A stretch of 64,000 nucleotides of DNA from an uncultured Anaeromyxobacter sp. (GTDB taxonomy: Bacteria > Myxococcota > Myxococcia > Myxococcales > Anaeromyxobacteraceae), in assembly GCA_903874275.1 (NCBI GenBank), contig CAIQRS010000026.1:1-64000 (forward strand). Direction: 5' to 3'. The notes under the pieces are model-generated. The model was not told the DNA's origin, ran no database searches, and worked only from the letters and a program-made list of their open reading frames with translations. Made by a program: the position numbers and the translations under genes. Below, piece by piece: positions 1 to 64,000 of the stretch (position 1 is its first letter; the number at the start of each line of letters is the position of its first letter).

Positions 1-2
1 AG

Positions 3-131
3 GCGCTCGAACGCAACCTCAAACGGCTCATCCTTCCGGAAAGACGCCCAGAACGCGCCTTCCCCAGAGCCGTGAAGATCAAGATGAGCAACTACCCCCG
101 GAAGCTACCCGTCACCGCAGGCCGTAAGTGA
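3..131 (+). CDS. C-terminal end of a transposase, cut by the window edge
   Basis: An open frame of 43 codons enters from the left edge and stops at TGA 129-131; there is no start inside the window. The tail is basic and ends with the stretch [11 protein letters not shown] followed by a few residues. This kind of ending is typical of DDE transposases of IS4-like insertion sequences. The assignment is by resemblance only. If right, the defence genes that follow lie immediately beside an insertion sequence end, which fits a mobile or rearranged region. Confidence 0.5.
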
Positions 132-152
132 ACGGCATTGGGCCTAGGGCAC

Positions 153-169
153 GGACCCGTTAGGGGTCC
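153..169. terminator. Hairpin after the transposase tail
   Basis: A perfect 6-bp inverted repeat, GGACCC and GGGTCC around the loop GTTAG, lies 22 bases after the transposase stop and 41 bases before the next start. No T-run follows, so it may be a weak terminator or part of the insertion-sequence end. Confidence 0.35.
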
Positions 170-210
170 CCGAATACTAGCGGCATAGCGTCTGCTATCG
201 TCCCGAAGCA

Positions 211-1764
211 ATGGCAACCATCGACCAGCAAGCAGGGCGCTCGGCGCACTTCTCTCCGATCACCGAGCTTTCGATAGCGAACCTGAAATGCTTCTCCGCG
301 CCGCAGACGATTCCCATGGCGCCTCTGACGTTGGTCTATGGTCCGAACTCGGCGGGTAAGAGCACTGTACTTCAAGCACTGACTCTTCTCGCCGACGCGA
401 TCGACCACCGCGATGGAGATGTCCTGCACCCGCACAGGTCCAGAATCGACCTGGGGGGCCTAAGAGCATTAGTTCACGACCACGATCCCCAAAAGGTCAT
501 CACCCTCGGAGTTGCATCAGAGTCTGCTGCAATTGAATACCGCATCGGTCTTTCCTTCTCTGATTCCGGGGACTCGACGTGGCTGGCTGGTGTTCGTGCG
601 CGAGGACCGGAGACCGATGGTGGCACCATCGGTCTGATTCGCGAAGGGCCACCGCCCGACACATCTCAATATGATGCTGACTATATCGGGTACGTATTCG
701 AGGATCCGGCGTCCATCGTCGCCTGGCGCGACCTGTTAGTTGCGGGTCTACGCGATTCAGGTAAGACAGCGGGTCGACTGGACGCCCTTGAGGGCTACAC
801 CGATCCGACATTTCGGGACTTCCTAGAACATCCGTCCACGCTCCAAAGCCTCGATCGCGCGAGACTAGGCGACCTCCGCGTGTACCTATACTTGGGTTGC
901 CTGTCCGACGATCATCCGAGCATTCCAAGCTCCATCATCGAGGGTGCACCCGCACCATTTGCTGAATATGCGCGTGACTTGGTTGAGCTCCATGGCATTG
1001 ATGGCCCTACACGCGGGTTTTTCAGCAGGGTCAGCGAGCAACTGCTAACGGATCGGCTTGCCTATCTTGGCCCCTTGAGAGCGCCACCCGCCCGCTACTA
1101 CACACCTCGGGTCTCCGCCAGAGGTGACGGCCCCTCAAGCGGCGAGAACGTGCCGCATCTCATTCGCGACGGAGGCGAAGTCTTCTGCAGGACCCTCAAC
1201 GAGTGGCTCAAGGTCCTCGAAATTCCCTACAAGATTGACGTACGGTCCGTGGACGATGAAGTCATGGGAACTCTAAGTGCACTGCGACTTCAGTTGATCC
1301 GGGCACAAGCGTCGCAGGCGGAAGAGTCGAGTTCCCGACCGGTGGTCGTATCCCCTGCCGACGTCGGCGTTGGTATCGGGCAAGTGCTCCCCATCCTTGT
1401 TGAAGGGCTCACGTCCAGGAACAAGATTATTTGCGTTGAGCAGCCAGAGGTTCATCTCCATCCGCGCTTGCAGGCACAACTGGCAGAGTTTCTGGTCGCG
1501 ACGGCCTGCACGAAGCGAAGCCGCGACGACAGCTATCGGAATCAGTGGGTCATAGAAACGCACAGTGAATTGTTGATACTTCGCATTCAAAAGCTCATAC
1601 GAACGGGCAAGCTCTCACCGGAAGACGTATCGGTCGTCTACGTGCACCCAGGGAACGGTGACGGAGCCCAAGTTCTGCCGCTGCGACTGGACGAAGAGGG
1701 TCGATTCATCGACTCATGGCCGAGTGGCTTTTTTGAGGATGGGCTCAACGAGTTCCTCACGTGA
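211..1764 (+). CDS. AAA ATPase with C-terminal DUF3696 (OLD/AAA15-like)
   Basis: This is a 517-aa ABC-type ATPase of the SMC/OLD-like class. A Walker A motif GPNSAGKST sits at residues 44-52. A Walker B-like segment near residue 406 (IICVEQPEVHLHP) is followed by the H-loop region ending in ETHSE. The last 50 residues, with WPSGFFEDGLNEF, match the DUF3696 tail of this family. Proteins of this type act as cytoplasmic nucleotide-driven sensors in several phage-defence systems. The stop overlaps the GTG start of the next gene in GTGA, so the two are translationally coupled and probably work as a pair. Base composition is visibly less GC-rich than the genes from 3 kb on. Family call is firm; role in defence is inferred. 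Confidence 0.88.
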   Translation: MATIDQQAGRSAHFSPITELSIANLKCFSAPQTIPMAPLTLVYGPNSAGKSTVLQALTLLADAIDHRDGDVLHPHRSRIDLGGLRALVHDHDPQKVITLGVASESAAIEYRIGLSFSDSGDSTWLAGVRARGPETDGGTIGLIREGPPPDTSQYDADYIGYVFEDPASIVAWRDLLVAGLRDSGKTAGRLDALEGYTDPTFRDFLEHPSTLQSLDRARLGDLRVYLYLGCLSDDHPSIPSSIIEGAPAPFAEYARDLVELHGIDGPTRGFFSRVSEQLLTDRLAYLGPLRAPPARYYTPRVSARGDGPSSGENVPHLIRDGGEVFCRTLNEWLKVLEIPYKIDVRSVDDEVMGTLSALRLQLIRAQASQAEESSSRPVVVSPADVGVGIGQVLPILVEGLTSRNKIICVEQPEVHLHPRLQAQLAEFLVATACTKRSRDDSYRNQWVIETHSELLILRIQKLIRTGKLSPEDVSVVYVHPGNGDGAQVLPLRLDEEGRFIDSWPSGFFEDGLNEFLT

Positions 1765-2714
1765 GCGCCTATGTTCACTTTGCCATCGCAGCGTCCGAGC
1801 TGGTGCTGCCTCGTAATCGCGACGACCATGTGCGTGCGCTTCGCGCATGGAAGGAAGGCGGTATCCTGGCATACGACAGCGCCCTTGAAAGGGCGATCAG
1901 AGACATGCGGGATCAAGAGGCAAAGCTGGCTTGGTCGGAGGCTTTGCTCAAGTACCTGCGGGTCAACCGCCCTGGCATTGGACCCTTGACGGAATCGTGT
2001 TCCGGGCAAGACGGAATCGCAAGCCTGGCAAACGTCGTTCGCATCGCCGCCGTATCGGAGGAGTATTGCGATCGCGCGAGGGAGGAGGAGGCCGCCGCCC
2101 CGGCCTTGTCGAGGACGCTCGAAATCGTCACCCTCGCCCGCCTGGATGTGAGTAAGGAAATGACCGCGGCGAGAACTCTCAGGGAGACCGCCAACAAGAG
2201 AGGTGACCGGGTTCAAGACATCTGGGACAAGCGCTTCTCCGCACTCGCTGGATTGGCTGCGAAGATTCTCATCGCCGACAGGTATGCACTCGTCGCCCAT
2301 GTGCGGGGCAAGAGTGGCATCGGCCGTATCTTGGATTTCATTGCGGGCAGCACGAGAGTGAACACAGCAAGGGTCGAACTGCTCACAATGCTTGTTTCGC
2401 CAACTCACCCGAGTGAGCCATCCATAAAAGATCAAGCGGATGCGGCATTTCGCCTTCAGAAGGATTTCTCGGAGAGCTCGCGGCTGAGGCTAAGCATTTT
2501 CCCAATCAAGAGGAACATCAGCACCGCCCACGAACGATGGCTTCGATTCGACTCCAAAGCGTTTGTGTTTGAATACGGCTGTCGGTCATTCGAGGGCGAG
2601 ACAGTCTCGGAGACCAAACACTTCGCACCGATCTCCGACATCAACCAGTGCAGTGCTGATGAGCAAACTTGGCGGGAACAGGCGTACCGAGACGGGAAGC
2701 CTAGGGGACCGTAG
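1761..2714 (+). CDS. Unknown partner of the DUF3696 ATPase
   Basis: A 317-aa soluble protein starts at GTG 1761, overlapping the ATPase stop by four bases. Residues 1-210 are helical and rich in Glu, Arg and Ala. The C-terminal 90 residues contain STAHERWLRFDSKAFVFEYG, which loosely resembles the H-x-R/K core seen in phospholipase-D-like and MIT-associated effector domains; that similarity is weak. I do not recognise the family. Two-gene cassettes of an OLD/AAA15 ATPase plus an effector are common in defence islands (PARIS, Septu and others), so this is the likely effector or adaptor. That role is inference from position. Confidence 0.8.
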   Translation: MSAYVHFAIAASELVLPRNRDDHVRALRAWKEGGILAYDSALERAIRDMRDQEAKLAWSEALLKYLRVNRPGIGPLTESCSGQDGIASLANVVRIAAVSEEYCDRAREEEAAAPALSRTLEIVTLARLDVSKEMTAARTLRETANKRGDRVQDIWDKRFSALAGLAAKILIADRYALVAHVRGKSGIGRILDFIAGSTRVNTARVELLTMLVSPTHPSEPSIKDQADAAFRLQKDFSESSRLRLSIFPIKRNISTAHERWLRFDSKAFVFEYGCRSFEGETVSETKHFAPISDINQCSADEQTWREQAYRDGKPRGP

Positions 2715-2803
2715 GTCTGGCAGGGTTCCGCTGGTACGTCCTTTGTGTTCTGGAAGACCTGGGCACGGCTAAGTACGGTCCGGGTGGGCGTGCGCTGGCG
2801 AGG

Positions 2804-3133
2804 GTGATCCCTCCGGACAGGCTCAGCACCTTCAGGAGGGCTCGCTCTGCGGAGTGGTGCGCGATTCGCCTCGCGAGGGGTGAGCCCGACCTCTTCCTCT
2901 ACAAGGACGACGGGTCCGTCATGTTCATCGAGGCAAAGATGAATGACGCCGTGAAGGAAGCCCAGCTTCGGTGCCTGGCTCAGGTTCGCTCGATCCTAGC
3001 GTGTCCAGCTGAAATTGTCCGGGTCGTGGAGGAAGGCACCCGGGCCAGGCCGAAGACGTACTCCATCGAGATCGACGTGCCGGCGCCGCCGTCCCAGTCG
3101 CACCCCGTCGTTCGCAGGAAATCGTCGCCCTAG
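2804..3133 (+). CDS. VRR-NUC-like endonuclease domain protein
   Basis: The frame encodes GEPDLFLYKDDG followed by MFIEAK and a downstream Gln-containing helix, the G-x-PD...(I/V)E-x-K...Q arrangement of VRR-NUC nucleases of the PD-(D/E)XK superfamily. The product is 109 aa from GTG 2804. The same frame is open back to base 2705 and reads as plausible protein (RWYVLCVLEDLG), but contains no ATG, GTG or TTG, so either a rare start is used or the N-terminal helix of the domain has been lost. Nothing shows a helicase fusion. It could be a structure-specific or restriction nuclease working with the preceding cassette. Confidence 0.65.
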   Translation: MIPPDRLSTFRRARSAEWCAIRLARGEPDLFLYKDDGSVMFIEAKMNDAVKEAQLRCLAQVRSILACPAEIVRVVEEGTRARPKTYSIEIDVPAPPSQSHPVVRRKSSP

Positions 3134-3159
3134 GACTCGCCGACGGCCGGACCGGGTCC

Positions 3160-4554
3160 TCAGATCTTGCAGTTCTCGAGGTGCTTCAGGACAAGATGGT
3201 TGGCTTCCCACCCGTCCGGAAACTTCTCCGGCTCGTCGATGAACATCGGGTCACTGTCCGGGAACTCTTCCAGGAGGCGCATCGCCCCTGCACGGTTCAC
3301 GACGATGCACGCGTGGCGGTGTCGCGACAGCATCACGCACATTCGGCCCGCCTCGAGATGGAATGCTGTGGCATCGCGCCGCCCCGCGAGGGGATGCCAT
3401 ACGACCACGACGTCGTACTCCCGTCCTTGAATCTTGTTCGCCGTCGAGACGACAAGGGCATCCGGGTCCTGGCCAAGTTGCGAAAGTGCAAACCGAACGG
3501 CATGGACCTGATCGTTGTGCGCGGCGATCACCGCTACGCGGTCGGGTGTGAGAGGGCGGCCTCGGGGGCTGCGCTCATCAACGACCGTTGCGCCTCGCTT
3601 CAGCAGTGCAACCACGATCTCCGAAATCGTGGCGGCGAGCTCCAGGTCCGTTCTTGCGGTGAACTTCTCGTCGAGTTCGACATGGCACCAGCCTGTTCCC
3701 GCGGCACGGTCGAGCACGGCTTCCACGTCCACCGATTGCCCCGGGCGCCGACGCTTTGGGCCGCCCAGGACGAGCTGTCGCTCGTCTGACGAGGTACCAG
3801 CGTCGAATCCGGCGAACGGATAGAACGCGGACGAGACGATGCCTGCTGCGCTGGGAGGAAGCCGCCATGACGTTGGCAGCCGAAGGGGTCTCAGGTCTGT
3901 GTGAAACGCCCGGAGAGTGCCGAGGGCCGTACGCGATGGAGAGTAGGGGAGTCCCTTCCAAACCGAATCATCAACGATCGTAAACGGGTCGAGCTGCCCA
4001 GGGTCGCCAACGCAGAAGAGCCGTTCGTACATCCCGGCGATCCCAAGGAGCATGTCCGACCGCATCTGGTACGCCTCGTCGATGAGCGCGATCGGATAGC
4101 TGGCAGCCGCCCCCCGAGTCTGCGCCCGTGCTCGCTCGTACTGCCACTTCCGGGCGGTGGAAACCACAATACGCGACGCGAGAGCGTTCGCATCGTCCGA
4201 GTTGTTCGAGACGAAGACAGCCCGGCCGCCAGCCAACGCCTGGATCGCGGGAGAAGGTCCTGTCGACGAGCCAACCATCCGCGTGACGAGAAGGCCCCGA
4301 TAACGTTCCACAAGGGATGTCACGAGATCGTCGGCCTGTTCATTCGTCTGGGTCACGATGGCGAGCCGCAACCCGCGGTCCTCGTCGAGCAGGGTCTTCG
4401 CCACGGAGGCGGTCAAGGTGGACTTCCCCGCACCGGGCGGAGCCTCTGCGATGACAGCCCCCTCTCTGCCGACGCGCCCGAGTTCGTCGACGACGTCCCG
4501 GGTGTATTGGGCGTTCTGCGAAAGGAAATCGTTCTTCTTGCGGGCCCGCGTCAT
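3160..4554 (-). CDS. SF1 (UPF1/Dna2-like) helicase
   Basis: A 464-aa protein carries the full set of superfamily 1B helicase motifs: Walker [10 protein letters not shown] at 38-46, Walker B LIDEAYQ around 157-163, motif [11 protein letters not shown] at 183-190, motif [12 protein letters not shown] at 371-381 and motif [11 protein letters not shown] at 407-415. It is compact, with no accessory domains, so nuclease activity must come from a partner. Its ATG overlaps the stop of the 531-aa gene upstream in ATGA, and that gene overlaps a Cas4/RecB-like nuclease gene. The three therefore form one minus-strand operon. Likely a DNA or RNA translocase in a defence or repair complex; the exact system is not recognised. 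Confidence 0.9.
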
Positions 4555-6146
4555 GCCAGCACCCCCGGAACGTCGTCGGGGGAGACCACCCCCACCACGG
4601 GCTCCCGAGCCAACTCCTCGACTGGCAGGTCCGGGCTGCCGTCCTCGCGAAGTTCAGCGGGCGTAGGAGGGGCCTCGACCGTAGCGCCTTCCTGGGCCGG
4701 AACCCTGTGGGTCCAAGGCACAGCATCCGGATCAGCGGGCGGCATTCCTCCAAAGATAGAAAGCGCGGCGAACACGACATTGGAGCCACGAGAGGGGACG
4801 CGAGTCCCTCGGGCGTGGCCTCCTACGATCGCAACGACCGCGACATCGCCGTCGATCGAGCGAACGGAACCCTCTACCCCGGGATCCGCTGCCAACCGGA
4901 CCGCCATGTCAGGGAGCAATCGGGTCCTGCCATCGAGTTTCAGCGTGACGAGCGGGACCTGGGTCGCCCTGACTCTGCCGGGCTTCACCTCGGTGTTCGC
5001 GAGGTCCACTGCGGTGACCTTGCCAGCGAGGCACATCCCTTGGGCTTCGAGCTCGGCCAAGACGAGCGGGTCCTCGAGCGTCTCGTGGTACTCGAGCGAC
5101 TCCAACGCCCGGCTCCACTCCTCCAGCATTCGCGCGGCGCGGATGGCGTCGTGTCGGCGCGCAAAGCGCGGAATGCCTCGCTCGGCCCTGCGGGCGTGGA
5201 AGCTCCAGGCATAGAGGTCCTGGCTCCACCGCTGGGCGGTCGACGATGCTTCCGGAATCTCGCGGAGGGCGTTCAGAGCCCGGTGTGTAGCGTCGAAGGC
5301 GGGCACAAGTTGTTGGGAGACGAGTTCCTGCACCCGGGCCTCGACCCTCGCGACACCTGTGGCGTCGCCGGCTCGCGTGAACTCGGACCATGATTGAACC
5401 AGCTCCTCTAGCCCAGCTTCCCAGCGAGGGTCCGGAACCGGGCCGAACGCGGCGTCCTCGACGTCGTCGATTGGAGCCCGACTCCCCCCTGCCGGGTTGT
5501 CGATCCATGCGAGGAAGGACGCGAGGTTTTCGTTCTCCAGGTCCGACTGGCCCGTGACGAAGTGCCGGGCGAGGACTTCGGTCGCGGCAACGAACACCGA
5601 CTGACCGGGCATGCGCGCGTGCTCCGCGAGCCACGAGAGGTGCGAACCCGCCCACACCGTCTGTTCCGGAACCGGGTGGGTGTCGCCGAGCCCAAGATAG
5701 CGCAGGGACCGACCGAGCCGGGTTCCGAGGTAGTCACGGGTGGAGCGGTTGGGGACGACGATCTGCGGGGAGTTCTCAGCAAGCCGCACCGTACGCTCGT
5801 GGCCTTCCCTGCCGACCTCCACATCCTGGAGCGCGAGGAATGGAGCGATGTAGTTGCAGAGGTCAACGCAGAACTGGTTGATTGCCTTGAAGCGAGAATC
5901 GCGGTTTCGAGGCTCCGCAGCGATCACGACCTTGGGTCTTCGACCTTCGACTCCGTAGCAAAACCCCAGCGGAGCGGCGGCTTCGCCTGAGAGGTTGTAG
6001 GCCGTGATCACGAATGGACGCTTCTCGATGTGACGGTGCAGGTAGGCCGTTCGCCGAATGGCCCGGTTCGTGGCGGCCGCCTCGGCAGCCATGAGGAGTT
6101 GAACCATCATGTCCGTCTCCCGGGTGCTCGGGACTGAAGCCCGCAC
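4551..6146 (-). CDS. Unknown 531-aa protein between nuclease and helicase
   Basis: The product is soluble with no membrane segment. The N-terminal third (to about residue 180) contains a compact alpha/beta region with [16 protein letters not shown] and [17 protein letters not shown]. The middle is helical and the C-terminal 130 residues look beta-rich, with alternating Val and Gly as in an OB or SH3-like barrel ([32 protein letters not shown]). No catalytic motif was found. The start lies 40 bases inside the upstream nuclease gene and the stop overlaps the helicase start, so coupling is tight on both sides. The beta-barrel suggests nucleic-acid binding; that is inference. Confidence 0.8.
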
Positions 6147-7312
6147 TCAGCGGGAGCCGCAGCGCGAGCACGCTCCAGGGCGTGGTGCGCGTCCTGCAGC
6201 GCTTCAGCGACGTCTGCCAAGTGCTCCTCGCTGGGACTCACGCCGCGCGTGGCGAGGCGTCGCGCATCCGCGAGGGTGCCGAGGCCTGCGAGGGCATCGC
6301 GCGCGGTGCGGCCGAGCCGTTCAGGTTGGTCGTCTGCGATGGCCTGAGCACGGCAACTGCGACCGAGGTCGCAGGTCGCTAGGCACTCCGGCACGTAGCG
6401 CATGGAGAGCTGCCGCACTGCGGCCTCAATCTCGCGTCGTTGCCGGGCTGCAGAAGATGGTCCTGGACGGGCTGGAACATCGAGCGTGAAGTCTGGAGGC
6501 AGATCCGAGAGCAGGCTGGAAGCGTTTGGGGCATTCCGCAGGACCCGCTCGAGCGCCATAGCCTTCTTCCGGAGGGGGATCTCGTGAGCGACAGGGAAGC
6601 GCCCGAAGTTCTTGGGGGCCACGAGAATCACGGACCAGCGAAGGATGTTGGGGTCGAAGCCCAGACGAGCGAGCGCTGCGCGAAGCGCCAGTAGATAGAC
6701 GGCTGACTGCCCACCGGTGGACGACACCTTCGCCGGGTCCGCCTGGCCGTCGATGATCGCGTACGACTTGATCTCGACCAGTTGCAGTTCCTTGCCCTTG
6801 CGAAAGGCCAGGGCATCGGGCTCGAGGTAGACCGGCGTCCCCGCCAGGTCGAAGACGATAACTGGATGATCGACGAGGTGAGGAGCGTCCGGCGCGCCGC
6901 TCGCTATGGCCCGCAGGGTGGTGTCGGTGAGCTTCGCCCGGGCCTCTAGCCAAGCCTGGCCCGCCCTCAAACCCGGAGCATGTCCGAGGTCCGCAACCCG
7001 CCATCCCGCGCTGGGAAGATCCGCGAACGGCCGCAAGACCTCGACGAGGAGGGAATATCCACTCCCTTCCTTGAGCCGGGCCTCGAAGCGGTTGCCGGAG
7101 GTGATGGCGAATGGAGACTGCCCACGAATGACCGAATGCCCGAGCCGCTCCGCCAGTTCGTGAGCGGGCACACGGGCTGCGTCGATCACCCTCCTCCGAG
7201 TGCAACCCGGGTTGTCGGTGAGAGCAGCCACCGCCCTGGCGTTTGCCCGAGCAGGCTTCATCGAGCCGCGAATCGCGTCGAGCGACGGGCTTCCACCAGT
7301 TCTAGCGGGCAT
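6107..7312 (-). CDS. Cas4/RecB-like PD-(D/E)XK nuclease
   Basis: Starting at the ATG with a strong GGAGGAAG Shine-Dalgarno (rather than 30 bases upstream) gives 401 aa. PD-(D/E)XK residues can be read: Glu in NRFEARL (about 77), Asp in EPDALAF (166), and the E-x-K pair in LVEIKSY (180 and 182). A cysteine group near residue 325 ([12 protein letters not shown]) could hold an Fe-S cluster as in Cas4/AddB-type enzymes. It is the first gene of a three-gene minus-strand operon with an unknown protein and an SF1 helicase, so nuclease and helicase are likely parts of one machine. Confidence 0.82.
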
Positions 7313-7437
7313 CTGCTTCCTCCACTTGAGGAAGGGTACCAAGGATTGAGCTTGGGTGACTGGCTAGCGGGGGCGTCCCTAGGATGAGCCCGGTTCGGAA
7401 GGCAATGTGGTCGCCGGAACGACAGTCGTAAGGCAAC

Positions 7438-7869
7438 CTAGTCATCGAGCTTCCGGCGGTGCCCCTTAGGGCAATCGCCCCAGGTGCAATCGTAGGAGCC
7501 ATCGTCGAAGTCGACCGACTTCCGCCAGTGCTCGTTGCAATAGTGCGCCGCGCACCCCTGGCACCAACTCGGAGCCCACTCCTGGTTGATGGCGAAGAGC
7601 GCCAGCCAGTCGTTCCGCTCGATGGCATCCCGGACGGCCGATGCGCGCTCGGTGGGGAGAGGGAATGCGGCCTCACCGTTCACCCCGGTGGTAACGAGCG
7701 TGCCACCATCCCCGCGCAGAAACTGGGCGAACGGGCCGAGCGTGGCGCTTTCCTGGAGGGCATCCCCCGCGTCGCTCCTGGCAGGAAGTACAAGCTCGAC
7801 CACCTGGGCCCTCGTCCCGCATGCGGCGCACGACGACTCCATTCGCAGGGCCTCACCTGGGGCGGTCAC
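7438..7869 (-). CDS. Cysteine-rich putative zinc-binding protein
   Basis: A 143-aa protein has an N-terminal CAAC pair (about residues 14-17) and a C-terminal set CQGC, CNEHW and CTWGDCPKGH. That is enough Cys and His for two zinc sites. The region between is probably alpha/beta. It starts with GTG overlapping the stop of the HD-domain gene in GTGA, so the two are coupled. I do not know the family by name. The pattern suggests a structural zinc protein or adaptor, possibly nucleic-acid binding. Confidence 0.72.
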   Translation of the reverse strand: MTAPGEALRMESSCAACGTRAQVVELVLPARSDAGDALQESATLGPFAQFLRGDGGTLVTTGVNGEAAFPLPTERASAVRDAIERNDWLALFAINQEWAPSWCQGCAAHYCNEHWRKSVDFDDGSYDCTWGDCPKGHRRKLDD

Positions 7870-8315
7870 ACACCCTCCGGGGCAGGAGAAGCGTTCAGCC
7901 TCCGCAACGAACGCAGGTACTTTGAGATGCGCTTCGCATCCCGCTCGGTGACCTGCTCGAGACGCGTCACGTCCAGATTGTCCCGAAGGTCGGCGAGCTT
8001 TACGGCCCGGGCGAGAGGATTCGTGGCAACCCGCTCGATGTACGCTGCGTAGTCCTCGTCATCGCCGTGGGTGAGAAGGCGGAGCGCCGCCTGCTCCGCC
8101 GGGGTGAGCCCGAACTTCGCGTCGAGGGACTCAATGGTCCACTCCGAGTCCTCGACCACGTCGTGGAGCACTGCGATCTTGCGAACCGAGTCGAGGGACG
8201 GACTCTCAACCGTCATCATGACCCGCAGCGGGTGGAGAATGTACGACTTCCCTGCCTTGTCGAACTGGCCGGAGTGAGCGGCCACGGCAACACCAATCGC
8301 TTCGTCGAGCGTCAT
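7866..8315 (-). CDS. HD-domain hydrolase (SpoT/(p)ppGpp-hydrolase-like)
   Basis: The 149-aa product has the RelA/SpoT-type HD signature: YILHPLRV (His 28), then VLHDVVEDSEWT (His 51, Asp 52) and later KLADLRDN. This layout is found in small alarmone or nucleotide hydrolases. The start at 8315 follows AAGGGAG at good distance. The longer open frame to 8489 has no support. It opens the sub-operon that also encodes the cysteine-rich protein. In a cluster of ADP-ribose and phosphatase genes, a phosphohydrolase acting on a nucleotide signal fits well; the substrate is not visible in the sequence. Confidence 0.86.
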   Translation of the reverse strand: MTLDEAIGVAVAAHSGQFDKAGKSYILHPLRVMMTVESPSLDSVRKIAVLHDVVEDSEWTIESLDAKFGLTPAEQAALRLLTHGDDEDYAAYIERVATNPLARAVKLADLRDNLDVTRLEQVTERDAKRISKYLRSLRRLNASPAPEGV

Positions 8316-8388
8316 GCAGCACTCCCTTCTGTGAGGGTTCCGGGTGGCCGGGCCAGCGCCCTCGCTCCACCCAGCTCCAGGGTACGCA

Positions 8389-8400
8389 GGGGACGGACAG
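8389..8400 (-). repeat. GGGGACGGACA repeat, copy 1
   Basis: First of a set of short intergenic sequences sharing (G)GGGACGGACA on the plus strand, i.e. TGTCCGTCCCC in the direction of the minus-strand genes. This copy is 74 bases upstream of the HD gene. It has no inverted partner. Confidence 0.55.
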
Positions 8401-8418
8401 CCGCGCGCCCGCTTGCGG

Positions 8419-8967
8419 CTAACCGCCTCCGAGCCGAGCCCGCGCGAACCGCTCGACGAATGCCTCTTGGTCGCGCACCTCGACGGCACCTGGCCGCGCC
8501 GTGCGGACGAGACCGATCGCCTCTGCCGGCGCCCGCCCGCATGCCACGAGGCAGCAGGCTGCGATGGTTCCGCTGCGCCCCAGTCCCCCGCGGCAGTGGA
8601 CGACCACGGTCTCCCCGCCCGACATCGCGGCGATGAGGTCGTCGACGAGCCTCGCCGTACCTTCCATGTCCGATGGCGCGGTCACGTCGGGTATCGGGAA
8701 CCACAAGCTTCTCAAGTGCAGGCGGCGCGTTGTGGGCAGAAGCTCTGGGATCCCGAGCTTCCTCATCTCGAACTCCTCGAGCAAGGTGACGAGGACGTTC
8801 GCCCCGTAAAAGTCCCGGAGGTGGAGCAGGTCGTCCCGCACGAGCGTGTCCGACGCGTGATCGAGCCCCGGCCGCCACCTGCCCGGAGCGACGGTCAGGC
8901 CCAGGCGACCCGGAAGGCCGTGCGACTCGGGGGAGAGGAAGTCCACGTGGATGGCTCCATCGGGCAT
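8419..8967 (-). CDS. Dual-specificity/CX5R protein phosphatase
   Basis: The 182-aa protein carries HCRGGLGRSG, the CX5R phosphatase loop, with nucleophile Cys 125 and Arg 131. Upstream PIPDVTAP supplies a likely general-acid Asp (94). The short length and CDKN3-like layout point to a compact dual-specificity phosphatase. A very strong AGGAGGTG site precedes ATG 8967, only two bases after the stop of the preceding gene. Rhodanese/phosphatase-superfamily members of this type were reported next to ARPP-1 and ADP-ribose-processing genes; here they are in the same cluster, so it may dephosphorylate an ADP-ribose or RNA-repair intermediate. That substrate is inferred. Confidence 0.88.
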   Translation of the reverse strand: MPDGAIHVDFLSPESHGLPGRLGLTVAPGRWRPGLDHASDTLVRDDLLHLRDFYGANVLVTLLEEFEMRKLGIPELLPTTRRLHLRSLWFPIPDVTAPSDMEGTARLVDDLIAAMSGGETVVVHCRGGLGRSGTIAACCLVACGRAPAEAIGLVRTARPGAVEVRDQEAFVERFARARLGGG

Positions 8968-8969
8968 CG

Positions 8970-9224
8970 CTACACCTCCTTGGTGGGCGCTGCTGGCCCG
9001 AGCCTGGCTCCTCCGGAGGGCGGCTCGGCCGAAGCGCGCGTCGAGCCATCGGGCTCGCAGTACACACAATCGTCGGCGGCGAAGACGCAGCACATCCTCT
9101 TCCCGATGCGCTTGCACTCGGAGACCGTGAAGGCGACGAGTCCCTGTCGATCCGCAGGGAAGTCCACCCTGAGGGTCTGGTAGACGCCCGGCATGATTCG
9201 AAGAACGACGTACGGGTAGTTCAT
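8970..9224 (-). CDS. Small hypothetical protein
   Basis: An 84-aa protein overlaps the stop of the Ntn-hydrolase gene (ATGA at 9221-9224) and ends two bases before the phosphatase start, so it is the middle gene of a tight operon. Four cysteines cluster at about residues 45-56 (MCCVFAADDCVYCEP), which might bind a metal. The first 40 residues look like a small beta-rich fold. The family is not recognised. Confidence 0.68.
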   Translation of the reverse strand: MNYPYVVLRIMPGVYQTLRVDFPADRQGLVAFTVSECKRIGKRMCCVFAADDCVYCEPDGSTRASAEPPSGGARLGPAAPTKEV

Positions 9225-10222
9225 GTCTCCACCTTCCAGGAGCCGCGCCCGGGGATCCGAACGAACAGCGTTCCCGAGGCAGCGCTCATCGCCACCTGGT
9301 GCTGGGTCTCCTCCCGGAGGAAGAGTGGCCTCGACAGCAACCGGAACGAGCCCTCGGCGTCCCTGACCCGCGAACCGCACGTCTCGCTCTCGAGCAGGGC
9401 GAGTCTCGCCTCGCTGTCCCACTGGCCAGGCTCGTCTTCTCGGTACTCGGCCGAGACGTAGTGGTTCGTGGTGCAGACCGACCCGCGCGAGAGCGGGCGA
9501 ACGACCTGACGGTCCGGGGTGCGCTCGATGACGACGGCCTCGCCCGGATGGATGCCTGCAACCGTGAAGAGAACCGGGGACAGCAGGCGGACGGTGCCGA
9601 GGAGCTCGATGGCGGCGGAATAGTCGGCACACTGGTCGAGCGCCGCCCGGACGGCCCACGGTACGGGCCAGTACCCCTTCGCTGCACGTGCGAAGGCGTG
9701 TGCGGGCTGGTCGCCGGCCTGGGCAACGAAGTTCACGGACACGGAGAACCGTCCCGGCGCGATGGCCGTGAGAGCCCCGAAGAGCCCCGGCCAGCCAACC
9801 ATCGAGTAGCGCCCCGCTGGCGAACCCAGGACACGGACGACCGTCGTGTGCTCCCGGAGGAGCTTTCCGGGAAAGGCCCAATCGAGGTTCCGTGCGTGGA
9901 GCGGGGGCCCGTCCCCGGCCGCGACGAACGTGGAGCAGGCTGCTGCGTTGGTGAGGTCGTAGGCGAGGTTTCCGAGGAGCACGGCGTCTGGGGCCACGCC
10001 GATGGCCCGGGCGAGTCCCTCAACCTCCGAGCCGTAGAGGTGGTCGAAGGCCGCCCGTAGTGCCTGCGCGCCCTGCAGGAGCGGCCTGATGCCTGCGAGG
10101 CCGAAGGCTTCCTGGACGGTCCGCTCGAAGGCCTGGAGGAGTGCGCCTGCTGCATCTCGAAAAGGGGCCATCGCGGCGCCCCATTCGATGGCGCCGTCGT
10201 GATTCACGTCGATGATCTTCAT
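9221..10222 (-). CDS. Ntn-hydrolase of the acid ceramidase/NAAA or C45 type
   Basis: The 333-aa product has an internal CSTFVA beginning at Cys 96, followed by LHARNLDW. That is the nucleophile plus R-N-x-D-W arrangement of choloylglycine/acid-ceramidase-like Ntn hydrolases, which self-cleave before the cysteine. No signal peptide is visible, so it probably acts in the cytoplasm on an amide bond. It leads an operon with a small Cys-rich protein and the CX5R phosphatase. A repeat copy lies just upstream of its start, and the palindrome ACACTCAGTGT overlaps the leader (10225-10235). Substrate unknown; penicillin-type acyltransferase relatives (C45) cannot be excluded. Confidence 0.82.
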   Translation of the reverse strand: MKIIDVNHDGAIEWGAAMAPFRDAAGALLQAFERTVQEAFGLAGIRPLLQGAQALRAAFDHLYGSEVEGLARAIGVAPDAVLLGNLAYDLTNAAACSTFVAAGDGPPLHARNLDWAFPGKLLREHTTVVRVLGSPAGRYSMVGWPGLFGALTAIAPGRFSVSVNFVAQAGDQPAHAFARAAKGYWPVPWAVRAALDQCADYSAAIELLGTVRLLSPVLFTVAGIHPGEAVVIERTPDRQVVRPLSRGSVCTTNHYVSAEYREDEPGQWDSEARLALLESETCGSRVRDAEGSFRLLSRPLFLREETQHQVAMSAASGTLFVRIPGRGSWKVET

Positions 10223-10224
10223 GA

Positions 10225-10235
10225 CACTCAGTGTA
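10225..10235. promoter_or_regulatory. Palindrome ACACTCAGTGT before the Ntn-hydrolase gene
   Basis: An 11-base perfect palindrome sits 2 bases upstream of ATG 10222, between the start codon and the GGGGACGGACA repeat. Its position would let a bound repressor block initiation. No matching site was found elsewhere. Confidence 0.3.
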
Positions 10236-10239
10236 AACA

Positions 10240-10268
10240 GGGGACGGACACGGCCGGCGCCATGTCCG
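10240..10268. repeat. GGGGACGGACA repeat, copy 2, with a dyad
   Basis: GGGGACGGACACGG at 10240-10253 starts 17 bases upstream of the Ntn-hydrolase ATG. CGGACA (10245-10250) and TGTCCG (10263-10268) form an inverted repeat with a 12-base spacer. The same arm length and spacer occur at 19303-19326. Confidence 0.5.
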
Positions 10269-10299
10269 CGGGGTGCGTACCATCCAGGCTGGCAATCAC

Positions 10300-10512
10300 A
10301 TGGCCACCTGGACCATCACCCTGGACTGCACGGTCATCCACGTCGGCAACGGCAAGACCTTCCACTGCGGCAAGGCCGAGTCGGCACTCCTGCCCGAGGT
10401 CGAGGGCTGGGTCGCGAGCGAGGCAAAGCCCTGGGACGTGGTGAAGTCCCCGTCCGGGGTCTTCGTCTGCCAGGTTCACTTCGACCGGAACGGGTTCGTC
10501 AGGTATTCCTAG
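10300..10512 (+). CDS. Small hypothetical protein
   Basis: A 70-aa protein from ATG 10300 reads as a plausible folded domain: TWTITLDCTVIHVGNGKTFHCG, then a short helix and a final beta pair. It is divergent from the Ntn-hydrolase gene and its stop overlaps the NADAR stop by four bases (convergent). The Shine-Dalgarno is weak. It is not recognised and could be a chance frame, though the codon pattern looks real. Confidence 0.5.
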   Translation: MATWTITLDCTVIHVGNGKTFHCGKAESALLPEVEGWVASEAKPWDVVKSPSGVFVCQVHFDRNGFVRYS

Positions 10513-10958
10513 GCGTCTGGCTCTCCGCGAGAGTCCTCGAGGAGATCTGCCCGGACCTTCATGAGGAGCTTCCCGAGGTGGTTCTGGCCAGCCCCGCGGC
10601 AGACGCCCCAGAAACGGTCGTTCCAGGAGTTCCCCTCGATGAGTTCTGCGTCTCCGGTGGAGAGGAGCATCGCAGCGAGCTCGGAGTCCGGCGCGAACTT
10701 GAGACGAAGCGCCTGCTCCATGAGGGATAGCTTCACTTCCGCCCAGTCGGCCCGAAGGGTGACTCGCCTGCCCCGCCTCTTCGCCGCGGTGGGAGTTTCG
10801 GCTTCCAGCACCCAGCGGACCTCCTCCTCGCCAAGAGACTTCAGTGCCTGGAAGGCGTGCTCCACGCTGGGGGCCATGAAGGAGCCGACCGGGATCGAGC
10901 AGGGGAAGAAGTTAGAGAGGAAGGCGTGCTCCCCTCGGAAGGAAGTGATCGCGGTCAT
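10509..10958 (-). CDS. NADAR (YbiA-like) N-glycosidase
   Basis: The 149-aa protein matches the NADAR/YbiA family throughout: FRGEHAFLSNFFPC near the start, VEHAFQALKS in the middle and NSWNDRFWGVCRGAGQNHLGKLLMKVR at the end. Family members cleave N-glycosidic bonds in ADP-ribosyl groups or riboflavin intermediates. Length is usual for a stand-alone NADAR. Together with ARPP-1 and the CX5R phosphatase nearby it supports an ADP-ribose or NAD-processing cluster. The gene has its own short upstream spacing after the retropepsin-like gene and may be transcribed with it. Confidence 0.92.
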   Translation of the reverse strand: MTAITSFRGEHAFLSNFFPCSIPVGSFMAPSVEHAFQALKSLGEEEVRWVLEAETPTAAKRRGRRVTLRADWAEVKLSLMEQALRLKFAPDSELAAMLLSTGDAELIEGNSWNDRFWGVCRGAGQNHLGKLLMKVRADLLEDSRGEPDA

Positions 10959-10986
10959 GGTGAAATTCTCGAGCGCCGCTTCCGTG

Positions 10987-11655
10987 TCATCGGCACTCCG
11001 GGATCACGATGCGGGTAGAGGGAGACCTGGACATGACGTCGTTTCCGATGATGACAGACGCGCCGACGGCCTCAAGCATGGACGAAACGAACTCCGGCGC
11101 GATGCTCACGGGGACCGTCCCCGACACCTCGTCGTGGCAGATGTCCACCTCCACCACCGCCGCTTCGAAGCGGCCGGCGCTGGGGAGGAAGTCCTTCCGA
11201 CTCCCCGTGCGGGGCAGGCCCGCGACGAGGCTCGACACGACGTAGGTGCAGAAGGCGCCCGTGTCGAGGACGGCCACCGCGGTCCGACCCCCAACCCGGA
11301 CCTCGGTGCGCGGGATTGCTCGCGCAGCCGACCGGGTATCGGCCGGCTGCCCCAGGAAGGCGAGTTCGCCTCGTGCCCAATGAATCTCCAGGGTCAGGCC
11401 AGCGAGCAGGTCACAGCCGAGGAGCCCGTCGAGGTGGAACGGGCCTGCCGATGGACCAGGCAAGCTACCGATCTCCTCCGAGATCTCCTCGATGGAGAGC
11501 CCCATCGGTGACACGGAAACCGGCCGGTCCCGACCGAGGAAGCGAAGTTCGCCGACCCGGCCGAAGGTCCAGGGTGACCCCGTGTCGACGAGCCAGCGCC
11601 CTCCGTCCAGATCGGCCACGACGTGGCCTCGCTCGAGCTTGAAGGGGAGGGTCAC
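10987..11655 (-). CDS. Retropepsin-like aspartic protease, two active-site motifs
   Basis: From GTG 11655 the product is 222 aa. It holds two D-T/S-G motifs: LVDTGSPWTFG (Asp 24) and AVLDTGAFCTYV (Asp 131). Each is followed by the beta-rich lobe typical of pepsin/retropepsin domains (LLGCDLLAG and IIGNDVMSR, the hydrophobic-hydrophobic-Gly flap partner motifs). Two lobes in one chain make it resemble a fused dimer. No signal peptide or membrane segment is seen. It begins 17 bases after the ARPP-1 stop on the same strand, so both are probably one transcript. A cytoplasmic processing protease in an ADP-ribose cluster is unusual. Confidence 0.8.
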   Translation of the reverse strand: MTLPFKLERGHVVADLDGGRWLVDTGSPWTFGRVGELRFLGRDRPVSVSPMGLSIEEISEEIGSLPGPSAGPFHLDGLLGCDLLAGLTLEIHWARGELAFLGQPADTRSAARAIPRTEVRVGGRTAVAVLDTGAFCTYVVSSLVAGLPRTGSRKDFLPSAGRFEAAVVEVDICHDEVSGTVPVSIAPEFVSSMLEAVGASVIIGNDVMSRSPSTRIVIPECR

Positions 11656-11672
11656 TTGTCTACCGGCCCTGC

Positions 11673-12602
11673 CTACTCTACCCGCTCCAGGGCCGACAGA
11701 TGCACGACGCGGCCGTCCACGACCAGCGCCTCTCCCACCATCCCCGGCGCCTCGAGTCGGATGTCCTCGCCCTCGCCGACGGCCTTGGCGGTCTCGGCCC
11801 GCGCGCCCACGGCTCGTGCGACGAACTTCTCCGCCTCCTTCGCGGTTGCCTTGGCCGGCCGCTTCCGGCTGGGGCGCTCGATGGCGTCCATCGCGTAGCT
11901 CTCGACGAGCCGGCCGAGCGTCACCGCAAAAGTTGCCGTGGAGTCGAACATCTCGAGCCCGACGGGGCGCCCGTCGATGGCGAAGACGCCGCCCACCTGG
12001 CGCGGCTCCGGCCGGAAGGCCTTCCGGAATTCCCGGACGTCCCCCTTCACGTGCTCGTAGATGTCGCTCATCGCCTCCGAGGGCGCAGAAGCCTGGAAGA
12101 AGGCCGCCTTCTCCCCCACCGACTTCCAGACGGCCACCTGGTCGGACTGCCGGCTTCCTCCTTCGCGCATGGACCTGCTCACGGAGGCCATCTTCGAGGC
12201 CCGGCCCTTGGCGAACATCATCCGGCCCTCGCTCGTGAAGTGGGACGAGCGGGCGCGCCAGCGGCCGCGCTCGACGCAGGAGACCGGGATGACGACCTTC
12301 CGATTCGCCCCGATCAGGATGCTGATGTTGAGTACGCGGTTCTGCTTGGCGCCAACGAGCTCGTCGCCGTCGAGGAGCAGCACGCGCTTCGGCGAGGGGT
12401 TGTCGAGGAGCAGCTCGGGGACGACCCCGCTGGCCGAGACTTCGGTCACGCGGACCTGGCTGCCCTGGAGGGCCTCGGTGAGGGTGACGTAGTCGGGCTG
12501 CAGCTCGGTTTCGGAGAGCAGCGGGAAGAGGGTGAGGTTCTGGAAAGTCTGGGGGTTGCCGAGGGTGACGTTCTTCAGGGTTGCTTCGATTGCGCTGTGC
12601 AT
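11673..12602 (-). CDS. ARPP-1 domain protein (DUF6569)
   Basis: The 309-aa product shows the ARPP-1 signature: LTLFPLL near residue 23, then ALLLDG-type GDELVGAKQNRVLN (about 79-92), VIPVSCVERGRW (about 106-117) and the C-terminal helix before the stop. ARPP-1 was described by comparative genomics as a partner of ADP-ribosylglycohydrolase, rhodanese and phosphatase-superfamily proteins. NADAR and a CX5R phosphatase are within 4 kb. The biochemical role of ARPP-1 is not known to me. The ATG is preceded by GGGTGGAG, and a GGGGACGGACA repeat lies 16 bases further up. Confidence 0.88.
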   Translation of the reverse strand: MHSAIEATLKNVTLGNPQTFQNLTLFPLLSETELQPDYVTLTEALQGSQVRVTEVSASGVVPELLLDNPSPKRVLLLDGDELVGAKQNRVLNISILIGANRKVVIPVSCVERGRWRARSSHFTSEGRMMFAKGRASKMASVSRSMREGGSRQSDQVAVWKSVGEKAAFFQASAPSEAMSDIYEHVKGDVREFRKAFRPEPRQVGGVFAIDGRPVGLEMFDSTATFAVTLGRLVESYAMDAIERPSRKRPAKATAKEAEKFVARAVGARAETAKAVGEGEDIRLEAPGMVGEALVVDGRVVHLSALERVE

Positions 12603-12618
12603 GACTCCACCCTACGGA

Positions 12619-12632
12619 GGGGACGGACACGG
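12619..12632 (-). repeat. GGGGACGGACA repeat, copy 3
   Basis: GGGGACGGACACGG, identical over 14 bases to copy 2, is 16 bases upstream of the ARPP-1 start. No inverted partner nearby. Confidence 0.55.
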
Positions 12633-12645
12633 ATCGTGAAGGGCT

Positions 12646-12924
12646 TCAGCGGCCGGCGCTCGCCAGGCGTGCTTCGACGACGATGGAGTTCACATGCCGT
12701 GGGAGGCAGCATTGAACGCCGTCGTCGAGCGTGTGGACGCGCACCACGATGACCGGGAGGCCCTCCTGCATCTCCACGCCGATGCCCGCGAGCCAGGGAG
12801 GCTCGTGGAGGATTCCGAGCAGGACATTCGCAGCGTGGCGTGCAGCCCGGTAGGTGGCGAGGGACACGATGGCGTCCCCTCGCGATCCCGCATGGCGTCG
12901 ATCAGGCGTCGGGGTCCGAGGCAT
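12646..12924 (-). CDS. Small conserved-looking protein
   Basis: From ATG 12924, with GGAGGGAG at good distance, the product is 92 aa. Residues 47-85 (GIGVEMQEGLPVIVVRVHTLDDGVQCCLP and onward) have the pattern seen in a small alpha/beta domain of some stand-alone and protease-associated proteins (G-x-G...G-x-P-x-I-x-V...P). It ends 43 bases before the ARPP-1 leader and is on the same strand. No catalytic residues are evident. Confidence 0.62.
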   Translation of the reverse strand: MPRTPTPDRRHAGSRGDAIVSLATYRAARHAANVLLGILHEPPWLAGIGVEMQEGLPVIVVRVHTLDDGVQCCLPRHVNSIVVEARLASAGR

Positions 12925-12970
12925 CGTCTCCCTCCGTTTCGATTCGCAGCGACTCGGCCTCCTCGGAGCC

Positions 12971-13582
12971 TCAGGCGCGCGCGCCCCCGGGAGCGGTGAA
13001 CGGCATCGACGCGGCACCCGCCGCCACGCCCTCAATGCGGGCGAGTTCTGCGCCTTCCGCATCGCCGAGCGCGGTCGCCACGGCAGCCTTCGCGTCCCAG
13101 GCCGCTTTCGACGCGGGGTAGAGGAGAGCCGCCGCGCCGACGATGGCCGCGGCCGCGGGCACGTTGCCCGTGGCGAGGTGGTAGCGCGCCATGGCGGTGT
13201 GCGACTCGACCTCGGCCTCGCCGGCCCCGACCAGGATCGCGTAGAGACGGGGCGTGGAGGGGTCGTCGGCGACGCGCTCCGGCGCGGCCAGCGCCTCGCG
13301 GATGCGGCGGGTGATGACCTCGAAGGAGTGGTGAATGGGGCCCGCCAGCGGGTCCAGGGCCAGTGCCGCGGTCACGTTCTCGAAGGCCATCTCCAGTTCT
13401 CCCGTGTAGTCCGATGCCACGGCCACCCCCCAGAGCAGGTTGGCCGACTCGATCCCCGCCTTGCGCGCCTCGATCAGGACCTCGCGGAAGACCTTCAAGG
13501 CCTCCGCGGGGTTCCGCTCGTCCATCAGCTCGAATCCCCGCTTCGCTCCGGTGAGGAGGTGCTTCGTGTGCTTGTCGATCAT
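12971..13582 (-). CDS. TPR-like helical-repeat protein
   Basis: The 203-aa protein begins at ATG 13582 behind AGGAAAGG. It is built from pairs of helices with the TPR pattern (NPAEALKVFREVLIEARKAG, YTGELEMAFENVTAALALDP, HYLATGNVPAAAAIVGAAALLYP-like segments). Probable scaffold or protein-interaction subunit of the cluster. No signal peptide. It follows the VWA gene on the same strand after a 335-base gap containing a hairpin. Confidence 0.72.
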   Translation of the reverse strand: MIDKHTKHLLTGAKRGFELMDERNPAEALKVFREVLIEARKAGIESANLLWGVAVASDYTGELEMAFENVTAALALDPLAGPIHHSFEVITRRIREALAAPERVADDPSTPRLYAILVGAGEAEVESHTAMARYHLATGNVPAAAAIVGAAALLYPASKAAWDAKAAVATALGDAEGAELARIEGVAAGAASMPFTAPGGARA

Positions 13583-13917
13583 CTGCGACTGCCTTTCCTG
13601 GAAGGGTCTCCGGAACGCGCGGTCCCGGTCCGGTGACGGGGTCACCGGTGGAGAGAAGGGCGCGGCCGGGCTGCCGCCGCGCGCGACGTGGGCCAGGCGG
13701 CCGGGGCTACGTTGGATTCGAGGTCACGCGGGCTCCATCGCACACGGCATTGCCACAACCCCGGTTACCCGGGAGCTGGCCGAGGGTCGCAGGGCCGCGG
13801 CTCTACCGCTCGTCGTGATGGACATGCTGTTCTTCGCGGAGTTGCTGGTCACATATATGAGTCTACCCGGGGGACGGACATGGCCGTCCCCCGCGCCGCC
13901 TCAGGATCACGGTGCTG
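13583..13917. other. Intergenic region between VWA and TPR genes
   Basis: No gene is supported here. It holds the hairpin at 13869-13892 and an AT-rich patch, CACATATATGAG at 13852-13863, in otherwise GC-rich sequence. On the minus strand TGTCCG, 17 bases, then TATATG could be a weak promoter for the TPR gene, with a leader of about 270 bases. Confidence 0.45.
13869..13892. repeat. GGGGACGGACA repeat, copy 4, as a 9-bp hairpin
   Basis: GGGGGACGG (13869-13877) and CCGTCCCCC (13884-13892) form a perfect inverted repeat around ACATGG. It lies 25 bases after the VWA stop in the minus direction and could end that transcript, though no T-run follows. Confidence 0.6.
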
Positions 13918-15345
13918 TCACCACCTCCGCGCCCGCGTCCGCTTCGGCGCTCCCGGGGTCAAACCCTTCCGGGGCTCCGTCGGCGGAGCCGCCTTCTTCT
14001 CCTTCCCCTTGAAGAGGTCGTCCATGTCGTTCTGGGCCACGGTCTTCTTCGAGAGCCCCATGCTCGAGAGCGCAATCTCGGCGTCGGCGTCCATCATGAC
14101 GCTCGACGAGCGGCCCACACCCTTGCGCATGCTCGAGCGGTAGGCCGTGGATGCCTGGAACGCCGCCCGGTCCTTCATCGTCTCCGCCACATCCCGCGCA
14201 GCGTTCGCCTCCGCCACGTGCCCGCGTTCCATCGCCGACTGGCAGAGGACGAAGACCCGCTCGTGTGCTTCCTGGTGCCTTCCGTGACGCGCCAGTTCCT
14301 CGGCCTCGATCTGGGCCCTCACGAGCTCCGCCTGGGCCACGATGACGTCGACGGCCCGGTCCGGGTGCACCTGCTCCGACCCGGCGACGACGCGCTCCAC
14401 CATCGCGTGGACGACCTGCCGCTCCGCCACCATGTGCGCCCCGCCGGCGAGGGACTTCCAGGACACCTCCACCTCGAATGCGGTCGCCGGTGCGCTGCCG
14501 GGCGCCGTGACCGCGGGCAGCTCGACCGAGAGCACGACGTTCCGGGTCTCGTCGGCCAGGATGTCGGGGATGCGGATCTCCACGGCCGAGCCGCGCGGAT
14601 CGGCGTCCACGTCGGAGAGGACCGCGGTGATGCACGCACCGCCCACCGGCCGCACCTGGACCACGATGTCCTGGGCGTAGGTGGAGAGGAGGCCACCCAG
14701 CTCCCGGGCGAACGCGGTCATGGCGTCGTCGGGGCCGGCCACGAAGGCGTAGTTGCCCTTGCCGCGCGTGGAGAGGTCGCGGAGCAGCTCCTGGTCGGCA
14801 TCGGCTCCGTAGCCGAAGGCCGACAGGGTGGCGCGCCCCAGGTTGGCGTCCAGCAGCGGGAGCAGCCCCTCCGACTTCGTGGCCACACCCACGTTGGCGT
14901 GGCCGTCGGTGAAGAGGATGACCCGGACGCGCATGCCGTCGGGGAGATCCGACCCATTCGCGAGGCGCAGCCCCTCGAGCATGCCGCCGGCGAGGTTGGT
15001 CTGATTGGTGGCCTCGAGCTGCTCGACGGCGCTCCGGACCGCGGCCTTGCGAGCGGGGGTCATCTGGGTGGGTGCAGCGACCGTCGAGACGTCGGTCGTG
15101 AAGGTGACGACGCCGCAGAAGTCGCCGGGCGCGAGGTGGTCGACGAGCTTCTGGACCGACTTCTTGGCCTTCTCGAGCTTGTCCCCCTTCATCGAGCCGG
15201 AGACGTCGATGACCGGGATGACGCACACGGGTGGCCGGCGAGATTCCCACTCGACGTGGGGCGCCTCGAGGGTCAGGGCGAGGTGGGTGCGGAACGGGAG
15301 GTCGAAGCGGATCTTCTCGAAGGGGAGGCGAGCGGTGGTCTTCAT
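13918..15345 (-). CDS. VWA-domain protein (YfbK-like)
   Basis: The 475-aa protein has an N-terminal VIT-like/beta region and a von Willebrand A domain with a complete MIDAS: DVSGSM (Asp 47, Ser 49, Ser 51), the Thr of TNQTNLAGG near 114, and FTDGHANVG near 146. A C-terminal helical part ends in a Lys- and Ala-rich tail. There is no signal peptide, so it is probably cytosolic, metal-dependent and adhesive to a partner such as the TPR protein. Its promoter overlaps that of the divergent XRE gene. VWA proteins without an AAA partner nearby are less usual; the MoxR/VWA pair of this window is at 56 kb. Confidence 0.88.
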   Translation of the reverse strand: MKTTARLPFEKIRFDLPFRTHLALTLEAPHVEWESRRPPVCVIPVIDVSGSMKGDKLEKAKKSVQKLVDHLAPGDFCGVVTFTTDVSTVAAPTQMTPARKAAVRSAVEQLEATNQTNLAGGMLEGLRLANGSDLPDGMRVRVILFTDGHANVGVATKSEGLLPLLDANLGRATLSAFGYGADADQELLRDLSTRGKGNYAFVAGPDDAMTAFARELGGLLSTYAQDIVVQVRPVGGACITAVLSDVDADPRGSAVEIRIPDILADETRNVVLSVELPAVTAPGSAPATAFEVEVSWKSLAGGAHMVAERQVVHAMVERVVAGSEQVHPDRAVDVIVAQAELVRAQIEAEELARHGRHQEAHERVFVLCQSAMERGHVAEANAARDVAETMKDRAAFQASTAYRSSMRKGVGRSSSVMMDADAEIALSSMGLSKKTVAQNDMDDLFKGKEKKAAPPTEPRKGLTPGAPKRTRARRW

Positions 15346-15365
15346 GGCATCTCCTTGTACGGGTG

Positions 15366-15377
15366 TGACGGACGCGG
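15366..15377 (-). repeat. Degenerate GGGGACGGACA-type repeat, copy 5
   Basis: TGACGGACGCGG lies 20 bases upstream of the VWA start and matches the core ACGGAC-GG of the other copies. The leading G-run is changed. Weakest member of the set. Confidence 0.3.
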
Positions 15378-15495
15378 TTCGGGGCGGGCGGGGAGGGCGA
15401 CGCCGAAAATCAGGCCGGGATTCGCCGTGTTAGCAGAGTTGTACACATCGTTCACGTGCGACTCCCTCTCCCCGCCGGAAAACGGCTGGCAATGC

Positions 15496-15548
15496 TTGAT
15501 ACCCCAAAGGTTTCGACATATATTAACTCCAGAGTACATGACTGTCAA
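15496..15548. promoter_or_regulatory. Overlapping divergent sigma70-like promoters for VWA and XRE genes
   Basis: Plus strand: TTGATA (15496-15501), 17 bases, TATATT (15519-15524), giving a leader of about 27 bases to the XRE ATG. Minus strand: TTGACA (15548-15543), 17 bases, TAATAT (15525-15520), toward the VWA gene. The two -10 boxes occupy the same bases, so RNA polymerase can use only one at a time. This is the sort of layout expected when the XRE protein controls its own gene and the VWA operon. Confidence 0.68.
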
Positions 15549-15557
15549 GGGAGCCCG

Positions 15558-16502
15558 ATGAAGCCGAAGAAGACCACCCTCGCCGAATCGATGCCCGCTC
15601 GTGTGCGGACGCGGCGCGAGGCGAAGGGGATCTCCGGCGCCGATCTCTCCCGGCGGATCGGGGTCTCTCCGGCCTACGTCTCCCAGATCGAGAAGGGTAT
15701 CCGGGTGCCGGACATCCCGGTCGCGGTCCGCATCGCCCACACCCTCGAGGACGACGAGGCGCTCTACGTCGCCTGGTGCCGGGACCACAAGGCCAACTCA
15801 CGAAGCAAGAGCCCGAGCACGGGCGACGACGACGCCTGGACGCGCCGCTACCGGGGAGACCGGTTCGAGGATGACGTCCTGTTCAGCAGGGCGGTGAGGA
15901 GCGGCGAGGACATCTCGTCCGCGAGAGGCAAGAGCGTCGAGGTCCAGGCGATGCGGGACGAGATCGTCTCAGCCAGGCTCGCGCCGCTCTTCAATTCGGC
16001 CGAGGAACCAGCCGGGTCGGTGGAGCGGCTCGTCGACTCGCTTTCCTTGAGCGCTCGCCGCGAAGGGCGCTCGCTCGTCACCGCGCCGGTGCTCGAGCCG
16101 GGGATGGACCCGGGCGAACGGGACGAGGTCCCGCGGCAGCTCTGGGTCGACACGATGGTCATAGACCCGAGGTTCCTCCCCGACGCGCGGCTCGGTCGTC
16201 CGTTCGTGTTTCGGGCGGACGAGGACGTGTCACAGAGGGTGCGCGACCGGGTGGCGCCGGGCGACCTCGTCATCGTATCGCGCGATCTGGACGAAGGATC
16301 CCCGGCGCCGGGCAGGGTCTACGCCATGCGGTCGGGCGGCCGGGTCTTTCTGGGGAGGCTAACTAGTTACGGGGAGAAGTTCCTCGTCCAGCCGGGGCCA
16401 GGAGAGAGCGAGATGGTCGATCTCGGACTCGGGGTGGGCAAGCCGGCGAAGCCGGCGCTGGCGGGGGAAGTGGTGGCGGTGATCAAAGGAGGCGGGAGTT
16501 AG
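15558..16502 (+). CDS. XRE-family regulator with S24/LexA-like C-terminal domain
   Basis: The start at 15558, preceded by AAGGGAG, gives 314 aa. Residues 12-70 form a helix-turn-helix (SGADLSRRIGVSPAYVSQIEKG). Residues about 205-310 resemble the S24 peptidase fold, with PGDLVIVSRDLDEGSPAPGRVYAMRSGG and GRLTSYGEKFLVQPG, but the catalytic Ser motif (G-x-S-M) is not evident; the aligned stretch reads RADEDVSQRV. So the domain may be a non-cleaving dimerisation or ligand module. It is divergent from the VWA gene and shares its promoter region, which makes it the likely local regulator of the ADP-ribose cluster. Confidence 0.85.
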   Translation: MKPKKTTLAESMPARVRTRREAKGISGADLSRRIGVSPAYVSQIEKGIRVPDIPVAVRIAHTLEDDEALYVAWCRDHKANSRSKSPSTGDDDAWTRRYRGDRFEDDVLFSRAVRSGEDISSARGKSVEVQAMRDEIVSARLAPLFNSAEEPAGSVERLVDSLSLSARREGRSLVTAPVLEPGMDPGERDEVPRQLWVDTMVIDPRFLPDARLGRPFVFRADEDVSQRVRDRVAPGDLVIVSRDLDEGSPAPGRVYAMRSGGRVFLGRLTSYGEKFLVQPGPGESEMVDLGLGVGKPAKPALAGEVVAVIKGGGS

Positions 16503-16616
16503 TGACGAAGGAATGCAGGTGATTGGCTCTCACCGGGACATTCTTGAGCCACGGGGCACCGGAAGAGACGCGAGGCCGAGGCGATCTGGGAGGCTAGCCC
16601 CCCTGCTCCCAGGCCC

Positions 16617-18098
16617 TCACGCTGCGCCCGCGAGTTTCGTCAGCTGGCCGTAGAGCTTCACCATCGCCATCGTGTCCCGCTCGCAGTAGGCCATGAGCTG
16701 CCCTCGGAGCTTTCTCCGCTGCTCCTCCGGAACTGACTCCTCGTTCAGCAGGAGCGTCTCCAGAACCGCGGACGCCGTCCCACCCTCGCCGATGTCGAGG
16801 TCACCGTATCCCAGTCCCGCCACCAGAGCCGGAGCGACCGCTTTCAGGCTGAACGACCCGCCAAAGTCCGGGTGGTAGACGTTGTCGCGAACGATGGGCA
16901 AGAGGTCGACGAGCCGACTGGCGACGTCGAGCAGGGCACCCCGCTTCCCAGGTACGTGTGCGGCCAGGTGCTCGAGCCGCCCCTTCTCGAAGGAGGCGTT
17001 GTAGGCCAGGATTGTCTTCGCGCCATCGCACGCTGCGATGATCGCCTCGGCGATCGCCGGCCGTGGGTCGCCGGGCCCTTCCGCCAGGAATTCGTGGTGC
17101 TGGAGGGGCCCGCGCGCGTCCAGCACGTGGCAGCTCATCTGCACCGCGATCGCCTCGAACGGATGGCACCCGTTCCACACGGGGACTGCCGGGTTGATGG
17201 TCTCGAAGTCGAGGAACGCAGTCGGGGCCTCAATGGCTGCGAGCGCATTTGCCAGGCCGGGCTCGACGACCAGCGATCCCGCGCGAACGCTCCGGGCCTG
17301 GCGCGCCGCCGGGCCGGAGAGGCGGACATCGTCCGGGAGATCGTGGATGGTCTCGAACCCGTCCGCTAGGAGCGCATCGGCGCGCTTGCCAATCCGGTAG
17401 AGCGTGGTGACGTGGTGCGCGGGCAACTCGGGCCAGCAACGGTCCATGAATGCGCACTCGTAGGGGTCGGTGCAGTGGGGTCCAGGCTCGACCTCGGGAA
17501 GACTACCCGCCATGGCCCTCTTGAGCCGGCCGATCTCGGCCGGGACCCCAGGAAGGATGGTCTCCGCCTCGCGTGTCACGTCGCTCCGTGCGAAGAGGTT
17601 CGACAGGTCCGGAAAGGCGCACTCCGGATTGAGATGCATGACGTCGGCCCGCTTCACGTCGAGCCCGGACGACCGGACAACGTGGACTTGAACCGCGACG
17701 TCGGGGTAGTGCGGTTCCTTCACCTTGGTGGTGGACTTCACCTCGACGAGGTTCCAGCCTCCGCGCCGGCGCTCGAGGATGTCGACGGCGACGAAGACGT
17801 CGTCAGCGACGAATGAGGCCTCGAAGATGGCCGGAGCGCCCTCGGCGATGGCGCGCTTCGTCTGCTCGACTTTCTCCTTCACGTTCCAGTACTCGGCGTC
17901 CACGAGAACGCCGCCGGGGAAACGCTCCCTGGCAAGCTCGCCCACCCGGTGCCCCCGGTCGAAGACGGCCTGGAGCGATGCGTCGGGCTTCAGTTCCGGG
18001 GCGTCCGGTTCATGGACGAGCCACCAGAGCAGCTTCGTGCACTGGATGCCGCTGCAGTAGCGGGACTTGGAGAGGCGCTTGGTCGCGGGTCGGGTCAA
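16617..18098 (-). CDS. DUF2779 protein: Cas4-like nuclease fused to RNase-H-like exonuclease
   Basis: The 493-aa product begins at TTG 18098 after AAGGA. Residues 1-270 are RecB/Cas4-like: an early CSGIQC, then WNLVEVKSTTKVKEPH with the E-x-K pair, and a cysteine group CTDPYECAFMDRCWP for an Fe-S cluster. Residues 285-490 form a DnaQ/RNase-H-like DEDD exonuclease with FLDFETINP, LAYNASFEKGRL and YCERDTMAMV. This two-part build is the DUF2779 family, found near CRISPR and other defence loci. It probably degrades DNA ends in two modes. It stands alone here, flanked by a repeat copy in its leader. Confidence 0.88.
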   Translation of the reverse strand: MTRPATKRLSKSRYCSGIQCTKLLWWLVHEPDAPELKPDASLQAVFDRGHRVGELARERFPGGVLVDAEYWNVKEKVEQTKRAIAEGAPAIFEASFVADDVFVAVDILERRRGGWNLVEVKSTTKVKEPHYPDVAVQVHVVRSSGLDVKRADVMHLNPECAFPDLSNLFARSDVTREAETILPGVPAEIGRLKRAMAGSLPEVEPGPHCTDPYECAFMDRCWPELPAHHVTTLYRIGKRADALLADGFETIHDLPDDVRLSGPAARQARSVRAGSLVVEPGLANALAAIEAPTAFLDFETINPAVPVWNGCHPFEAIAVQMSCHVLDARGPLQHHEFLAEGPGDPRPAIAEAIIAACDGAKTILAYNASFEKGRLEHLAAHVPGKRGALLDVASRLVDLLPIVRDNVYHPDFGGSFSLKAVAPALVAGLGYGDLDIGEGGTASAVLETLLLNEESVPEEQRRKLRGQLMAYCERDTMAMVKLYGQLTKLAGAA

Positions 18099-18133
18099 CG
18101 TCGGTCCTTCCGAGGGTGAGACGATACTACCTA

Positions 18134-18155
18134 CCCCACGGACGTGGCCCGGTCC
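18134..18155 (-). repeat. GGGGACGGACA-related repeat, copy 6
   Basis: CCCCACGGACGTGG followed by CCCGGTCC, 35 bases upstream of the DUF2779 start. It shares ACGGAC-TGG with copy 4 and copy 7. GGAC and GTCC give a short dyad. Confidence 0.35.
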
Positions 18156-18223
18156 TGAAGGTGCTCCGTGGGCTCAGCCCCGGCCGATTGCAAGGCTAGC
18201 GGGTACCCGGTCGAACGCCGGCT

Positions 18224-18949
18224 CTAGCTTCCTACACGCCCAGCTACGGACTCGGCCATCCGGCGATTCCGCGCCTTGACGAATCTGATCGCGTTCTCGC
18301 GATAGTCCCTGTACGCCTCGACACTCGCGGGAAGTGGAGGAGTCCGAAAGTCGTCGAAGGGGAGGAAAAGCCTTACCGTCGACCGATTCTCCGACAGCAG
18401 GTCCTGCAGCAGGAAGAAGTCGATGTAACCCCGAAAGTTCTCGAACAGCGCGAAGAAGTCTCGGTAGCGGTAGAGGGTCTCAGCCAAGGGACTCGTCTCG
18501 CCCAGGTAGTGCAGTCGAATGCACTCCACCGTCAGGTCGAGACGGTCAGCAATCTTGGGGTTGAAACCGCGAGCCCCGTTGATGGTCTGCTTCCTGTCGA
18601 TCCTGTTGCCTGGGAAGAGGATCATCCCGCCCATCTGGTAGGTGACGGTCCCGAACTCCTCCCGTTCGGATTCAGGTATCAGAGACATGATGTGCCCTAT
18701 CCGCTGATACTTGCGGAATGTCGGCATCGCCGAGTCGCTCGCGAGGAAGAACTTGCCGCGCCTGGACTGGTGGAGCAGGTATGCACCCGGCTCGGTGTCG
18801 TTTAACTCGAAAAGATCGCCACCAGGCAGTGGCTTGCTCCAAAGAAGCTTGTGATAGGCCCGAAGAGTGGGGCTGGTCGCGTCGGGGTCTCCCCCTCCAG
18901 CGTCAGTCCTGAAGTCGAAAGTCGGGTCGAACGCCATGCCCTCGCTCAT
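18224..18949 (-). CDS. DUF6994 family protein
   Basis: The 241-aa product begins FDPTFDFRTDAGGGDPDATSPTLR and continues YHKLLWSKPLPGG, the signature by which I recognise DUF6994. Later segments (GTVTYQMGGMILFPGNRI, RLDLTVECIRLHYLG) fit the family. The protein is mixed alpha/beta, soluble, and without known function. Relatives are single genes scattered in genomic islands. It has no coupled neighbour here. Confidence 0.72.
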   Translation of the reverse strand: MSEGMAFDPTFDFRTDAGGGDPDATSPTLRAYHKLLWSKPLPGGDLFELNDTEPGAYLLHQSRRGKFFLASDSAMPTFRKYQRIGHIMSLIPESEREEFGTVTYQMGGMILFPGNRIDRKQTINGARGFNPKIADRLDLTVECIRLHYLGETSPLAETLYRYRDFFALFENFRGYIDFFLLQDLLSENRSTVRLFLPFDDFRTPPLPASVEAYRDYRENAIRFVKARNRRMAESVAGRVGS

Positions 18950-19024
18950 GTCGTCAAGAGTAAGACCTATGGCCCTGACAGCGAAGCGTTTGTCTCGGGC
19001 GAAGAGGAGTTGGTCGGGGGGCGC

Positions 19025-19258
19025 CTACCCCTCGCCCCGGAGGCGCCGAACCAAGGCACGGCTGTCCTGGGGGGCCGTCCAGGTTCCGGCCTCGCGGAAC
19101 TGAATCTCGGTCCACTGCGGGCCGGCGATGATCCGGATCCCGTAGTGTTGGTCGAAGGAGATCTCGAGTGTTTCGGTGCCCGTGACGGGGCTCTTGATGC
19201 GGTCGAGGAGGACGTTCAGCGTGAATCCGGGGAGGGTGGCCTCGAGTTTGTCGATCAT
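19025..19258 (-). CDS. Small hypothetical protein divergent from the ArdC-like gene
   Basis: From ATG 19258 the product is 77 aa (MIDKLEATLPGFTLNVLLDR onward). The body is beta-rich and includes ETLEISFDQHYGIRIIAGPQW. The start follows GGACC-type sequence rather than a strong Shine-Dalgarno. It shares an 88-base divergent intergenic region, which contains a 54-bp dyad, with the ArdC-like gene. Not recognised. Confidence 0.6.
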   Translation of the reverse strand: MIDKLEATLPGFTLNVLLDRIKSPVTGTETLEISFDQHYGIRIIAGPQWTEIQFREAGTWTAPQDSRALVRRLRGEG

Positions 19259-19287
19259 CGGATAGGTCCTTTCGGTGGTGGTGAGGG

Positions 19288-19341
19288 AACCGTACGCTCC
19301 CCACGGACATAGCCGTCCAGGTCCGTCCCCCGCGTACGGTT
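19288..19341. promoter_or_regulatory. 54-bp coaxial dyad between divergent genes, with two repeat cores
   Basis: Outer arms AACCGTACGC (19288-19297) and GCGTACGGTT (19332-19341) are perfect 10-bp inverted repeats. Inner arms ACGGAC (19303-19308) and GTCCGT (19321-19326) share exactly the same centre (19314.5). The right edge is 5 bases before the ArdC-like ATG. Such a nested symmetric site is a strong candidate operator for a dimer or tetramer controlling both genes, and it includes the GGGGACGGACA repeat core. Confidence 0.62.
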
Positions 19342-19346
19342 GGACC

Positions 19347-20273
19347 ATGGAGATCACGAGCGTCGCGCTGCAGGCCCAGGTGAAGCAACACCTCGGCGAT
19401 TTGGCTGCCGCTGTGGATGCGACCGCTCGGGACGCAGCTTTCACCGAGGGACTTCGTAACATGGCCCGGTTCTGGCGATACTCGGTCCTGAATCAGGCCT
19501 ACATCCGCATTCAGCGCAAGGATGCCACCCGGGTGGCCGGCCGCCTCGCCTGGGAGGCGATCGGGCGCAAAGTGAAGCCGGGCGAGGAGTCGATGTTCGT
19601 CCTCGCCCCGTCCAGGTACAGCAGCGGCTCGGCGCGGTTCGTCTCGGTGGCGGTGTACGACATCAAGCAGACCCGGGGTCGCAAGTTCCAGGAGCTCGAC
19701 CTACTCCTCACCGGGCGCACCCGTCACACGAGGACGATGGAGCGGGCAGCGAAGGCGCTGGGGATCGAGGTCGCCTACGTACCGTTCGGGGAGCCCGCGA
19801 CCGGCCGGTCCCTCGGGGGGCGCATCGAAATCCAGCCAGGCTTGCCGAGCATGGAGCGGACCGCCACGCTCGCCCACGAACTGGCCCACGAGTTGCTCCA
19901 CCAGACCGAGGACCGGCGACAGGAGAGGATGAAGCGGCCCGGGCGGAGGCACACCCACAGCGAGATGGAGACCGAAGCTGATGCGACGGCCTACGTGGTC
20001 ATGTCGGTGCTCGGGCTGCCGTCGAAGGCGCCGTCCTACATCCCTTGGCAGGGAGGCTCGGGGCTCACGGTGCTGCGGGCAATGACGAGAGTGCAGCGGA
20101 CGGTGAAGATGATTCTCGAGGCGGGTGGGGTGAGTGATGCCAACGGCACCATGCGACGGCCCCTGCTAGTCTCGACACCCAATGTCCAAGCGCAAGACCG
20201 ACCTCGCCAAGGTAGTGGGAAACCTCCGTCGATGGGCGAAGCAACCCAGCTACCAACTCGAGCGACGGGTTGA
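19347..20273 (+). CDS. ArdC-like antirestriction protein (zinc metallopeptidase-type)
   Basis: The 308-aa product starts at ATG 19347. Residues 30-125 match the ssDNA-binding N-terminal domain of ArdC-like proteins (RFWRYSVLNQAYI, then AGRLAWEAIGRKVKPGEE). Residues 170-220 form a zincin: LAHELAHELLHQ with His 177, Glu 178, His 181, and a third ligand in SEMETEADATAYVV. ArdC proteins are plasmid or phage functions that protect incoming DNA. The family is common on mobile elements, which supports transfer of this region. The C-terminus overlaps the next gene by 92 bases in another frame. Confidence 0.86.
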   Translation: MEITSVALQAQVKQHLGDLAAAVDATARDAAFTEGLRNMARFWRYSVLNQAYIRIQRKDATRVAGRLAWEAIGRKVKPGEESMFVLAPSRYSSGSARFVSVAVYDIKQTRGRKFQELDLLLTGRTRHTRTMERAAKALGIEVAYVPFGEPATGRSLGGRIEIQPGLPSMERTATLAHELAHELLHQTEDRRQERMKRPGRRHTHSEMETEADATAYVVMSVLGLPSKAPSYIPWQGGSGLTVLRAMTRVQRTVKMILEAGGVSDANGTMRRPLLVSTPNVQAQDRPRQGSGKPPSMGEATQLPTRATG

Positions 20274-20862
20274 TGCCCTTCTAAGCCCGTACCTCGAGGC
20301 CTTCCTCGAACGGCGCTTTGGCGCTGGGTCATTGGTGAAGCTCGTCACGTCCGAGTTCCCGATCCCCAAGGAGCTCTTGCTGAAGGGAGAAGCCGCCCAG
20401 ACTGCGAAGCGGGAGCGTCGCCATGTCAGCGCCGACTTCCTGCTGCTTCAGCGGAAGCCCAAGCCGCGCTGGATCCTGCTTGAGCTCAAGACCGACATGG
20501 GGTCGAGGAAGGACAAGGAAGACAAGAACTATGCCGCAATCGGCGGCGCGACCATGGAGGTAGTTCTCAACTCCCTAGAGGATGTGAAGCAAACCAGTCG
20601 CTTCAAGGATGACTACACGCTCCTGGTTGCGCGAGTGAGGGCTCTTGGTCACGGGAAGGAGCTGATTGAAACCCACTACCTCCAGCCGATACGAGCCGGT
20701 GGGGATCCATCTCGGGTCCATACGCTGCGGGAGTTCGCAGACTCGAGGGTGGGAGAGGGAGATGAGCTCTGGACGCTCCTCGTGAAGCTCCTGAGGGGTG
20801 TCGTCCGTAGCGAGAAGGGCAGAAGGTCGAAGAAGGGGAGGCGCGGTCGGAGCAAGAACTGA
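20182..20862 (+). CDS. PD-(D/E)XK-like nuclease-superfamily protein
   Basis: A 226-aa basic protein contains VSADFLLL followed after six residues by WILLELKTDMGS, which gives Asp in the first strand and the E-x-K pair of a PD-(D/E)XK core. The tail is Lys- and Arg-rich (GRRSKKGRRGR), consistent with nucleic-acid binding. It overlaps the ArdC-like gene by 92 bases in another frame; a later start would shorten the N-terminus and remove the overlap. It could be a restriction-type nuclease or a repair factor; the family is not known by name. Confidence 0.72.
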   Translation: MSKRKTDLAKVVGNLRRWAKQPSYQLERRVDALLSPYLEAFLERRFGAGSLVKLVTSEFPIPKELLLKGEAAQTAKRERRHVSADFLLLQRKPKPRWILLELKTDMGSRKDKEDKNYAAIGGATMEVVLNSLEDVKQTSRFKDDYTLLVARVRALGHGKELIETHYLQPIRAGGDPSRVHTLREFADSRVGEGDELWTLLVKLLRGVVRSEKGRRSKKGRRGRSKN

Positions 20863-20883
20863 GAAGTGGATCCTGCTGGCACC

Positions 20884-20897
20884 CCAGCTAGGGCTGG
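20884..20897. terminator. Short hairpin between convergent genes
   Basis: CCAGC, TAGG, GCTGG: 5-bp arms in the 65-base gap between the plus-strand nuclease and the minus-strand NERD helicase. It could end either transcript; no T-run is present. Confidence 0.3.
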
Positions 20898-20927
20898 CTA
20901 GAAGCACCCAGGCGGCTTCCTTCAGGT

Positions 20928-22538
20928 TCAGGTATCGACGGCGCGAAGCGCTGGTGCCGTCCCAACGAACCGTACGAAAGCCATCGCCCGTGTCACTGCG
21001 ATGTTGAGCCGGATGTCGAGCTGCCCCAGCTCCCCCTCCGGCAGGTCGGCAACGATGATCGCGGGCCGCTCGAGCCCTTTCCATCTAAGGAACGTGTCGG
21101 CTACGAGGCTCGTCTCCATGGCTGGGTCATCGGCGCGGACGATCGAGTGGCGCCCGACCTGCGTTCGGCCGGGGATAGTGCCCTCCGCGAGCTGACCTCG
21201 TAGCGAGACGATCCCGATCTGCCCTACGTCGAGGCCGGCGGAGAGAAGTCGCTCCACCTCAGCGCCGACCTTGTCCGGCACCGACGTCAGGCTCGGAGCA
21301 ACTGCTACGCCAATCGTCCCGTCTGCGCGCGCCGCAGCGAGCGCGTCCGCGTCGAAGGGTTTGCCGAGGATCTTGTCAGAAAGCGCCCGAACGCCCGGCG
21401 GACCTCGTAGCTGCCGGGGTAGGGGATAGAAGGCCTTGAAGAGATCTCGCGGTGGCTTGCGGTCCGCCCAGAATCCTTGGCCAGGATCGTGGAAGGCGAA
21501 GAGTCGCTTCCCCTCTGCAAGGCTCGAGACCAGCACCCAGGCTTCGAACTGGAGGTCCTGCGCCTCGTCGACGATCACGACGTCCCAGGTGCGCTCGCAG
21601 AGGTCGGCTGCGCGACCAAACAACTCCCCCCAGGCGTCAACTCCAGTGATGACGGGGTTCAGTCGAGCGCCTCCCGAAGAGTCGACGAGACGTTTCGCAA
21701 GGCCACTGACTGTGACGACGTCAACGCCCGAGCCATCAAGCCGGGTAGATAGCCATTTCTGAAGGGGGACGGTGAAGCACAGGAGGAGCACCTTCTGCCC
21801 GGTTGCGGCGAGCCTGCGGGCGGCCTCCGCGGCGATGAGCGTCTTCCCGGAACCAGCCCCGCCCTGGACCAGCGCGCGGTCGTTCTCGAGTAGACCATCG
21901 AGAACCTCGACTTGGGTTCGGTCGAGGCCGAGACGTTGATCCGTCGCCTCCTTGGCCCGCGTGCCGAGGGCGAGGGATGGAACCCAGGTATCTCCCCAAA
22001 GGCGATGGAGAGCTTCGATCCATCGCCCTTTGGGCGGCCGAACCTCGGGCAGAGCACGTTCCATTACCGGAGGGAGCACAACTTCGAAATGAGGGAGCTC
22101 ACCCTTACCGATGACTAGACCCCTCAAGTTGTCCTGAGAGGGCTGGCTCTCGACGTAGGTATCGGGGAAACAAACCGCAGCCCCGTAGGCAGGCGGGGAA
22201 CAGTCGAGGTCTCGGAGCCTCAGCGACAGCTTGTTCGCGAATCCTGTCCCCTGTTCCAGGGGAGGCCCATCCATGAGCTTGCCGTTCTGAAACCAGCGAC
22301 CGTCACACTGCTCGACCCGCCCTCCCTTCACCTCGAGTACGAGTAACCCTCGGTCGGGGTGGGCGAGTACAAAGTCCCCCTCTCCCTCGTACTTGAAGGG
22401 GTCGCGAATCCGCAGCGAATGCCATCCGTACCAGCCCGCTGGCATGTGGTCCTTGAGGGCGGTCCAAACGGCCCGCTCCGCGAACGAGTCGGTGGGTCGG
22501 AAGCCGTCTCTCGGGTGAACGCCGGGGCTGGAAGCCAC
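20928..22538 (-). CDS. NERD-domain nuclease fused to SF1 helicase
   Basis: The 536-aa product has an N-terminal NERD nuclease domain with GEGDFVL (Asp 55) and LVLEVKGG (Glu 69, Lys 71), followed by a UvrD/Rep-type helicase. Walker A GGAGSGKT is at 226-233, with IVDEAQD near 321, FHDPGQGFW as motif III, and VTRAMAFVRFVG at the end as motif VI. The helicase part is short and lacks large insertions, as in the NERD-helicase proteins of many defence islands. It is on the minus strand and convergent with the previous gene. Probably a DNA-unwinding restriction or repair factor. Confidence 0.9.
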   Translation of the reverse strand: MASSPGVHPRDGFRPTDSFAERAVWTALKDHMPAGWYGWHSLRIRDPFKYEGEGDFVLAHPDRGLLVLEVKGGRVEQCDGRWFQNGKLMDGPPLEQGTGFANKLSLRLRDLDCSPPAYGAAVCFPDTYVESQPSQDNLRGLVIGKGELPHFEVVLPPVMERALPEVRPPKGRWIEALHRLWGDTWVPSLALGTRAKEATDQRLGLDRTQVEVLDGLLENDRALVQGGAGSGKTLIAAEAARRLAATGQKVLLLCFTVPLQKWLSTRLDGSGVDVVTVSGLAKRLVDSSGGARLNPVITGVDAWGELFGRAADLCERTWDVVIVDEAQDLQFEAWVLVSSLAEGKRLFAFHDPGQGFWADRKPPRDLFKAFYPLPRQLRGPPGVRALSDKILGKPFDADALAAARADGTIGVAVAPSLTSVPDKVGAEVERLLSAGLDVGQIGIVSLRGQLAEGTIPGRTQVGRHSIVRADDPAMETSLVADTFLRWKGLERPAIIVADLPEGELGQLDIRLNIAVTRAMAFVRFVGTAPALRAVDT

Positions 22539-23268
22539 GGACGGAGGGTGTCACGGGCCTACCTCAAGTCAAATCCCTACGCTCCGCCGGGGCGTCCTTA
22601 GGGTTTGATCCGAGCGAGCACTTGCTGGTGAGCGACAGCCTCGGGGGGCCTGGCTGGAGGCTGATAGGCAGGAGGTTGGACTCTCCGTCTCCAGGCCGCA
22701 CTCCGTAGGCGGTGACGGTGACTCTGTGGCTATGTTCGGCGGTCGGAAAGAATGCCCTCGTGGACTTCCAAGGTGCTCCTCGTCCCTTCACGATCGAAAG
22801 ACGGGTGGCTACTGGCTCTTGTTTCCTCGATAAGGCTTGCGCGGCATCAAGGTTCGCCGAGGCATCGGGCTACACGCTGCAACGCCAAGATGTGCAGCGA
22901 GGCACGACCGACCACCAGTAGGCTGCCCACATTGTGGGCAAGGGCTTACGGTAGTGGTCTCGTAGAGAATGGGAATGCGGCGAATCAAAGGCGTCCTGGC
23001 CGATCTGGGCATGGGACGATTACGCAGCCTGGATCTGACATTTACACGATCTCCCGAACGGGGCTAGCGTGTGAGCCCCGCATCACCCGCGCATCCCTCG
23101 ACCACGGGGCAAGGACTGATAGCGAAAGCCAGTCCTGACCCGCGGTCGGCGTGGGAGACTCGCCATTCCAGAGTGGGGCAGCGTAGGGCGTGGACCCTGG
23201 AACTTCGGCGCTTCCCCTCTGTCTTCGAGTATCCAAGGCTCAAGCGGCGGCGGAACGTGGGAGGGATG
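22539..23268. other. 730-bp region without a supported gene
   Basis: No frame here looks like a gene with confidence. A minus-strand frame (22809-23012) encodes CPQCGQPTGGRSC, reminiscent of a zinc ribbon, but has no good start or neighbours; a plus-strand frame from 23071 runs into the UvrD gene but its first 65 residues look non-coding. The region may hold the promoter of the 23-35 kb island or the remains of a lost gene. Confidence 0.5.
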
Positions 23269-25575
23269 ATGGTCAGTCTCGAGCAGTTTCACGCTGCATG
23301 CGCCGCGATCAACAAGACCCCCGATGACGAGAAGCGCGCCGCGATCGACGCGAGCGCCGAGACTCCACTCTTCATCGTCGCTGGCCCAGGGACGGGCAAG
23401 ACCACCTGCATCGTTCTGAGAATCCTGAAGCTCATCTTCGTGGATGGCATCGCGCCTTCAGGAATTCTGGCAACCACGTTCACTCGAAAGGCCGCTGCCG
23501 AACTTCGCTCTCGCGTTCTTGGGTGGGGCTATCAGATCCAGGGGGAGCTCCAGAAGGACGGAATTCTTGCGCCTCACGAGCGTGAGTGGGTCTCGCGACG
23601 CGACCTGAATCGGGTCGTCACGGGCACAGTGGACAGCATCTGCGAAGCAGTGCTTCGAGACTTTCGGGAAGCCGGTCAGCAGCCGCCGGTACTCATCGAT
23701 GAGTTTGTCGCTGGAACGTTGATGCTTCGTGCCGGCCTATTCGAGGATGAGCGTCACAAGGACGCAGACCTCGACGCCTTCCTCAAGAAGATCGCGGGGT
23801 CCTCAGGCTGGGGGTTCAACGTCGGAAGGAAGGCCAACCTTCTTCAGCAGATCTGGGACAGGCGCTACCAGGACCAGGTGAACTGGGACGCCTTCGTGAA
23901 GAAGGGCCCGAAAGCAGAGAGAGTTGCACGGGGCGTCGTTGGCGAGGCCATCGCCGCGTACGCCGGGGAGCTCCAGGAACGAGAGGTCGTGGACTTCGCT
24001 CTCCTGGAGCACGAGGTGTTCACTCGCCTGCGGGCCGGCAAGCTCGGGGAATTCACAAGGCAGCTGAAGGTCGTGCTGGTCGATGAATACCAGGACACGA
24101 ATCTGCTTCAGGAATCCCTGTACTTCGAGCTGGCTCGCGCGTGTGGAGGAGCCCTGACGGTTGTCGGCGACGACGACCAAAGCCTCTACCGATTCCGCGG
24201 AGCCGCAGTCGTCCTCTTCAGGGACTTCTCAAAGCGTTTCAAGAAGGTCTTCAAGTCGAGCCCCAAGACGGTGTTCCTGAAGACCAACTACCGATCTACA
24301 CGCAACGTCGTTTCATTCTCGAATCGCTACGCCCGCCTGGATGCTGGGTTCCAGTCTGAACGAGTCGCTTGCAAGCCGGAGCTCGTGACGCCCCGAACGG
24401 CCGAGCACGGGCTGCCTGTGTTGGGCCTCTTCCGAGACGATCGCGAGGAACTAGCAAAGGACCTAGCGAAGGTAGTTCGCGATGTCTTCCGTGGTTCCGG
24501 CTATCGCCTTCCCTCCGGAGAGGTGATCAAGGCGTCAGCCGCCGATGCTGACGTCGGGGACTGCGCACTGCTCTGCAGTAGCCCGCGGGAGTACTCGACG
24601 GGGGGAAAGGAGCGTCTTCCGCTACTTCTGCGCCAGGAGCTTCGAGCGCCTGCGCAGAAGGCGAAGCGCATCGAGCTCTTTAATCCTCGAGGTCAAGACC
24701 TGACGGAAATCCCTCTGGTCCGCCGGTTCGGTGGCGTCCTGCTCGAGTGCATCGACCCGAAAGCGGAAGTCCAGGGCTCCAGTGAATCGAAGCTCTTCTC
24801 CGACGTAGTGGAAGTGTTCACCGAATGGCGCGAGGCCACTGCCGAGCTATCCGGTCACAAGGACTTGGTAGCCTATGTGAAGGCATGGAGGAGCCGAAAG
24901 GCCCCGCGGGGTCTTGTCTGGCCTCGGTCGGTATCGGCCCTCGAGCTCCTCTACGGTCTCGTGCACTTCTTTCCAGAGCTTTACGACGATCCTGAGGGAC
25001 AGGTTTACCTCGAGGTCTTCACTCGCCAGTTGCAGGCTAGCCAGATGGTTGGAACCTTCGACGGAGACATCGTCGAAGATGCGAAGGACAACAGGACCTG
25101 GAAGTCCAAGCGCGAGCTACTGCGAGACTTCCTGGGGCCCATCGCAAGCGGAGCAGTGAAGGTCAACGAAGACCTCATGGAGCTCTTCCCACGCGATCGC
25201 CTGAGCGTCCTGTCGGTGCATCAGGCGAAGGGGCTCGAGTTTCCATTCGTCATTGTGGACGTCGGGTCAGACTTCAAGACCAACAGCGCGTCCCAGAGAT
25301 TCAAGCGATTTCCAGACAAGGGAGGGCCAGCTCACGCGCTCGAGGACCTCCTCTGGGAATACACGACGCTTGGCAAGCCCGCGCGCAAGCCTCGAGACAG
25401 GGCCTTCGACGATCTCTACCGCCAGTTCTTCGTCGCGGTCAGCCGACCCCAGCAGGTCCTGCTGCTCGCTGGCTTGAACGCGAGCCTCCCTGGTGGGCGA
25501 ATCCCCAATGTCGCGACCGGTTCTCGGAGAACCGGCGCGAACGGATGGGCCCCGATACCCTTCGTAAAGATCTAG
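23269..25575 (+). CDS. UvrD/AddA-like helicase 1
   Basis: Starting at ATG 23269 behind GGGAGGG the product is 768 aa (an ATG three bases earlier is also possible). Motifs of SF1A helicases are complete: AGPGTGKT at 38-45, VLVDEYQDTN near 270, GDDDQSLYRFRGA near 300, VHQAKGLEFPFVIVD near 652 and VAVSRPQQVLLL near 722. The downstream gene, 10 bases on, is a RecB/AddB-like nuclease, so the two likely form an AddAB-like pair. The gene is a paralogue of 31297-33681: aligned blocks include LATTFT-KAA-ELRSR-LG, DEYQDTNLLQE and GGALTVVGDDDQSLYRFRGA. A role in end-resection or defence is inferred. Confidence 0.92.
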   Translation: MVSLEQFHAACAAINKTPDDEKRAAIDASAETPLFIVAGPGTGKTTCIVLRILKLIFVDGIAPSGILATTFTRKAAAELRSRVLGWGYQIQGELQKDGILAPHEREWVSRRDLNRVVTGTVDSICEAVLRDFREAGQQPPVLIDEFVAGTLMLRAGLFEDERHKDADLDAFLKKIAGSSGWGFNVGRKANLLQQIWDRRYQDQVNWDAFVKKGPKAERVARGVVGEAIAAYAGELQEREVVDFALLEHEVFTRLRAGKLGEFTRQLKVVLVDEYQDTNLLQESLYFELARACGGALTVVGDDDQSLYRFRGAAVVLFRDFSKRFKKVFKSSPKTVFLKTNYRSTRNVVSFSNRYARLDAGFQSERVACKPELVTPRTAEHGLPVLGLFRDDREELAKDLAKVVRDVFRGSGYRLPSGEVIKASAADADVGDCALLCSSPREYSTGGKERLPLLLRQELRAPAQKAKRIELFNPRGQDLTEIPLVRRFGGVLLECIDPKAEVQGSSESKLFSDVVEVFTEWREATAELSGHKDLVAYVKAWRSRKAPRGLVWPRSVSALELLYGLVHFFPELYDDPEGQVYLEVFTRQLQASQMVGTFDGDIVEDAKDNRTWKSKRELLRDFLGPIASGAVKVNEDLMELFPRDRLSVLSVHQAKGLEFPFVIVDVGSDFKTNSASQRFKRFPDKGGPAHALEDLLWEYTTLGKPARKPRDRAFDDLYRQFFVAVSRPQQVLLLAGLNASLPGGRIPNVATGSRRTGANGWAPIPFVKI

Positions 25576-25585
25576 GAGCTCTGCC

Positions 25586-26761
25586 ATGGAACTGCAGACA
25601 CGCTCGAAGGTGTACACGCTGCCGTCATACAGCCTGACGGGAGACTTGCTCGGATTTCTCCGATGCGGACTCCAGTACCGGTACGGGACAGTTGGACAAT
25701 TGCCTTCGAGCCATCCGGTCCAGCTGTGGTTTGGGCAGTTCATCCACGGTGTACTCGAAGAAGGGTACCGCCAGTTTGACGCTGCAAGGCGAGGCGGGAA
25801 GGGTGATGCACCACCGTGGCCTGAACCGCGAGTGGCGGAGATATGCGACAGGGTGGAGAAGCGACTCGGAGCCCAGGGTCTTTTCCCTTGGAGCCACGAC
25901 CTCAAGGACCTCGGCCGCATGCGCGCCCAAGTAGCGCTGAACGACCTGGCCCCGGACCTCTTTCCCCTGGTTCACCAGGCCGAAGTGCGGCTCACGGGGG
26001 CCCGACGGCTCCCCGTGGAGAAGATTCAGAACAACTTCCGGAATGCCGATCGGTACGAGATGGTCGGAGTCGTCGACGTCCTGACGCACATGGAGCTCGG
26101 CAGTCCCCACCTTGCGAACAACCGCCTGGTGCGCCTGATCCTCGATGCACTCCCGGAGAACCTTCCGCCAAAGTTCGAGGTGATCCTTGATTACAAGGGG
26201 ATGAAGCGCCCGCCGTTCAAGACTTCCAGGGGGCCGCACTACTGGGACATCTACGGATGGCAGGTTCAGACGTATGCGCATCTCCGAGATGTCCAAGACG
26301 ACGAAGACCGCTATCCCGTAGTCGCAGGAGTGCTGCTTTACCTGAACGAGCTCTTTCCCACTTGGTCGGACGTTGGAGAGCTCCTTCGACAGAGCCGGAC
26401 CGGGCGAACCGACGTGCCAGTGACGTTCGACCCTGAGGCCGTTCGGGTTCTCAGAACGAAGCGAGCGCGAAGCGTTGCCTATCCGCCGCTCGCACCTATC
26501 GATTTCAGGTTGAAGCGGGCGGTTCGTGTCGTTCCGGTCGACAAGAACAGCATGAAGGAGGCCCTGGAGCGATTCGATGACGTGGTGGCCCGTATCGAGA
26601 CGTGCCACGGAACAGAGCGGAAGCACGGGCGGGTAATCGCGTCGTGGGAGCGGAATGCCATGGACGAGGGGACTTGTGCAGCTTGCGACTCCAGAACCTG
26701 GTGCCCGGATTTCACGACCGACATGCGGCCGCGAGTCCCGGGCGTGAAAGGATGGCCGTGA
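25586..26761 (+). CDS. RecB/AddB-type PD-(D/E)XK nuclease 1, Fe-S cluster type
   Basis: The 391-aa product is the partner of UvrD-like helicase 1, starting 10 bases after its stop. Nuclease residues can be read as MVGVVDVL and FEVILDYKGMK, an Asp in the (D/E)-x-K slot, followed by the Gln helix GWQVQTYAHL. Cys 27 (FLRCGLQYRY) and the C-terminal CAACDSRTWCP could hold a 4Fe-4S cluster as in Cas4 and AddB. It is a paralogue of 33691-34857, with the same spacing of all these motifs. Confidence 0.9.
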   Translation: MELQTRSKVYTLPSYSLTGDLLGFLRCGLQYRYGTVGQLPSSHPVQLWFGQFIHGVLEEGYRQFDAARRGGKGDAPPWPEPRVAEICDRVEKRLGAQGLFPWSHDLKDLGRMRAQVALNDLAPDLFPLVHQAEVRLTGARRLPVEKIQNNFRNADRYEMVGVVDVLTHMELGSPHLANNRLVRLILDALPENLPPKFEVILDYKGMKRPPFKTSRGPHYWDIYGWQVQTYAHLRDVQDDEDRYPVVAGVLLYLNELFPTWSDVGELLRQSRTGRTDVPVTFDPEAVRVLRTKRARSVAYPPLAPIDFRLKRAVRVVPVDKNSMKEALERFDDVVARIETCHGTERKHGRVIASWERNAMDEGTCAACDSRTWCPDFTTDMRPRVPGVKGWP

Positions 26762-26785
26762 GGAGAGGCTGACGCCCCCTCGGCA

Positions 26786-26800
26786 AGGAGGTCTACTCCT
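26786..26800. terminator. Short hairpin at the convergent gene ends
   Basis: AGGAG, GTCTA, CTCCT: 5-bp arms spanning the stop codon of the large minus-strand ATPase and 25 bases after nuclease 1. May act as a bidirectional terminator; weak. Confidence 0.25.
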
Positions 26801-29800
26801 CTAGGTCCTGCCACCCCACGTCAAACTGGAACTTCGTGATTCGCTCGGCTGGATTCTGAATGCGGTGGATGCAGAAATCGCCTGTCCGAGCCTGCTCAAC
26901 GACGTAAAGCCAGTACACATCGCCACGTCGCTTCGCCTCCTCCAATTGCCGAGGAGTCATGCCTACCCCGTCGCGTCCCCAGGGGGAATCAGATCCCTTC
27001 ACCTCGATGATCCGCAAGAGATTCGAATCGGAATCCCGGGACTCGATGTCGTAGCCCGGGTTGGTGGGAGGCTGAGGATCCGGGTGACGTCCCACAGACA
27101 GCTCGTACTCCATGACCTTCTCCATCGCTGCCAGGTCGACGGCCGATCTCCTGGCCTGCTGCGCCTCCTCCTGGTCGCCTGTGCCCTCGGACTTCGTCTC
27201 AGCATGACCAACGTACGACAGCAGTCGGTCCTTGCTAGCCTTCCTTCGATGTGGGGGGGGAGGAGGGGACATGCCCGACGGCAGATTCGCTCCGGGACTC
27301 GAACCCGTCGGCGAGCTTTCCCGCCGCTCAGGGTCGTTGGTGAAAGGACCAGGGGTGACCACGGGGTCAGTGGAGTTCGGTGCCAACAGGGGGGCAGGCT
27401 CAGGAGTAGCCGCAGAAGGCGCCGGCAGCGGGTTCGGCGGGTGCGAATCCAAACCCTCTGTCGACGATGCTGCCACTCCGACCTCAGAAACAGCTAACGC
27501 GTCTGGCGATGCAGCTCGTTCGGCAAAGCTGGGGAAGCCAAATTCGTCGAGCGCGATCGTCGCCAACTCCGAGGTTCCAGACGCCAGGACCTCCTTGAGC
27601 GCCGCTGCCAGAGGACCCGGCTCACGCTGAGGTGCCAACAGAAGTGACAGCTCTCGAGCGACGGGGGCCCAGGTCGAAGAGTCGGCATGCTGTCGAAAGA
27701 CAAGAACTGGGGTCCCGTCCCTGAATGTCAGAATTGCTGGAACCTCTTCTGCGTCGCTGAGACGCGTTCCGAACTTCATCGTGATCGACCACCGGGCCAC
27801 GATCCGACTCGACGGGACCATTCGCGGCGGCCAGTCAGACGGCAACGCAAGGCCGTGCGCATCAAGAAGGCGCGCAATCGGAACACGCAGCCGCATCAGA
27901 CGAGATTGCATCTCTGGATCGTCATCAGCCAAGTCGACCGGCTCGAGAACCTCCGAAGTCGCCGCCGCAGATAATGCTCGAGCGCCACACTGCAGTAGGG
28001 CGAGGTATACCGATTCGACTCGAGGGACGATATTTCGCGCGAGCCGCGGAAAGCGTTCCCGCAGACGATGCGAATCACCGATCAGCAAGAGCTCAGGTGA
28101 ACAGAGATAGCCCTCACCGTCGGGGATTACTCGTCGAGAGCGTAGCGCGTCGAACACAACGTCTGCCTTTGGACCAGTTAATGTTCCCAGGAGAGCTAGA
28201 GTGGCGTTAACTACCTCCGCGTCTTCGTCCGCGACCTTCGAGTTGGAGGGCAGGTACTGGGCGGCGACCTCATCGAGCACCGCCAGGCAGTCATTAGGCT
28301 CTGGCTCATCTCGCACGCCGAGCGCATCGAAGAGTTGTTGAAATTGGCGCAGATCACTACCTAGCCGCACGCGCCTCTTATGGAACGGATGATTTCCCCA
28401 GAAGACCTTTGAAGGTTGATGATACCGACCATCCGCGTATACCGTTGCCTGTCCTCGTAGGCGATTCAGATGGCGCACGGCGTTAGGTTCGGAAAGTCGA
28501 TCATGTAACGCCGAGTAAATGTTGGACGGTGCTGGCTCATTTCGCTGTGAGAGGTTCAGCAAGTGCTGAACGATGACCTCCAAGCTTGGGCTGAGCGCGA
28601 CCTTATGGGCCTTCAGGACCTCGGAACAGGATCGCTGAACTTGGACCGGAAGGTCGATGAAGGTTGCGGCGGTTGCGCAGATGTCTCGGTTGAAGGACGC
28701 GTGCAAGGCTGACCCGCGGAACCATCGGGTTCGATCTCCTTCAGCGGGCAGCCACGCTTCCTCGCTCAAGTCCCCAAAGAACGGCGCAAAAACCTCTACG
28801 CGACCAGCAATCTCCTTGATGATGAGTTGCATTGACGCGATCGACGCCTGTGTCGGTGGCGTCGCGGCGAGCGTGCGCAATCGATGTACGACGTCCATCA
28901 GGCGAGGCTGACACTCGACGCCCAGCCATCGATACATCTCGTTGACTACGGGATCCCGCTCGGCGTCCACGAATGGAACGTCACCTAGGGTGCTTTCGAT
29001 GCCCGATGACCAGAAGTAGACCTCGTCCGGTTGCCGGTATTCTCCGTCCCGACATCGAATGCACGGTGAGGAGGCAAGTAGGCTTCGAACGGAATCATGC
29101 TGCGAAAATTGTCCAAAATATCGGGCAAGTTGGTGGACAACGTCGGGACGTCGACCGAGATGATTCGCGTCTCGGAGGACTTTGACCACGTGCATCTTGA
29201 TGTACGGGACAAGATCTAGTGGCTCGGCACCAAGGGAGACAAGGAAGTCGGTGCCGATTCCGACCCCCTTCACGTCAACCAATCGTGCAACCCCTATGAG
29301 GTCTTCGAACCCGCTTGGAAGCGAAAGGTCGATCAGGCGTCCTCGGCCACCGGTCGTCGCAAATAGCGGCAACGCCGCAATCCGGCGATGCAGTCCGAGG
29401 TCATCGACTTCCGACCTCCGACCCTCGAGCCACGCGAGAATGGAGGGTGCGTCGAGAGCATTGCCGTCGATGGGGCGAGCCGCGAAGAATGCCTCAAGTG
29501 TGTCGACAGCGTCCCTCACGGAGAATGGACGAACGGCGCGCTCGAGTGAGGAAACTTCCCCGGCAGATTCGACCAGGTAGCCAGCGATCCCACCGAACAA
29601 CCGCAGGACATCATCCGAGGCCAGGCGCAGACGCCCGAGGGGCCAGAAGAACCCGTCATTCCCACGACCCAATGCGACTAGATCTAGGCGAGCGGGAAGA
29701 GTCTCGCGGAGGCTAGCAAGACAGGAACGGAGCCCGGGAATGTCCGAAGGGACCAATCCTCCAGGGAGTGCCGATGCATCGAGGCGCCGGTCGAGCGGCA

Positions 29801-31169
29801 CGGCAAGCAGTCGGTCCACAAGTGTCGCCCGGTCTAGAACTCCAACGTTGAGTTCCCGAAGGACTGCGAAGAATGGACGCAGGTCCTCGTGCACCAATTC
29901 GACGCCGACCTTTGCTAGGCATTGCGGTATCGGCGTGTTGGCGGATTCGACAAGAAAGACCCCGCGAGCTGACGTCCAGGCTTCTGACCTTGTCCACACC
30001 CATGGCTGACCAGAGGCTACGACTTTGATCCGTTGCCAGAAGGCTCGTTGCCACGAGGCAGCACCCTTCGAGGACGCAAGCGACGAGAGAGCTCCCAGCA
30101 ACTTCCAAAACCCAACGGGCCCGAGAAACGCTCGTACCCGGTCCGCCTCTTCAGCCAGAAACTCGGCGGACCGCTCCAGTGCCGCAAGGTTCCACCGAGA
30201 AGCGTCGCTCGATCCGGAGAGGTCAACGTGCTTTCGCGACGTTGTGGGAAGAAAATCTGCGCTCACATGAAAGGGCAGACCGGTCCCTTGCTCCGTTGGA
30301 AGAAAGGCGAACAGCCGTCCCGCCGTATCGGCCCCTCGAAGAAACGCGATCCGGATCTTCGGGGTGCGCTTGTTCTCGATGATGCCGGGAGCGTTAAGCC
30401 GGACCTTTTCGGCTTTGGCTGCGAAGTCGCTCTCGAGCACCAGCCAGGTCTCGTCCAATCCATCGCTCGTTCTGACGCGAACCGTAGTACCGAATGGCTC
30501 TCGGGTTACTTTCCACCTACCCGTGTGGTCATTGACGCGAACAGTCTTCGGATGAGTCAGGAAGAGCAGGTCATGGGGGAGCGTCGCACGCAGGTCGGCC
30601 CCGAAAGTCTTGTGGATGTCAGCGCCCACCGCCTTCACTTTGAGCTGGCGTCGCAGGTTGGACTCATCGCTTCGCGCCCAAGGCAAGATGAAGCGTGTTC
30701 GCTTCTCGCCTCTCAGCGGTTTGCACGCCGGACATTCTGGGTCGCCGCAAACAGAGATGCGCTCCTGCTCGGGCGCACCTTCGTCCACGATCCAATGATG
30801 ACCCTTCGAGATGATGTGGGGCTGATCGGTGACTTGATAAACGGCTGAGAATCCAACTCCAAAGGCTCCGATCGTTCCACCCTCATCCTGCTTTGCGCCG
30901 CCGGCGAGGATCCGGAAACTGTGGAAGTCGCAAACCGGCTTCTTGGGAGTACCGCCGCAGTCTTGCCCTTCGGCGTTGCCGCAGTCACTGAACTCTTCGT
31001 CGTTCTCGATGGTCAGGGCATCCGCCCCCACATCGAAAACGAGCTCACGCGCTCCGGCGTCGTGCGCGTTCTGTGTGATCTCCCGCGCGAGTGCTGGCGC
31101 TCCAGCCAACTCCCGGACTGCGTTCCGTAGATTCTTCAGATAATCGACGCTGCGGGAGATCTTGAGCAT
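26793..31169 (-). CDS. Sacsin/HSP90-like ATPase with C-terminal DUF3883 nuclease-like domain
   Basis: From ATG 31169 the product is 1458 aa. The first 200 residues form a GHKL ATPase of the sacsin type: LAREITQNAHDAGA (Glu 30, Asn 34, Asp 37), then IENDEEF and GAFGVGFSAVYQVTD as the Gly-rich lid. A Cys-rich insert (SDCG...DCGG...VCDF and CGDPECPACK) probably binds zinc. The middle 1000 residues are helical and unassigned. After a Pro-rich linker, the last 130 residues match DUF3883, a PD-(D/E)XK-like domain with GYDIESRD and RIIEVKGSDS. Such ATPase-nuclease giants occur in defence islands. It lies between two helicase-nuclease pairs and is transcribed opposite to them, 128 bases from the second. 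Confidence 0.88.
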   Translation of the reverse strand: MLKISRSVDYLKNLRNAVRELAGAPALAREITQNAHDAGARELVFDVGADALTIENDEEFSDCGNAEGQDCGGTPKKPVCDFHSFRILAGGAKQDEGGTIGAFGVGFSAVYQVTDQPHIISKGHHWIVDEGAPEQERISVCGDPECPACKPLRGEKRTRFILPWARSDESNLRRQLKVKAVGADIHKTFGADLRATLPHDLLFLTHPKTVRVNDHTGRWKVTREPFGTTVRVRTSDGLDETWLVLESDFAAKAEKVRLNAPGIIENKRTPKIRIAFLRGADTAGRLFAFLPTEQGTGLPFHVSADFLPTTSRKHVDLSGSSDASRWNLAALERSAEFLAEEADRVRAFLGPVGFWKLLGALSSLASSKGAASWQRAFWQRIKVVASGQPWVWTRSEAWTSARGVFLVESANTPIPQCLAKVGVELVHEDLRPFFAVLRELNVGVLDRATLVDRLLAVPLDRRLDASALPGGLVPSDIPGLRSCLASLRETLPARLDLVALGRGNDGFFWPLGRLRLASDDVLRLFGGIAGYLVESAGEVSSLERAVRPFSVRDAVDTLEAFFAARPIDGNALDAPSILAWLEGRRSEVDDLGLHRRIAALPLFATTGGRGRLIDLSLPSGFEDLIGVARLVDVKGVGIGTDFLVSLGAEPLDLVPYIKMHVVKVLRDANHLGRRPDVVHQLARYFGQFSQHDSVRSLLASSPCIRCRDGEYRQPDEVYFWSSGIESTLGDVPFVDAERDPVVNEMYRWLGVECQPRLMDVVHRLRTLAATPPTQASIASMQLIIKEIAGRVEVFAPFFGDLSEEAWLPAEGDRTRWFRGSALHASFNRDICATAATFIDLPVQVQRSCSEVLKAHKVALSPSLEVIVQHLLNLSQRNEPAPSNIYSALHDRLSEPNAVRHLNRLRGQATVYADGRYHQPSKVFWGNHPFHKRRVRLGSDLRQFQQLFDALGVRDEPEPNDCLAVLDEVAAQYLPSNSKVADEDAEVVNATLALLGTLTGPKADVVFDALRSRRVIPDGEGYLCSPELLLIGDSHRLRERFPRLARNIVPRVESVYLALLQCGARALSAAATSEVLEPVDLADDDPEMQSRLMRLRVPIARLLDAHGLALPSDWPPRMVPSSRIVARWSITMKFGTRLSDAEEVPAILTFRDGTPVLVFRQHADSSTWAPVARELSLLLAPQREPGPLAAALKEVLASGTSELATIALDEFGFPSFAERAASPDALAVSEVGVAASSTEGLDSHPPNPLPAPSAATPEPAPLLAPNSTDPVVTPGPFTNDPERRESSPTGSSPGANLPSGMSPPPPPHRRKASKDRLLSYVGHAETKSEGTGDQEEAQQARRSAVDLAAMEKVMEYELSVGRHPDPQPPTNPGYDIESRDSDSNLLRIIEVKGSDSPWGRDGVGMTPRQLEEAKRRGDVYWLYVVEQARTGDFCIHRIQNPAERITKFQFDVGWQDLEE

Positions 31170-31296
31170 GGTCGTTGGCGGGTGGGACACCGGGTTACTT
31201 CGTTCTCCGGGTAACATCGTCCTAAGATGCTCCCACGCTGCCGGACACGAAGTCATCCTGAATCCTGGCGATATCAGGTCCAGTTTCGAAGGCCCG

Positions 31297-33681
31297 ATGC
31301 CCATCCCGCAAGCAACCATCGCTCCCGACGATCTGTATCGCGCCATTCAGGCTACGGGCGCCTATCCTCCGGACCCCGAGCAGAAGAAAGCAGTGGAGCA
31401 CCACCGTGACACTGGGGTGTTCGTCGTCGCTGGGCCCGGTACCGGAAAGACGACCTGCCTTGTCGCACGGGTTCTCAAGGTCCTGTTCTGCGATGGCGTA
31501 CCTCCGGTTGGGGTCGTAGCGACGACCTTCACCGTTAAGGCGGCCGAGGAGCTTCGGTCGCGTATCCTCGGTCTGGGATTCGAAGTGACCAGGCGGCTCA
31601 TCGCTGATCAGGCCCTCACTCCGGAACAACGGGCGTTCGCGTCCGGAATCGACGTGAACCAGGTATGGACGGGGACTCTGGACTCACTCTGCGAAGAGTT
31701 GCTTCGCGACCATCGCCCACCGGGAGGCTCGCCACCCGTCCTTGCGGACGACTTCGCCAGCAAGACCATCATGCTGAGGGAAGGGCTGCTCGACGGTCGT
31801 AGGTTCGACGATCCGGCGTTGCAGCGAATGCTTCTCCGACTCCATGGGCCTTCCGCCTTCGGGTTTCACATTGGACGGATGGGCGACCTGCTTCTCCAAC
31901 TGTGGCAACGGCGCCACATGGACTTGGTTGACTGGCAAGGGTTTCTGCAAGCTGGAAGTCCGCAGGAGAAGACCGAGAAGGCAGTCGCGAACACGGCCCT
32001 CTCTCGCTACGGGGCCGATCTACGAAAGCGTGGACTGGTTGACTTCACACTTCTAGAGGCAAGTCTCCTGGACCTTCTGAAGGCGGGCGCCCTGAAGAGC
32101 TACACCGACGGGCTCCGCGTCCTCCTGGTTGATGAGTACCAGGACACAAACCTCCTGCAGGAGCAGATCTATTTCGAGCTCGGGAAGGCTTGCGGAGGAG
32201 CACTCACGGTTGTCGGGGACGACGACCAAAGCCTCTACCGCTTCCGTGGCGCAACGGTCGACCTGTTCAGCAACTTCGAGGCGCGTTACCTCCAGCGATT
32301 CGGGAAGGCCGCGCGGAAGGAATTCCTATCGATCAACTACCGATTCACCGACCCCATCAAGAACTTCGTGAACGGGTTTGCAAATCTGGACGCGAGCTTC
32401 AAGCAGGTCCGGGTGGCCGGGAAGCCGGCACTCTCCATCGGGGGGAGCCCGCGTCATCCTTACCCCGTACTCGCCATGTTCGAGCCGACGCTCGACGATC
32501 TAGCGACCAAGCTTGCGACGTTCCTGAGCGACGTCTTCCAGGGGAACGGCTTCAGCCTTCCCAGCGGAGACGTCATCATTCGAGATCCGCAGGATGGCGC
32601 GATCGGCGACTGTGCATTGCTGGCCAGCACGCCAGGTGAGCGGGGAAACTCGGCCAGACGGAAGGATGGCACGTACGGGCCCGGAGCAGAGCGCTTGCCC
32701 CTCAGGCTCAAGGAAGAACTTGCCGCCCTGCCGACACCAATCGAGGTCTTCAATCCTCGCGGCGAGGACATCACAGCGAGAGAGCTGGTCCAAGTGACGG
32801 GTGGCTACCTCGCCGAACTCATCGACCCAACCTCCCGCGTGCAGGATGCGATGAAGCTTCCCGGGGACGTGGCCCAGACGTTGAGGGAGTGGCGTGACGT
32901 TGCCATCGCCCACCACGGGAGCATGGCCCCGCAATCCTTCAAGGACTACGCGCTGGGATGGGCACAGAGAAGTCACCAAGTAGCCGGGCAGTCGGCGGCT
33001 CATGGAAAGGCAAAGGCGTGGCCCCGCAATAGTTCGGTCCTGGAGTTGGTGTATGGAATTGCACACTACTTCCCTGAATTTCACGATGACCCCGAGGGCC
33101 AGCTCTACCTCGAGGTGTTCGCGAGACAGCTCACAGCTGCGAGCCTGGTGGGCGATTTCGGTGGGGAACTGGTCCACGATTCAGGGAACCAGAAGTTGAG
33201 CGACTACTCCGTCCAGGAACTGCTGCGCAACTTCCTGGTCCCCATCGCGTCGGGCCTGGTGACCGTCAATGAGGAACTCATCGAGTCCTTTCCCAGGGAT
33301 CGGCTTAGCGTGCTTTCCATTCATCAGTCCAAGGGGCTCGAGTTTCCGCTGGTGATCGTAGACGTAGGTTCATCGCTCAAGACGAACCACCAGGCGCATG
33401 CGTTCAAGCGATACCCAGTTGCCGGTTCGACCGCTCACAGTCTGGAAGACCTGCTGCGTCCTCACTCTGCGGGACTCCAGCCAACCGCGAGAACCCCCGT
33501 GGATAGGACGTTCGACGACCTGTACCGCCAGTACTTCGTAGCGTTCAGTCGCCCGCAGGACGTGCTGCTTCTGGTGGGTTTAGAGTCGACGCTTCCGGGG
33601 CGGATTCAGAACGTGGCCACTGGCTGGTCTCGCTCCGGGCAGTGCGCCTGGGTACCGACGGCTCCATTCGTACGGATCTAA
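31297..33681 (+). CDS. UvrD/AddA-like helicase 2
   Basis: From ATG 31297, with AAGG upstream, the product is 794 aa. SF1A motifs: VAGPGTGKTT near 46, LLVDEYQDTN near 276, GDDDQSLYRFRGA near 305, IHQSKGLEFPLVIVD near 680 and AFSRPQDVLLLVG near 750. It is the paralogue of helicase 1 at 23269, similar over the whole length with differences in the 2A/2B insertions (for example a longer loop around SARRKDGTYGPGAERLPL). It is followed 9 bases later by its nuclease partner and then by the queC operon, so it may be the first gene of a long plus-strand transcript. Confidence 0.92.
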   Translation: MPIPQATIAPDDLYRAIQATGAYPPDPEQKKAVEHHRDTGVFVVAGPGTGKTTCLVARVLKVLFCDGVPPVGVVATTFTVKAAEELRSRILGLGFEVTRRLIADQALTPEQRAFASGIDVNQVWTGTLDSLCEELLRDHRPPGGSPPVLADDFASKTIMLREGLLDGRRFDDPALQRMLLRLHGPSAFGFHIGRMGDLLLQLWQRRHMDLVDWQGFLQAGSPQEKTEKAVANTALSRYGADLRKRGLVDFTLLEASLLDLLKAGALKSYTDGLRVLLVDEYQDTNLLQEQIYFELGKACGGALTVVGDDDQSLYRFRGATVDLFSNFEARYLQRFGKAARKEFLSINYRFTDPIKNFVNGFANLDASFKQVRVAGKPALSIGGSPRHPYPVLAMFEPTLDDLATKLATFLSDVFQGNGFSLPSGDVIIRDPQDGAIGDCALLASTPGERGNSARRKDGTYGPGAERLPLRLKEELAALPTPIEVFNPRGEDITARELVQVTGGYLAELIDPTSRVQDAMKLPGDVAQTLREWRDVAIAHHGSMAPQSFKDYALGWAQRSHQVAGQSAAHGKAKAWPRNSSVLELVYGIAHYFPEFHDDPEGQLYLEVFARQLTAASLVGDFGGELVHDSGNQKLSDYSVQELLRNFLVPIASGLVTVNEELIESFPRDRLSVLSIHQSKGLEFPLVIVDVGSSLKTNHQAHAFKRYPVAGSTAHSLEDLLRPHSAGLQPTARTPVDRTFDDLYRQYFVAFSRPQDVLLLVGLESTLPGRIQNVATGWSRSGQCAWVPTAPFVRI

Positions 33682-33690
33682 GGAATATCC

Positions 33691-34857
33691 ATGCCGCTCT
33701 CCGTCAAGAAGCCCATCTACTCGCTCCCAGCGTACAGCCTGACAGGCGACCTCCTCAGCTTCCTCCGGTGCGGGCTGCAATACCGTTACCAGCGGCTCGG
33801 ATCCCTCCCGTCATCTCGCCCCGTACAGTTGTGGTTTGGCGAGTTCATTCACGGTGTGATGGAGGAGGCGTTCCTCCGTTATCGTGACCAGGTGGCTGCA
33901 GGGCAGCCGCCTGCATGGCCTTGGCCCAAGGCCACCGTCGAAGCCATTTGCGACCTGGTCAAAACGCGCCTCAAGGCGAGAGGACTGGAGGCTTGGGCAC
34001 CGAACATCCGGCAGCTCGGCTACGAGCGCGCCGAAGCAGCGGTTCAGGACCTTGGGCCCCATCTATTCCCGATCGTGGCCGAAGCCGAAGTTCGGCTGAC
34101 TGGCTCGCGTCCCATCCCTGCCATTCCGACGGCCCTGCAGTTTCGCCGAGCAGACCGCTACGAGATGGTTGGTGTCGTCGATGTAGTGACGAACGTGAAG
34201 TTGGTCGACCCTACGGTCGCCACAAACCCTATTGTAAAGCTGATTCAAGCTTCGCTGCCCGCGGGTCTGCCGGCCGAGTTCGAGGTAATCGTCGACTACA
34301 AGGGCGTGCGACGTCCTCCGGCGAACTCGCCTCGGTCGAAGCTGTGGCAGCAATACGCCTGGCAGATTCAAACGTACGCCTCGCTTCGGGCAGCCCAGCC
34401 CGGAAGTAAGCCGGTAGTGGCAGGGGCTCTTCTCTACGTAAACGAGATCAGACCAACCCGAACGGACTGCTACTTGCTGCGCCGCGAGGTCCGCTCCAAT
34501 CAAACTGACGTGGTACCGGTGCCAGGAGGTGAGGACGATCTGGAACTGCGTCGCCGGTGGTCGAAGGGGCAGGCTCCGCAGTTCAGTCACGAATTCAGGC
34601 TGGCACGAGCACTCCGCGTCGTTCACGTGGACCCACCAGCTGTGGCAACCGCTCAGGTCGCGTTCGACGGCGTCGTCCGAGACATCGAAACCTGCCGAGG
34701 AACGGAAGCGCACGGAGCCACGATACTGGCGTCTTGGAACTGCAATTCAACGGAGCAGGCGACCTGCGTCGTGTGCGACCAGCGGACCTACTGCCCGGGG
34801 TACAAGTCGACCTACGCAGCCCAGTTTGGAAGTGTGCCGACGCTCCCAACCAGGTGA
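33691..34857 (+). CDS. RecB/AddB-type PD-(D/E)XK nuclease 2, Fe-S cluster type
   Basis: The 388-aa product is the paralogue of nuclease 1: FLRCGLQYRY at the start, MVGVVDVV, FEVIVDYKGVRRPP with Asp in the (D/E)-x-K slot, AWQIQTYASL as the Gln helix, and CVVCDQRTYCPGY as the C-terminal cysteine cluster. It starts 9 bases after helicase 2 and ends 135 bases before queC. Together the pair should form an ATP-dependent helicase-nuclease. Whether it acts on unmodified foreign DNA as part of the 7-deazaguanine system is an inference from position. Confidence 0.9.
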   Translation: MPLSVKKPIYSLPAYSLTGDLLSFLRCGLQYRYQRLGSLPSSRPVQLWFGEFIHGVMEEAFLRYRDQVAAGQPPAWPWPKATVEAICDLVKTRLKARGLEAWAPNIRQLGYERAEAAVQDLGPHLFPIVAEAEVRLTGSRPIPAIPTALQFRRADRYEMVGVVDVVTNVKLVDPTVATNPIVKLIQASLPAGLPAEFEVIVDYKGVRRPPANSPRSKLWQQYAWQIQTYASLRAAQPGSKPVVAGALLYVNEIRPTRTDCYLLRREVRSNQTDVVPVPGGEDDLELRRRWSKGQAPQFSHEFRLARALRVVHVDPPAVATAQVAFDGVVRDIETCRGTEAHGATILASWNCNSTEQATCVVCDQRTYCPGYKSTYAAQFGSVPTLPTR

Positions 34858-34992
34858 CGGCGAGGGTCTGTCAGAGTTGTTCGTCATAGCTTGCCGACGG
34901 CTGGTCTATGTCCATCGACATTCCCTTGGGTGTCAGGGGTCTATGCGAGATTCCACGCCCGTCCGATGACTCGGACCAGCGGAGGTAGCGAA

Positions 34993-35682
34993 GTGTCCAA
35001 GAAGGCTGTTGTTCTGCTCAGTGGCGGCCTCGACTCCACAACCGCGCTAGCTATCGCAAAGTCTGAGGGCTTCGAGTGCTACGCGCTGTCGTTCCGGTAC
35101 GGGCAACGCCACGCCGTCGAGCTCGAAGCAGCGCAACGGGTGGCCAAGGCGCTAGGCACAGCCCAGCACATCATTGCCGGAATCGACCTGCGGCAGTTCG
35201 GCGGTTCAGCGCTGACGAGCGACATCCAGGTCCCGAAGGACCGTTCGGCGAATGACATGTCTGGCGACATCCCGGTGACTTACGTGCCGGCCCGTAACAC
35301 GGTCTTTCTCTCCTTCGCACTGGCCTGGGCCGAGGTGCTCGGCTCGAGCGATGTGTTCATCGGAGTGAATGCGCTGGACTACAGCGGGTATCCCGACTGC
35401 CGGCCCGAGTACATCGAGGCCTACGAGCGTATGGCCAATCTCGCCACGAAGGCAGGGGTGGAAGGCCGCCAGCGGCTAAGGATCCACACGCCACTTATTG
35501 ATCTCAGCAAGGCCCAGATCATCGAGCGGGGCCTTGCGTTTGGCGTCGACTACGGCCTCACCAGTTCCTGCTACGACCCGTCGCCGGCTGGCGTTCCCTG
35601 CGGGCGGTGCGACTCATGTCATTTGAGGCTGAAGGGCTTTCGAGAACTTGGCCTCATCGACCCGGTTCGGCCCGCCGCGTAG
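34993..35682 (+). CDS. queC: 7-cyano-7-deazaguanine (preQ0) synthase QueC
   Basis: The best start is GTG 34993 behind GGAGGTAG, giving 229 aa. The ATP-pyrophosphatase loop [10 protein letters not shown] is at residues 8-17. The C-terminus has the family zinc site [17 protein letters not shown]. QueC turns carboxy-deazaguanine into preQ0 with ammonia and ATP. It is the first gene of the queC-queE-small-queD-folE2 run on the plus strand. No QueF is present to reduce preQ0, so preQ0 itself is the likely product, as in DNA-deazaguanine (Dpd) systems. Confidence 0.96.
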
Positions 35683-35687
35683 ACACC

Positions 35688-36329
35688 GTGGGATATTCGG
35701 TCAAAGAGGTCGTCTACACGCTTCAGGGAGAGGGCGTGAACGCGGGCAGGCCGGCTGTCTTCCTGCGCTTTGCTGGGTGCAACCTGTGGACCGGTCGAGC
35801 TGCGGACCGCGAGCTGGGCCCCGGGAGCTGCTCCCGGTGGTGCGACACCGACTTCGTTGGAGTGGACGGGGAGGGCGGGGGGCGCTTCCCCGGCCCAGCG
35901 AAGCTTGCCAACCAGGCGGCGAGGACCTGGGGGGAGAGACGCGGCCCTCGGCTCATTGTCTGCACGGGCGGAGAACCGCTGCTCCAGCTCGACACCCCTC
36001 TCGTCGATGAGCTCCACGCGCGGGATTTCGAGGTCGCCATCGAGACCAATGGCACGCTTCCAGTCCCCCGCGGTGTCGACTGGGTCTGCGTGAGCCCCAA
36101 GCTCGGAGGCGAGCTCAAGGTTCGTTCGGGGAGCGAGCTCAAGGTCGTGTACCCACAGGTCGGGATCGACCCGAAGTCCTTCGAGTCTCTGGACTTCAAG
36201 CACTTCCTCTTGCAGCCACTGGATGGCCCTGACCGCGACCAGAACACTGGCGAAGCCCTCCGGTTCTGTCTCGCGAATCCTCGGTGGCGGCTCAGCCTCC
36301 AGACGCACAAGCACCTTCGTATTCCTTGA
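35688..36329 (+). CDS. queE: 7-carboxy-7-deazaguanine synthase QueE (radical SAM)
   Basis: GTG 35688, five bases after the queC stop, gives 213 aa; no clear Shine-Dalgarno is seen, so translation probably depends on queC. YTLQGEG and FLRFAGCNLWTG open the radical-SAM barrel and CTGGEPLLQ follows. The cluster-binding cysteines read C-x16-C-x3-C (GSCSRWCDTDF). The related long-loop QueE type uses C-x14-C-x2-C, so this spacing is odd; the DNA reads TGC TCC CGG TGG TGC. The enzyme makes CDG from the QueD product. Function should be retained if the third Cys set still binds [4Fe-4S]. Confidence 0.94.
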   Translation: MGYSVKEVVYTLQGEGVNAGRPAVFLRFAGCNLWTGRAADRELGPGSCSRWCDTDFVGVDGEGGGRFPGPAKLANQAARTWGERRGPRLIVCTGGEPLLQLDTPLVDELHARDFEVAIETNGTLPVPRGVDWVCVSPKLGGELKVRSGSELKVVYPQVGIDPKSFESLDFKHFLLQPLDGPDRDQNTGEALRFCLANPRWRLSLQTHKHLRIP

Positions 36330-36345
36330 CTTGAGAGAGGACGGG

Positions 36346-36612
36346 ATGGCGCTGAACTGGAAGCTTGTCGGTGCGGAACATGTCACCCAGGCCTGCGAGC
36401 TGATCTCGCAGGGCAAGCTCGGAACGGCGCTTCGTGGCCGGGGACTTTTCGTCCAGTACAAGGACAAGAACCTTCCCGCCAAGGACGTGGCGCGGGCGGC
36501 CTACCTGCTGGCATGCGGGAAGCCACCTAATAGCTACCTGGACTTCGCCAGTGGCCAGTCAACTTTGGACATGTTTTCTCGGCTCGGCTTTCACGTCGCG
36601 AGGCGGAGCTAA
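36346..36612 (+). CDS. Small protein resembling the ScoMcrA N-terminal head domain
   Basis: The 88-aa protein starts at ATG 36346 after GAGAGAGGA. Its pattern, VQYKDKNLPAKDVARAAYLL followed by DFASGQSTLDMFSRLGFHV, follows the layout of the head domain seen at the N-terminus of ScoMcrA-type modification-dependent nucleases (Y-x-G-K-x-Y/L-P-x-K...A...G...F-x-x-G...LR-x-LGF-x-V). It lies between queE and queD in the same operon, and its stop directly abuts the queD ATG. A role in recognising modified DNA is an inference. The similarity is by eye. Confidence 0.6.
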   Translation: MALNWKLVGAEHVTQACELISQGKLGTALRGRGLFVQYKDKNLPAKDVARAAYLLACGKPPNSYLDFASGQSTLDMFSRLGFHVARRS

Positions 36613-36981
36613 ATGACCATGGAAATCTTCAAGGAGTTCACCTTCGAGTCGGCTCATCGGCTTCCAAATGTGCCGCCCGGTCACAAGTGCGGTCGGCTCC
36701 ATGGCCACTCGTTCAAGGTTGAGCTCTGGCTGCGGGGGTCACTGGGGTCCGAGTCTGGCTGGGTCATGGACTTCGCCGACGTGAAGAAGGCCTTCGCGCC
36801 CTTCTACGACCAGCTCGACCACCACTACCTCAACGAGATCGCTGGTCTCGAGAACCCTACGAGCGAAGTCCTGGCGCGCTGGATCTGGGGGAATGTCCAC
36901 CCCCAACTCAAGATGCTCTCGAAGGTCGTCGTCCGGGAGACCTGCACCTCCGGATGCGTCTACGCAGGGGAGGATAAGTAG
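36613..36981 (+). CDS. queD: 6-carboxytetrahydropterin synthase QueD
   Basis: The 122-aa product starts at ATG 36613, immediately after the preceding stop. The family zinc ligands are His 15 (FESAHRLPN), His 30 and His 32 (GRLHGHSF), with the catalytic Cys 26 just before. It also has the [11 protein letters not shown] segment and the DHHYLN motif. It turns dihydroneopterin triphosphate into 6-carboxytetrahydropterin for QueE. The folE2 start follows without a gap, so the two are coupled. Confidence 0.96.
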
Positions 36982-37776
36982 ATGCACGACATCCAGAGTC
37001 TTCATGACGACCGGAACATCCCGCTCGACCAGGTCGGTGTGACCGACCTGAGCTATCCGATTACGGTGTACGACCGAGCCAAGAAGGAGCAAGGGACCGT
37101 CGCCCGCTTCACCATGTCGGTCAGCCTTCCGCATCACTTCAAGGGCACGCACATGTCCCGCTTCATCGAGGTCATCGAGGGGCATCAGGGACTCGTGACA
37201 ATGAAGACGCTCCCCGGCATCCTGAGGGAGCTCAAGCGAAAGCTCGATGCCGAACGGGCACGAATCGAGGTTCGGTTCCCATACTTCATGGAGCGCTCCG
37301 CACCGGTCTCGAAGGCCAAGGGGCTCATGGATTACGAATGCTCGTTCGTGGGTGAGGTCAATGGCGGAGAAGACGACTTCATCCTCAGCGTCCGGGTGCC
37401 GGTGACAAGCTTGTGTCCCTGCAGCAAGGCAATCAGCGACTACGGAGCGCACAATCAGCGGGGGCTCATAACGATCCAGGTGCGCAGCGCACGCGGGCCG
37501 AAGAGGCAGCGCAAGATCATCTGGATTGAGGAACTCGTGGAGATCGCCGAGCGATCGGCGTCAGCGCCGGTCTATCCGCTTCTTAAGCGCGCCGACGAGC
37601 GGCACGTCACGATGCAGGCCTACGACAATCCGGTCTTCGTCGAGGACATCGTTCGCAACGTGGCCGTTCAGCTTCAGAAGGACAAGCGGGTGGCATGGTT
37701 CACGGTCGAGGCCGTCAACGCGGAGTCGATCCACAACCACAGCGCCTTCGCCCGTACCACCTGGCAGCGTTCCTGA
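36982..37776 (+). CDS. folE2: GTP cyclohydrolase IB (FolE2)
   Basis: The 264-aa product, on ATG 36982 directly after the queD stop, has the FolE2 signature: DLSYPITVYDR, SLPHHFKGTHMSRF, TSLCPCSKAISDYGAHNQRG with Cys 145 and 147, and NAESIHNHSAFA near the end. FolE2 makes dihydroneopterin triphosphate from GTP using a broad range of metals, unlike the zinc enzyme FolE. It feeds QueD. Having its own committed first enzyme makes this locus a self-contained preQ0 factory. QueF, a smaller relative, was considered and rejected by length and motifs. Confidence 0.95.
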   Translation: MHDIQSLHDDRNIPLDQVGVTDLSYPITVYDRAKKEQGTVARFTMSVSLPHHFKGTHMSRFIEVIEGHQGLVTMKTLPGILRELKRKLDAERARIEVRFPYFMERSAPVSKAKGLMDYECSFVGEVNGGEDDFILSVRVPVTSLCPCSKAISDYGAHNQRGLITIQVRSARGPKRQRKIIWIEELVEIAERSASAPVYPLLKRADERHVTMQAYDNPVFVEDIVRNVAVQLQKDKRVAWFTVEAVNAESIHNHSAFARTTWQRS

Positions 37777-37782
37777 CCTGGG

Positions 37783-38994
37783 ATGCGGTTCGACCTTCAT
37801 CTCCGGCAGGACCTGAAGACCAAGGTCGACGACCTGGCTCGCCGCATGAGCGAGTGGGAAGAGAAGCCGCCTCTCGGTGACGAGGACAGGCGACGCCTCC
37901 GGGAAGCTATCGTCCCGTTCAACCACACAACCTCGGGTGAAGACTTCTCCGTCGGAGGCGTGGACGGAACAGGTGACTTTCCGTCGGTCTCCTATGCCGA
38001 CTCCTTCGTACACGTCGCGGTGGCGCAGGGAGTTCTATACGCGACCGATGCTCTGTCGGGGCTACGAGAAGTTGAGGCATTGGCGCCCGTGGTCGAAATG
38101 GTCTGGCTTCCGGAGGAAGAGGCACGCCGGAGGAAGGGGCTCGACGACGCTTTTGCTGCCCTTGCCGGGAGACCAGTCCAAGACGTCATCGCAACCTCGG
38201 ACTATCGGGTGCTCAAGGCAAAGTACGCGAGGGCGGCCCAGCCCGTCGAAGAACTCGAGGAACGGCTCATCCGGCCTCATGCATCGGACATGGCTAATCT
38301 CGGTATCCAGTTGCGATCGACTGCCGAGCTCGGCGCTGCGCTTCGTCTGATTGGACTCCGACCAAAGTATGTGCTCGTAGATGGCACTCTCTCACTACCG
38401 CTCGTGACGCGTTCCGGGGAGAGTCTCTTCTTTGAGCACTTGAAGCGGCTCTGTTGCGTATCTGCCCTTGAGCAGGACGTCGGATTCCTGGCGCTCTCCA
38501 AGTCTCACGGGGTCCGGTCCGTGGAGATGCTCGAGGAGCTCGCGGCTGAGAAGCTTGGCCTGCCTCCAGGGGGGCGTCCCGAGCACTGGTACCTTCGAAT
38601 TCCAACGCCGGAAGAGGACGGATGGGAAACACCGCTTGTTGAGGGGCGGACGCTTCCGCCCGTCGCGGCAATGACCTACTTGGTTCGCCTTCACCGCTCC
38701 ACGCCGGTGTTGCGACTCGACATGGCTCTTGCCTGGTGGCGACGTCATCTCCGCGGCACCAATGATGTCGAGACGCGACGGCTGGAGCAGCAGCTCTTCC
38801 AAGACCTTGATCGATGCAGTCACGACCAGCGCTGCTACGGTTACCCGTATCCGATCAAGGCCGGACACGATCGAGCATCGTTATCCGAGCCGGAGCGAGT
38901 CGCCTTGCGAAAGCAGATCGTGGATGCAGCTGTACGGGCGGGTATGAAGCCATCGCTCTTCCGGAGTGCTTCGAAGGCGACGCGACACGAGTGA
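37783..38994 (+). CDS. nurA: NurA-domain nuclease
   Basis: The 403-aa product carries NurA motifs in order: VGGVDGTGDFPSVS (Asp 61 near the start), VLVDGTLSLPLV near residue 199, VGFLALSKSHGV, the PVLRLDMAL segment and CYGYPYPIKAGHDRASLS at the end. NurA is a 5'-3' exonuclease that works with HerA; the HerA-like ATPase gene follows immediately (10 bases). The pair is commonly a repair machine in archaea and a defence module in bacteria. It sits between folE2 and the DpdA-type gene in the plus-strand operon, so it is a good candidate restriction or DNA-processing arm of the modification system. Confidence 0.88.
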   Translation: MRFDLHLRQDLKTKVDDLARRMSEWEEKPPLGDEDRRRLREAIVPFNHTTSGEDFSVGGVDGTGDFPSVSYADSFVHVAVAQGVLYATDALSGLREVEALAPVVEMVWLPEEEARRRKGLDDAFAALAGRPVQDVIATSDYRVLKAKYARAAQPVEELEERLIRPHASDMANLGIQLRSTAELGAALRLIGLRPKYVLVDGTLSLPLVTRSGESLFFEHLKRLCCVSALEQDVGFLALSKSHGVRSVEMLEELAAEKLGLPPGGRPEHWYLRIPTPEEDGWETPLVEGRTLPPVAAMTYLVRLHRSTPVLRLDMALAWWRRHLRGTNDVETRRLEQQLFQDLDRCSHDQRCYGYPYPIKAGHDRASLSEPERVALRKQIVDAAVRAGMKPSLFRSASKATRHE

Positions 38995-39004
38995 GGGAGA
39001 GGCG

Positions 39005-40780
39005 ATGACGACCGAGGAGATTCTTCGCGGGCTCGGCGAACGGTTCGGCATCCTCGCCGACAGCGACACCCGTACGCTCACGGTCTTGGCACGCAACGGC
39101 GACGTCGCAGTCGGCGATCTCTTCCTGTTGCCGTGTCGTCGGGGAGGGCAGCGATTCTACCTGTTCCGAACAACGAGCTACGCAAACGTGATGAATAGGA
39201 CGTTGGAAATGAACGACGTCGCGCGGTCGAAACTGACGATGCCCGACTCCTACCTGGCGCAGGACCTCGCGGAAGAGCTCCTCATCCAGCTCGAAGGCGC
39301 AGTGCTTGGCTACTCGGAACAGACGGAGAGTGGAGCGTGGGTGCTCCACCGTCCACGCCGTCTTCCTTCCCACCTGACCGACGTTTTCCGTGTCGGAGAC
39401 ACCGAGGGTGCCGCTGCGGCGGTCCGTGAGCTCATCGGATCGCAGCTGGGGAACGGTGACCTTCCGGTAGGGGAGTTGCTTGCGGGAGAAAGTTCCCTGG
39501 GTGGCGTCACCATTCAGCTCCCCATCTGGGCACTGAGCCATCACCTCGGTGTCTTCGGGCGAACGGGCTGTGGGAAAAGCAATCTGATGATGGTGCTGCT
39601 TCGCTCGGTCCTGGAGCATAACCGGCTGGTCGGTCGAGGGGAGCGTCAGGAGCGGCTGGGTTCCATCCTGGCCATCGACCCGCACGACGAATTTCGAACC
39701 TGGCACGCGACGTCGGGGGGCGCGGACGGGTTGCGAGGCATCGTGGCCGCTTGGAGCAATGAGGAGCGCGCAGCTATGGCAGCGCCCTTCTACTACCTAA
39801 CGGCCCGAGACGTAACGGAGCCACTCGAGCGGAGGGTCAGGCTTTCTCGTGGCGACGTAGCACCCGAAGACCTGTTCAGCATCATGGAGTTCTCTGAGCA
39901 GCAGGCAGCCTTCGCGAACCAGTATTTCAGCCAACATGGAGAAGTCTGGATCTCTCGCCTCCTCCTCGGTGACGTAGCGATGGACGACCAGGGAGAGGCG
40001 GGTACCGACTTCTTGCAGGGCACTGTGTCAGCGGTCCAGCGGCGGCTCGGAGCCCTTCGGCACGGACAGACTCGCGTCTTCACGCGGTTCGACCCTGAGG
40101 CCGGATACGCCTACGACTCGACTCTTCCGGATCTGGTCTGCGCGCTAGAGCAGGGAAGGGTGATCGCGGTCGATACAACACTCATGTCGGAGACCGAGCA
40201 GTTCCTTCTGACGACAGTTGTGGCTCGAGTCCTCTTCGCTCTGCGTCGGGCACTGAGGGCAGCCACGGATGCATCCGGTCTACGCCGCGCCATTCGCGTG
40301 GCCCTCGGCGACGAAGGCGGAAGGCAGATTGGTCTCAGGACGTTGGCGAGCGAGCTCGAGAACCGACTCGACTCGGGCCAGCTGCCGTACCTTGACGGCG
40401 AACGGGTGCGCACTCCTGCGGAGCTGCCGCACGTGAACGTCGTGGTCGAAGAGGCCCCGAGCATCTTGAATCCGGAAAGGATGAGATTCGGGAGCGTATT
40501 CCGCGACATCAGCCGTCAGGGACGCAAGTTTGGCATCGGACTCACGGTGGTGAGTCAGCAGGTCACCGAAATCGACAAGGGCATCCTCACACAGATCAAC
40601 ACGGAGCTCACGATGTCGCTGGGCAACGAAGAGGAGCGCCGCGCGGCGGTCCAGAACGCCTCAGCAGACCTGAGGGGTTTTGAGCAAGAGCTTCAGGTGC
40701 TTGGTCGAGGCCAGGCGGTCATGACGGCTTCATACCGAGAGATGCCCCTTCCACTGGCCGTTCCGGACTTCGACGGGTAG
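39005..40780 (+). CDS. herA: HerA-like FtsK-type ATPase
   Basis: From ATG 39005, preceded by GGGAGAGGCG, the product is 591 aa. It has a beta-barrel HAS-like N-terminus, Walker A GRTGCGKS at 185-192, ILAIDPHDEF downstream, Walker B VVVEEAPSILN near residue 480, and the arginine-finger region SRQGRKFGIGLTVVSQQ. It forms a hexameric DNA translocase with NurA in known systems. Position in the operon is nurA, herA, then the DpdA-type gene. Confidence 0.92.
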   Translation: MTTEEILRGLGERFGILADSDTRTLTVLARNGDVAVGDLFLLPCRRGGQRFYLFRTTSYANVMNRTLEMNDVARSKLTMPDSYLAQDLAEELLIQLEGAVLGYSEQTESGAWVLHRPRRLPSHLTDVFRVGDTEGAAAAVRELIGSQLGNGDLPVGELLAGESSLGGVTIQLPIWALSHHLGVFGRTGCGKSNLMMVLLRSVLEHNRLVGRGERQERLGSILAIDPHDEFRTWHATSGGADGLRGIVAAWSNEERAAMAAPFYYLTARDVTEPLERRVRLSRGDVAPEDLFSIMEFSEQQAAFANQYFSQHGEVWISRLLLGDVAMDDQGEAGTDFLQGTVSAVQRRLGALRHGQTRVFTRFDPEAGYAYDSTLPDLVCALEQGRVIAVDTTLMSETEQFLLTTVVARVLFALRRALRAATDASGLRRAIRVALGDEGGRQIGLRTLASELENRLDSGQLPYLDGERVRTPAELPHVNVVVEEAPSILNPERMRFGSVFRDISRQGRKFGIGLTVVSQQVTEIDKGILTQINTELTMSLGNEEERRAAVQNASADLRGFEQELQVLGRGQAVMTASYREMPLPLAVPDFDG

Positions 40781-40856
40781 CCGCAATTCCGTTACTTGCT
40801 GCTACATTGCGAGGGCACTTCCATCTGGGATGAAGCCGTTACCCCAGGAGACTTTG

Positions 40857-42908
40857 ATGCGCATTGTCGTCGTCACCTCATGCACCGGTGAGAAGTCCGT
40901 TTCCGCACCAAAGCAACTTACGATGGAGGATTTCCGCAAGGGGGCCTCCCACCTGCAGAAAAGAGAAGCGGAGCTCTCTGCTCTCGCAGCGCCTGCGGAG
41001 GCCCTGTACTCCGGTCAACAGCACATTCGCCTCATGAGGGGGGTATCGGAGTTTCGCTCCTGGGGAGCGAATGCCGCCGCCACGCTGGACCTGTGGATTC
41101 TCTCCGCCGGGTACGGCCTAGTCCCCTCGAATCAGATACTAGCGCCATATGAAGCGACATTCTCCGGCATGTCAAAGGCGGAGGTTGCTTTGTGGTCGGC
41201 ACAACTAAAGATCCGGGAACACACAGCCCGTGTGCTTCGGGAGCCGGCCACAGCAGCGATGCTGCTACTTGGGGACTCCTACCTTGATGCCCTGGACCTA
41301 AACTCCATAGACGAACTTGGGGCAACGACGCTCGTATTGTGCAGCAGAAAATCGGCGCAGAAGCTTCGACGGCGACCTAACCTTCGGCCCGTACCGCTCG
41401 ACACCTCCGATACAAAGCGGTTCGGCGCGGGTCTTGTGGCGTTAAAGGGAGAACTCGGCGCGAGACTTCTTAGCGCCATGGCGTCTAATCCAGCGTTGGT
41501 CGGGGACCTCGCTGACCCAGCGTTCGACGTCTTAGCAGTGCTCGAAAGCGCTACAAAGCAAACAACTACGAAGCGCCGGCACACTCCGAAAGCCAACCCG
41601 AATGTGGACCGCGTTGTTAGCCTGCCCGCCACTTGGGTCGAGCAACGAGCGAGGAGGAAGCTCAAATACTTTATCCCTGAGTGGGACGATTTGGTCGATC
41701 CGGACTATGACTTCCAGTTGGATGTCCATTCCGGTGGAAGTTCTGATTGGTCTAATGAGGTCTTCGCCCACCAGATCTATTCGGTCCCGCAGTACGATGG
41801 AATTCTCATCTCAAAGGTCGTGGCAGAAAAGAATCGAAGGAAGAAGGCGCGCGTTAACGGGCTCGGAGTACATCGCTACGTCCGAGTTCCGCGTGCCTTC
41901 CCGATGATGGGTGACTGTGGAGCCTTTGGTTACATTCTCGATCGAATCCCTCCGTACTCGACGGCTGAAATGCTGGAGTATTACTCGCGCCTTGATTTTG
42001 ATTTTGGTGTGTCGATCGACCACCTGATCGTCAAAGCGACGATGCCTCAGAAGGAGGAGCGCTTCCGCATCACCATCGACAATGCTGAAGCCTTCATTAG
42101 GGAGCACGAGAAGCTTGGCCTGGGCTGGGTACCAGTAGGGGCTGCTCAAGGGTGGGACCCTTCAAGCTACGCGAAGGCTGCACAGTCACTGGCCAAGATG
42201 GGGTATCGCTACATTGCCCTCGGTGGTCTTGTTCGCACTCCGACACCCGAGGTGATCCGAACGATACAGGCAGCGCGCGACGCAGTTCCCGACAGCGTTG
42301 AGTTCCACGTTTTCGGCCTAGCCCGGCTCGCGGCCGTGCGTGACTTCGTGCGCCTTGGGGTTCGGTCCGTCGATAGCGCGTCCTACCTCCGTCGTGCATG
42401 GATGGGTACAACTGGCAACTACATCGCGCTTGACGGGCAGCGATATGGAGCGATACGAATCCCAAGGGTTGGTTCTAGTTTCCGTGCAAAGCGAATCATC
42501 GCTAGCGGGAAAGTGACACTCGCAAAGTTGACGCGCCTAGAGACGGAGTGCCTTGCCGCAGTCCGTAACCTTGACCGAGGAACTGGAAACATCAAATCTG
42601 CGCTGGACCTGGTCCACGAATACGACTGCCTGATCGACGCAGACCGACCCGACAACCGCGCGGTGTTACGACGTACGCTTGAAGTAGCACCTTGGAAGTC
42701 ATGTCCCTGCTCCATCTGCCGGGACTATGGCGTTGAAGTTGCGATCTTTCGCGGGAACAATAGGAATCGGCGTCGCGGCTTTCATAACACCTTCGTGTTC
42801 GATTCCCTCTTGGAGCGCGCGCTAGCTGGCGATGCATCCGTCAGACTCTTAGACGCGGCCGAGGAGTCGGAGGCCGATCCCCAGCTGAATCTCACCTACT
42901 CTTCGTAG
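40857..42908 (+). CDS. dpdA: DpdA-type DNA transglycosylase with N-terminal DUF6884-like domain
   Basis: From ATG 40857, behind CAGGAGACTTTG, the product is 683 aa. Residues 1-150 resemble DUF6884 (VVVTSCTGEK, LYSGQQHIRLMRGV, WILSAGYGLVP, PYEATFSGM). Residues about 290-560 are a TGT barrel: general-base Asp 353 in MGDCGAFGY, an ALGGLVRTP segment, and the nucleophile Asp 506 in RSVDSASYLR. The zinc site is C616-x-C618-x2-C621 with His 643. DpdA enzymes exchange guanine in DNA for preQ0. Here the fold is fused to an extra domain of unknown role. It follows herA by 76 bases and precedes the 652-aa gene. Base composition is less GC-rich than neighbours. Confidence 0.88.
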   Translation: MRIVVVTSCTGEKSVSAPKQLTMEDFRKGASHLQKREAELSALAAPAEALYSGQQHIRLMRGVSEFRSWGANAAATLDLWILSAGYGLVPSNQILAPYEATFSGMSKAEVALWSAQLKIREHTARVLREPATAAMLLLGDSYLDALDLNSIDELGATTLVLCSRKSAQKLRRRPNLRPVPLDTSDTKRFGAGLVALKGELGARLLSAMASNPALVGDLADPAFDVLAVLESATKQTTTKRRHTPKANPNVDRVVSLPATWVEQRARRKLKYFIPEWDDLVDPDYDFQLDVHSGGSSDWSNEVFAHQIYSVPQYDGILISKVVAEKNRRKKARVNGLGVHRYVRVPRAFPMMGDCGAFGYILDRIPPYSTAEMLEYYSRLDFDFGVSIDHLIVKATMPQKEERFRITIDNAEAFIREHEKLGLGWVPVGAAQGWDPSSYAKAAQSLAKMGYRYIALGGLVRTPTPEVIRTIQAARDAVPDSVEFHVFGLARLAAVRDFVRLGVRSVDSASYLRRAWMGTTGNYIALDGQRYGAIRIPRVGSSFRAKRIIASGKVTLAKLTRLETECLAAVRNLDRGTGNIKSALDLVHEYDCLIDADRPDNRAVLRRTLEVAPWKSCPCSICRDYGVEVAIFRGNNRNRRRGFHNTFVFDSLLERALAGDASVRLLDAAEESEADPQLNLTYSS

Positions 42909-42922
42909 TCACCAACTGTGCT

Positions 42923-42939
42923 AGCGTTTCGCGAACGCT
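42923..42939. promoter_or_regulatory. Inverted repeat before the 652-aa gene
   Basis: AGCGTT, TCGCG, AACGCT: perfect 6-bp arms in the 47-base gap between the dpdA stop and the next start. It could be a weak terminator or an operator; it leaves the Shine-Dalgarno free. Confidence 0.35.
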
Positions 42940-42955
42940 GATTGTAGGAGAGTTC

Positions 42956-44914
42956 ATGGCGAGTCGAGCTCGGCGATCAACAATCGGGAAGTTTCGCGGA
43001 CATGCTGCGGAGGGTCATTTCCGTGGCGTCCTTGTCGCGACCTACAAGAGTCTCGGCTACACCGTTGACCGTGACATAGGGCGACCTCTCGAGGTTATTC
43101 CGGACGCCGTGCTAAAGGCGCGGGATGGTCGGGTGTTGGCTGATTTCATTGTTGCCTATTGGCAGAACTCGGATGATTCCCACAAGAAGATGTATCGCAC
43201 CCTCACCGAGTATCAGGCGCTAACAAGAGCATTTCGCCAGGCCCCCGCACTATTCTCTGACCGGGCGAAAGTGGTGCCTGTGCTGTACGGAACCGGTGGC
43301 GGGTGGAAGGCGTCCGTCCTTCAAACTCTGGAGGAGGTATTCGAAGAAGTATTGTTTCTACCAAAGTTGCTTGGGGACGCTACAGCCGTGCGGATCATCG
43401 ACAGGGCCTACGAGGCCTTCGTGTCCGCTACTGGGGATGACAACGCCCGCACTGACGCCGTCGCCGAGGTCTTCACCAGCAGGCAAAACTGGACTCGCGA
43501 TGAAGAGGCTTTGGCCGAAGTCATCAGCAATTGCTTGGCGTCAAACAAAGCGATTCTAGGGCGCGACCGACACTCCACTCGAAACGCAGCGGCAGTCCCA
43601 ACACCTTTTAGGACGCGCTACCGCCAAGGTCTAAACCCACTGGCATGGTTTTCGGACGAGGAAGTGTTCGCGTGGAGGGCATGGCGAGAGTCCCGGACGA
43701 GGAGAAATAACGAGCAACTGGAGGCGTTTGTCCGAAGAGCCTTCTTCTTCGACCTCGTTCGCGTGGTGAAGGGTACGACAACTATAGGTACCCGTGGCCG
43801 AGCGAAGTCTGAGTTCGTTCCTCGAGCGCCCGAGAGGGATAGCCCAGGAGGCAAAGTGTATGCGCCTGACGAGCCCGACTTTATTAGTTGGGAAGACATC
43901 TCCGCTGAAGAGGCCGTCGCCATCCTGAGGTCGCATAGAGAGTTGGCTGCGGGAGGCAGTCCATTCGAGGGTGGTGCGCAGGACCTAGTGATGGGCAACT
44001 GGACGGGGTTCGCCGACGCTTGGCGGGCTGCGACGCCGAAGCTACTTAGGTCCATCGACGCAGGGTCGAGGGCCGGAGTGCAAGAGGTGCTCAGGTCGGA
44101 TGTGTGGGTGGGCGCCGAGGCCTTTCAACCGTGCGCCCCCGTTTCGATGCCTGTGGCTGCTGTGTGGAGTCTTCTCGCAACAGCTATTGCTACGGCCGAG
44201 GATGATCGGAGAATTATTCGGGATGTGGGCTTCAGGCCCTCTCCCGAGCAACATGGCTCCACTCGAAAGGCGTTGGCGGCTCGTGCCGTTTCCGCTCCCA
44301 AGGGACCCCTCCTAGAACTCCTGAAAGAGCTCAACGCCTTCTTGCGCCTAATATCGGGTCCGGTGTCGTCACTTGAGGGGGCTGAGAATCCGAAACTCTT
44401 GTCCCTTCTAAATGCAGAGTCATGGGTGGGTGCCGTGTACGGCAAGGTGACGTCTAACTCAACTCACAACCCGCTGTGTGTCCCGATGCTGTCGTGGCTG
44501 CGTAACGAGTATCCGCTTGTTGAATGGCAGGGCTGGCCGAAGAAGAGGAGTGTGCGTGTAGCGGACCTGCTTTCGGTGAAGGGCATCGGCGTCGAGTGGC
44601 AATTCGCAGGATTTGGAAGGAACAGGTCAACGCTCTATTTGGCTGAACCCAAGAGCGTGACGAGCAATCATTGGGCCGACAAGTCAAAGGAAACGTTCTC
44701 CCGAGTGCAACTTACCAGAGCCGCGGCTGCGAAATGCCGGGTCACATGCATGATTATTGGCGCACTGGACGGTGATTTTGACACCGAAGCCCTCGGCAAG
44801 TTGGCGGGAGGAGACGGGTACGATCGGGTGCTTCCGGTGACAGCGATTCTGGGTCGTAAGTCAGGTAGTGATCTGCCTCGACATCTGGCTGCGCCAGTGA
44901 GGCGACGCCCATAA
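42956..44914 (+). CDS. Unknown 652-aa protein downstream of dpdA
   Basis: The start follows GTAGGAGAG. The product is soluble and large, with a mixed N-terminal domain (residues 1-130, VIPDAVLKARDGRVLADFIVAYW and SDDSHKKMYRTL) and a C-terminal domain from about 540 (GVEWQFAGFGRNRSTLYLAEPKSVTS). That last segment, with an E-x-K pair, could be part of a PD-(D/E)XK nuclease core, but it is not firm. I do not recognise the family. As the gene just after dpdA, it is a candidate subunit for DNA recognition or restriction in this variant. Base composition resembles dpdA. Its 3' end overlaps the convergent TGT-like gene by 54 bases. Confidence 0.75.
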   Translation: MASRARRSTIGKFRGHAAEGHFRGVLVATYKSLGYTVDRDIGRPLEVIPDAVLKARDGRVLADFIVAYWQNSDDSHKKMYRTLTEYQALTRAFRQAPALFSDRAKVVPVLYGTGGGWKASVLQTLEEVFEEVLFLPKLLGDATAVRIIDRAYEAFVSATGDDNARTDAVAEVFTSRQNWTRDEEALAEVISNCLASNKAILGRDRHSTRNAAAVPTPFRTRYRQGLNPLAWFSDEEVFAWRAWRESRTRRNNEQLEAFVRRAFFFDLVRVVKGTTTIGTRGRAKSEFVPRAPERDSPGGKVYAPDEPDFISWEDISAEEAVAILRSHRELAAGGSPFEGGAQDLVMGNWTGFADAWRAATPKLLRSIDAGSRAGVQEVLRSDVWVGAEAFQPCAPVSMPVAAVWSLLATAIATAEDDRRIIRDVGFRPSPEQHGSTRKALAARAVSAPKGPLLELLKELNAFLRLISGPVSSLEGAENPKLLSLLNAESWVGAVYGKVTSNSTHNPLCVPMLSWLRNEYPLVEWQGWPKKRSVRVADLLSVKGIGVEWQFAGFGRNRSTLYLAEPKSVTSNHWADKSKETFSRVQLTRAAAAKCRVTCMIIGALDGDFDTEALGKLAGGDGYDRVLPVTAILGRKSGSDLPRHLAAPVRRRP

Positions 44915-45781
44915 GAGCCCCGTCGCGGACAGCGGAACTCGAAATGTGCCTACCGAGGCGAGGTTGCGAAGTGCCAAATTGAGACGCTCGGTAGGGCTCG
45001 GGTCACGGTTACGCAAAGAAGTGTTTCCCAACTGTCGACCATCCGCGGCGAACCTCAGGTATGAGCTCGAGTCGGCAGAATCCGCTCCCTCTAAGAATAG
45101 ACGTGAAATCAGGTCCGGCTGCCCCAGGCCAAACAAATGCAACGGGCGCTCCCCGATCTCTTTTCGAACGTCCCGTACGATTTCTAGAACGAGCTGATGA
45201 TTGCGAGCGCGCGGGACTAGCCCGCCAATCGCGAAGCCATCAAAGTGCTCGCCTGCCAAAGCACGAACAGACTCTCTATAGCCGTCGACGTACAGGCCCT
45301 GGACTCCCGCGAAGAGCGGCAAGTCTCTCCGCCTCCGATTCCGCAGTGCCCACAATGAGTTAGCCTGACTCAACGCTACTCGCCGGCTCGCCTCGTTCTT
45401 GTCGAGGCCCGGGGGACAGGGGAAGTCGAGCGTGAAGGCTACGTCGGCGATCCTTTCCTGTAGGTCGAGGACTTCGCGCGGATGGATGCGCCTCGCCTCC
45501 TCACCTTCACGTTCGATTACCAAGACGCCGAGCCCGTCCTCCTCTTCGACTCGCCCTCCAGGCAGCAGGCATGCGAACCCGCCTGAGTCCACGAAGAGTG
45601 GGATTCGAAGGGAAGGAACAGGCCCCTGTGCGTACGGGTAGCTCACCATCGCCGCTTGAGCGAGCAGTGGCAGGTACGGTCGGACTAGCGGGTCGAGAGG
45701 GAAGTGATTCCCGAAGGTCGTCACCGGGATGAAGGCGGGGAACTTGATGGTGCCGGAACGGGTCTTCAGTTCGCGGGTCAT
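44861..45781 (-). CDS. Second, short TGT-superfamily protein
   Basis: The ATG overlaps the SKI2-like helicase stop in ATGA, giving 306 aa. TGT landmarks are present: FPAFIPVTTFG near 14, FVDSGGFACL (Asp 65), TLDFPCPP, GVQGLYVDGYRES, GFAIGGLVPRARN, LFGLGQPDLI, and GADSADSSSYLRFA (candidate nucleophile Asp 237). Both Asp residues are kept. The C-terminal zinc site of normal TGT is missing because the protein ends at residue 306. It may pair with the full-length DpdA, as QTRT1/QTRT2 do in eukaryotes, or act on a separate substrate. It is coupled to the minus-strand helicase. Confidence 0.82.
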   Translation of the reverse strand: MTRELKTRSGTIKFPAFIPVTTFGNHFPLDPLVRPYLPLLAQAAMVSYPYAQGPVPSLRIPLFVDSGGFACLLPGGRVEEEDGLGVLVIEREGEEARRIHPREVLDLQERIADVAFTLDFPCPPGLDKNEASRRVALSQANSLWALRNRRRRDLPLFAGVQGLYVDGYRESVRALAGEHFDGFAIGGLVPRARNHQLVLEIVRDVRKEIGERPLHLFGLGQPDLISRLFLEGADSADSSSYLRFAADGRQLGNTSLRNRDPSPTERLNLALRNLASVGTFRVPLSATGLLWASPHWRSQMSRQITT

Positions 45782-48141
45782 GGGGTAGCCCTCAGTTGGG
45801 ACAACGGTGCCTGCGACGAACCGAACCACCAGCGCTGAAGATCGATTTGCTCGGTCATGGCGGTGACGATGGTCGCGGCGCGAGCGAGTTCCAGGTCGCC
45901 CGACTTCAGGCGGACCGCCATGACGTGCTTGCAGGTGTTCCCCTTCACGAAGTCGGCGCAATCACAGGTGGGGACTGGAGTCATTGTGACGAGGTGAGGC
46001 TCTAGGCCGCCCGAAACCTCGAAGCCAGCACCGCGGCAAACGACCGTGAGCTCGAGGGCACGGCGGAGCCGATACGGATCCACGCCTGCCGGAATGCCTC
46101 CCTTAGCTAGCGTCGCGCCAGGCCCATCTTCCCTAAGCGTGGATGCGGAGTGATCGGGAACCAACGCCTCTGCCGCGGAGATCCACCTGGTGGCGCGGGC
46201 CGGCGAGAGGCCTTGCACCTTTGCAAGGTCTTCAGGGCCCGAGAGCGCGAGATCCTCGATGTGCCTGATGCCAACCGCCACAAGCCGCCTTGCCATCTTG
46301 GGACCGATCCCCGGCACGAATGTGAGTGTCGCCGCTGATTCATCGAGGCCGGCAACGACCATCCGGCGAAGGGCAGTCACTCGGCGCAGGAGGTCCACGA
46401 GGGATTGAGGCGGGGGTTCGGCACCCTTCTGTACCGACCGAACGAGCGCCTCAAAAGCCAGGAGCAACCGGTCGACCGACTCCTGAAGGCGCGCCACCTC
46501 GTACGGATAACAGTCGAGGTCGTCGGCGACCTGGGCCGGATCACCAATGCGAGTGAGACGTCGCAGGACGAGCGCCATCTTGAGACTCGCGAGCGCCCGC
46601 TTGCCACCAACCTGAAGAAGCGACCGAACCTCGGAGTCAGGGAGGCGTAGGAGACGGGATGGCTCAGGCCCGACCAGCCCGGCTACCTCCTCGAGTTCCT
46701 CGAAGTTCACTGGGAGCACAGGCTCGCAGTCGGGGCTAGAGCATGCGACGAAGAGCAAGTCGAAGAAGGTCAGTGGTTGTGCCTCGACGGCTCGCTTGAA
46801 GAGCAGCAACGTGGACGGGGCCAGCAGATGACGTGCCGCGATATGGCCAAGCGGCGTGGCGCGGAGGCGAGGCGCCTTGCCCTCCACCTTCGCGGCCTTC
46901 TCGACGAGCATTCCGGCCTGGAGCATTTCGCCAACCAGTCGACCAACCGAGGGCAGTCGCCTCTGATGAGACGCGAGCGACCGGCCGAACGCCGACTCGA
47001 GCTGAGCGGTTGAGAGGCAGAGCCCACTCGCCACCTCGGCAACCAGTTGCTCCGCGAGTTCGGCTGGCTCGGCAAGGCGCGAGCGAATGGGCTCGAAACG
47101 TCCTTCCTCATAGGCTCGAGGTGGCCTTGCCCACGCGGGTGCAATGAGGACCACCTCTCCTGAATCGTCGAGGCCGGGGCGACCGGCTCGGCCCGCGCGT
47201 TGCCAGACGTTGTTCACCGGGAGGGGCCGGAACTCCTCTCCGTCGAAGGTCTGGAGGTCGTGGAGCACCACCTGGCGGACGGGAAAGTTCACGCCCATTT
47301 CGAGCGTGCTCGTCGCTACGACCGCCTGGATCCTGCCCGAGCGAATCCCCTCTTCAACGATCGCTCGAGCGGGCCTGTCGAGCCCACCATGGTGATGCTC
47401 AGCTCGAATGCCAGCCTCACGGAGGAGGCCCGCTAACTGCTCCGAACGGCGCCGGCTCTGCACGAAGACGAGCGAACGCCCTCCAGCCGTAGCGCACTCT
47501 CCAACGACACCGGCGGTGAGGGCAGGCTTCTCGGCGGCCTTTTTGAAGGTAACGGTCCGCCACCGGAGAGGAACAGGGCGCCAGTCACTTCCGTACTCGA
47601 CGGAGTGCAGCCAGTCGGCGAGCTCGAGGCGGTTGCCAAGGGTGGCAGACAAGCCGAGAACGCGAGCGAAGGGGTTAAGACGCAACATCCGGAGTAGGGC
47701 CCCCTCCAGCCGTGCACCGCGCCGAGGTTCTCCAAGAAGGTGGAGCTCATCTGCCACGATGAGATCGACCTCGGGGATCCAGTGCCACTGAGCACGCCAC
47801 GAACGAGTGCATGCATCCAGTCGCTCGGGGGTCATGATGAGGAGTTGAGCCTCCGCGAAAGACGGAGCCTTGGGCCCAGGTGCCTCCCCAGTGAAGACTC
47901 CAACGACGAAGGGTGCAAAGAGGGCGCGCCAGCGTTCGCCTAGCTCGCTCGCGAGCGCCCGTAGAGGCGCGAGGTAGATGGCTCGACGTCCGCGGGCAAG
48001 CGAATCTCGAATGGCGTGCTCCGCGAGCCAGGTCTTCCCGCTGCCGGTGGGCATCTGAAGGATGCAGTTGAAGCCCGTGGTGAGCAGGCCTGCGGCTAGG
48101 ACCTCTGACTGCGCAGGAGACATTGGTCGGTTGACGATCAT
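45778..48141 (-). CDS. SKI2-like DEAD/H helicase with SWIM zinc finger
   Basis: The minus-strand promoter predicted here favours ATG 48141 (ATGs at 48150 and 48123 are possible), giving about 787 aa. Walker A MPTGSGKT is near 30, DELH near 131, SATLG, and GRAGRPG as motif VI. After the helicase core come a winged-helix-like part, a helix-hairpin-helix (FVPGIGPKMARRLVAVGI and DLAKVQGLSPARA), and a SWIM zinc finger with CDC and CKH. This is Hel308/SKI2 architecture with an extra zinc finger. It is coupled to the short TGT-like gene. It may unwind DNA for modification or restriction. Confidence 0.88.
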   Translation of the reverse strand: MIVNRPMSPAQSEVLAAGLLTTGFNCILQMPTGSGKTWLAEHAIRDSLARGRRAIYLAPLRALASELGERWRALFAPFVVGVFTGEAPGPKAPSFAEAQLLIMTPERLDACTRSWRAQWHWIPEVDLIVADELHLLGEPRRGARLEGALLRMLRLNPFARVLGLSATLGNRLELADWLHSVEYGSDWRPVPLRWRTVTFKKAAEKPALTAGVVGECATAGGRSLVFVQSRRRSEQLAGLLREAGIRAEHHHGGLDRPARAIVEEGIRSGRIQAVVATSTLEMGVNFPVRQVVLHDLQTFDGEEFRPLPVNNVWQRAGRAGRPGLDDSGEVVLIAPAWARPPRAYEEGRFEPIRSRLAEPAELAEQLVAEVASGLCLSTAQLESAFGRSLASHQRRLPSVGRLVGEMLQAGMLVEKAAKVEGKAPRLRATPLGHIAARHLLAPSTLLLFKRAVEAQPLTFFDLLFVACSSPDCEPVLPVNFEELEEVAGLVGPEPSRLLRLPDSEVRSLLQVGGKRALASLKMALVLRRLTRIGDPAQVADDLDCYPYEVARLQESVDRLLLAFEALVRSVQKGAEPPPQSLVDLLRRVTALRRMVVAGLDESAATLTFVPGIGPKMARRLVAVGIRHIEDLALSGPEDLAKVQGLSPARATRWISAAEALVPDHSASTLREDGPGATLAKGGIPAGVDPYRLRRALELTVVCRGAGFEVSGGLEPHLVTMTPVPTCDCADFVKGNTCKHVMAVRLKSGDLELARAATIVTAMTEQIDLQRWWFGSSQAPLSQLRATP

Positions 48142-48178
48142 CCTGCGCATGTGTACAGTCGCCAATACACGAAGTCAA
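48131..48178. promoter_or_regulatory. Overlapping divergent promoters with an inverted repeat
   Basis: Plus: TTGACG (48131-48136), 17 bases, TACAGT (48154-48159), toward the HTH gene. Minus: TTGACT (48178-48173), 17 bases, TACACA (48155-48150), toward the SKI2 helicase. The -10 boxes overlap, as in the VWA/XRE region at 15.5 kb. GTGTA (48151-48155) and TACAC (48166-48170) form an inverted repeat with a 10-base spacer over both promoters, a likely operator for the HTH protein. Confidence 0.62.
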
Positions 48179-48198
48179 ACTATTCAGGATTCGTGAAA

Positions 48199-48795
48199 AT
48201 GGAACAATACGCGAAGTACGCATCGAGCGAATCCAGCGAGAAACTCACGACTTCCGAGAACGTTCGTTACCTTCTCTGGCGTCAACCGGTTGCGCGTGAG
48301 AGGTGGGAGGCCACGACCGCCAACTGGGCAGGGTGTGGCATGGAGCGTGCGCGTGCGCTCCTGCGCGGGACCATGCCGAACCCGGAGGAGCTTGCAAACC
48401 TGGCCGCGGCGGCCAGCGTATCCGAGCCGGACATTGCCTATGGGAGGCTCGCCGACGCCCGAGATATCCTTCTGGAGAATCTCCGCTTCCTCTTTGAAGG
48501 ATTCGAGAAGGGGGCGAAGAAGGAACTGGCGATGCAGGTTGGGGTCCACCCCGGAACGATCTCGGAGTGGCTCTCGGGGCGGCAGCGGCCCACTGGCAAG
48601 AAGCTCGACCGGCTCGCTCGAGCCTTCGGCCTCCGGGACGGGGCGCAACTCTCAACCGAGCCCGTCTTCCTCTCGCTCGACCCCGTTGCTCTTCAGCAAC
48701 GTCGTGCATGGGTCAAGGAACGGATCGACAAGCTCGACGACCGAACCCTCACCGACCTCTTCCCGGCCCTGAAGCGTCTTCTGGAGGACCGGTGA
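48199..48795 (+). CDS. Regulator with two HTH-like domains
   Basis: From ATG 48199 after AGGA the product is 198 aa. The C-terminal half has an XRE-type HTH: KKELAMQVGVHPGTISEWLSGRQRP at about 105-130, with the following helix LDRLARAFGL. The N-terminal half (VRYLLWRQP and MPNPEELANLAAAASVSEPD) also resembles an XRE/lambda-repressor fold. Two such domains in one chain suggest a site that is long or paired. It is divergent from the SKI2 helicase and its stop overlaps the next helicase start, so it probably controls both. Confidence 0.78.
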   Translation: MEQYAKYASSESSEKLTTSENVRYLLWRQPVARERWEATTANWAGCGMERARALLRGTMPNPEELANLAAAASVSEPDIAYGRLADARDILLENLRFLFEGFEKGAKKELAMQVGVHPGTISEWLSGRQRPTGKKLDRLARAFGLRDGAQLSTEPVFLSLDPVALQQRRAWVKERIDKLDDRTLTDLFPALKRLLEDR

Positions 48796-51137
48796 GAAGA
48801 GTTCCGGTCGGACGGTTCGGGTCTTCATCCACGGGGGGTGAGCCCAGCTGGGATTCGTTGGAGCTTCCCGCCCCTTGGGGCAAGGTAGTCTCCATCCTGG
48901 AGGCGGGTCCCTCCCCGCGGGACGTGCAGGCGAAGGCCCTGCGCCGTGGTGGAGTCCTTCGCGACCGCCGGAACCTCATCGTCAGCGCACCCACGAATGG
49001 TGGGAAGACGCTCGTCGGGCTCCTTGTACTTCTGGAAGCAGTGTCGCGAGGGCGGCGGGCGGTGCTCCTCGAACCCCTGCGGGCGCTCGCTCAGGAGAAG
49101 GCTGCGGAGCTGCAAGCCAAGGCTGGCGTTCTGGGAGAGGCACTCGGTGTGCCGGTTCGGGTGTCCATCGCGACAGGTGACTACCGGCTCGAGAGAGAGA
49201 CGTTTCGATCGCCTCCGCCGGGTGGAGAGTTGCTCGTGGCAACACCAGAGCGGTTGGAGGCAATCCTTCGAAACGCTGAACACGATGGCTGGCTCGAGAC
49301 GGTGGACGCCGTCTGCATCGACGAGGCCCACCTTCTCGCCTCCCAACGGCGTGGTCCGGTTCTCGAGTACCTGACGACATCACTGCTCCACCAGCCTGCA
49401 CCCCCGCGCATCGTGCTCGCCTCTGCGACGCTGGGAAGCGCCGATCGACTCAAAGCATGGCTGGATCCCTGCGACGTGGTGGCCTCCGACGTTCAGCGCC
49501 CGCCGATGACACTCGAGGTCTGCTCACTCGAAGGGGAGGAGACGACGGACGCAATGGTCCTGTCCCTGGCGGAGGAGGCGCTCCGAGCGGACGGGAGCAA
49601 CCTTCTCGTCTTCGTCTACCAGACAAGGTCAGCCGAGGCCCTTGCCAAGCGTCTCCGGGAGGGACTTGGCCCGTTAGCAGGCGAGGCAGGGCCGCTCGCG
49701 TACCACTCGCAGATGAGCAGGGAGCAGCGCAGTTCGGTGCAGGAGGCATTCAGGGCCGGTAGGAGCCGTTGTGTCGTGACGACGACGGCACTGGCCCTCG
49801 GCGTGAACCTTCCCGTCACCCACGCCATCGTGAGGGACACCCATTTCCCAGGGGAGGGGCCACTCGCCGCTGCCGAACTGCGTCAGATGGCAGGTAGGGC
49901 AGGGCGCGGGGATCGGGAAGGTCACTCCGTGCTCGTCCTGCATCCGCCTGAGGACCGGAGCGCAGAGGTCTTGGCGGAGCAACTCATCAGCGCATCCTGG
50001 CCAGAGATCCGTTCGCACTTCTTGGCAGCTTCGGGACGCAGCGCTAGCGACCCCGGCGACACAGCCGAGCGGGTGGCTGCCTTTCTGGCTCGTAGAGGCG
50101 AGCGGGGTGCGAGCCTCCAAGAGATCGTCACGTTCTTCGAGCGCTCTCTCGCGGGAACCGACAGCGGGCCCTTGGTCCGCGCGGCAGCAGGATGGTTGCT
50201 GGCCCCAGACAGGCTTCTCGCCTGGAAGGACGAACACGGATTGGTCCAATTGACGGCGCTAGGCCGAGCGGCGACCCAGGCGACCTATCCGCTGCCGGCG
50301 GCAGCCGGATGCGCACGCCTCATCCGCGACCTGCTGGAGCTCGACCCGGAGGACCGTCTGCTAGAGGTCTGGAAGCCACTCGACTCACTCCTGCTCCTCG
50401 ACCTGTCATCCGATCGCGCACCCAAGATTCGGAGGTTCAGCGCAGACCTCGTGGACTCGGTCGACGCGTGGATGGAGGCGAACGCATCTCACGCGCCCGT
50501 TCTCTTCGGTCGCTGGATTCGAGGGGCAGCAGGACACTCGAAAGCGGACGAAGTCCTTGGGTCCCTCGGGGTAGGCGTGGAGGGAGTGGGGTGCGGTCAG
50601 CCACTGAGCGGCGAAGCAGCACGCAAAGCAGCCTACGTGGCGGTCTCTCGGGCCATCGTTCTCTTCGAACTCGGTCGCGGGACGCCGGTGGACAGGCTGG
50701 CGAAGGACTGGAAGCTGGAGGCTTTGGAGGGGAAAGAGGAGCGCTGGCGAGACGACATGCTCTGGCTGGCAACCGGCCTCGCGTCGATTCTTGAAGTCCG
50801 CGCCTTCTATCACCATCTGAAGGAGCACTGCGCCGCGGGGCCGGAGCGAGTTCTTCGCGTGAAGCATCGCCTCAGGGCCTTGCGGCACCAGGTGCTCGAA
50901 CTACGGGAGGTGCTCGAGTACTGCTCGCCTCTGGGTCCCGTGCTGAGGAGCATTAGAAGGATCAATCCAGGAAAGGTCAGGGGGGTGGGGGTCCGAACGA
51001 TCCGGAGGCTTGAAGCAGCTGGAATAAGTTCGCTTGAGTCGCTCGAACGACTAGGCGAAGAAGGCCTGCGGGCGCTGGGAATCGCGAAACCATTCGCGGC
51101 ACAAATCGCCGAGTACGTTCGGCGAAGAGCCACGTAG
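48792..51137 (+). CDS. Second SKI2-like DEAH helicase
   Basis: The GTG start at 48792 overlaps the regulator stop in GTGA, giving 781 aa. Walker A APTNGGKT is at 66-73, DEAH at 177-180, SATLGS follows, then QMAGRAGRG as motif VI. A helix-hairpin-helix-like tail (VRGVGVRTIRRLEAAGISSLESL) ends the chain, as in Hel308-type helicases. It differs from the minus-strand SKI2 helicase in length, spacing and the absent SWIM finger. Two SKI2-like helicases in one modification locus is unusual. Confidence 0.88.
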   Translation: MRRVPVGRFGSSSTGGEPSWDSLELPAPWGKVVSILEAGPSPRDVQAKALRRGGVLRDRRNLIVSAPTNGGKTLVGLLVLLEAVSRGRRAVLLEPLRALAQEKAAELQAKAGVLGEALGVPVRVSIATGDYRLERETFRSPPPGGELLVATPERLEAILRNAEHDGWLETVDAVCIDEAHLLASQRRGPVLEYLTTSLLHQPAPPRIVLASATLGSADRLKAWLDPCDVVASDVQRPPMTLEVCSLEGEETTDAMVLSLAEEALRADGSNLLVFVYQTRSAEALAKRLREGLGPLAGEAGPLAYHSQMSREQRSSVQEAFRAGRSRCVVTTTALALGVNLPVTHAIVRDTHFPGEGPLAAAELRQMAGRAGRGDREGHSVLVLHPPEDRSAEVLAEQLISASWPEIRSHFLAASGRSASDPGDTAERVAAFLARRGERGASLQEIVTFFERSLAGTDSGPLVRAAAGWLLAPDRLLAWKDEHGLVQLTALGRAATQATYPLPAAAGCARLIRDLLELDPEDRLLEVWKPLDSLLLLDLSSDRAPKIRRFSADLVDSVDAWMEANASHAPVLFGRWIRGAAGHSKADEVLGSLGVGVEGVGCGQPLSGEAARKAAYVAVSRAIVLFELGRGTPVDRLAKDWKLEALEGKEERWRDDMLWLATGLASILEVRAFYHHLKEHCAAGPERVLRVKHRLRALRHQVLELREVLEYCSPLGPVLRSIRRINPGKVRGVGVRTIRRLEAAGISSLESLERLGEEGLRALGIAKPFAAQIAEYVRRRAT

Positions 51138-51166
51138 GGGGGACACCAGGCCCAGGAGTGCTGGAT

Positions 51167-51802
51167 CTAGGCGGCTTCGCCCTGGCCTCGAATCCTGGCG
51201 TCAGCCCTAAAGCCAAGGACAGCGCCAGTCAGTGCCACCAAGAAGTTCTCCACGGCCTCATTCATCTCAGTGTACTGGTCCTTCGAGAGTTCCCGCTCGC
51301 CCCCGTCGAGAGCAGCATGCGACACCCGGTTCCTTAGCTTTCGAATAATCGCAGTTTCACTTCCCTCCCGCGCTAGCTGACGCTGGAGTCGTGACGTCGG
51401 CGCGATGCGCAAGAACTCTCGCAAGAGTGCATCAGTCCTTCTCGGTGACTCGGATGGCTGCCCTTCTCGGGCCACCGCATTTTCCGTCAACGCAGCGATG
51501 GCCTCTGACAACTTCTTTGAGATCTCGGCAAGCCCACGAACCGCGTTTGGTGTCTTCTCCTGAATGATCTTGCCCATGCGGTCCTGGAGTTGGCGCCTAA
51601 GGTTGTCGATCTCTTCTATCGTCACGTCCGTCAGCGGCAGGTTGAACTCACGTGCCGCGGCGTACATGGCAGCTTCCCATGCGCGGCCGAGGCGCAGCCC
51701 TGCTTCTGTATAGAAGCCCGCAGTCTCCAGCTTGCCAGCCGCAAGAATCTCGCGCTCGACATCTGGGAAGAATTGGAACTGGTCGACGGATTGAGCGATC
51801 AC
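51167..51802 (-). CDS. HEPN-like protein
   Basis: The 211-aa helical protein ends with a RNRVSHAA motif (Arg 157, Asn 158, His 162), the R-N-x3-H signature of HEPN RNases, and a final amphipathic helix. An N-terminal helical part may bind a partner. Its ATG overlaps the stop of the upstream nuclease gene in ATGA, so they are coupled. HEPN proteins commonly act as RNA-cleaving toxins in defence; here it may be a toxin or an effector linked to the nuclease. Activity is not shown by the sequence alone. Confidence 0.7.
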   Translation of the reverse strand: MIAQSVDQFQFFPDVEREILAAGKLETAGFYTEAGLRLGRAWEAAMYAAAREFNLPLTDVTIEEIDNLRRQLQDRMGKIIQEKTPNAVRGLAEISKKLSEAIAALTENAVAREGQPSESPRRTDALLREFLRIAPTSRLQRQLAREGSETAIIRKLRNRVSHAALDGGERELSKDQYTEMNEAVENFLVALTGAVLGFRADARIRGQGEAA

Positions 51803-52932
51803 GGGTCCCTCCGCAGAGAGTTCAAGTAGCGCTCGACTACGGGCTCTTCAGCGTCGAAGTCCCAAGGGAAGACGCGCCAGCCGGCCGACTCAAGTTCGTT
51901 CACGAGAGCGGCCGTCGGGAAGCGCTTGCCAACAGGCCCCTTCGGTATGTCGTCCGCGAACGGGACTCCAAGAAGCAGGACCGGATTCAATCCCGTCGGA
52001 ACATTCGCCGCCCGAAGTAACCAGGCGAGTGTCACCAGTTCCGCGGCCTTGTGACCCGCATGGGCAGGCGATGCGAGCAGCGACTTGAGCAAGAGGACTT
52101 TTCCCCCGGGCAGCCGCGCCCCACGTTCCCTGACGCGCGGTAGCAGAGGACCACGCTTCAGAATGTCCATCTGGAACGTCAGACCGCACCTTTCCTCAAA
52201 GTAGGCGCTGATCGCGTTCTGGAGAACCGAGTGGATGGCGAGTTGTGACAGGCGCGCCCTGAGCCCGAGCTCCCGGCTACGCACACCTGGTGCCGAGCTC
52301 AGGCTGGAGGGAGGGGTAGTCGAATGAAGGACTTGTTGAAGCGCGACCTGAATTCGAGCCGCGAGTGTCCCGGGGCGAAAGGGGGGGGCCTCGGCGAGAT
52401 GGTCGAGGGTGAGTGATTCAGCCCACGCCTTGGTGACCATCGCTGGGCTCGAAACCTCAGTTTGGCCTGGGTCACCCGTCCGTAGAACCTCCAGAACGTT
52501 GGGCCGAACTCTCAGCCGGGCCAAATCTGAGAGAGGCGGCAGCTGACCAAGGTGCAAGACGAGGTCGACTTCTGGGAGGTGGCGCTGCACGTGCTCCGGG
52601 TCCACATTTCCGGAGACGATGAGAACAAGGGGAACGTGCGGCCCGAGCGTCTCGGCGAGCGCGATGCGACTCTCGAACAACCTCCTGCCCTTCATTGCCA
52701 GAAGGTGTTTCGAAACGTCCCCGGTCTTGACCTCTATGGCCAACGGGAAGGGTGCGATCAAGACGAAGTCAAACTCGTTCTTGAAGGCGGACTCCTCTCG
52801 ACGAAACCTCGCAAGGGTTTCGGACGACAGAACTTGGGCCTCGTTCTCGATGAGCCATTCGCGGACCAAGACCCTTGCCGCGTGCGCCTCCGATCGGGGA
52901 TCGGGAGCGTGGTCCGGCGGCTTTGCGCTCAT
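51799..52932 (-). CDS. PD-(D/E)XK nuclease-superfamily protein
   Basis: The 377-aa product begins with a 20-residue low-complexity N-terminus, then SAFKNEFDFVLIAPFPLAIEVKTG: Glu 53, Asp 55, Glu 67 and Lys 69 form a nuclease core of the PD-(D/E)XK type. The rest is helical with a C-terminal alpha/beta part. It is the first gene of a two-gene minus-strand operon with the HEPN protein and is convergent with the SKI2 helicase. Likely a restriction effector in this locus; inferred from position. Confidence 0.76.
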   Translation of the reverse strand: MSAKPPDHAPDPRSEAHAARVLVREWLIENEAQVLSSETLARFRREESAFKNEFDFVLIAPFPLAIEVKTGDVSKHLLAMKGRRLFESRIALAETLGPHVPLVLIVSGNVDPEHVQRHLPEVDLVLHLGQLPPLSDLARLRVRPNVLEVLRTGDPGQTEVSSPAMVTKAWAESLTLDHLAEAPPFRPGTLAARIQVALQQVLHSTTPPSSLSSAPGVRSRELGLRARLSQLAIHSVLQNAISAYFEERCGLTFQMDILKRGPLLPRVRERGARLPGGKVLLLKSLLASPAHAGHKAAELVTLAWLLRAANVPTGLNPVLLLGVPFADDIPKGPVGKRFPTAALVNELESAGWRVFPWDFDAEEPVVERYLNSLRRDP

Positions 52933-53370
52933 GAGCGGTCCGTAGGGAAGCGGGGTAGAGCAACTAAGGTGAGCCGGCGTCTGTCGTTTCGCTCCGCGTA
53001 GCGGCGAGAACGGCCTCGAGAAGAGCTCCGTATCGCGTCAGCGTGGACACTTTCAGTCTTTCTCATTGCCCGGGGCGTGCGCAAGGGTGATGTGAGTGCC
53101 GTCCGGTGGTTCGAGGCACTTGGATGCTCGCCAGATGTAGCTCAGCGTGGGCCTACAGGGCGACCGAGCCCGATTTGAAGAGCAGTGCGCGTCGCCGTGA
53201 GCGGCCTGTGGGCGCCATTGGCACTTCCCAAGGAGAAAAAACGTCCGAAACATCGGGATAAGGGAATGGTGATGGATTCGCCGTTTGAGGCCGTCGGACG
53301 GACCATATCGCTCCCTCCGGCAGAATCAGACCCCTGATGCAGGCACCCAAGGGTGCCCAACGGAACAGCA
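52933..53370. other. 438-bp intergenic region
   Basis: No gene is supported. It separates the modification locus from the mobile-element-like region. CGCTCCGCGTAGCG (a short dyad) lies near 52990. It should contain the promoters of both flanking genes, but no clear -35/-10 pair was found by eye. Confidence 0.5.
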
Positions 53371-54246
53371 ATGACCTTGGAACGGCTGCGGGCCGCCATG
53401 GAAACTGGCGGTCAACACATCGGCGACCTCATTTGGTGGGCTCTCGCCGAAGCCCGAATCGACACAGCGATGCTGGAGAGCATCTGGGCCGGTGCTCAAC
53501 TCGCTCCGGAGTACCTGCCGGATCCGCCCACGGCGGAGAAGGCCCTCAAGTCCGCGATCCGAGAGGCCGCACTTGGCCAGTCCGAGCGGCTCATTCGGCT
53601 CGGCAAAGAAGATGAGGCGGAGGTGATCTTCGCCGTGGTGAGGGAAACCAAGCACGAAGACGGATCGATCACCTATCAGCAGGAGACCCGCGTCATTCTC
53701 GACCGCCAGGTCGAGTCCGTCTCCTTTGACGTACCAGGCCACGACCTCGCAGGAGTCATCACGGCCAGATTCACAGAGCTTCGCTCTACCCACATGGCCG
53801 ACGACGTCCGTCGATCCATGATGAAGGTTCTAGACGCCTGCGCCGCTGTGACCCTGCGCGACCACGGCGGAGTCTACTGGGTGCCCGCGCCATACGCGGA
53901 GACCGTCCGGCGCCTGCAGGGGGCCATTGAGAAGATCGGTAGTTCACGGGTGTACCTCCTCCCCGTCCACGCCTCTGCCGACGCCAGCAAGACCCTTGGG
54001 GAAGCCGCCAAGGTTGCCATCGAAGACGAGTTGGCTGCCCTCAAGGCCGAGGTCGAGGGCTTCATGGCATCGCCACCCGACAGGCCGTCGACGCTGGTCC
54101 GCAGGCTGGATGCGTTTGAAGGTCTTCAGGCAAGGGCCAACCTCTACCGGGACGTGCTCCAGGTCCATGTTCAAGACTTGGAGGTCACGCTTTCCGGCCT
54201 CACTACCACCGTCGAGAGCCTACTGAACCAGAAGGCGGCGGCGTAG
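53371..54246 (+). CDS. Hypothetical helical protein with coiled-coil tail
   Basis: From ATG 53371 (a GTG at 53353 is possible) the product is 291 aa. The N-terminal 80 residues are mixed; the middle is alpha/beta with FDVPGHDLAGVITARFTEL and GVYWVPAPYAETVRRL; the last 70 residues are probably coiled coil (EDELAALKAEVEGF, then LEVTLSGLTTTVESLLNQ). I have seen similar proteins (possibly DUF6744) next to RadC, MoxR and VWA genes in large plasmids or phages, but I cannot confirm it here. It precedes the RadC-like gene by 79 bases on the same strand. Confidence 0.62.
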   Translation: MTLERLRAAMETGGQHIGDLIWWALAEARIDTAMLESIWAGAQLAPEYLPDPPTAEKALKSAIREAALGQSERLIRLGKEDEAEVIFAVVRETKHEDGSITYQQETRVILDRQVESVSFDVPGHDLAGVITARFTELRSTHMADDVRRSMMKVLDACAAVTLRDHGGVYWVPAPYAETVRRLQGAIEKIGSSRVYLLPVHASADASKTLGEAAKVAIEDELAALKAEVEGFMASPPDRPSTLVRRLDAFEGLQARANLYRDVLQVHVQDLEVTLSGLTTTVESLLNQKAAA

Positions 54247-54325
54247 CGGTACCAATCTCGACCCACCCCACCGATGGGCGGCACGGAGCGATCCTGTGCC
54301 GCCTTTTCACTTCTTGGAGGTCACC

Positions 54326-54955
54326 ATGGCCGTCTCGCCATACCAGCTCGCCCGCGAACGGGCCGAGACCGAACACCTTCGTCAGGTCGGGGACGACGAT
54401 CTGGTGCGCGTTGTCCTCGGCTCGGACGTGAAGCTCGCCGTTCCCATTTCCACGCTGTCCCGTGCGTCCTCGCACGAGATCGCAGGTCTGCTTGGCATCT
54501 CCAGGTCCAGGGCAGCGCGCCTGGTGACGGCGTTCGAACTGGGCCGTCGTGGGGCATGGACTCCTCCCCATCGAGGCGATCGCTGCCTCGACCCGGGGAC
54601 CGTCTACACCCTCATGCGCGACCTGGCGCAGGAGGAGGCCGAGGAGTTCCACATCATCCTGCTCGACGTCCGGGGCAGGCTTCTGGGACGTCGTCTCATC
54701 TCCCGAGGGAGCCTGACCCAGTGTCCAGTTTCACCTCGGGATGTTCTGCGAGCGGTGATACGAGAAGGCGCCCACGGGGTCATCTACATCCACAATCATC
54801 CGTCCGGTGACTGCACCCCTAGTGAATCCGACCACGACCTCACCGAGAGGCTTCGGGCTGCCGCCGAGCTGGTCGGGGTGGTCGCAAGAGACCACGTGAT
54901 CGTCGGCACGGACGGGTACTACAGCTTCGTCGAGGCTGGCCGCTGGCGGCGATGA
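54326..54955 (+). CDS. RadC/JAB-domain protein
   Basis: From ATG 54326, behind GGAGG, the product is 209 aa. Residues 35-80 form the RadC helix-hairpin-helix-like part. Residues 100-209 are a JAB/JAMM domain with HNHPSGDCTPSESD, a zinc-binding signature, plus DHVIVG and the final SF segment. RadC-like proteins are common on mobile elements, sometimes replacing or accompanying antirestriction genes; the enzymatic role is uncertain. Confidence 0.9.
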   Translation: MAVSPYQLARERAETEHLRQVGDDDLVRVVLGSDVKLAVPISTLSRASSHEIAGLLGISRSRAARLVTAFELGRRGAWTPPHRGDRCLDPGTVYTLMRDLAQEEAEEFHIILLDVRGRLLGRRLISRGSLTQCPVSPRDVLRAVIREGAHGVIYIHNHPSGDCTPSESDHDLTERLRAAAELVGVVARDHVIVGTDGYYSFVEAGRWRR

Positions 54956-55004
54956 CACAAAACCAGCCCAGCGCTACGTCAAGCACACCCTGTGCGTTCG
55001 ACTC

Positions 55005-55643
55005 TCACCCACGGCGACCCGCGACAACCGCCCTCACGAGCTTGGCGACTCGGTCCCTGTTCTCCATCCGAGCCTGAGAACTCAGATCCCGGGCCCGGTT
55101 CATGAAATCCGCGGGGATGCCCTTTGCCTGAACCATGTGGCCGACGCGGTCCCGCGCCCACTTGCCGACAAAGACCACGACGCTCGGCTGTAGGGCATCT
55201 AGCCAGGCCTGGAAGTGAAGGCTCCCGCATCTATCAGCCACCGAGGTGGGCGGTGGAGAGTTGGAGACGGTGCGGCATCTGACGACGTTGCAGTAGGCGA
55301 TGTCATCGAGAGTCATGCCGCACTCCTCCAGTGGAAAGTAGGACCCACTGATCGGCCACGAAGGTACGAAGTCCCGCATCACTCCCAAGGCCCCTAGCAA
55401 GCTCTGCTTGGTCTGGTTGTCGCGGAGGGACCTAAGTGCCGCCGTGTACGCCTTGTCTCGGGCGGCGAGACCTACGGTCGGGACCCCGGGATTCTGCCCG
55501 ACCAAGAATACCCCCGTCTCCCCGTAGCGGCGACCCACGAAGCCGGGTTGGGGAACGTTCTCGCCGGAGTCACGGAGCAGTTTTCCAACGGCCGAACATG
55601 CTTCGCACGACACAACCCGGGCGTAGTCGAGGACGGTCAGCAT
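55005..55643 (-). CDS. Uracil-DNA-glycosylase-superfamily protein
   Basis: From ATG 55643 the product is 212 aa. It has the UDG superfamily order: an N-terminal cysteine pair (SCEACSAVGKLL), VFLVGQNPGVPT near 45, DIAYCNVVRCRT near 114-124, and VVVFVGKWA near 155. The CEAC pair and the cysteine in YCNVVRC might hold an Fe-S cluster as in family 4. No clear Shine-Dalgarno precedes the start, so it may be leaderless. It is divergent from the MoxR gene. It could remove a damaged or modified base; the substrate is not evident. Confidence 0.76.
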   Translation of the reverse strand: MLTVLDYARVVSCEACSAVGKLLRDSGENVPQPGFVGRRYGETGVFLVGQNPGVPTVGLAARDKAYTAALRSLRDNQTKQSLLGALGVMRDFVPSWPISGSYFPLEECGMTLDDIAYCNVVRCRTVSNSPPPTSVADRCGSLHFQAWLDALQPSVVVFVGKWARDRVGHMVQAKGIPADFMNRARDLSSQARMENRDRVAKLVRAVVAGRRG

Positions 55644-55763
55644 CCAGACACGATACGCGATGGACGGACAGTCGCCCCCCAGATCCGTCACGCCCCCCCA
55701 CATACGCAAATCGGCCGGTCGCCCCACAGCAAGGGGTTGCCGCCGCTCTTCAAGGAGATCTAC

Positions 55764-56903
55764 ATGACCATCAACCCCCTCACGCAGCTTCGCACCGACC
55801 TCGCCACCAGGTTCCCGGAGAGGTCCAACGTCATCGACGGTGCGCTCGCCGCCGTACTCGCCGGGGAGCACGTCCTGCTCCTCGGCCCCCCGGGGACGGC
55901 AAAGTCGGCTCTCGCCCGCGCCATCGCCCAGGCCTTCGGTGGCAGCTACTTCGAGCGCCTGCTCACCAAGTTCAGCACCCCCGAGGAGCTCTTCGGGGCC
56001 ATCTCCCTCAAGGCCCTGGAGCAGGATCGGTTCGCACGGGTCGTCACCGGCAAGCTGCCCGAGGCCGAGTTCGCGTTCGTGGATGAGGTCTTCAAGGCGA
56101 ACTCCGCCATCCTGAACAGCCTGCTCGCCATCATCAACGAGCGGATCTTCCACAACGATGGGCAGCCCATCTCCTGTCCGTTGGTGACCATGTTCGGGGC
56201 ATCCAACGAGTTGCCCGACGGGAAGGACCTGGAGGCGCTGTTCGACAGGTTCCTCCTCCGGTTCGACGTGGGCTACCTGCTCCGTCCCGCCAATCTCCGG
56301 CTCGTCCTCACCTCCCCCGAGCCCACGGCCTCCCAGGCCATGAAGATGGCGGACCTGCGCAAGGCCCAGGCCGACGTCGGGAAGGTCGCCATCACCGACG
56401 AGACCATCGACGCCCTCATCGAGATCCGCGACGCCTGCAAGGGCGAGGGGATCATCGCCAGCGACCGGCGCTGGAAGAAGGCACTCAAGATCGTCCAGGC
56501 GACGGCGTACATGTCCGGGGAGAAGAAGACCTCCCCCGAGGATCTGGCCATCCTCGTCGACTCCCTGTGGCGGGAGCCCAAGGACCGGCCCAAGGTTGCC
56601 CGGTTGGTGGGCAAGCTCGCCGATCCCGTCGGCGCCCAGGCGGCGGAAATTCTCGACGCCGCGAGAGAGACGGCCTCCAAGGTCGCGGCCCTGAAGGCTG
56701 GGGACCGCAAGGCCTACATCAGCCAGGCTGCCCAGGCCCTGGAGCAGTTCCAGGCGCAGCAGAAGAAGCTGGGGCAGCTCGCGAAGGGTGCTGGCCGGAG
56801 AGCGTCCAGCGTCATCCAGGACGCGAACGACGAGATCATCGCCATCCACACCGACCTGGCCAGGACGGTCAGCGTGGGCCTGGGGCTCCGGAGTACCCGA
56901 TGA
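55764..56903 (+). CDS. MoxR/RavA-type AAA ATPase
   Basis: The ATG at 55764 follows AAGGAG, giving 379 aa; earlier in-frame codons have no support. Walker A GPPGTAKS is at 41-48, Walker B FAFVDEVFK near 104, SNELPDGKDLEALFDRFLLRFDVGYL as sensor/arginine-finger region, and a helical C-terminus ending with QALEQFQAQQKKLGQL. It overlaps the following VWA gene in ATGA. The pairing matches RavA-ViaA and other MoxR-VWA modules that remodel protein complexes. Confidence 0.92.
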   Translation: MTINPLTQLRTDLATRFPERSNVIDGALAAVLAGEHVLLLGPPGTAKSALARAIAQAFGGSYFERLLTKFSTPEELFGAISLKALEQDRFARVVTGKLPEAEFAFVDEVFKANSAILNSLLAIINERIFHNDGQPISCPLVTMFGASNELPDGKDLEALFDRFLLRFDVGYLLRPANLRLVLTSPEPTASQAMKMADLRKAQADVGKVAITDETIDALIEIRDACKGEGIIASDRRWKKALKIVQATAYMSGEKKTSPEDLAILVDSLWREPKDRPKVARLVGKLADPVGAQAAEILDAARETASKVAALKAGDRKAYISQAAQALEQFQAQQKKLGQLAKGAGRRASSVIQDANDEIIAIHTDLARTVSVGLGLRSTR

Positions 56904-58168
56904 AGCGGGTCCTGTACGACGTGCCCCGGTGGCACGTGTACCTCCACCGGGATTCCCGTGGGCTTGAGAACGCCACGGAGAGAGACACCCCAGTCACGAA
57001 GTTCGAGGACGAGGTGTTCGACCGGCTCTACTCCGGGGAGTCGAGCCTGCTCTCCCCGAAGGAGCAGGACCCCCGGCTCAAGTCCTGGGCCGAAGGAGTT
57101 CACCGCGCCTGCGAGGAACTCCCCTCGTTCAAGCGCCTTGCGGACGAGTGCCTGGGCGAGCCCATGGGGGCTGGCATCGCCGTGGAGACGCTCATGACGG
57201 CGCTCCAGCCCCAGATGCCCAAGGAGAACGACGAGCAGCCGCCCGAGAACATCCGACGCACCGTCGGGGGAGCCTGCGAGAAGGCGTCCAAGGCCGTGGA
57301 GGAGATGCGGGACGCGGTGGACGGCCTGGCGGAGATCGGGCTCCTCGCCGGCAAGGGCACGGCAACAGGCAGACCCATGTCGGCTGGAGCGATACGCGCT
57401 CTCGCAGGGCGCCTCACGGCAGATCATCGCCTCAAGCAGATCGCCATGCTGGCAGGAAGGTTCAAGCGTATCGCGGCATCGAAGAGGCGTCAGAGGGTCA
57501 AGCACGGAGCTGACGAGGTCACCGACATCGAGATGGGCGCGGACCTGGGGCGGTTGTTGCCGTCCGAGCTGGTCAAACTCACCCACCGGACCCACCGGAT
57601 GCTGGTCTTGAAGAATCTCCTCGAGCGCCAGGCGATGCAGTACCAGCTCGTCGGCAACGAGCCGTTGGGCAAGGGGCCCTTGGTGGTGTTGCTCGACAAG
57701 TCCGGCTCCATGGACGGCCCCCGGGACATCTGGGCGACGGCGCTCTCTCTGGCGCTACTCGACGAGGCGAGTCGAACCCGGCGGATGTTCGCCATGATCG
57801 CCTTCGACTACAGGGTGAAGTTCGAGGCAGTGGTGAAGCCTGGTGAATCTCTTCCCGAGGAAGCCCTCTTCACCGGCTGTGCCGGAGGAACTGAAATAGC
57901 TACCGCCATGGCACGGGGGCTGGAGTTGATCCGATCCAACCCTGGCGCCCTCCAGAAGGCCGATGTTGTCCTGGTGACGGACGGCGGCAGCGACGCTGGT
58001 CCAGCCCCCAAGCTCCGGGAGCAGGCCCAGGCCATGGGTGTGACCATCCTGGGGCTCGGCATCCGGGTGGAGCGCGAGTGGCTCGCACCCTGGTGCGACG
58101 AGATCCAGGTCGTGATGGATCTCCATCACATCGACGACACCAGCGCGGAGATCCTCTTCGCGTCGTAG
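56900..58168 (+). CDS. VWA-domain protein (ViaA-like partner of MoxR)
   Basis: The ATG at 56900 overlaps the MoxR stop. The product is 422 aa. The N-terminal 250 residues are helical (EENDEQPPENIRRTVGGACEKASKAVEEM-type segments). The VWA domain near 260-420 has VVLLDKSGSMDGPRD, the TGCAGGTEIATAM loop and VLVTDGGSDAGPAP, a complete MIDAS. The gene order AAA then VWA with an overlap is characteristic of RavA-ViaA and gas-vesicle/CbbQO-type pairs. No membrane segment. It probably recruits a client for the ATPase. Confidence 0.92.
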   Translation: MKRVLYDVPRWHVYLHRDSRGLENATERDTPVTKFEDEVFDRLYSGESSLLSPKEQDPRLKSWAEGVHRACEELPSFKRLADECLGEPMGAGIAVETLMTALQPQMPKENDEQPPENIRRTVGGACEKASKAVEEMRDAVDGLAEIGLLAGKGTATGRPMSAGAIRALAGRLTADHRLKQIAMLAGRFKRIAASKRRQRVKHGADEVTDIEMGADLGRLLPSELVKLTHRTHRMLVLKNLLERQAMQYQLVGNEPLGKGPLVVLLDKSGSMDGPRDIWATALSLALLDEASRTRRMFAMIAFDYRVKFEAVVKPGESLPEEALFTGCAGGTEIATAMARGLELIRSNPGALQKADVVLVTDGGSDAGPAPKLREQAQAMGVTILGLGIRVEREWLAPWCDEIQVVMDLHHIDDTSAEILFAS

Positions 58169-58241
58169 CGGCCCGGTTGTACTCGGCGCCGCTCACCTCT
58201 CCCACTCCACCTTCGGCAGGCCTGCCGGACGGAGGGGTATC

Positions 58242-58343
58242 GTGGCACTCATCTCGCGGAAGTTCATCGAGAAGCTGCTACTCGCCGTGCTTGTAGCGAT
58301 TGCGGAACTCATCGTCAGCGAGCTCACGAGGAAGAAGCGGTAG
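58242..58343 (+). CDS. 33-aa small membrane-type peptide
   Basis: GTG 58242, preceded by a strong GGAGGGG, opens a 34-codon frame ending TAG at 58341-58343. The peptide begins ALISRKFIEKLLLAVLVAI and ends in SELTRKKR: a hydrophobic helix of about 16 residues with charged ends. It lies 73 bases after the VWA stop. Small single-helix peptides of this kind can be toxins or membrane modulators. Existence is supported by the Shine-Dalgarno and amino-acid layout; function is unknown. Confidence 0.55.
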   Translation: MALISRKFIEKLLLAVLVAIAELIVSELTRKKR

Positions 58344-58499
58344 TCGGGGGGGACGCGTAGCCCGTGCCGGTGCGCGTCCCCGTTCTGGTCCAGAAGGCGA
58401 GGCCGCTTGTGGACCTACCTTTCCCCCTTACCTGCTCGCCACGCCGACCGCATGACGGACCGGGACATGGCAGCGGAGTGCGCGTAGGATTCTCCGCCC

Positions 58500-59198
58500 A
58501 TGTGCCGCAAGAACAAGACCCAGTGCGTGCTGCTCGATCCGGACCCCGCCCGGTGGGACAAGTTTGCCCCTCTGACACCGGACCAGTCTCTGATCGACGG
58601 ATTCGCGCCGTTCGAGATGGCCGTGAGGGCGGCCGCGAAGGGCCATCCCGAAGCAGCAACGTCGGAGCTTGCCAACGTCGATGGCGACGCGGTCAGAACC
58701 TGGTTCATCGAGCACGCGCAGGTCGCGGGCAATCGCAGATACAAGACTTTTGGGAAGCCACCCATCGGTACGTGGCGGGGCGAGGTTGATCCGATCGCCT
58801 ATCCACGCGCAGCCGTCGTGATGGAGGTGTTCGCCGCAGATGCCTACCGGTGTAGGTACTGCCAGCGCCAGGTCGTTCACGTCGACTTGCTCAAGCATCT
58901 TCGTACGATCCTAGGCCGTGAAGTCTTCTCGCTCGGGCCAACCAACCTCGAAATGCACGGGTCCGCGGTCGCGCATCGTGGGGTCGTGGACCACCTGCTA
59001 CCGCGGAAGCGTGGTGGCCGAACGGAGCCGGGCAACCTCGTCACCTCTTGCTACCCCTGCAACTACGGCAAGGCCCACTACACCCTGGATGACATCGCGC
59101 TCGCCGTCCCTCGACCGGTGAAGAACAACGGCTGGGACGGGCTGGTCAGCTTGATGCCAGCGCTCGCGGACGTGGCGCGCAGGGTAGCGAAGGCCTGA
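58500..59198 (+). CDS. HNH endonuclease
   Basis: The 232-aa product contains CRYCQ near 120, VVDHLLPRKRGG near 162-173 (the HNH catalytic strand), NLVTSCYPCNYGK near 180-190, forming the zinc-framed HNH core with CxxC pairs. The first 100 residues are unassigned, with FAPLTPDQ and EAATSELANVDGDA. It precedes the Rad52-like gene by 166 bases, a gap that contains an inverted repeat. Likely a homing or restriction-type nuclease. Confidence 0.86.
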   Translation: MCRKNKTQCVLLDPDPARWDKFAPLTPDQSLIDGFAPFEMAVRAAAKGHPEAATSELANVDGDAVRTWFIEHAQVAGNRRYKTFGKPPIGTWRGEVDPIAYPRAAVVMEVFAADAYRCRYCQRQVVHVDLLKHLRTILGREVFSLGPTNLEMHGSAVAHRGVVDHLLPRKRGGRTEPGNLVTSCYPCNYGKAHYTLDDIALAVPRPVKNNGWDGLVSLMPALADVARRVAKA

Positions 59199-59307
59199 TC
59201 CCCGGTTCACCGGGTCGCTCGACGGGTAGGTGTAAGCGCCTGCGGAGTCATCGCCGCTTGCAGTCCGGTCGTGCTCCAAATCAGCGGCCTCCGTGGGCAT
59301 AAGCCTA

Positions 59308-59328
59308 GAGTGAAGCTCAACTTCACTC
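59308..59328. promoter_or_regulatory. 8-bp inverted repeat upstream of the Rad52-like gene
   Basis: GAGTGAAG (59308-59315), CTCAA, CTTCACTC (59321-59328). Perfect arms, 37 bases before the Rad52-like start (59365). A good candidate operator, possibly for the XRE protein at 61.3 kb. No other copy was found. Confidence 0.5.
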
Positions 59329-59364
59329 CGGGCTCAACTACGAGCCTCGGCCACCGGAGGCTAC

Positions 59365-60180
59365 ATGACCAACGCAGAGAAGAAGGCCATCTACGCGGCG
59401 CTCGCAGCGCCGTTCCCCGAGCACTGCATCCAGCGAACCGAGGGACGGTTGACTGGCCGTGGATACGACACCGTCGGATACGGCTACCAGTTCATCGCGA
59501 ACCGGCTGAACGAGGTCCTGGGTGTCGGCGGCTGGCGTGCCCACCGGACCGTGACGGTGAAGGAGATCACCCGCTCGAACGGCCGCCCCGCGTTCGAGGC
59601 CATCTGCGACATCACCTTGGAACTCGGCGAGTGGATCGACGGGAGCTTCATGGTCTTCGCCGAGAGCCTCGCCGACGGCGGCCACGTTGCGAGCAGCGAG
59701 GCCGACGCCAGGAAGGGCGCCTACACGAACGCGTTCAAAAAGGCCGCGGCCTTCTTCGGCGTGGGGCGGCAGGCCTACGAGGGCAGCCTGGACGACGACA
59801 ACCTCCCCGGCGAGCACGTCGTCGAGGTTGTCCAGCAGCACGTGCAGCGCGTTGTGCCTGCCCAGGCCCAGGCTCCGGTCCAGCTCATCCAGTCCACGCA
59901 GAACTCCCAGGTCACGCAGCCGGCCGCTCGGCCGGTGTCCACGCAGCCCAGGAACAGGCTGACCAGCAAGCAGCTCGGCGCCCTCCAGGCCATCTCTCGC
60001 AAGCTGGGCATGGACCACGGTGGCCTCCGCGCCATCTCCAAGCAGCGCTTCAACGCGCAGCCCGAGTTCCTGACCAGGGACCAGGCGTCGCAGCTCATCG
60101 CCAGCATGTCGGCGCAGTTGAACGGCAACGGCCAGGGGCACGGCGAGGCCCACGCCGACGAGCAGGGCGGGGTGGGATAG
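59365..60180 (+). CDS. Rad52-like single-strand annealing protein
   Basis: The 271-aa product has the Rad52/Rad22 core in residues 20-145: ANRLNEVLGVGGWR, AICDITLELGEW, and SEADARKGAYTNAFKKAAAFFGVGRQAYEG. After a Gln- and Pro-rich linker a C-terminal segment (NRLTSKQLGALQAISRKLGM) may bind a partner or DNA. Such annealing proteins occur in phages and integrative elements with a partner exonuclease; the RecB-like nuclease starts two bases after the stop. Confidence 0.92.
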   Translation: MTNAEKKAIYAALAAPFPEHCIQRTEGRLTGRGYDTVGYGYQFIANRLNEVLGVGGWRAHRTVTVKEITRSNGRPAFEAICDITLELGEWIDGSFMVFAESLADGGHVASSEADARKGAYTNAFKKAAAFFGVGRQAYEGSLDDDNLPGEHVVEVVQQHVQRVVPAQAQAPVQLIQSTQNSQVTQPAARPVSTQPRNRLTSKQLGALQAISRKLGMDHGGLRAISKQRFNAQPEFLTRDQASQLIASMSAQLNGNGQGHGEAHADEQGGVG

Positions 60181-60182
60181 TC

Positions 60183-60986
60183 ATGCCCAGGCCCAAGATG
60201 CCGGACGGGCTGTACGTCTCCGTCAGCCAGGTGAAGACCTGGCTCATGTGCCCGAGGAAGTACGAGCTCAAATACATCCGGGGAGTGGCGCCTGAGTTCG
60301 TGCCGGTGAACCTGGCGTTCGGCAGTGCGTTTCATGAGGCGCTCGCTGGCTACTACAACGAGATCAAGGTCTCCGGCGCGCCCCTGCGCCGGGACCTGGT
60401 CCTCGACACCTTCAGGGCTGCATGGGCGAAGGCCGCGGAGGGGGACGTTCCCCTCCAGGCCGACGATGACGACGACCCGGGCGTCATGATCGACAAGGGC
60501 GTGTCGATGCTGCACGCCTTCTACGAGCAGGCAGGTACACCCGAAGTCGAGTCCGTGGAGCACGGGTTCACCATCACGATCCATGACGTCGACACGGGCG
60601 ACGCACTGGAGGAGCAGCTCGTCGGTTCGATGGACCTCCTCATCCGTGAGGAAGGTCGGATCGTCGTCGTTGAGCACAAGACGTCAGCACGTCGTTACAC
60701 TGAAGATCAACTCAGGCACGACTTCCAGCTCAGCGCCTACCAGATTGCAAGTCGGGAGTCCGGCCTTGGCGATGTCGCGCTGAGGTATCAAATCGTCACG
60801 AAAACCAAGGTGCCGGCTGTGCAGATCGCTGACGTTCACCGTGACGAGCGCGACGAGCAGGACTTCCTCCGCACCGCCGGAGGGGTCCTGCGCGCCATCG
60901 ACGCCGGAGTGAGCTACCCGCTGCGAGGCTGGCAGTGCCGGACCTGCCCGTTCCAGGGTCCGTGCGAGCAACGAGGATCCTCGTGA
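60183..60986 (+). CDS. RecB/Cas4-like PD-(D/E)XK nuclease
   Basis: From ATG 60183 the product is 267 aa. CPRKYELKYIRGV (Cys 23) opens the domain, NLAFGSAFHEALAGYY follows, QLVGSMDLLI gives the Asp, and IVVVEHKTSARRY the E-x-K pair. The C-terminus has CRTCPFQGPCE, a cysteine cluster for Fe-S. It is coupled to the Rad52-like gene (two bases) and is the likely exonuclease partner of an annealing-based recombination system. It overlaps the next gene by four bases. Confidence 0.9.
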   Translation: MPRPKMPDGLYVSVSQVKTWLMCPRKYELKYIRGVAPEFVPVNLAFGSAFHEALAGYYNEIKVSGAPLRRDLVLDTFRAAWAKAAEGDVPLQADDDDDPGVMIDKGVSMLHAFYEQAGTPEVESVEHGFTITIHDVDTGDALEEQLVGSMDLLIREEGRIVVVEHKTSARRYTEDQLRHDFQLSAYQIASRESGLGDVALRYQIVTKTKVPAVQIADVHRDERDEQDFLRTAGGVLRAIDAGVSYPLRGWQCRTCPFQGPCEQRGSS

Positions 60987-61282
60987 AGGTGGTCAGCGTC
61001 AGCGCCGAACTGACCGTCATCCAGCGTGCAACCGAGGGAGCCGCCCTGCTCGTCGAGGTCGGCAGGCAGGGCGGCATGGAGGGCGAGGACACCGGCGCGC
61101 TCGCCTCGGCCATCCTCGCACTCACGGCATGCCGGCTCCGCGACCTGGGTCGGGCCGTTCGCGGAACCCTGCCGGCGGACCTCCTCGTGGCAGCGCACAA
61201 CGAGGCTGTTGAAGGAGCCGACGGCGAGGATCTTTTCCTCAGCGACAGGCGGCGACGTGTCGGCAGGAGGCGGAGGATGTAG
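60983..61282 (+). CDS. Hypothetical protein coupled to the nuclease
   Basis: GTG 60983 overlaps the nuclease stop in GTGA; the product is 99 aa. The body is a small alpha/beta fold (VVSVSAELTVIQRATEGAAL and GALASAILALTACRLRDLG) and the end is very basic (DRRRRVGRRRRM). The basic tail suggests nucleic-acid contact. No family recognised. Confidence 0.68.
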   Translation: MKVVSVSAELTVIQRATEGAALLVEVGRQGGMEGEDTGALASAILALTACRLRDLGRAVRGTLPADLLVAAHNEAVEGADGEDLFLSDRRRRVGRRRRM

Positions 61283-61320
61283 GCGGCCCTAAGGCTTTCA
61301 AGTCCCGCCCGGGGCCGCCC

Positions 61321-61587
61321 CTACTTGGGGCGCCTGGGCTTCCTGAACAAGGAGCCCACAGGTTCGCCGAAGCCCTGGGCGAGCCGCACCAGGGTCACGA
61401 GTGTGACGTTCAGCTTGCCGGCCTCGACCTTCTGGAAGTGCTTCAGGTCAAGGTTTGCAGCTTCGGCGGCACCCTCCAGGGTCCACTTCCGCGCCAGCCG
61501 AAGCTGACGCACCCGAAGCCCCAGGGCCTTCGCCTCGGCTTTGAACCGTGGCGACTCACGGGCGACCTGGGAGGCGCGTGGAGCCAT
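61321..61587 (-). CDS. XRE-family DNA-binding protein
   Basis: An 88-aa protein with a single XRE helix-turn-helix (LGLRVRQLRLARKWTLEGAAEAANLDLKHFQKVEAG at about 22-57) and a short C-terminus. It is divergent from the EcsC-like gene with a 134-base gap and convergent with the recombination genes. It is the obvious candidate repressor of the mobile module. Confidence 0.86.
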   Translation of the reverse strand: MAPRASQVARESPRFKAEAKALGLRVRQLRLARKWTLEGAAEAANLDLKHFQKVEAGKLNVTLVTLVRLAQGFGEPVGSLFRKPRRPK

Positions 61588-61670
61588 GCCCGCAACGTGG
61601 TCGACCTGCCCTCATCTGGGTACCTCACATGAGACGAACACTGTCCGTCGCCGTGATAGCGTCGTGTTGG

Positions 61671-61706
61671 TGGCGAACAGCTGAGAATCGCAATGAACAT
61701 TCGCCA
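61671..61706. promoter_or_regulatory. Inverted repeat between XRE and EcsC-like genes
   Basis: TGGCGAA (61671-61677) and TTCGCCA (61700-61706) are 7-bp inverted arms separated by 22 bases, in the gap between the divergent genes. Possible two-site operator; ends 15 bases before the EcsC-like ATG. Confidence 0.4.
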
Positions 61707-61721
61707 TCAGTGAGGCTCCAG

Positions 61722-62558
61722 ATGGCCGACGATGTCACACCAGCAAGCAAGGCCGAGATCAAGCGGGCCTTGATGGATGCGAAGGACGAGTTGCCGGAAC
61801 TCGGGGGCCTCAAGGGCTTCACTTCAGGCGAATGGCTGCTCACACTCGTCCGGAAGGCGTTTCGCAACTACTGGAGCAAGGCCAACGCCGAGTACTTTCG
61901 CAACAAGTATCCGGCCAAGGACGACGAGTTCATCGTCAAGAGGTTGACGAAGGTTGCCGCGCGCAATGCTGGTCTCCTGGGCGCGGGGACGGGTGCCGTG
62001 GTGTCCACCGATGAGCTCGTGGCGATTTTTACGGGAGCGGGAGGCGGATTTGGTCTGCCGGCGAATATCGCCATCGCGGCAACGGCGATAGCAGCGGAGG
62101 GCGTTGCCCTGGTTCGCATTCACCTACAGTTGATTGCCAACATCGCGAAGCTCGTTGGCGCCCCACTGGACCCCGAAGACCCAGAAGACATCCTCACGAT
62201 CCTGGCGTTCGCGCTCGGAGGGGCAGCAGCCGAAGGGGTCGGGAAATTCGGGGCGAAGGTCGGTGGGAGAATGGCAGGCGCTGCCACGAAGAGGGTCCTC
62301 TCGGGTGAAACCTTGAAGGCGCTCAAGGCGTTGGCTCTCAAGCTCCACTTCAGGATTCTTCAGCGCTCGGTCGTGAAGTACGCGGTCCCGATCGCGTCGA
62401 TGGGCGTTGGCGCGGCGTGGAACTACGCGGCAACGAGGGCGGTTGGAAAGATCGCCTACAGGAATTGCCTGGGGCGGCTCCGGGACATGGGACCTGTACC
62501 GAACCCGAGCAGCGGAGGCCCAGTTCCGGCTTCGATCAGCGGTCAGTCAGCCCAGTGA
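61722..62558 (+). CDS. EcsC-like protein
   Basis: ATG 61722 with GAGG upstream gives 278 aa (an ATG at 61629 is possible). The middle contains LLGAGTGAVVSTDELVAIFTGAGGGFGLPANIAIAATAIAAEG and QLIANIAKLVGAPLDPEDPEDILTILAF as characteristic EcsC-family features: Gly/Ala-rich amphipathic helices that may touch membranes. The protein ends with a Ser- and Pro-rich tail. EcsC function is not well defined; in Bacillus the name comes from an ABC-transporter operon. Confidence 0.7.
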   Translation: MADDVTPASKAEIKRALMDAKDELPELGGLKGFTSGEWLLTLVRKAFRNYWSKANAEYFRNKYPAKDDEFIVKRLTKVAARNAGLLGAGTGAVVSTDELVAIFTGAGGGFGLPANIAIAATAIAAEGVALVRIHLQLIANIAKLVGAPLDPEDPEDILTILAFALGGAAAEGVGKFGAKVGGRMAGAATKRVLSGETLKALKALALKLHFRILQRSVVKYAVPIASMGVGAAWNYAATRAVGKIAYRNCLGRLRDMGPVPNPSSGGPVPASISGQSAQ

Positions 62559-62664
62559 CCTTGAGCGCTGACTTTGTAGCTTCGCAGAGATCGTTACCGT
62601 GGGCGGCTGGGACGGAATCGGAAGGCAACGGACCCCGTACGCCGCGCCGAGAAAGGAGACCATC

Positions 62665-62814
62665 ATGATCGAGACCTTCCTGTTTCTCCTCGGGATGGGC
62701 TGGCTCGCCCGAAAGGCCGTCGCCAACGGCGAGACCAAGTGGAAGAGCTTGGACGAGTACGATGCCGCCATCGCCAAGTCATGGGGCTACTCGTGGAAGC
62801 CGTGGAAGAAGTAG
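62665..62814 (+). CDS. Small protein with an N-terminal hydrophobic helix
   Basis: The 49-aa protein (ATG 62665 behind AAAGGAGA) starts MIETFLFLLGMGWLARKAV, a short hydrophobic helix that may insert in the membrane, followed by a charged Trp-rich tail (KSWGYSWKPWKK). It has a strong ribosome-binding site. Not recognised. Confidence 0.58.
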   Translation: MIETFLFLLGMGWLARKAVANGETKWKSLDEYDAAIAKSWGYSWKPWKK

Positions 62815-62876
62815 TAGGGCCCGGACAGGTTCACCACCGGGGCCCCGCCTTGACCGTTGGTGCATAGAGGGATGGC

Positions 62877-63122
62877 ATGGGTATCCAGGAAGTGCGGGAG
62901 AGGTTCCTCGCGGCCTTGAAGGCCGATCCTCCCCCGGTCCCGAGGAAGTTCGAACTCACTGAGGAAAACCTCGGGCCCTGGCTGGCCGAGCACACTTCCG
63001 ATGAGGACATGGAACAACTGGGGGAGCTGGAGAAGGCAGGCGGAGACGAGGCCGTGTGGCGGTTTCTTCACGGTCTGTTCGTAGAAGCTGGCCTGTGTCA
63101 CCCGACGAGGCTGGTGAAGTGA
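62877..63122 (+). CDS. Small acidic hypothetical protein
   Basis: An 81-aa protein starts at ATG 62877 after GAGGGATGG. It is helical and acidic (LTEENLGPWLAEHTSDEDMEQLGELEKAG) with a short C-terminal hydrophobic helix. Acidic small proteins near nucleases may be DNA mimics or inhibitors; here that is only speculation. Not recognised. Confidence 0.62.
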   Translation: MGIQEVRERFLAALKADPPPVPRKFELTEENLGPWLAEHTSDEDMEQLGELEKAGGDEAVWRFLHGLFVEAGLCHPTRLVK

Positions 63123-63233
63123 AGGGACCTGGAGATCAACTCAGGCCGCCCCTTCGTCCTTTCGGATCTCGACGGGCAGGAGGCGAGGTTACGCTCCGCG
63201 CTCCGCTGGTCCCAGTGTCAGCCTGACAGGTTT

Positions 63234-63950
63234 ATGTGGTCAGAAATGCCCGCCCGAGTTGGCCGCAAGAACTGGAACTACAAGCCATCGTGTCGCGAAC
63301 GCACGGCCTTTCACGAGGCAGGGCACTGTGTTGCGCTCTTCCACGTTGGGTTTGACCTCTCGACGGCAAGCATCCGGAGCAGGGGGTTTTGCGGCGGGGG
63401 AGTTCGCGTGTCCAGGAAACAGTGCAGTCCGGCGATCAAGGAACTGCGCCGGACGCGCCGGGGTGAGAAGCAGGTCCTCGATCTCGAAATCATGGTCGCC
63501 CTTAGCGGCATGTTGGGTGAGCATGTTCGTGAGCTCTGGGCCGGGGAAGAGCTCCCGAAGGGGATCACCTGGTCGGAATATATCGAGAAGCACCACGGCC
63601 CGGGGGACTGGGCCTATGCGGTGCGCAAGGCTGCCGAAAAGCGTGACCCTCCGCGCAACGTCCTTCCATTCGCGTCCGACCTGGACCGGCTCAACCGTGA
63701 CGTAAGGCGCCATCTGAGGCCCACACAGGAACGCATCTTCATCCACCCGCAGTACAGGGCGGGGCTGATCGCGGTCGCAAAGGGCCTACTTGCCCATACA
63801 ACGCTCTCCGCCAATCAGGTGCGGGGTCGGCTCAAGAGGGCCATGGCGCGCCACGGTGGGCCACCTCCTGGTCACGGTACGCTTCGGGGGCTCGTCGGCA
63901 GGGCCCGGGCGCAGCGGGAAGGCCGTCGGAAGGGCTACCCGGCGACCTGA
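63234..63950 (+). CDS. HEAGH zincin (FtsH-peptidase-like M41)
   Basis: The 238-aa product has TAFHEAGHCVALF with His 27, Glu 28 and His 31, the zinc-binding signature shared by M41 peptidase domains of FtsH. DLEIMVALSGMLGEH follows, as in that family. There is no AAA domain and no membrane segment, so it is a stand-alone peptidase-like protein, with a basic C-terminus (GRARAQREGRRKG). Homologues of this build occur on phages and plasmids. The third zinc ligand was not fixed by eye. A start 12 bases downstream is possible. Confidence 0.76.
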   Translation: MWSEMPARVGRKNWNYKPSCRERTAFHEAGHCVALFHVGFDLSTASIRSRGFCGGGVRVSRKQCSPAIKELRRTRRGEKQVLDLEIMVALSGMLGEHVRELWAGEELPKGITWSEYIEKHHGPGDWAYAVRKAAEKRDPPRNVLPFASDLDRLNRDVRRHLRPTQERIFIHPQYRAGLIAVAKGLLAHTTLSANQVRGRLKRAMARHGGPPPGHGTLRGLVGRARAQREGRRKGYPAT

Positions 63951-64000
63951 AGTGTTCGAAGTTTACGGTCAAGGCAGCTAGGAAGGACGTGAAGTAGGAA

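Follow-up and report, generated by a model that had tools for sequence, protein, structure and literature searches.

Gene content of the locus

The window, i.e. the whole stretch of 64,000 nucleotides that was analysed, carries two helicase-nuclease pairs (HEL-NUC) that flank a large ATPase gene on the opposite strand, and the second pair is followed by que, folE2 and dpdA genes. The features are:

23269-25575, +: Hel1, UvrD/AddA-like SF1A helicase of pair 1 (768 aa, ATG start)
25586-26761, +: Nuc1, AddB/RecB-type PD-(D/E)XK nuclease of pair 1 with a 4-Cys (Fe-S type) motif (391 aa)
31169-26793, -: sacsin/NOV_C ATPase of the TmtA (Tiamat) family, a passenger lying between the pairs (1458 aa when translated from the likely ATG)
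31297-33681, +: Hel2, UvrD/AddA-like SF1A helicase of pair 2, heading an apparent operon (794 aa, ATG start)
33691-34857, +: Nuc2, AddB/RecB-type nuclease of pair 2 (388 aa)
34993-35682, +: QueC, preQ0 synthase, island copy (PF06508, 3e-75)
35607-36329, +: QueE, 7-carboxy-7-deazaguanine synthase (TIGR04508, 7e-93, above cut-off)
36613-36981, +: QueD, PTPS family (PF01242, 5e-35)
36982-37776, +: FolE2 GTP cyclohydrolase (PF02649, 1e-96; NF010200 above cut-off)
37783-38994, +: NurA-like nuclease (NurA 0.0024, under the Pfam cut-off; kept in island relatives)
38966-40780, +: HerA-like translocase ATPase (DUF87, 2e-13; HerA models)
40830-42908, +: DpdA with an N-terminal DUF6884/DpdC-like domain (NF041059 DpdA, 417 bits, cut-off 200)
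42956-44914, +: 652-aa protein, probably a divergent version of a 570-660-aa island component, cluster 26 (family alignment A3 matched by hhalign with E 7e-5)
44861-45784, -: second TGT-fold protein, adjoining the Hel308-like helicase (PF01702, 4e-23; same position in island relatives)
45778-48165, -: Hel308-like SF2 helicase with HHH domain (48-53% identity in L095, L097, L101 and L118)
48229-48786, +: HTH protein of the island, cluster 28 (tblastn with relatives, E to 1e-39; HTH_3 in the L095 homologue)
48567-51137, +: DEAD/DEAH helicase of the island (41-51% identity in relatives)

A sequence-only reading of this DNA had described two parallel, paralogous helicase-nuclease pairs with full motif sets, and this was borne out. 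Hel1 and Hel2 matched the Pfam model UvrD-helicase (E 3e-47 and 3.4e-45) and are 52% identical to each other (E 1e-234); Nuc1 and Nuc2 matched PDDEXK_1 (E 1.4e-9 and 1.9e-10) and share 49% identity. The SF1 motifs are complete and intact in both helicases, as are the RecB-family nuclease motifs in both nucleases (in Nuc1 GVVDV, EVILDYKG, WQVQTYA and C/TCxxC...C), and helicase and nuclease genes are 9-10 bp apart within each pair. Among 39 NUC homologues the catalytic residues and Cys27, Cys359 and Cys362 were invariant, and Cys368 was present in at least 90%. A sequence search of the PDB with NUC gave no real match and relatives were found by fold search only: with an AF2 model of Nuc2 (pLDDT 88), AddB and AddA chains were the top Foldseek matches (AddB E 2e-5). 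The modelled fold of Nuc2 is AddB-like, which we count as established from the sequence, and by its motifs and this model HEL-NUC is a mini-AddAB, comprising an SF1A helicase and an AddB-like Fe-S nuclease.

The 1458-aa sacsin-like ATPase with a DUF3883 end, described before as lying on the opposite strand between the pairs, was likewise recovered (SACS 1e-13; NOV_C, i.e. DUF3883, 3e-15) and is of a divergent sacsin/NOV_C type; the longest ORF of the gene starts at 31346. The PADLOC TmtA model PDLC03969 matched it over the full length (1035.6 bits, residues 62-1516). A TmtA homologue near the pair was found in one related island only, that of Noviherbaspirillum massiliense (L097, 25% identity). 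With the first 389 aa of the window's TmtA as query, the window's own genome was the only one to match among 147 of the class, though seven others have HEL-NUC. This lack of conservation beside the pair rules out TmtA as a component of a pair system.

The apparent operon that starts with pair 2 runs through QueC, QueE, QueD, FolE2, the NurA-like and HerA-like proteins to the DpdC-DpdA fusion. These downstream genes, which give the locus its meaning, had been omitted from the earlier reading. A second QueC is encoded elsewhere in the genome (contig C257). The PADLOC DpdC model matched only the N-terminal domain of the DpdA gene (9e-13, residues 12-183). The same island module was found in seven relatives of several phyla, with one pair in each, and a plasmid record (L228, from Picosynechococcus sp. 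PCC 73109) has the same NurA-HerA-HEL-NUC order, its counterpart of the NurA-like gene being annotated NurA. Judged by its genes, the locus is a Dpd-type 7-deazaguanine island, which probably exchanges some guanines of the cell's own DNA for a 7-deazaguanine mark.

Age of the two pairs

Homologous loci with a single pair had been named beforehand as a sign of recent local duplication. The seven relatives do have one pair each, but a recent tandem duplication as the origin of the two pairs was ruled out by the tree and an AU test (p=0.0026). Just one long direct repeat of DNA was seen in the locus, 159 nt with 77% identity within the helicases, so the two copies are old by their DNA as well. 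Two pairs at one locus occurred in 1 of 51 genomes. No remnants of a second island were found around pair 1, and a tree of NurA, HerA and Hel308 did not decide which pair is the native one. Pair 2 is the one belonging to the apparent que-dpd operon, and we propose that pair 1 is a second, older pair of the same island clade, retained beside the TmtA passenger gene. The age of both pairs can be read from their sequences; as to the role of the duplication, we infer that pair 1 may broaden the target range.

Co-occurrence and linkage of HEL-NUC and DpdA

Of 49 genomes retrieved with NUC or HEL, 42 encoded DpdA, compared with none of 14 control genomes. In a survey of 147 genomes of the class, all eight HEL-NUC genomes encoded DpdA, which was found in 16 genomes overall (p=2.9e-9), and in six of the eight dpdA is located away from the pair. 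All four plasmids with NUC carried DpdA as well, which was matched by 32 of 72,556 plasmids (p=3e-14). Among 368 random same-class genomes, one had DpdA and none NUC. NUC was found in 3 of 392 genomes of the Planctomycetota, where the single fresh match was again a DpdA-HEL-NUC triad.

Where HEL-NUC and DpdA are on the same contig, they are within 10 kb of each other in 35 of 37 cases (median gap 2.4 kb) and often form a coupled DpdA-HEL-NUC triad (in L102, for example), with dpdA and HEL either 8-18 bp apart or overlapping by 4 bp; overlaps were also seen between DUF6884 and HEL. The coupling of HEL-NUC with DpdA extends across phyla.

DpdA commonly occurs without HEL-NUC, as in at least 7 of the 16 DpdA genomes of the class and in G511, the DpdA genome of the random set. 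The reverse, HEL-NUC in the absence of DpdA, is nearly limited to archaea, six archaeal genomes having HEL-NUC but no NF041059 match; in Methanobrevibacter the pair is near genes resembling Rad50, Mre11 and HerA, a setting suggestive of DNA repair. That DpdA is often alone and HEL-NUC seldom without DpdA is the asymmetry expected of a restriction partner.

NUC was found in none of 50,697 phage records. Since phages modify their own DNA by means of their DpdA (PMC6884629), the pair is not required for modification. UvrD matches in viral contigs were mostly unrelated helicases, the useful one being IMGVR_UViG_3300006094_000039.

Proposed function and alternative explanations

We consider it rather probable that the locus is a Dpd-type DNA-modification/restriction island in which HEL-NUC degrades unmarked DNA. 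In this model, QueC, QueD, QueE and FolE2 would provide preQ0, and the DpdC-DpdA fusion would exchange guanines in the cell's own DNA for preQ0, probably followed by hydrolysis to ADG. HEL-NUC, a two-subunit mini-AddAB, would unwind and degrade DNA without the mark and, in this island type, could be assisted by NurA-HerA as well as by two further helicases, Hel308-like and DEAD. AddAB-type enzymes degrade DNA from its ends, which we count against restriction by the pair, as we do the archaeal pairs without an NF041059 match and the loci with dpdF/E/H or dpdJ/K homologues next to HEL-NUC; the first cut may be made by another nuclease, the 652-aa protein or NurA. From its distribution, HEL-NUC is probably a restriction module of Dpd-type systems that has gone unreported. 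The defence-type setting suggested before was supported, and no named system containing the pair was found in the literature searched, which covers the Dpd papers in part.

The pair could also serve the modification itself, either by opening DNA for base exchange or by repairing breaks or stalled forks in 7-deazaguanine DNA. Operons coupled with DpdA would fit such a service, its AddAB/UvrD relatives are repair enzymes, the neighbours in Methanobrevibacter point the same way and the pair is not linked to dpdA in several myxobacteria. We regard this as unlikely, though worth keeping in mind, since the many DpdA genomes of the class without HEL-NUC, G511 and the modifying phages all do without the pair, and dpdCAB is given as the modifying component with no helicase-nuclease pair in it (PMC12707154). 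That HEL-NUC is an ordinary repair helicase-nuclease merely carried in defence islands is very improbable: it is near AddAB in fold and sequence, and an unfused UvrD + Cas4-like operon occurs in a non-defence context (PMC5704561), but NUC is rare in the random and planctomycete genomes, yet accompanied by DpdA in every NUC genome of the class and every NUC plasmid, and the co-occurrence persists even when the genes are unlinked. Hardly credible, finally, is the proposal of the sequence-only reading of an undescribed system in which the giant ATPase would work jointly with both pairs. The genes are adjacent, their active sites are intact and L097 also has a TmtA-family gene; against this, TmtA is a known family that is not conserved there, every relative island has one pair, pair 2 continues into the que-dpd operon and the pairs go with DpdA.

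Restriction by HEL-NUC, the reading we prefer, has a wider form to which we give about equal weight for and against. DpdA-HEL-NUC, down to a translationally coupled operon of three to four genes, would be a minimal and phylogenetically broad RM type with 7-deazaguanine as self mark, in which a mini-AddAB instead of a classical restriction enzyme destroys non-self DNA; the window would add an older second pair of different specificity or partner. If true, a repair machine has been co-opted as a self/non-self nuclease. HEL-NUC tracks DpdA in bacteria, some archaea and plasmids and is therefore a testable candidate for the cutter, and the three-gene set is simple enough to be rebuilt in a laboratory strain.

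Comparison with known systems

The window ATPase is covered over its full length by the TmtA model, and Tiamat is a known single-gene family and no part of a pair system. Membership of the ATPase in a known system, such as DISARM or Dnd-type loci, had been named in advance as evidence against novelty: a known family and a Dpd-type locus were indeed found, but neither DISARM nor Dnd. For DISARM (DrmA-C, DUF1998 protein, methylase) no match was listed among the window proteins scanned. As to Gabija, GajB models matched shared UvrD motor stretches only and GajA was absent among the same proteins.

BREX-related capture (BRC) likewise has a HerA/FtsK translocase and, in a subset, a TGT, but it is built on PglZ, DUF6079, STAND and DUF4007, and HEL-NUC is not described there (PMC12839542); none of these four was named among the Pfam and PADLOC matches of the window genes scanned. 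BRIGADE, a Dpd-like system of halophilic archaea, combines 7-deazaguanine genes with helicases and an occasional PD-(D/E)XK nuclease but is defined by YprA-like helicases, of which none was identified in the window, HEL being of the UvrD type (PMC12458937). Pairs or fusions of UvrD and Cas4-like (pfam12705) proteins contain the same two domain families, also in an unfused two-gene form; the fusions accompany Type III RM or Dcm, and TGT/queuine is not mentioned (PMC5704561).

With the Dpd system the window shares DpdA above the NCBIfam cut-off, the preQ0 supply genes QueC, QueD, QueE and FolE2 and several helicases; a putative counterpart of the amidohydrolase DpdC is seen only as the DpdC-like domain fused to DpdA. 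It differs by NurA, HerA, HEL-NUC, the second TGT and the Hel308-like and DEAD helicases, and no dpdB or dpdD-K was found: Enterobacter DpdD-K proteins gave no window match by tblastn at 1e-5, and the relatives' DpdB proteins (DGQHR/DndB-like) none outside other named genes. dpdD-K are absent from many HEL-NUC islands, and islands without the dpdD-K restriction operon are already on record (PMC11888242). HEL-NUC and dpdD-K do not strictly exclude each other: dpdJ/K or dpdF/E/H homologues lie beside HEL-NUC in L099, L121, L115, L139 and L107, and HEL-NUC is therefore not simply their replacement. A first DpdF survey with a loose threshold was flooded by RecQ-type helicases, so that high scores alone were usable.

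AddAB resembles HEL-NUC in its UvrD-type SF1A motor and its AddB-type Fe-S PD-(D/E)XK nuclease, and both the AddB-type nuclease fold and the Fe-S cysteines are present in NUC. In AddAB, however, AddA has a C-terminal nuclease domain and AddB comprises an inactivated helicase and a nuclease, whereas HEL (768-794 aa) is without a nuclease domain and NUC (388-391 aa) without a helicase domain, the two being encoded by short, separate and DpdA-linked genes.

The helicase and nuclease proteins

The sequence-only reading had described two helicases, two nucleases and a giant ATPase, and all five genes were found intact in the window. The full motif sets claimed for both helicase-nuclease (HEL-NUC) pairs were confirmed: no SF1A motif was missing in Hel1 or Hel2, and Nuc1 and Nuc2 both carry the RecB-family motifs FGxFIHG, GVVDV, E-x-I-x-DYKG and WQxQTYA. 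The helicase profile matched UvrD, PcrA and AddA. The cysteines of Nuc1 and Nuc2, one N-terminal Cys and a C-terminal C-x2-C-x5-C, form a set of the Fe-S-cluster-ligating kind known from AddB and Cas4. Among 39 NUC homologues, His54, Asp164, Glu198, Asp202, Lys204, Gln225, Tyr229, Cys27, Cys359 and Cys362 were invariant and Cys368 was conserved in at least 90%. The predicted fold of Nuc2 (AlphaFold2, pLDDT 88) most resembled AddB and AddA, followed by a Cas4-family protein, RecB and RecE.

The island around pair 2

Downstream of Nuc2, on the same strand and mostly tightly spaced, follow genes encoding QueC, QueE, QueD, FolE2, a NurA-like protein, a HerA-like translocase, a DpdC-like/DpdA fusion and a 652-aa protein. 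Beyond lie genes for another TGT-fold protein and for a Hel308-like helicase on the opposite strand, after which the + strand resumes with genes for an HTH protein and a DEAD helicase. Two of these proteins have counterparts in all islands of this type:

42956-44914 (+): 652-aa protein with no hit in Pfam; hhalign links it distantly (E 7e-5) to a family of 570-660 aa, and its N-terminal portion may resemble a nuclease
44861-45784 (-): second TGT-fold protein, adjoining the Hel308-like helicase and kept alongside DpdA

The G+C content of the island is 0.58-0.65, compared to 0.66-0.70 in much of the sequence directly upstream. A second QueC gene elsewhere in the host genome (a draft of 285 contigs) is consistent with a que set dedicated to the island. 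Further defence-like genes lie upstream:

211-2714: OLD/AbiEii-like AAA ATPase, directly followed by a 317-aa protein without Pfam match; possibly a two-gene defence unit
16617-18098 (-): DUF2779/Cas4-like nuclease
19275-20273 (+): ArdC-N/IrrE-like protein
20928-22538 (-): NERD-UvrD-like helicase

History of the two pairs and the ATPase

A search for the nuclease family in 84,980 species genomes, based on short peptide patterns, gave at least 80 loci, about half of them from Methanobrevibacter and its kin. Relatives were found with most or all of the window module, each with a single pair.

Relatives with a window-type module and one pair
L095: proteobacterial MAG
L097: Noviherbaspirillum
L098: Desulfosporosinus
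L101: Chthoniobacteraceae
L118: Singulisphaera
L107/L220/L221: Clostridiales
L228: Picosynechococcus plasmid, 38 kb

Whether trees were built from the nucleases, from the helicases or from the two concatenated, the window's pairs fell inside the clade of window-type islands, in which actinobacterial pairs are also nested. Pair 2 clustered with L095 and L097 (bootstrap 100, SH-aLRT 99) and pair 1 fell outside this group. A tree constrained to join the two pairs was 27 log-likelihood units worse (AU p=0.0026), which rejects a recent local duplication. The native pair was not identifiable from the tree of the remaining island genes; operon position favours pair 2. Among the 51 NUC-bearing genomes listed, the window's is alone in holding two complete pairs at a single locus; two others (G187, G188) have two HEL-NUC each, at separate sites.

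The 1458-aa ATPase between the pairs matched TmtA (Tiamat) over its full length in PADLOC. Its N-terminal 389 aa had no relative among the other 146 genomes of the host's class, and a TmtA gene was close to a HEL-NUC pair in one relative only, with 25% identity. The idea that two pairs and ATPase form one system was thus not borne out, and the ATPase is treated as a putative passenger gene.

Association of HEL-NUC with DpdA

Among the matches listed, DpdA was present in 42 of 49 genomes picked via the HEL-NUC pair, with DpdA playing no part in selection; the positive myxobacteria include cases with DpdA far from the pair. In the 147 genomes of the host's class, DpdA was found in 16 and HEL-NUC in eight, all eight with DpdA (Fisher p=2.9e-9, genomes taken as independent although related ones are not). 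A ninth genome (G042), scored negative for HEL-NUC, has a very divergent HEL-NUC adjoining dpdA. All four plasmids with NUC carry DpdA, compared to 32 of 72,556 plasmids (hypergeometric p=3e-14, records taken as independent despite kinship). Of 368 other genomes from the class of Caballeronia, one has DpdA and none NUC; three of 392 Planctomycetota have NUC, each in a DpdA-HEL-NUC triad, one of them newly found (G723). The dependence is one-sided: DpdA without HEL-NUC is frequent, HEL-NUC without DpdA is rare and almost restricted to archaea.

Proposed function

PreQ0 is made by QueC/D/E and FolE2, exchanged for guanine in DNA by DpdA, and ADG is produced by DpdC (PMC12839542, PMC6884629, PMC11888242). 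Direct support obtained here covers gene content, intact active sites, fold, DpdA association and phylogeny; from these we infer that HEL-NUC is a putative restriction arm of a Dpd-type island, degrading unmarked DNA. HEL-NUC would attack DNA without the 7-deazaguanine mark and would probably be loaded at DNA ends or at breaks cut by a partner, for which NurA-HerA and the 652-aa protein are candidates. The chief rival is that HEL-NUC keeps modified DNA in repair. Against it stand the one-sided dependence on DpdA, as would be expected of a HEL-NUC that does damage when the mark is missing, and the finding of no NUC in 50,697 phage records; neither settles the matter.

Shorter and distant forms

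Apart from the putative restriction islands of the window type, shorter forms were found. In DpdA-HEL-NUC, gaps are 8-18 bp or genes overlap by 4 bp, and genes also overlap in DUF6884-HEL-NUC-DpdA. Poribacteria have NurA-HerA-DpdA-HEL-NUC; in Proteobacteria and Actinomycetes, dpdC-dpdB-dpdA-dpdB-que adjoins HEL-NUC. The Singulisphaera NUC gene (L118:10001-12354) is in two parts, separated by ~1.3 kb containing a 335-aa ORF. IMGVR_UViG_3300006094_000039 (L009 and L010), labelled viral, has two HEL-NUC pairs from very different clades, the more divergent adjoining DpdA.

Methanobrevibacter loci (including L131, L145 and L160) have HEL-NUC and no DpdA match, in conserved surroundings with Rad50-like, Mre11-like, HerA-like and MrfA-like helicase genes; the HEL-NUC of methanogens possibly acts in repair. 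On a plasmid of the haloarchaeon Halobaculum (L230), a distant HEL-NUC lies near QueC, FolE, QueE, QueD and a 968-aa DpdA-like protein, with a DEAD helicase of 1854 aa close by, and this locus may overlap with BRIGADE systems.
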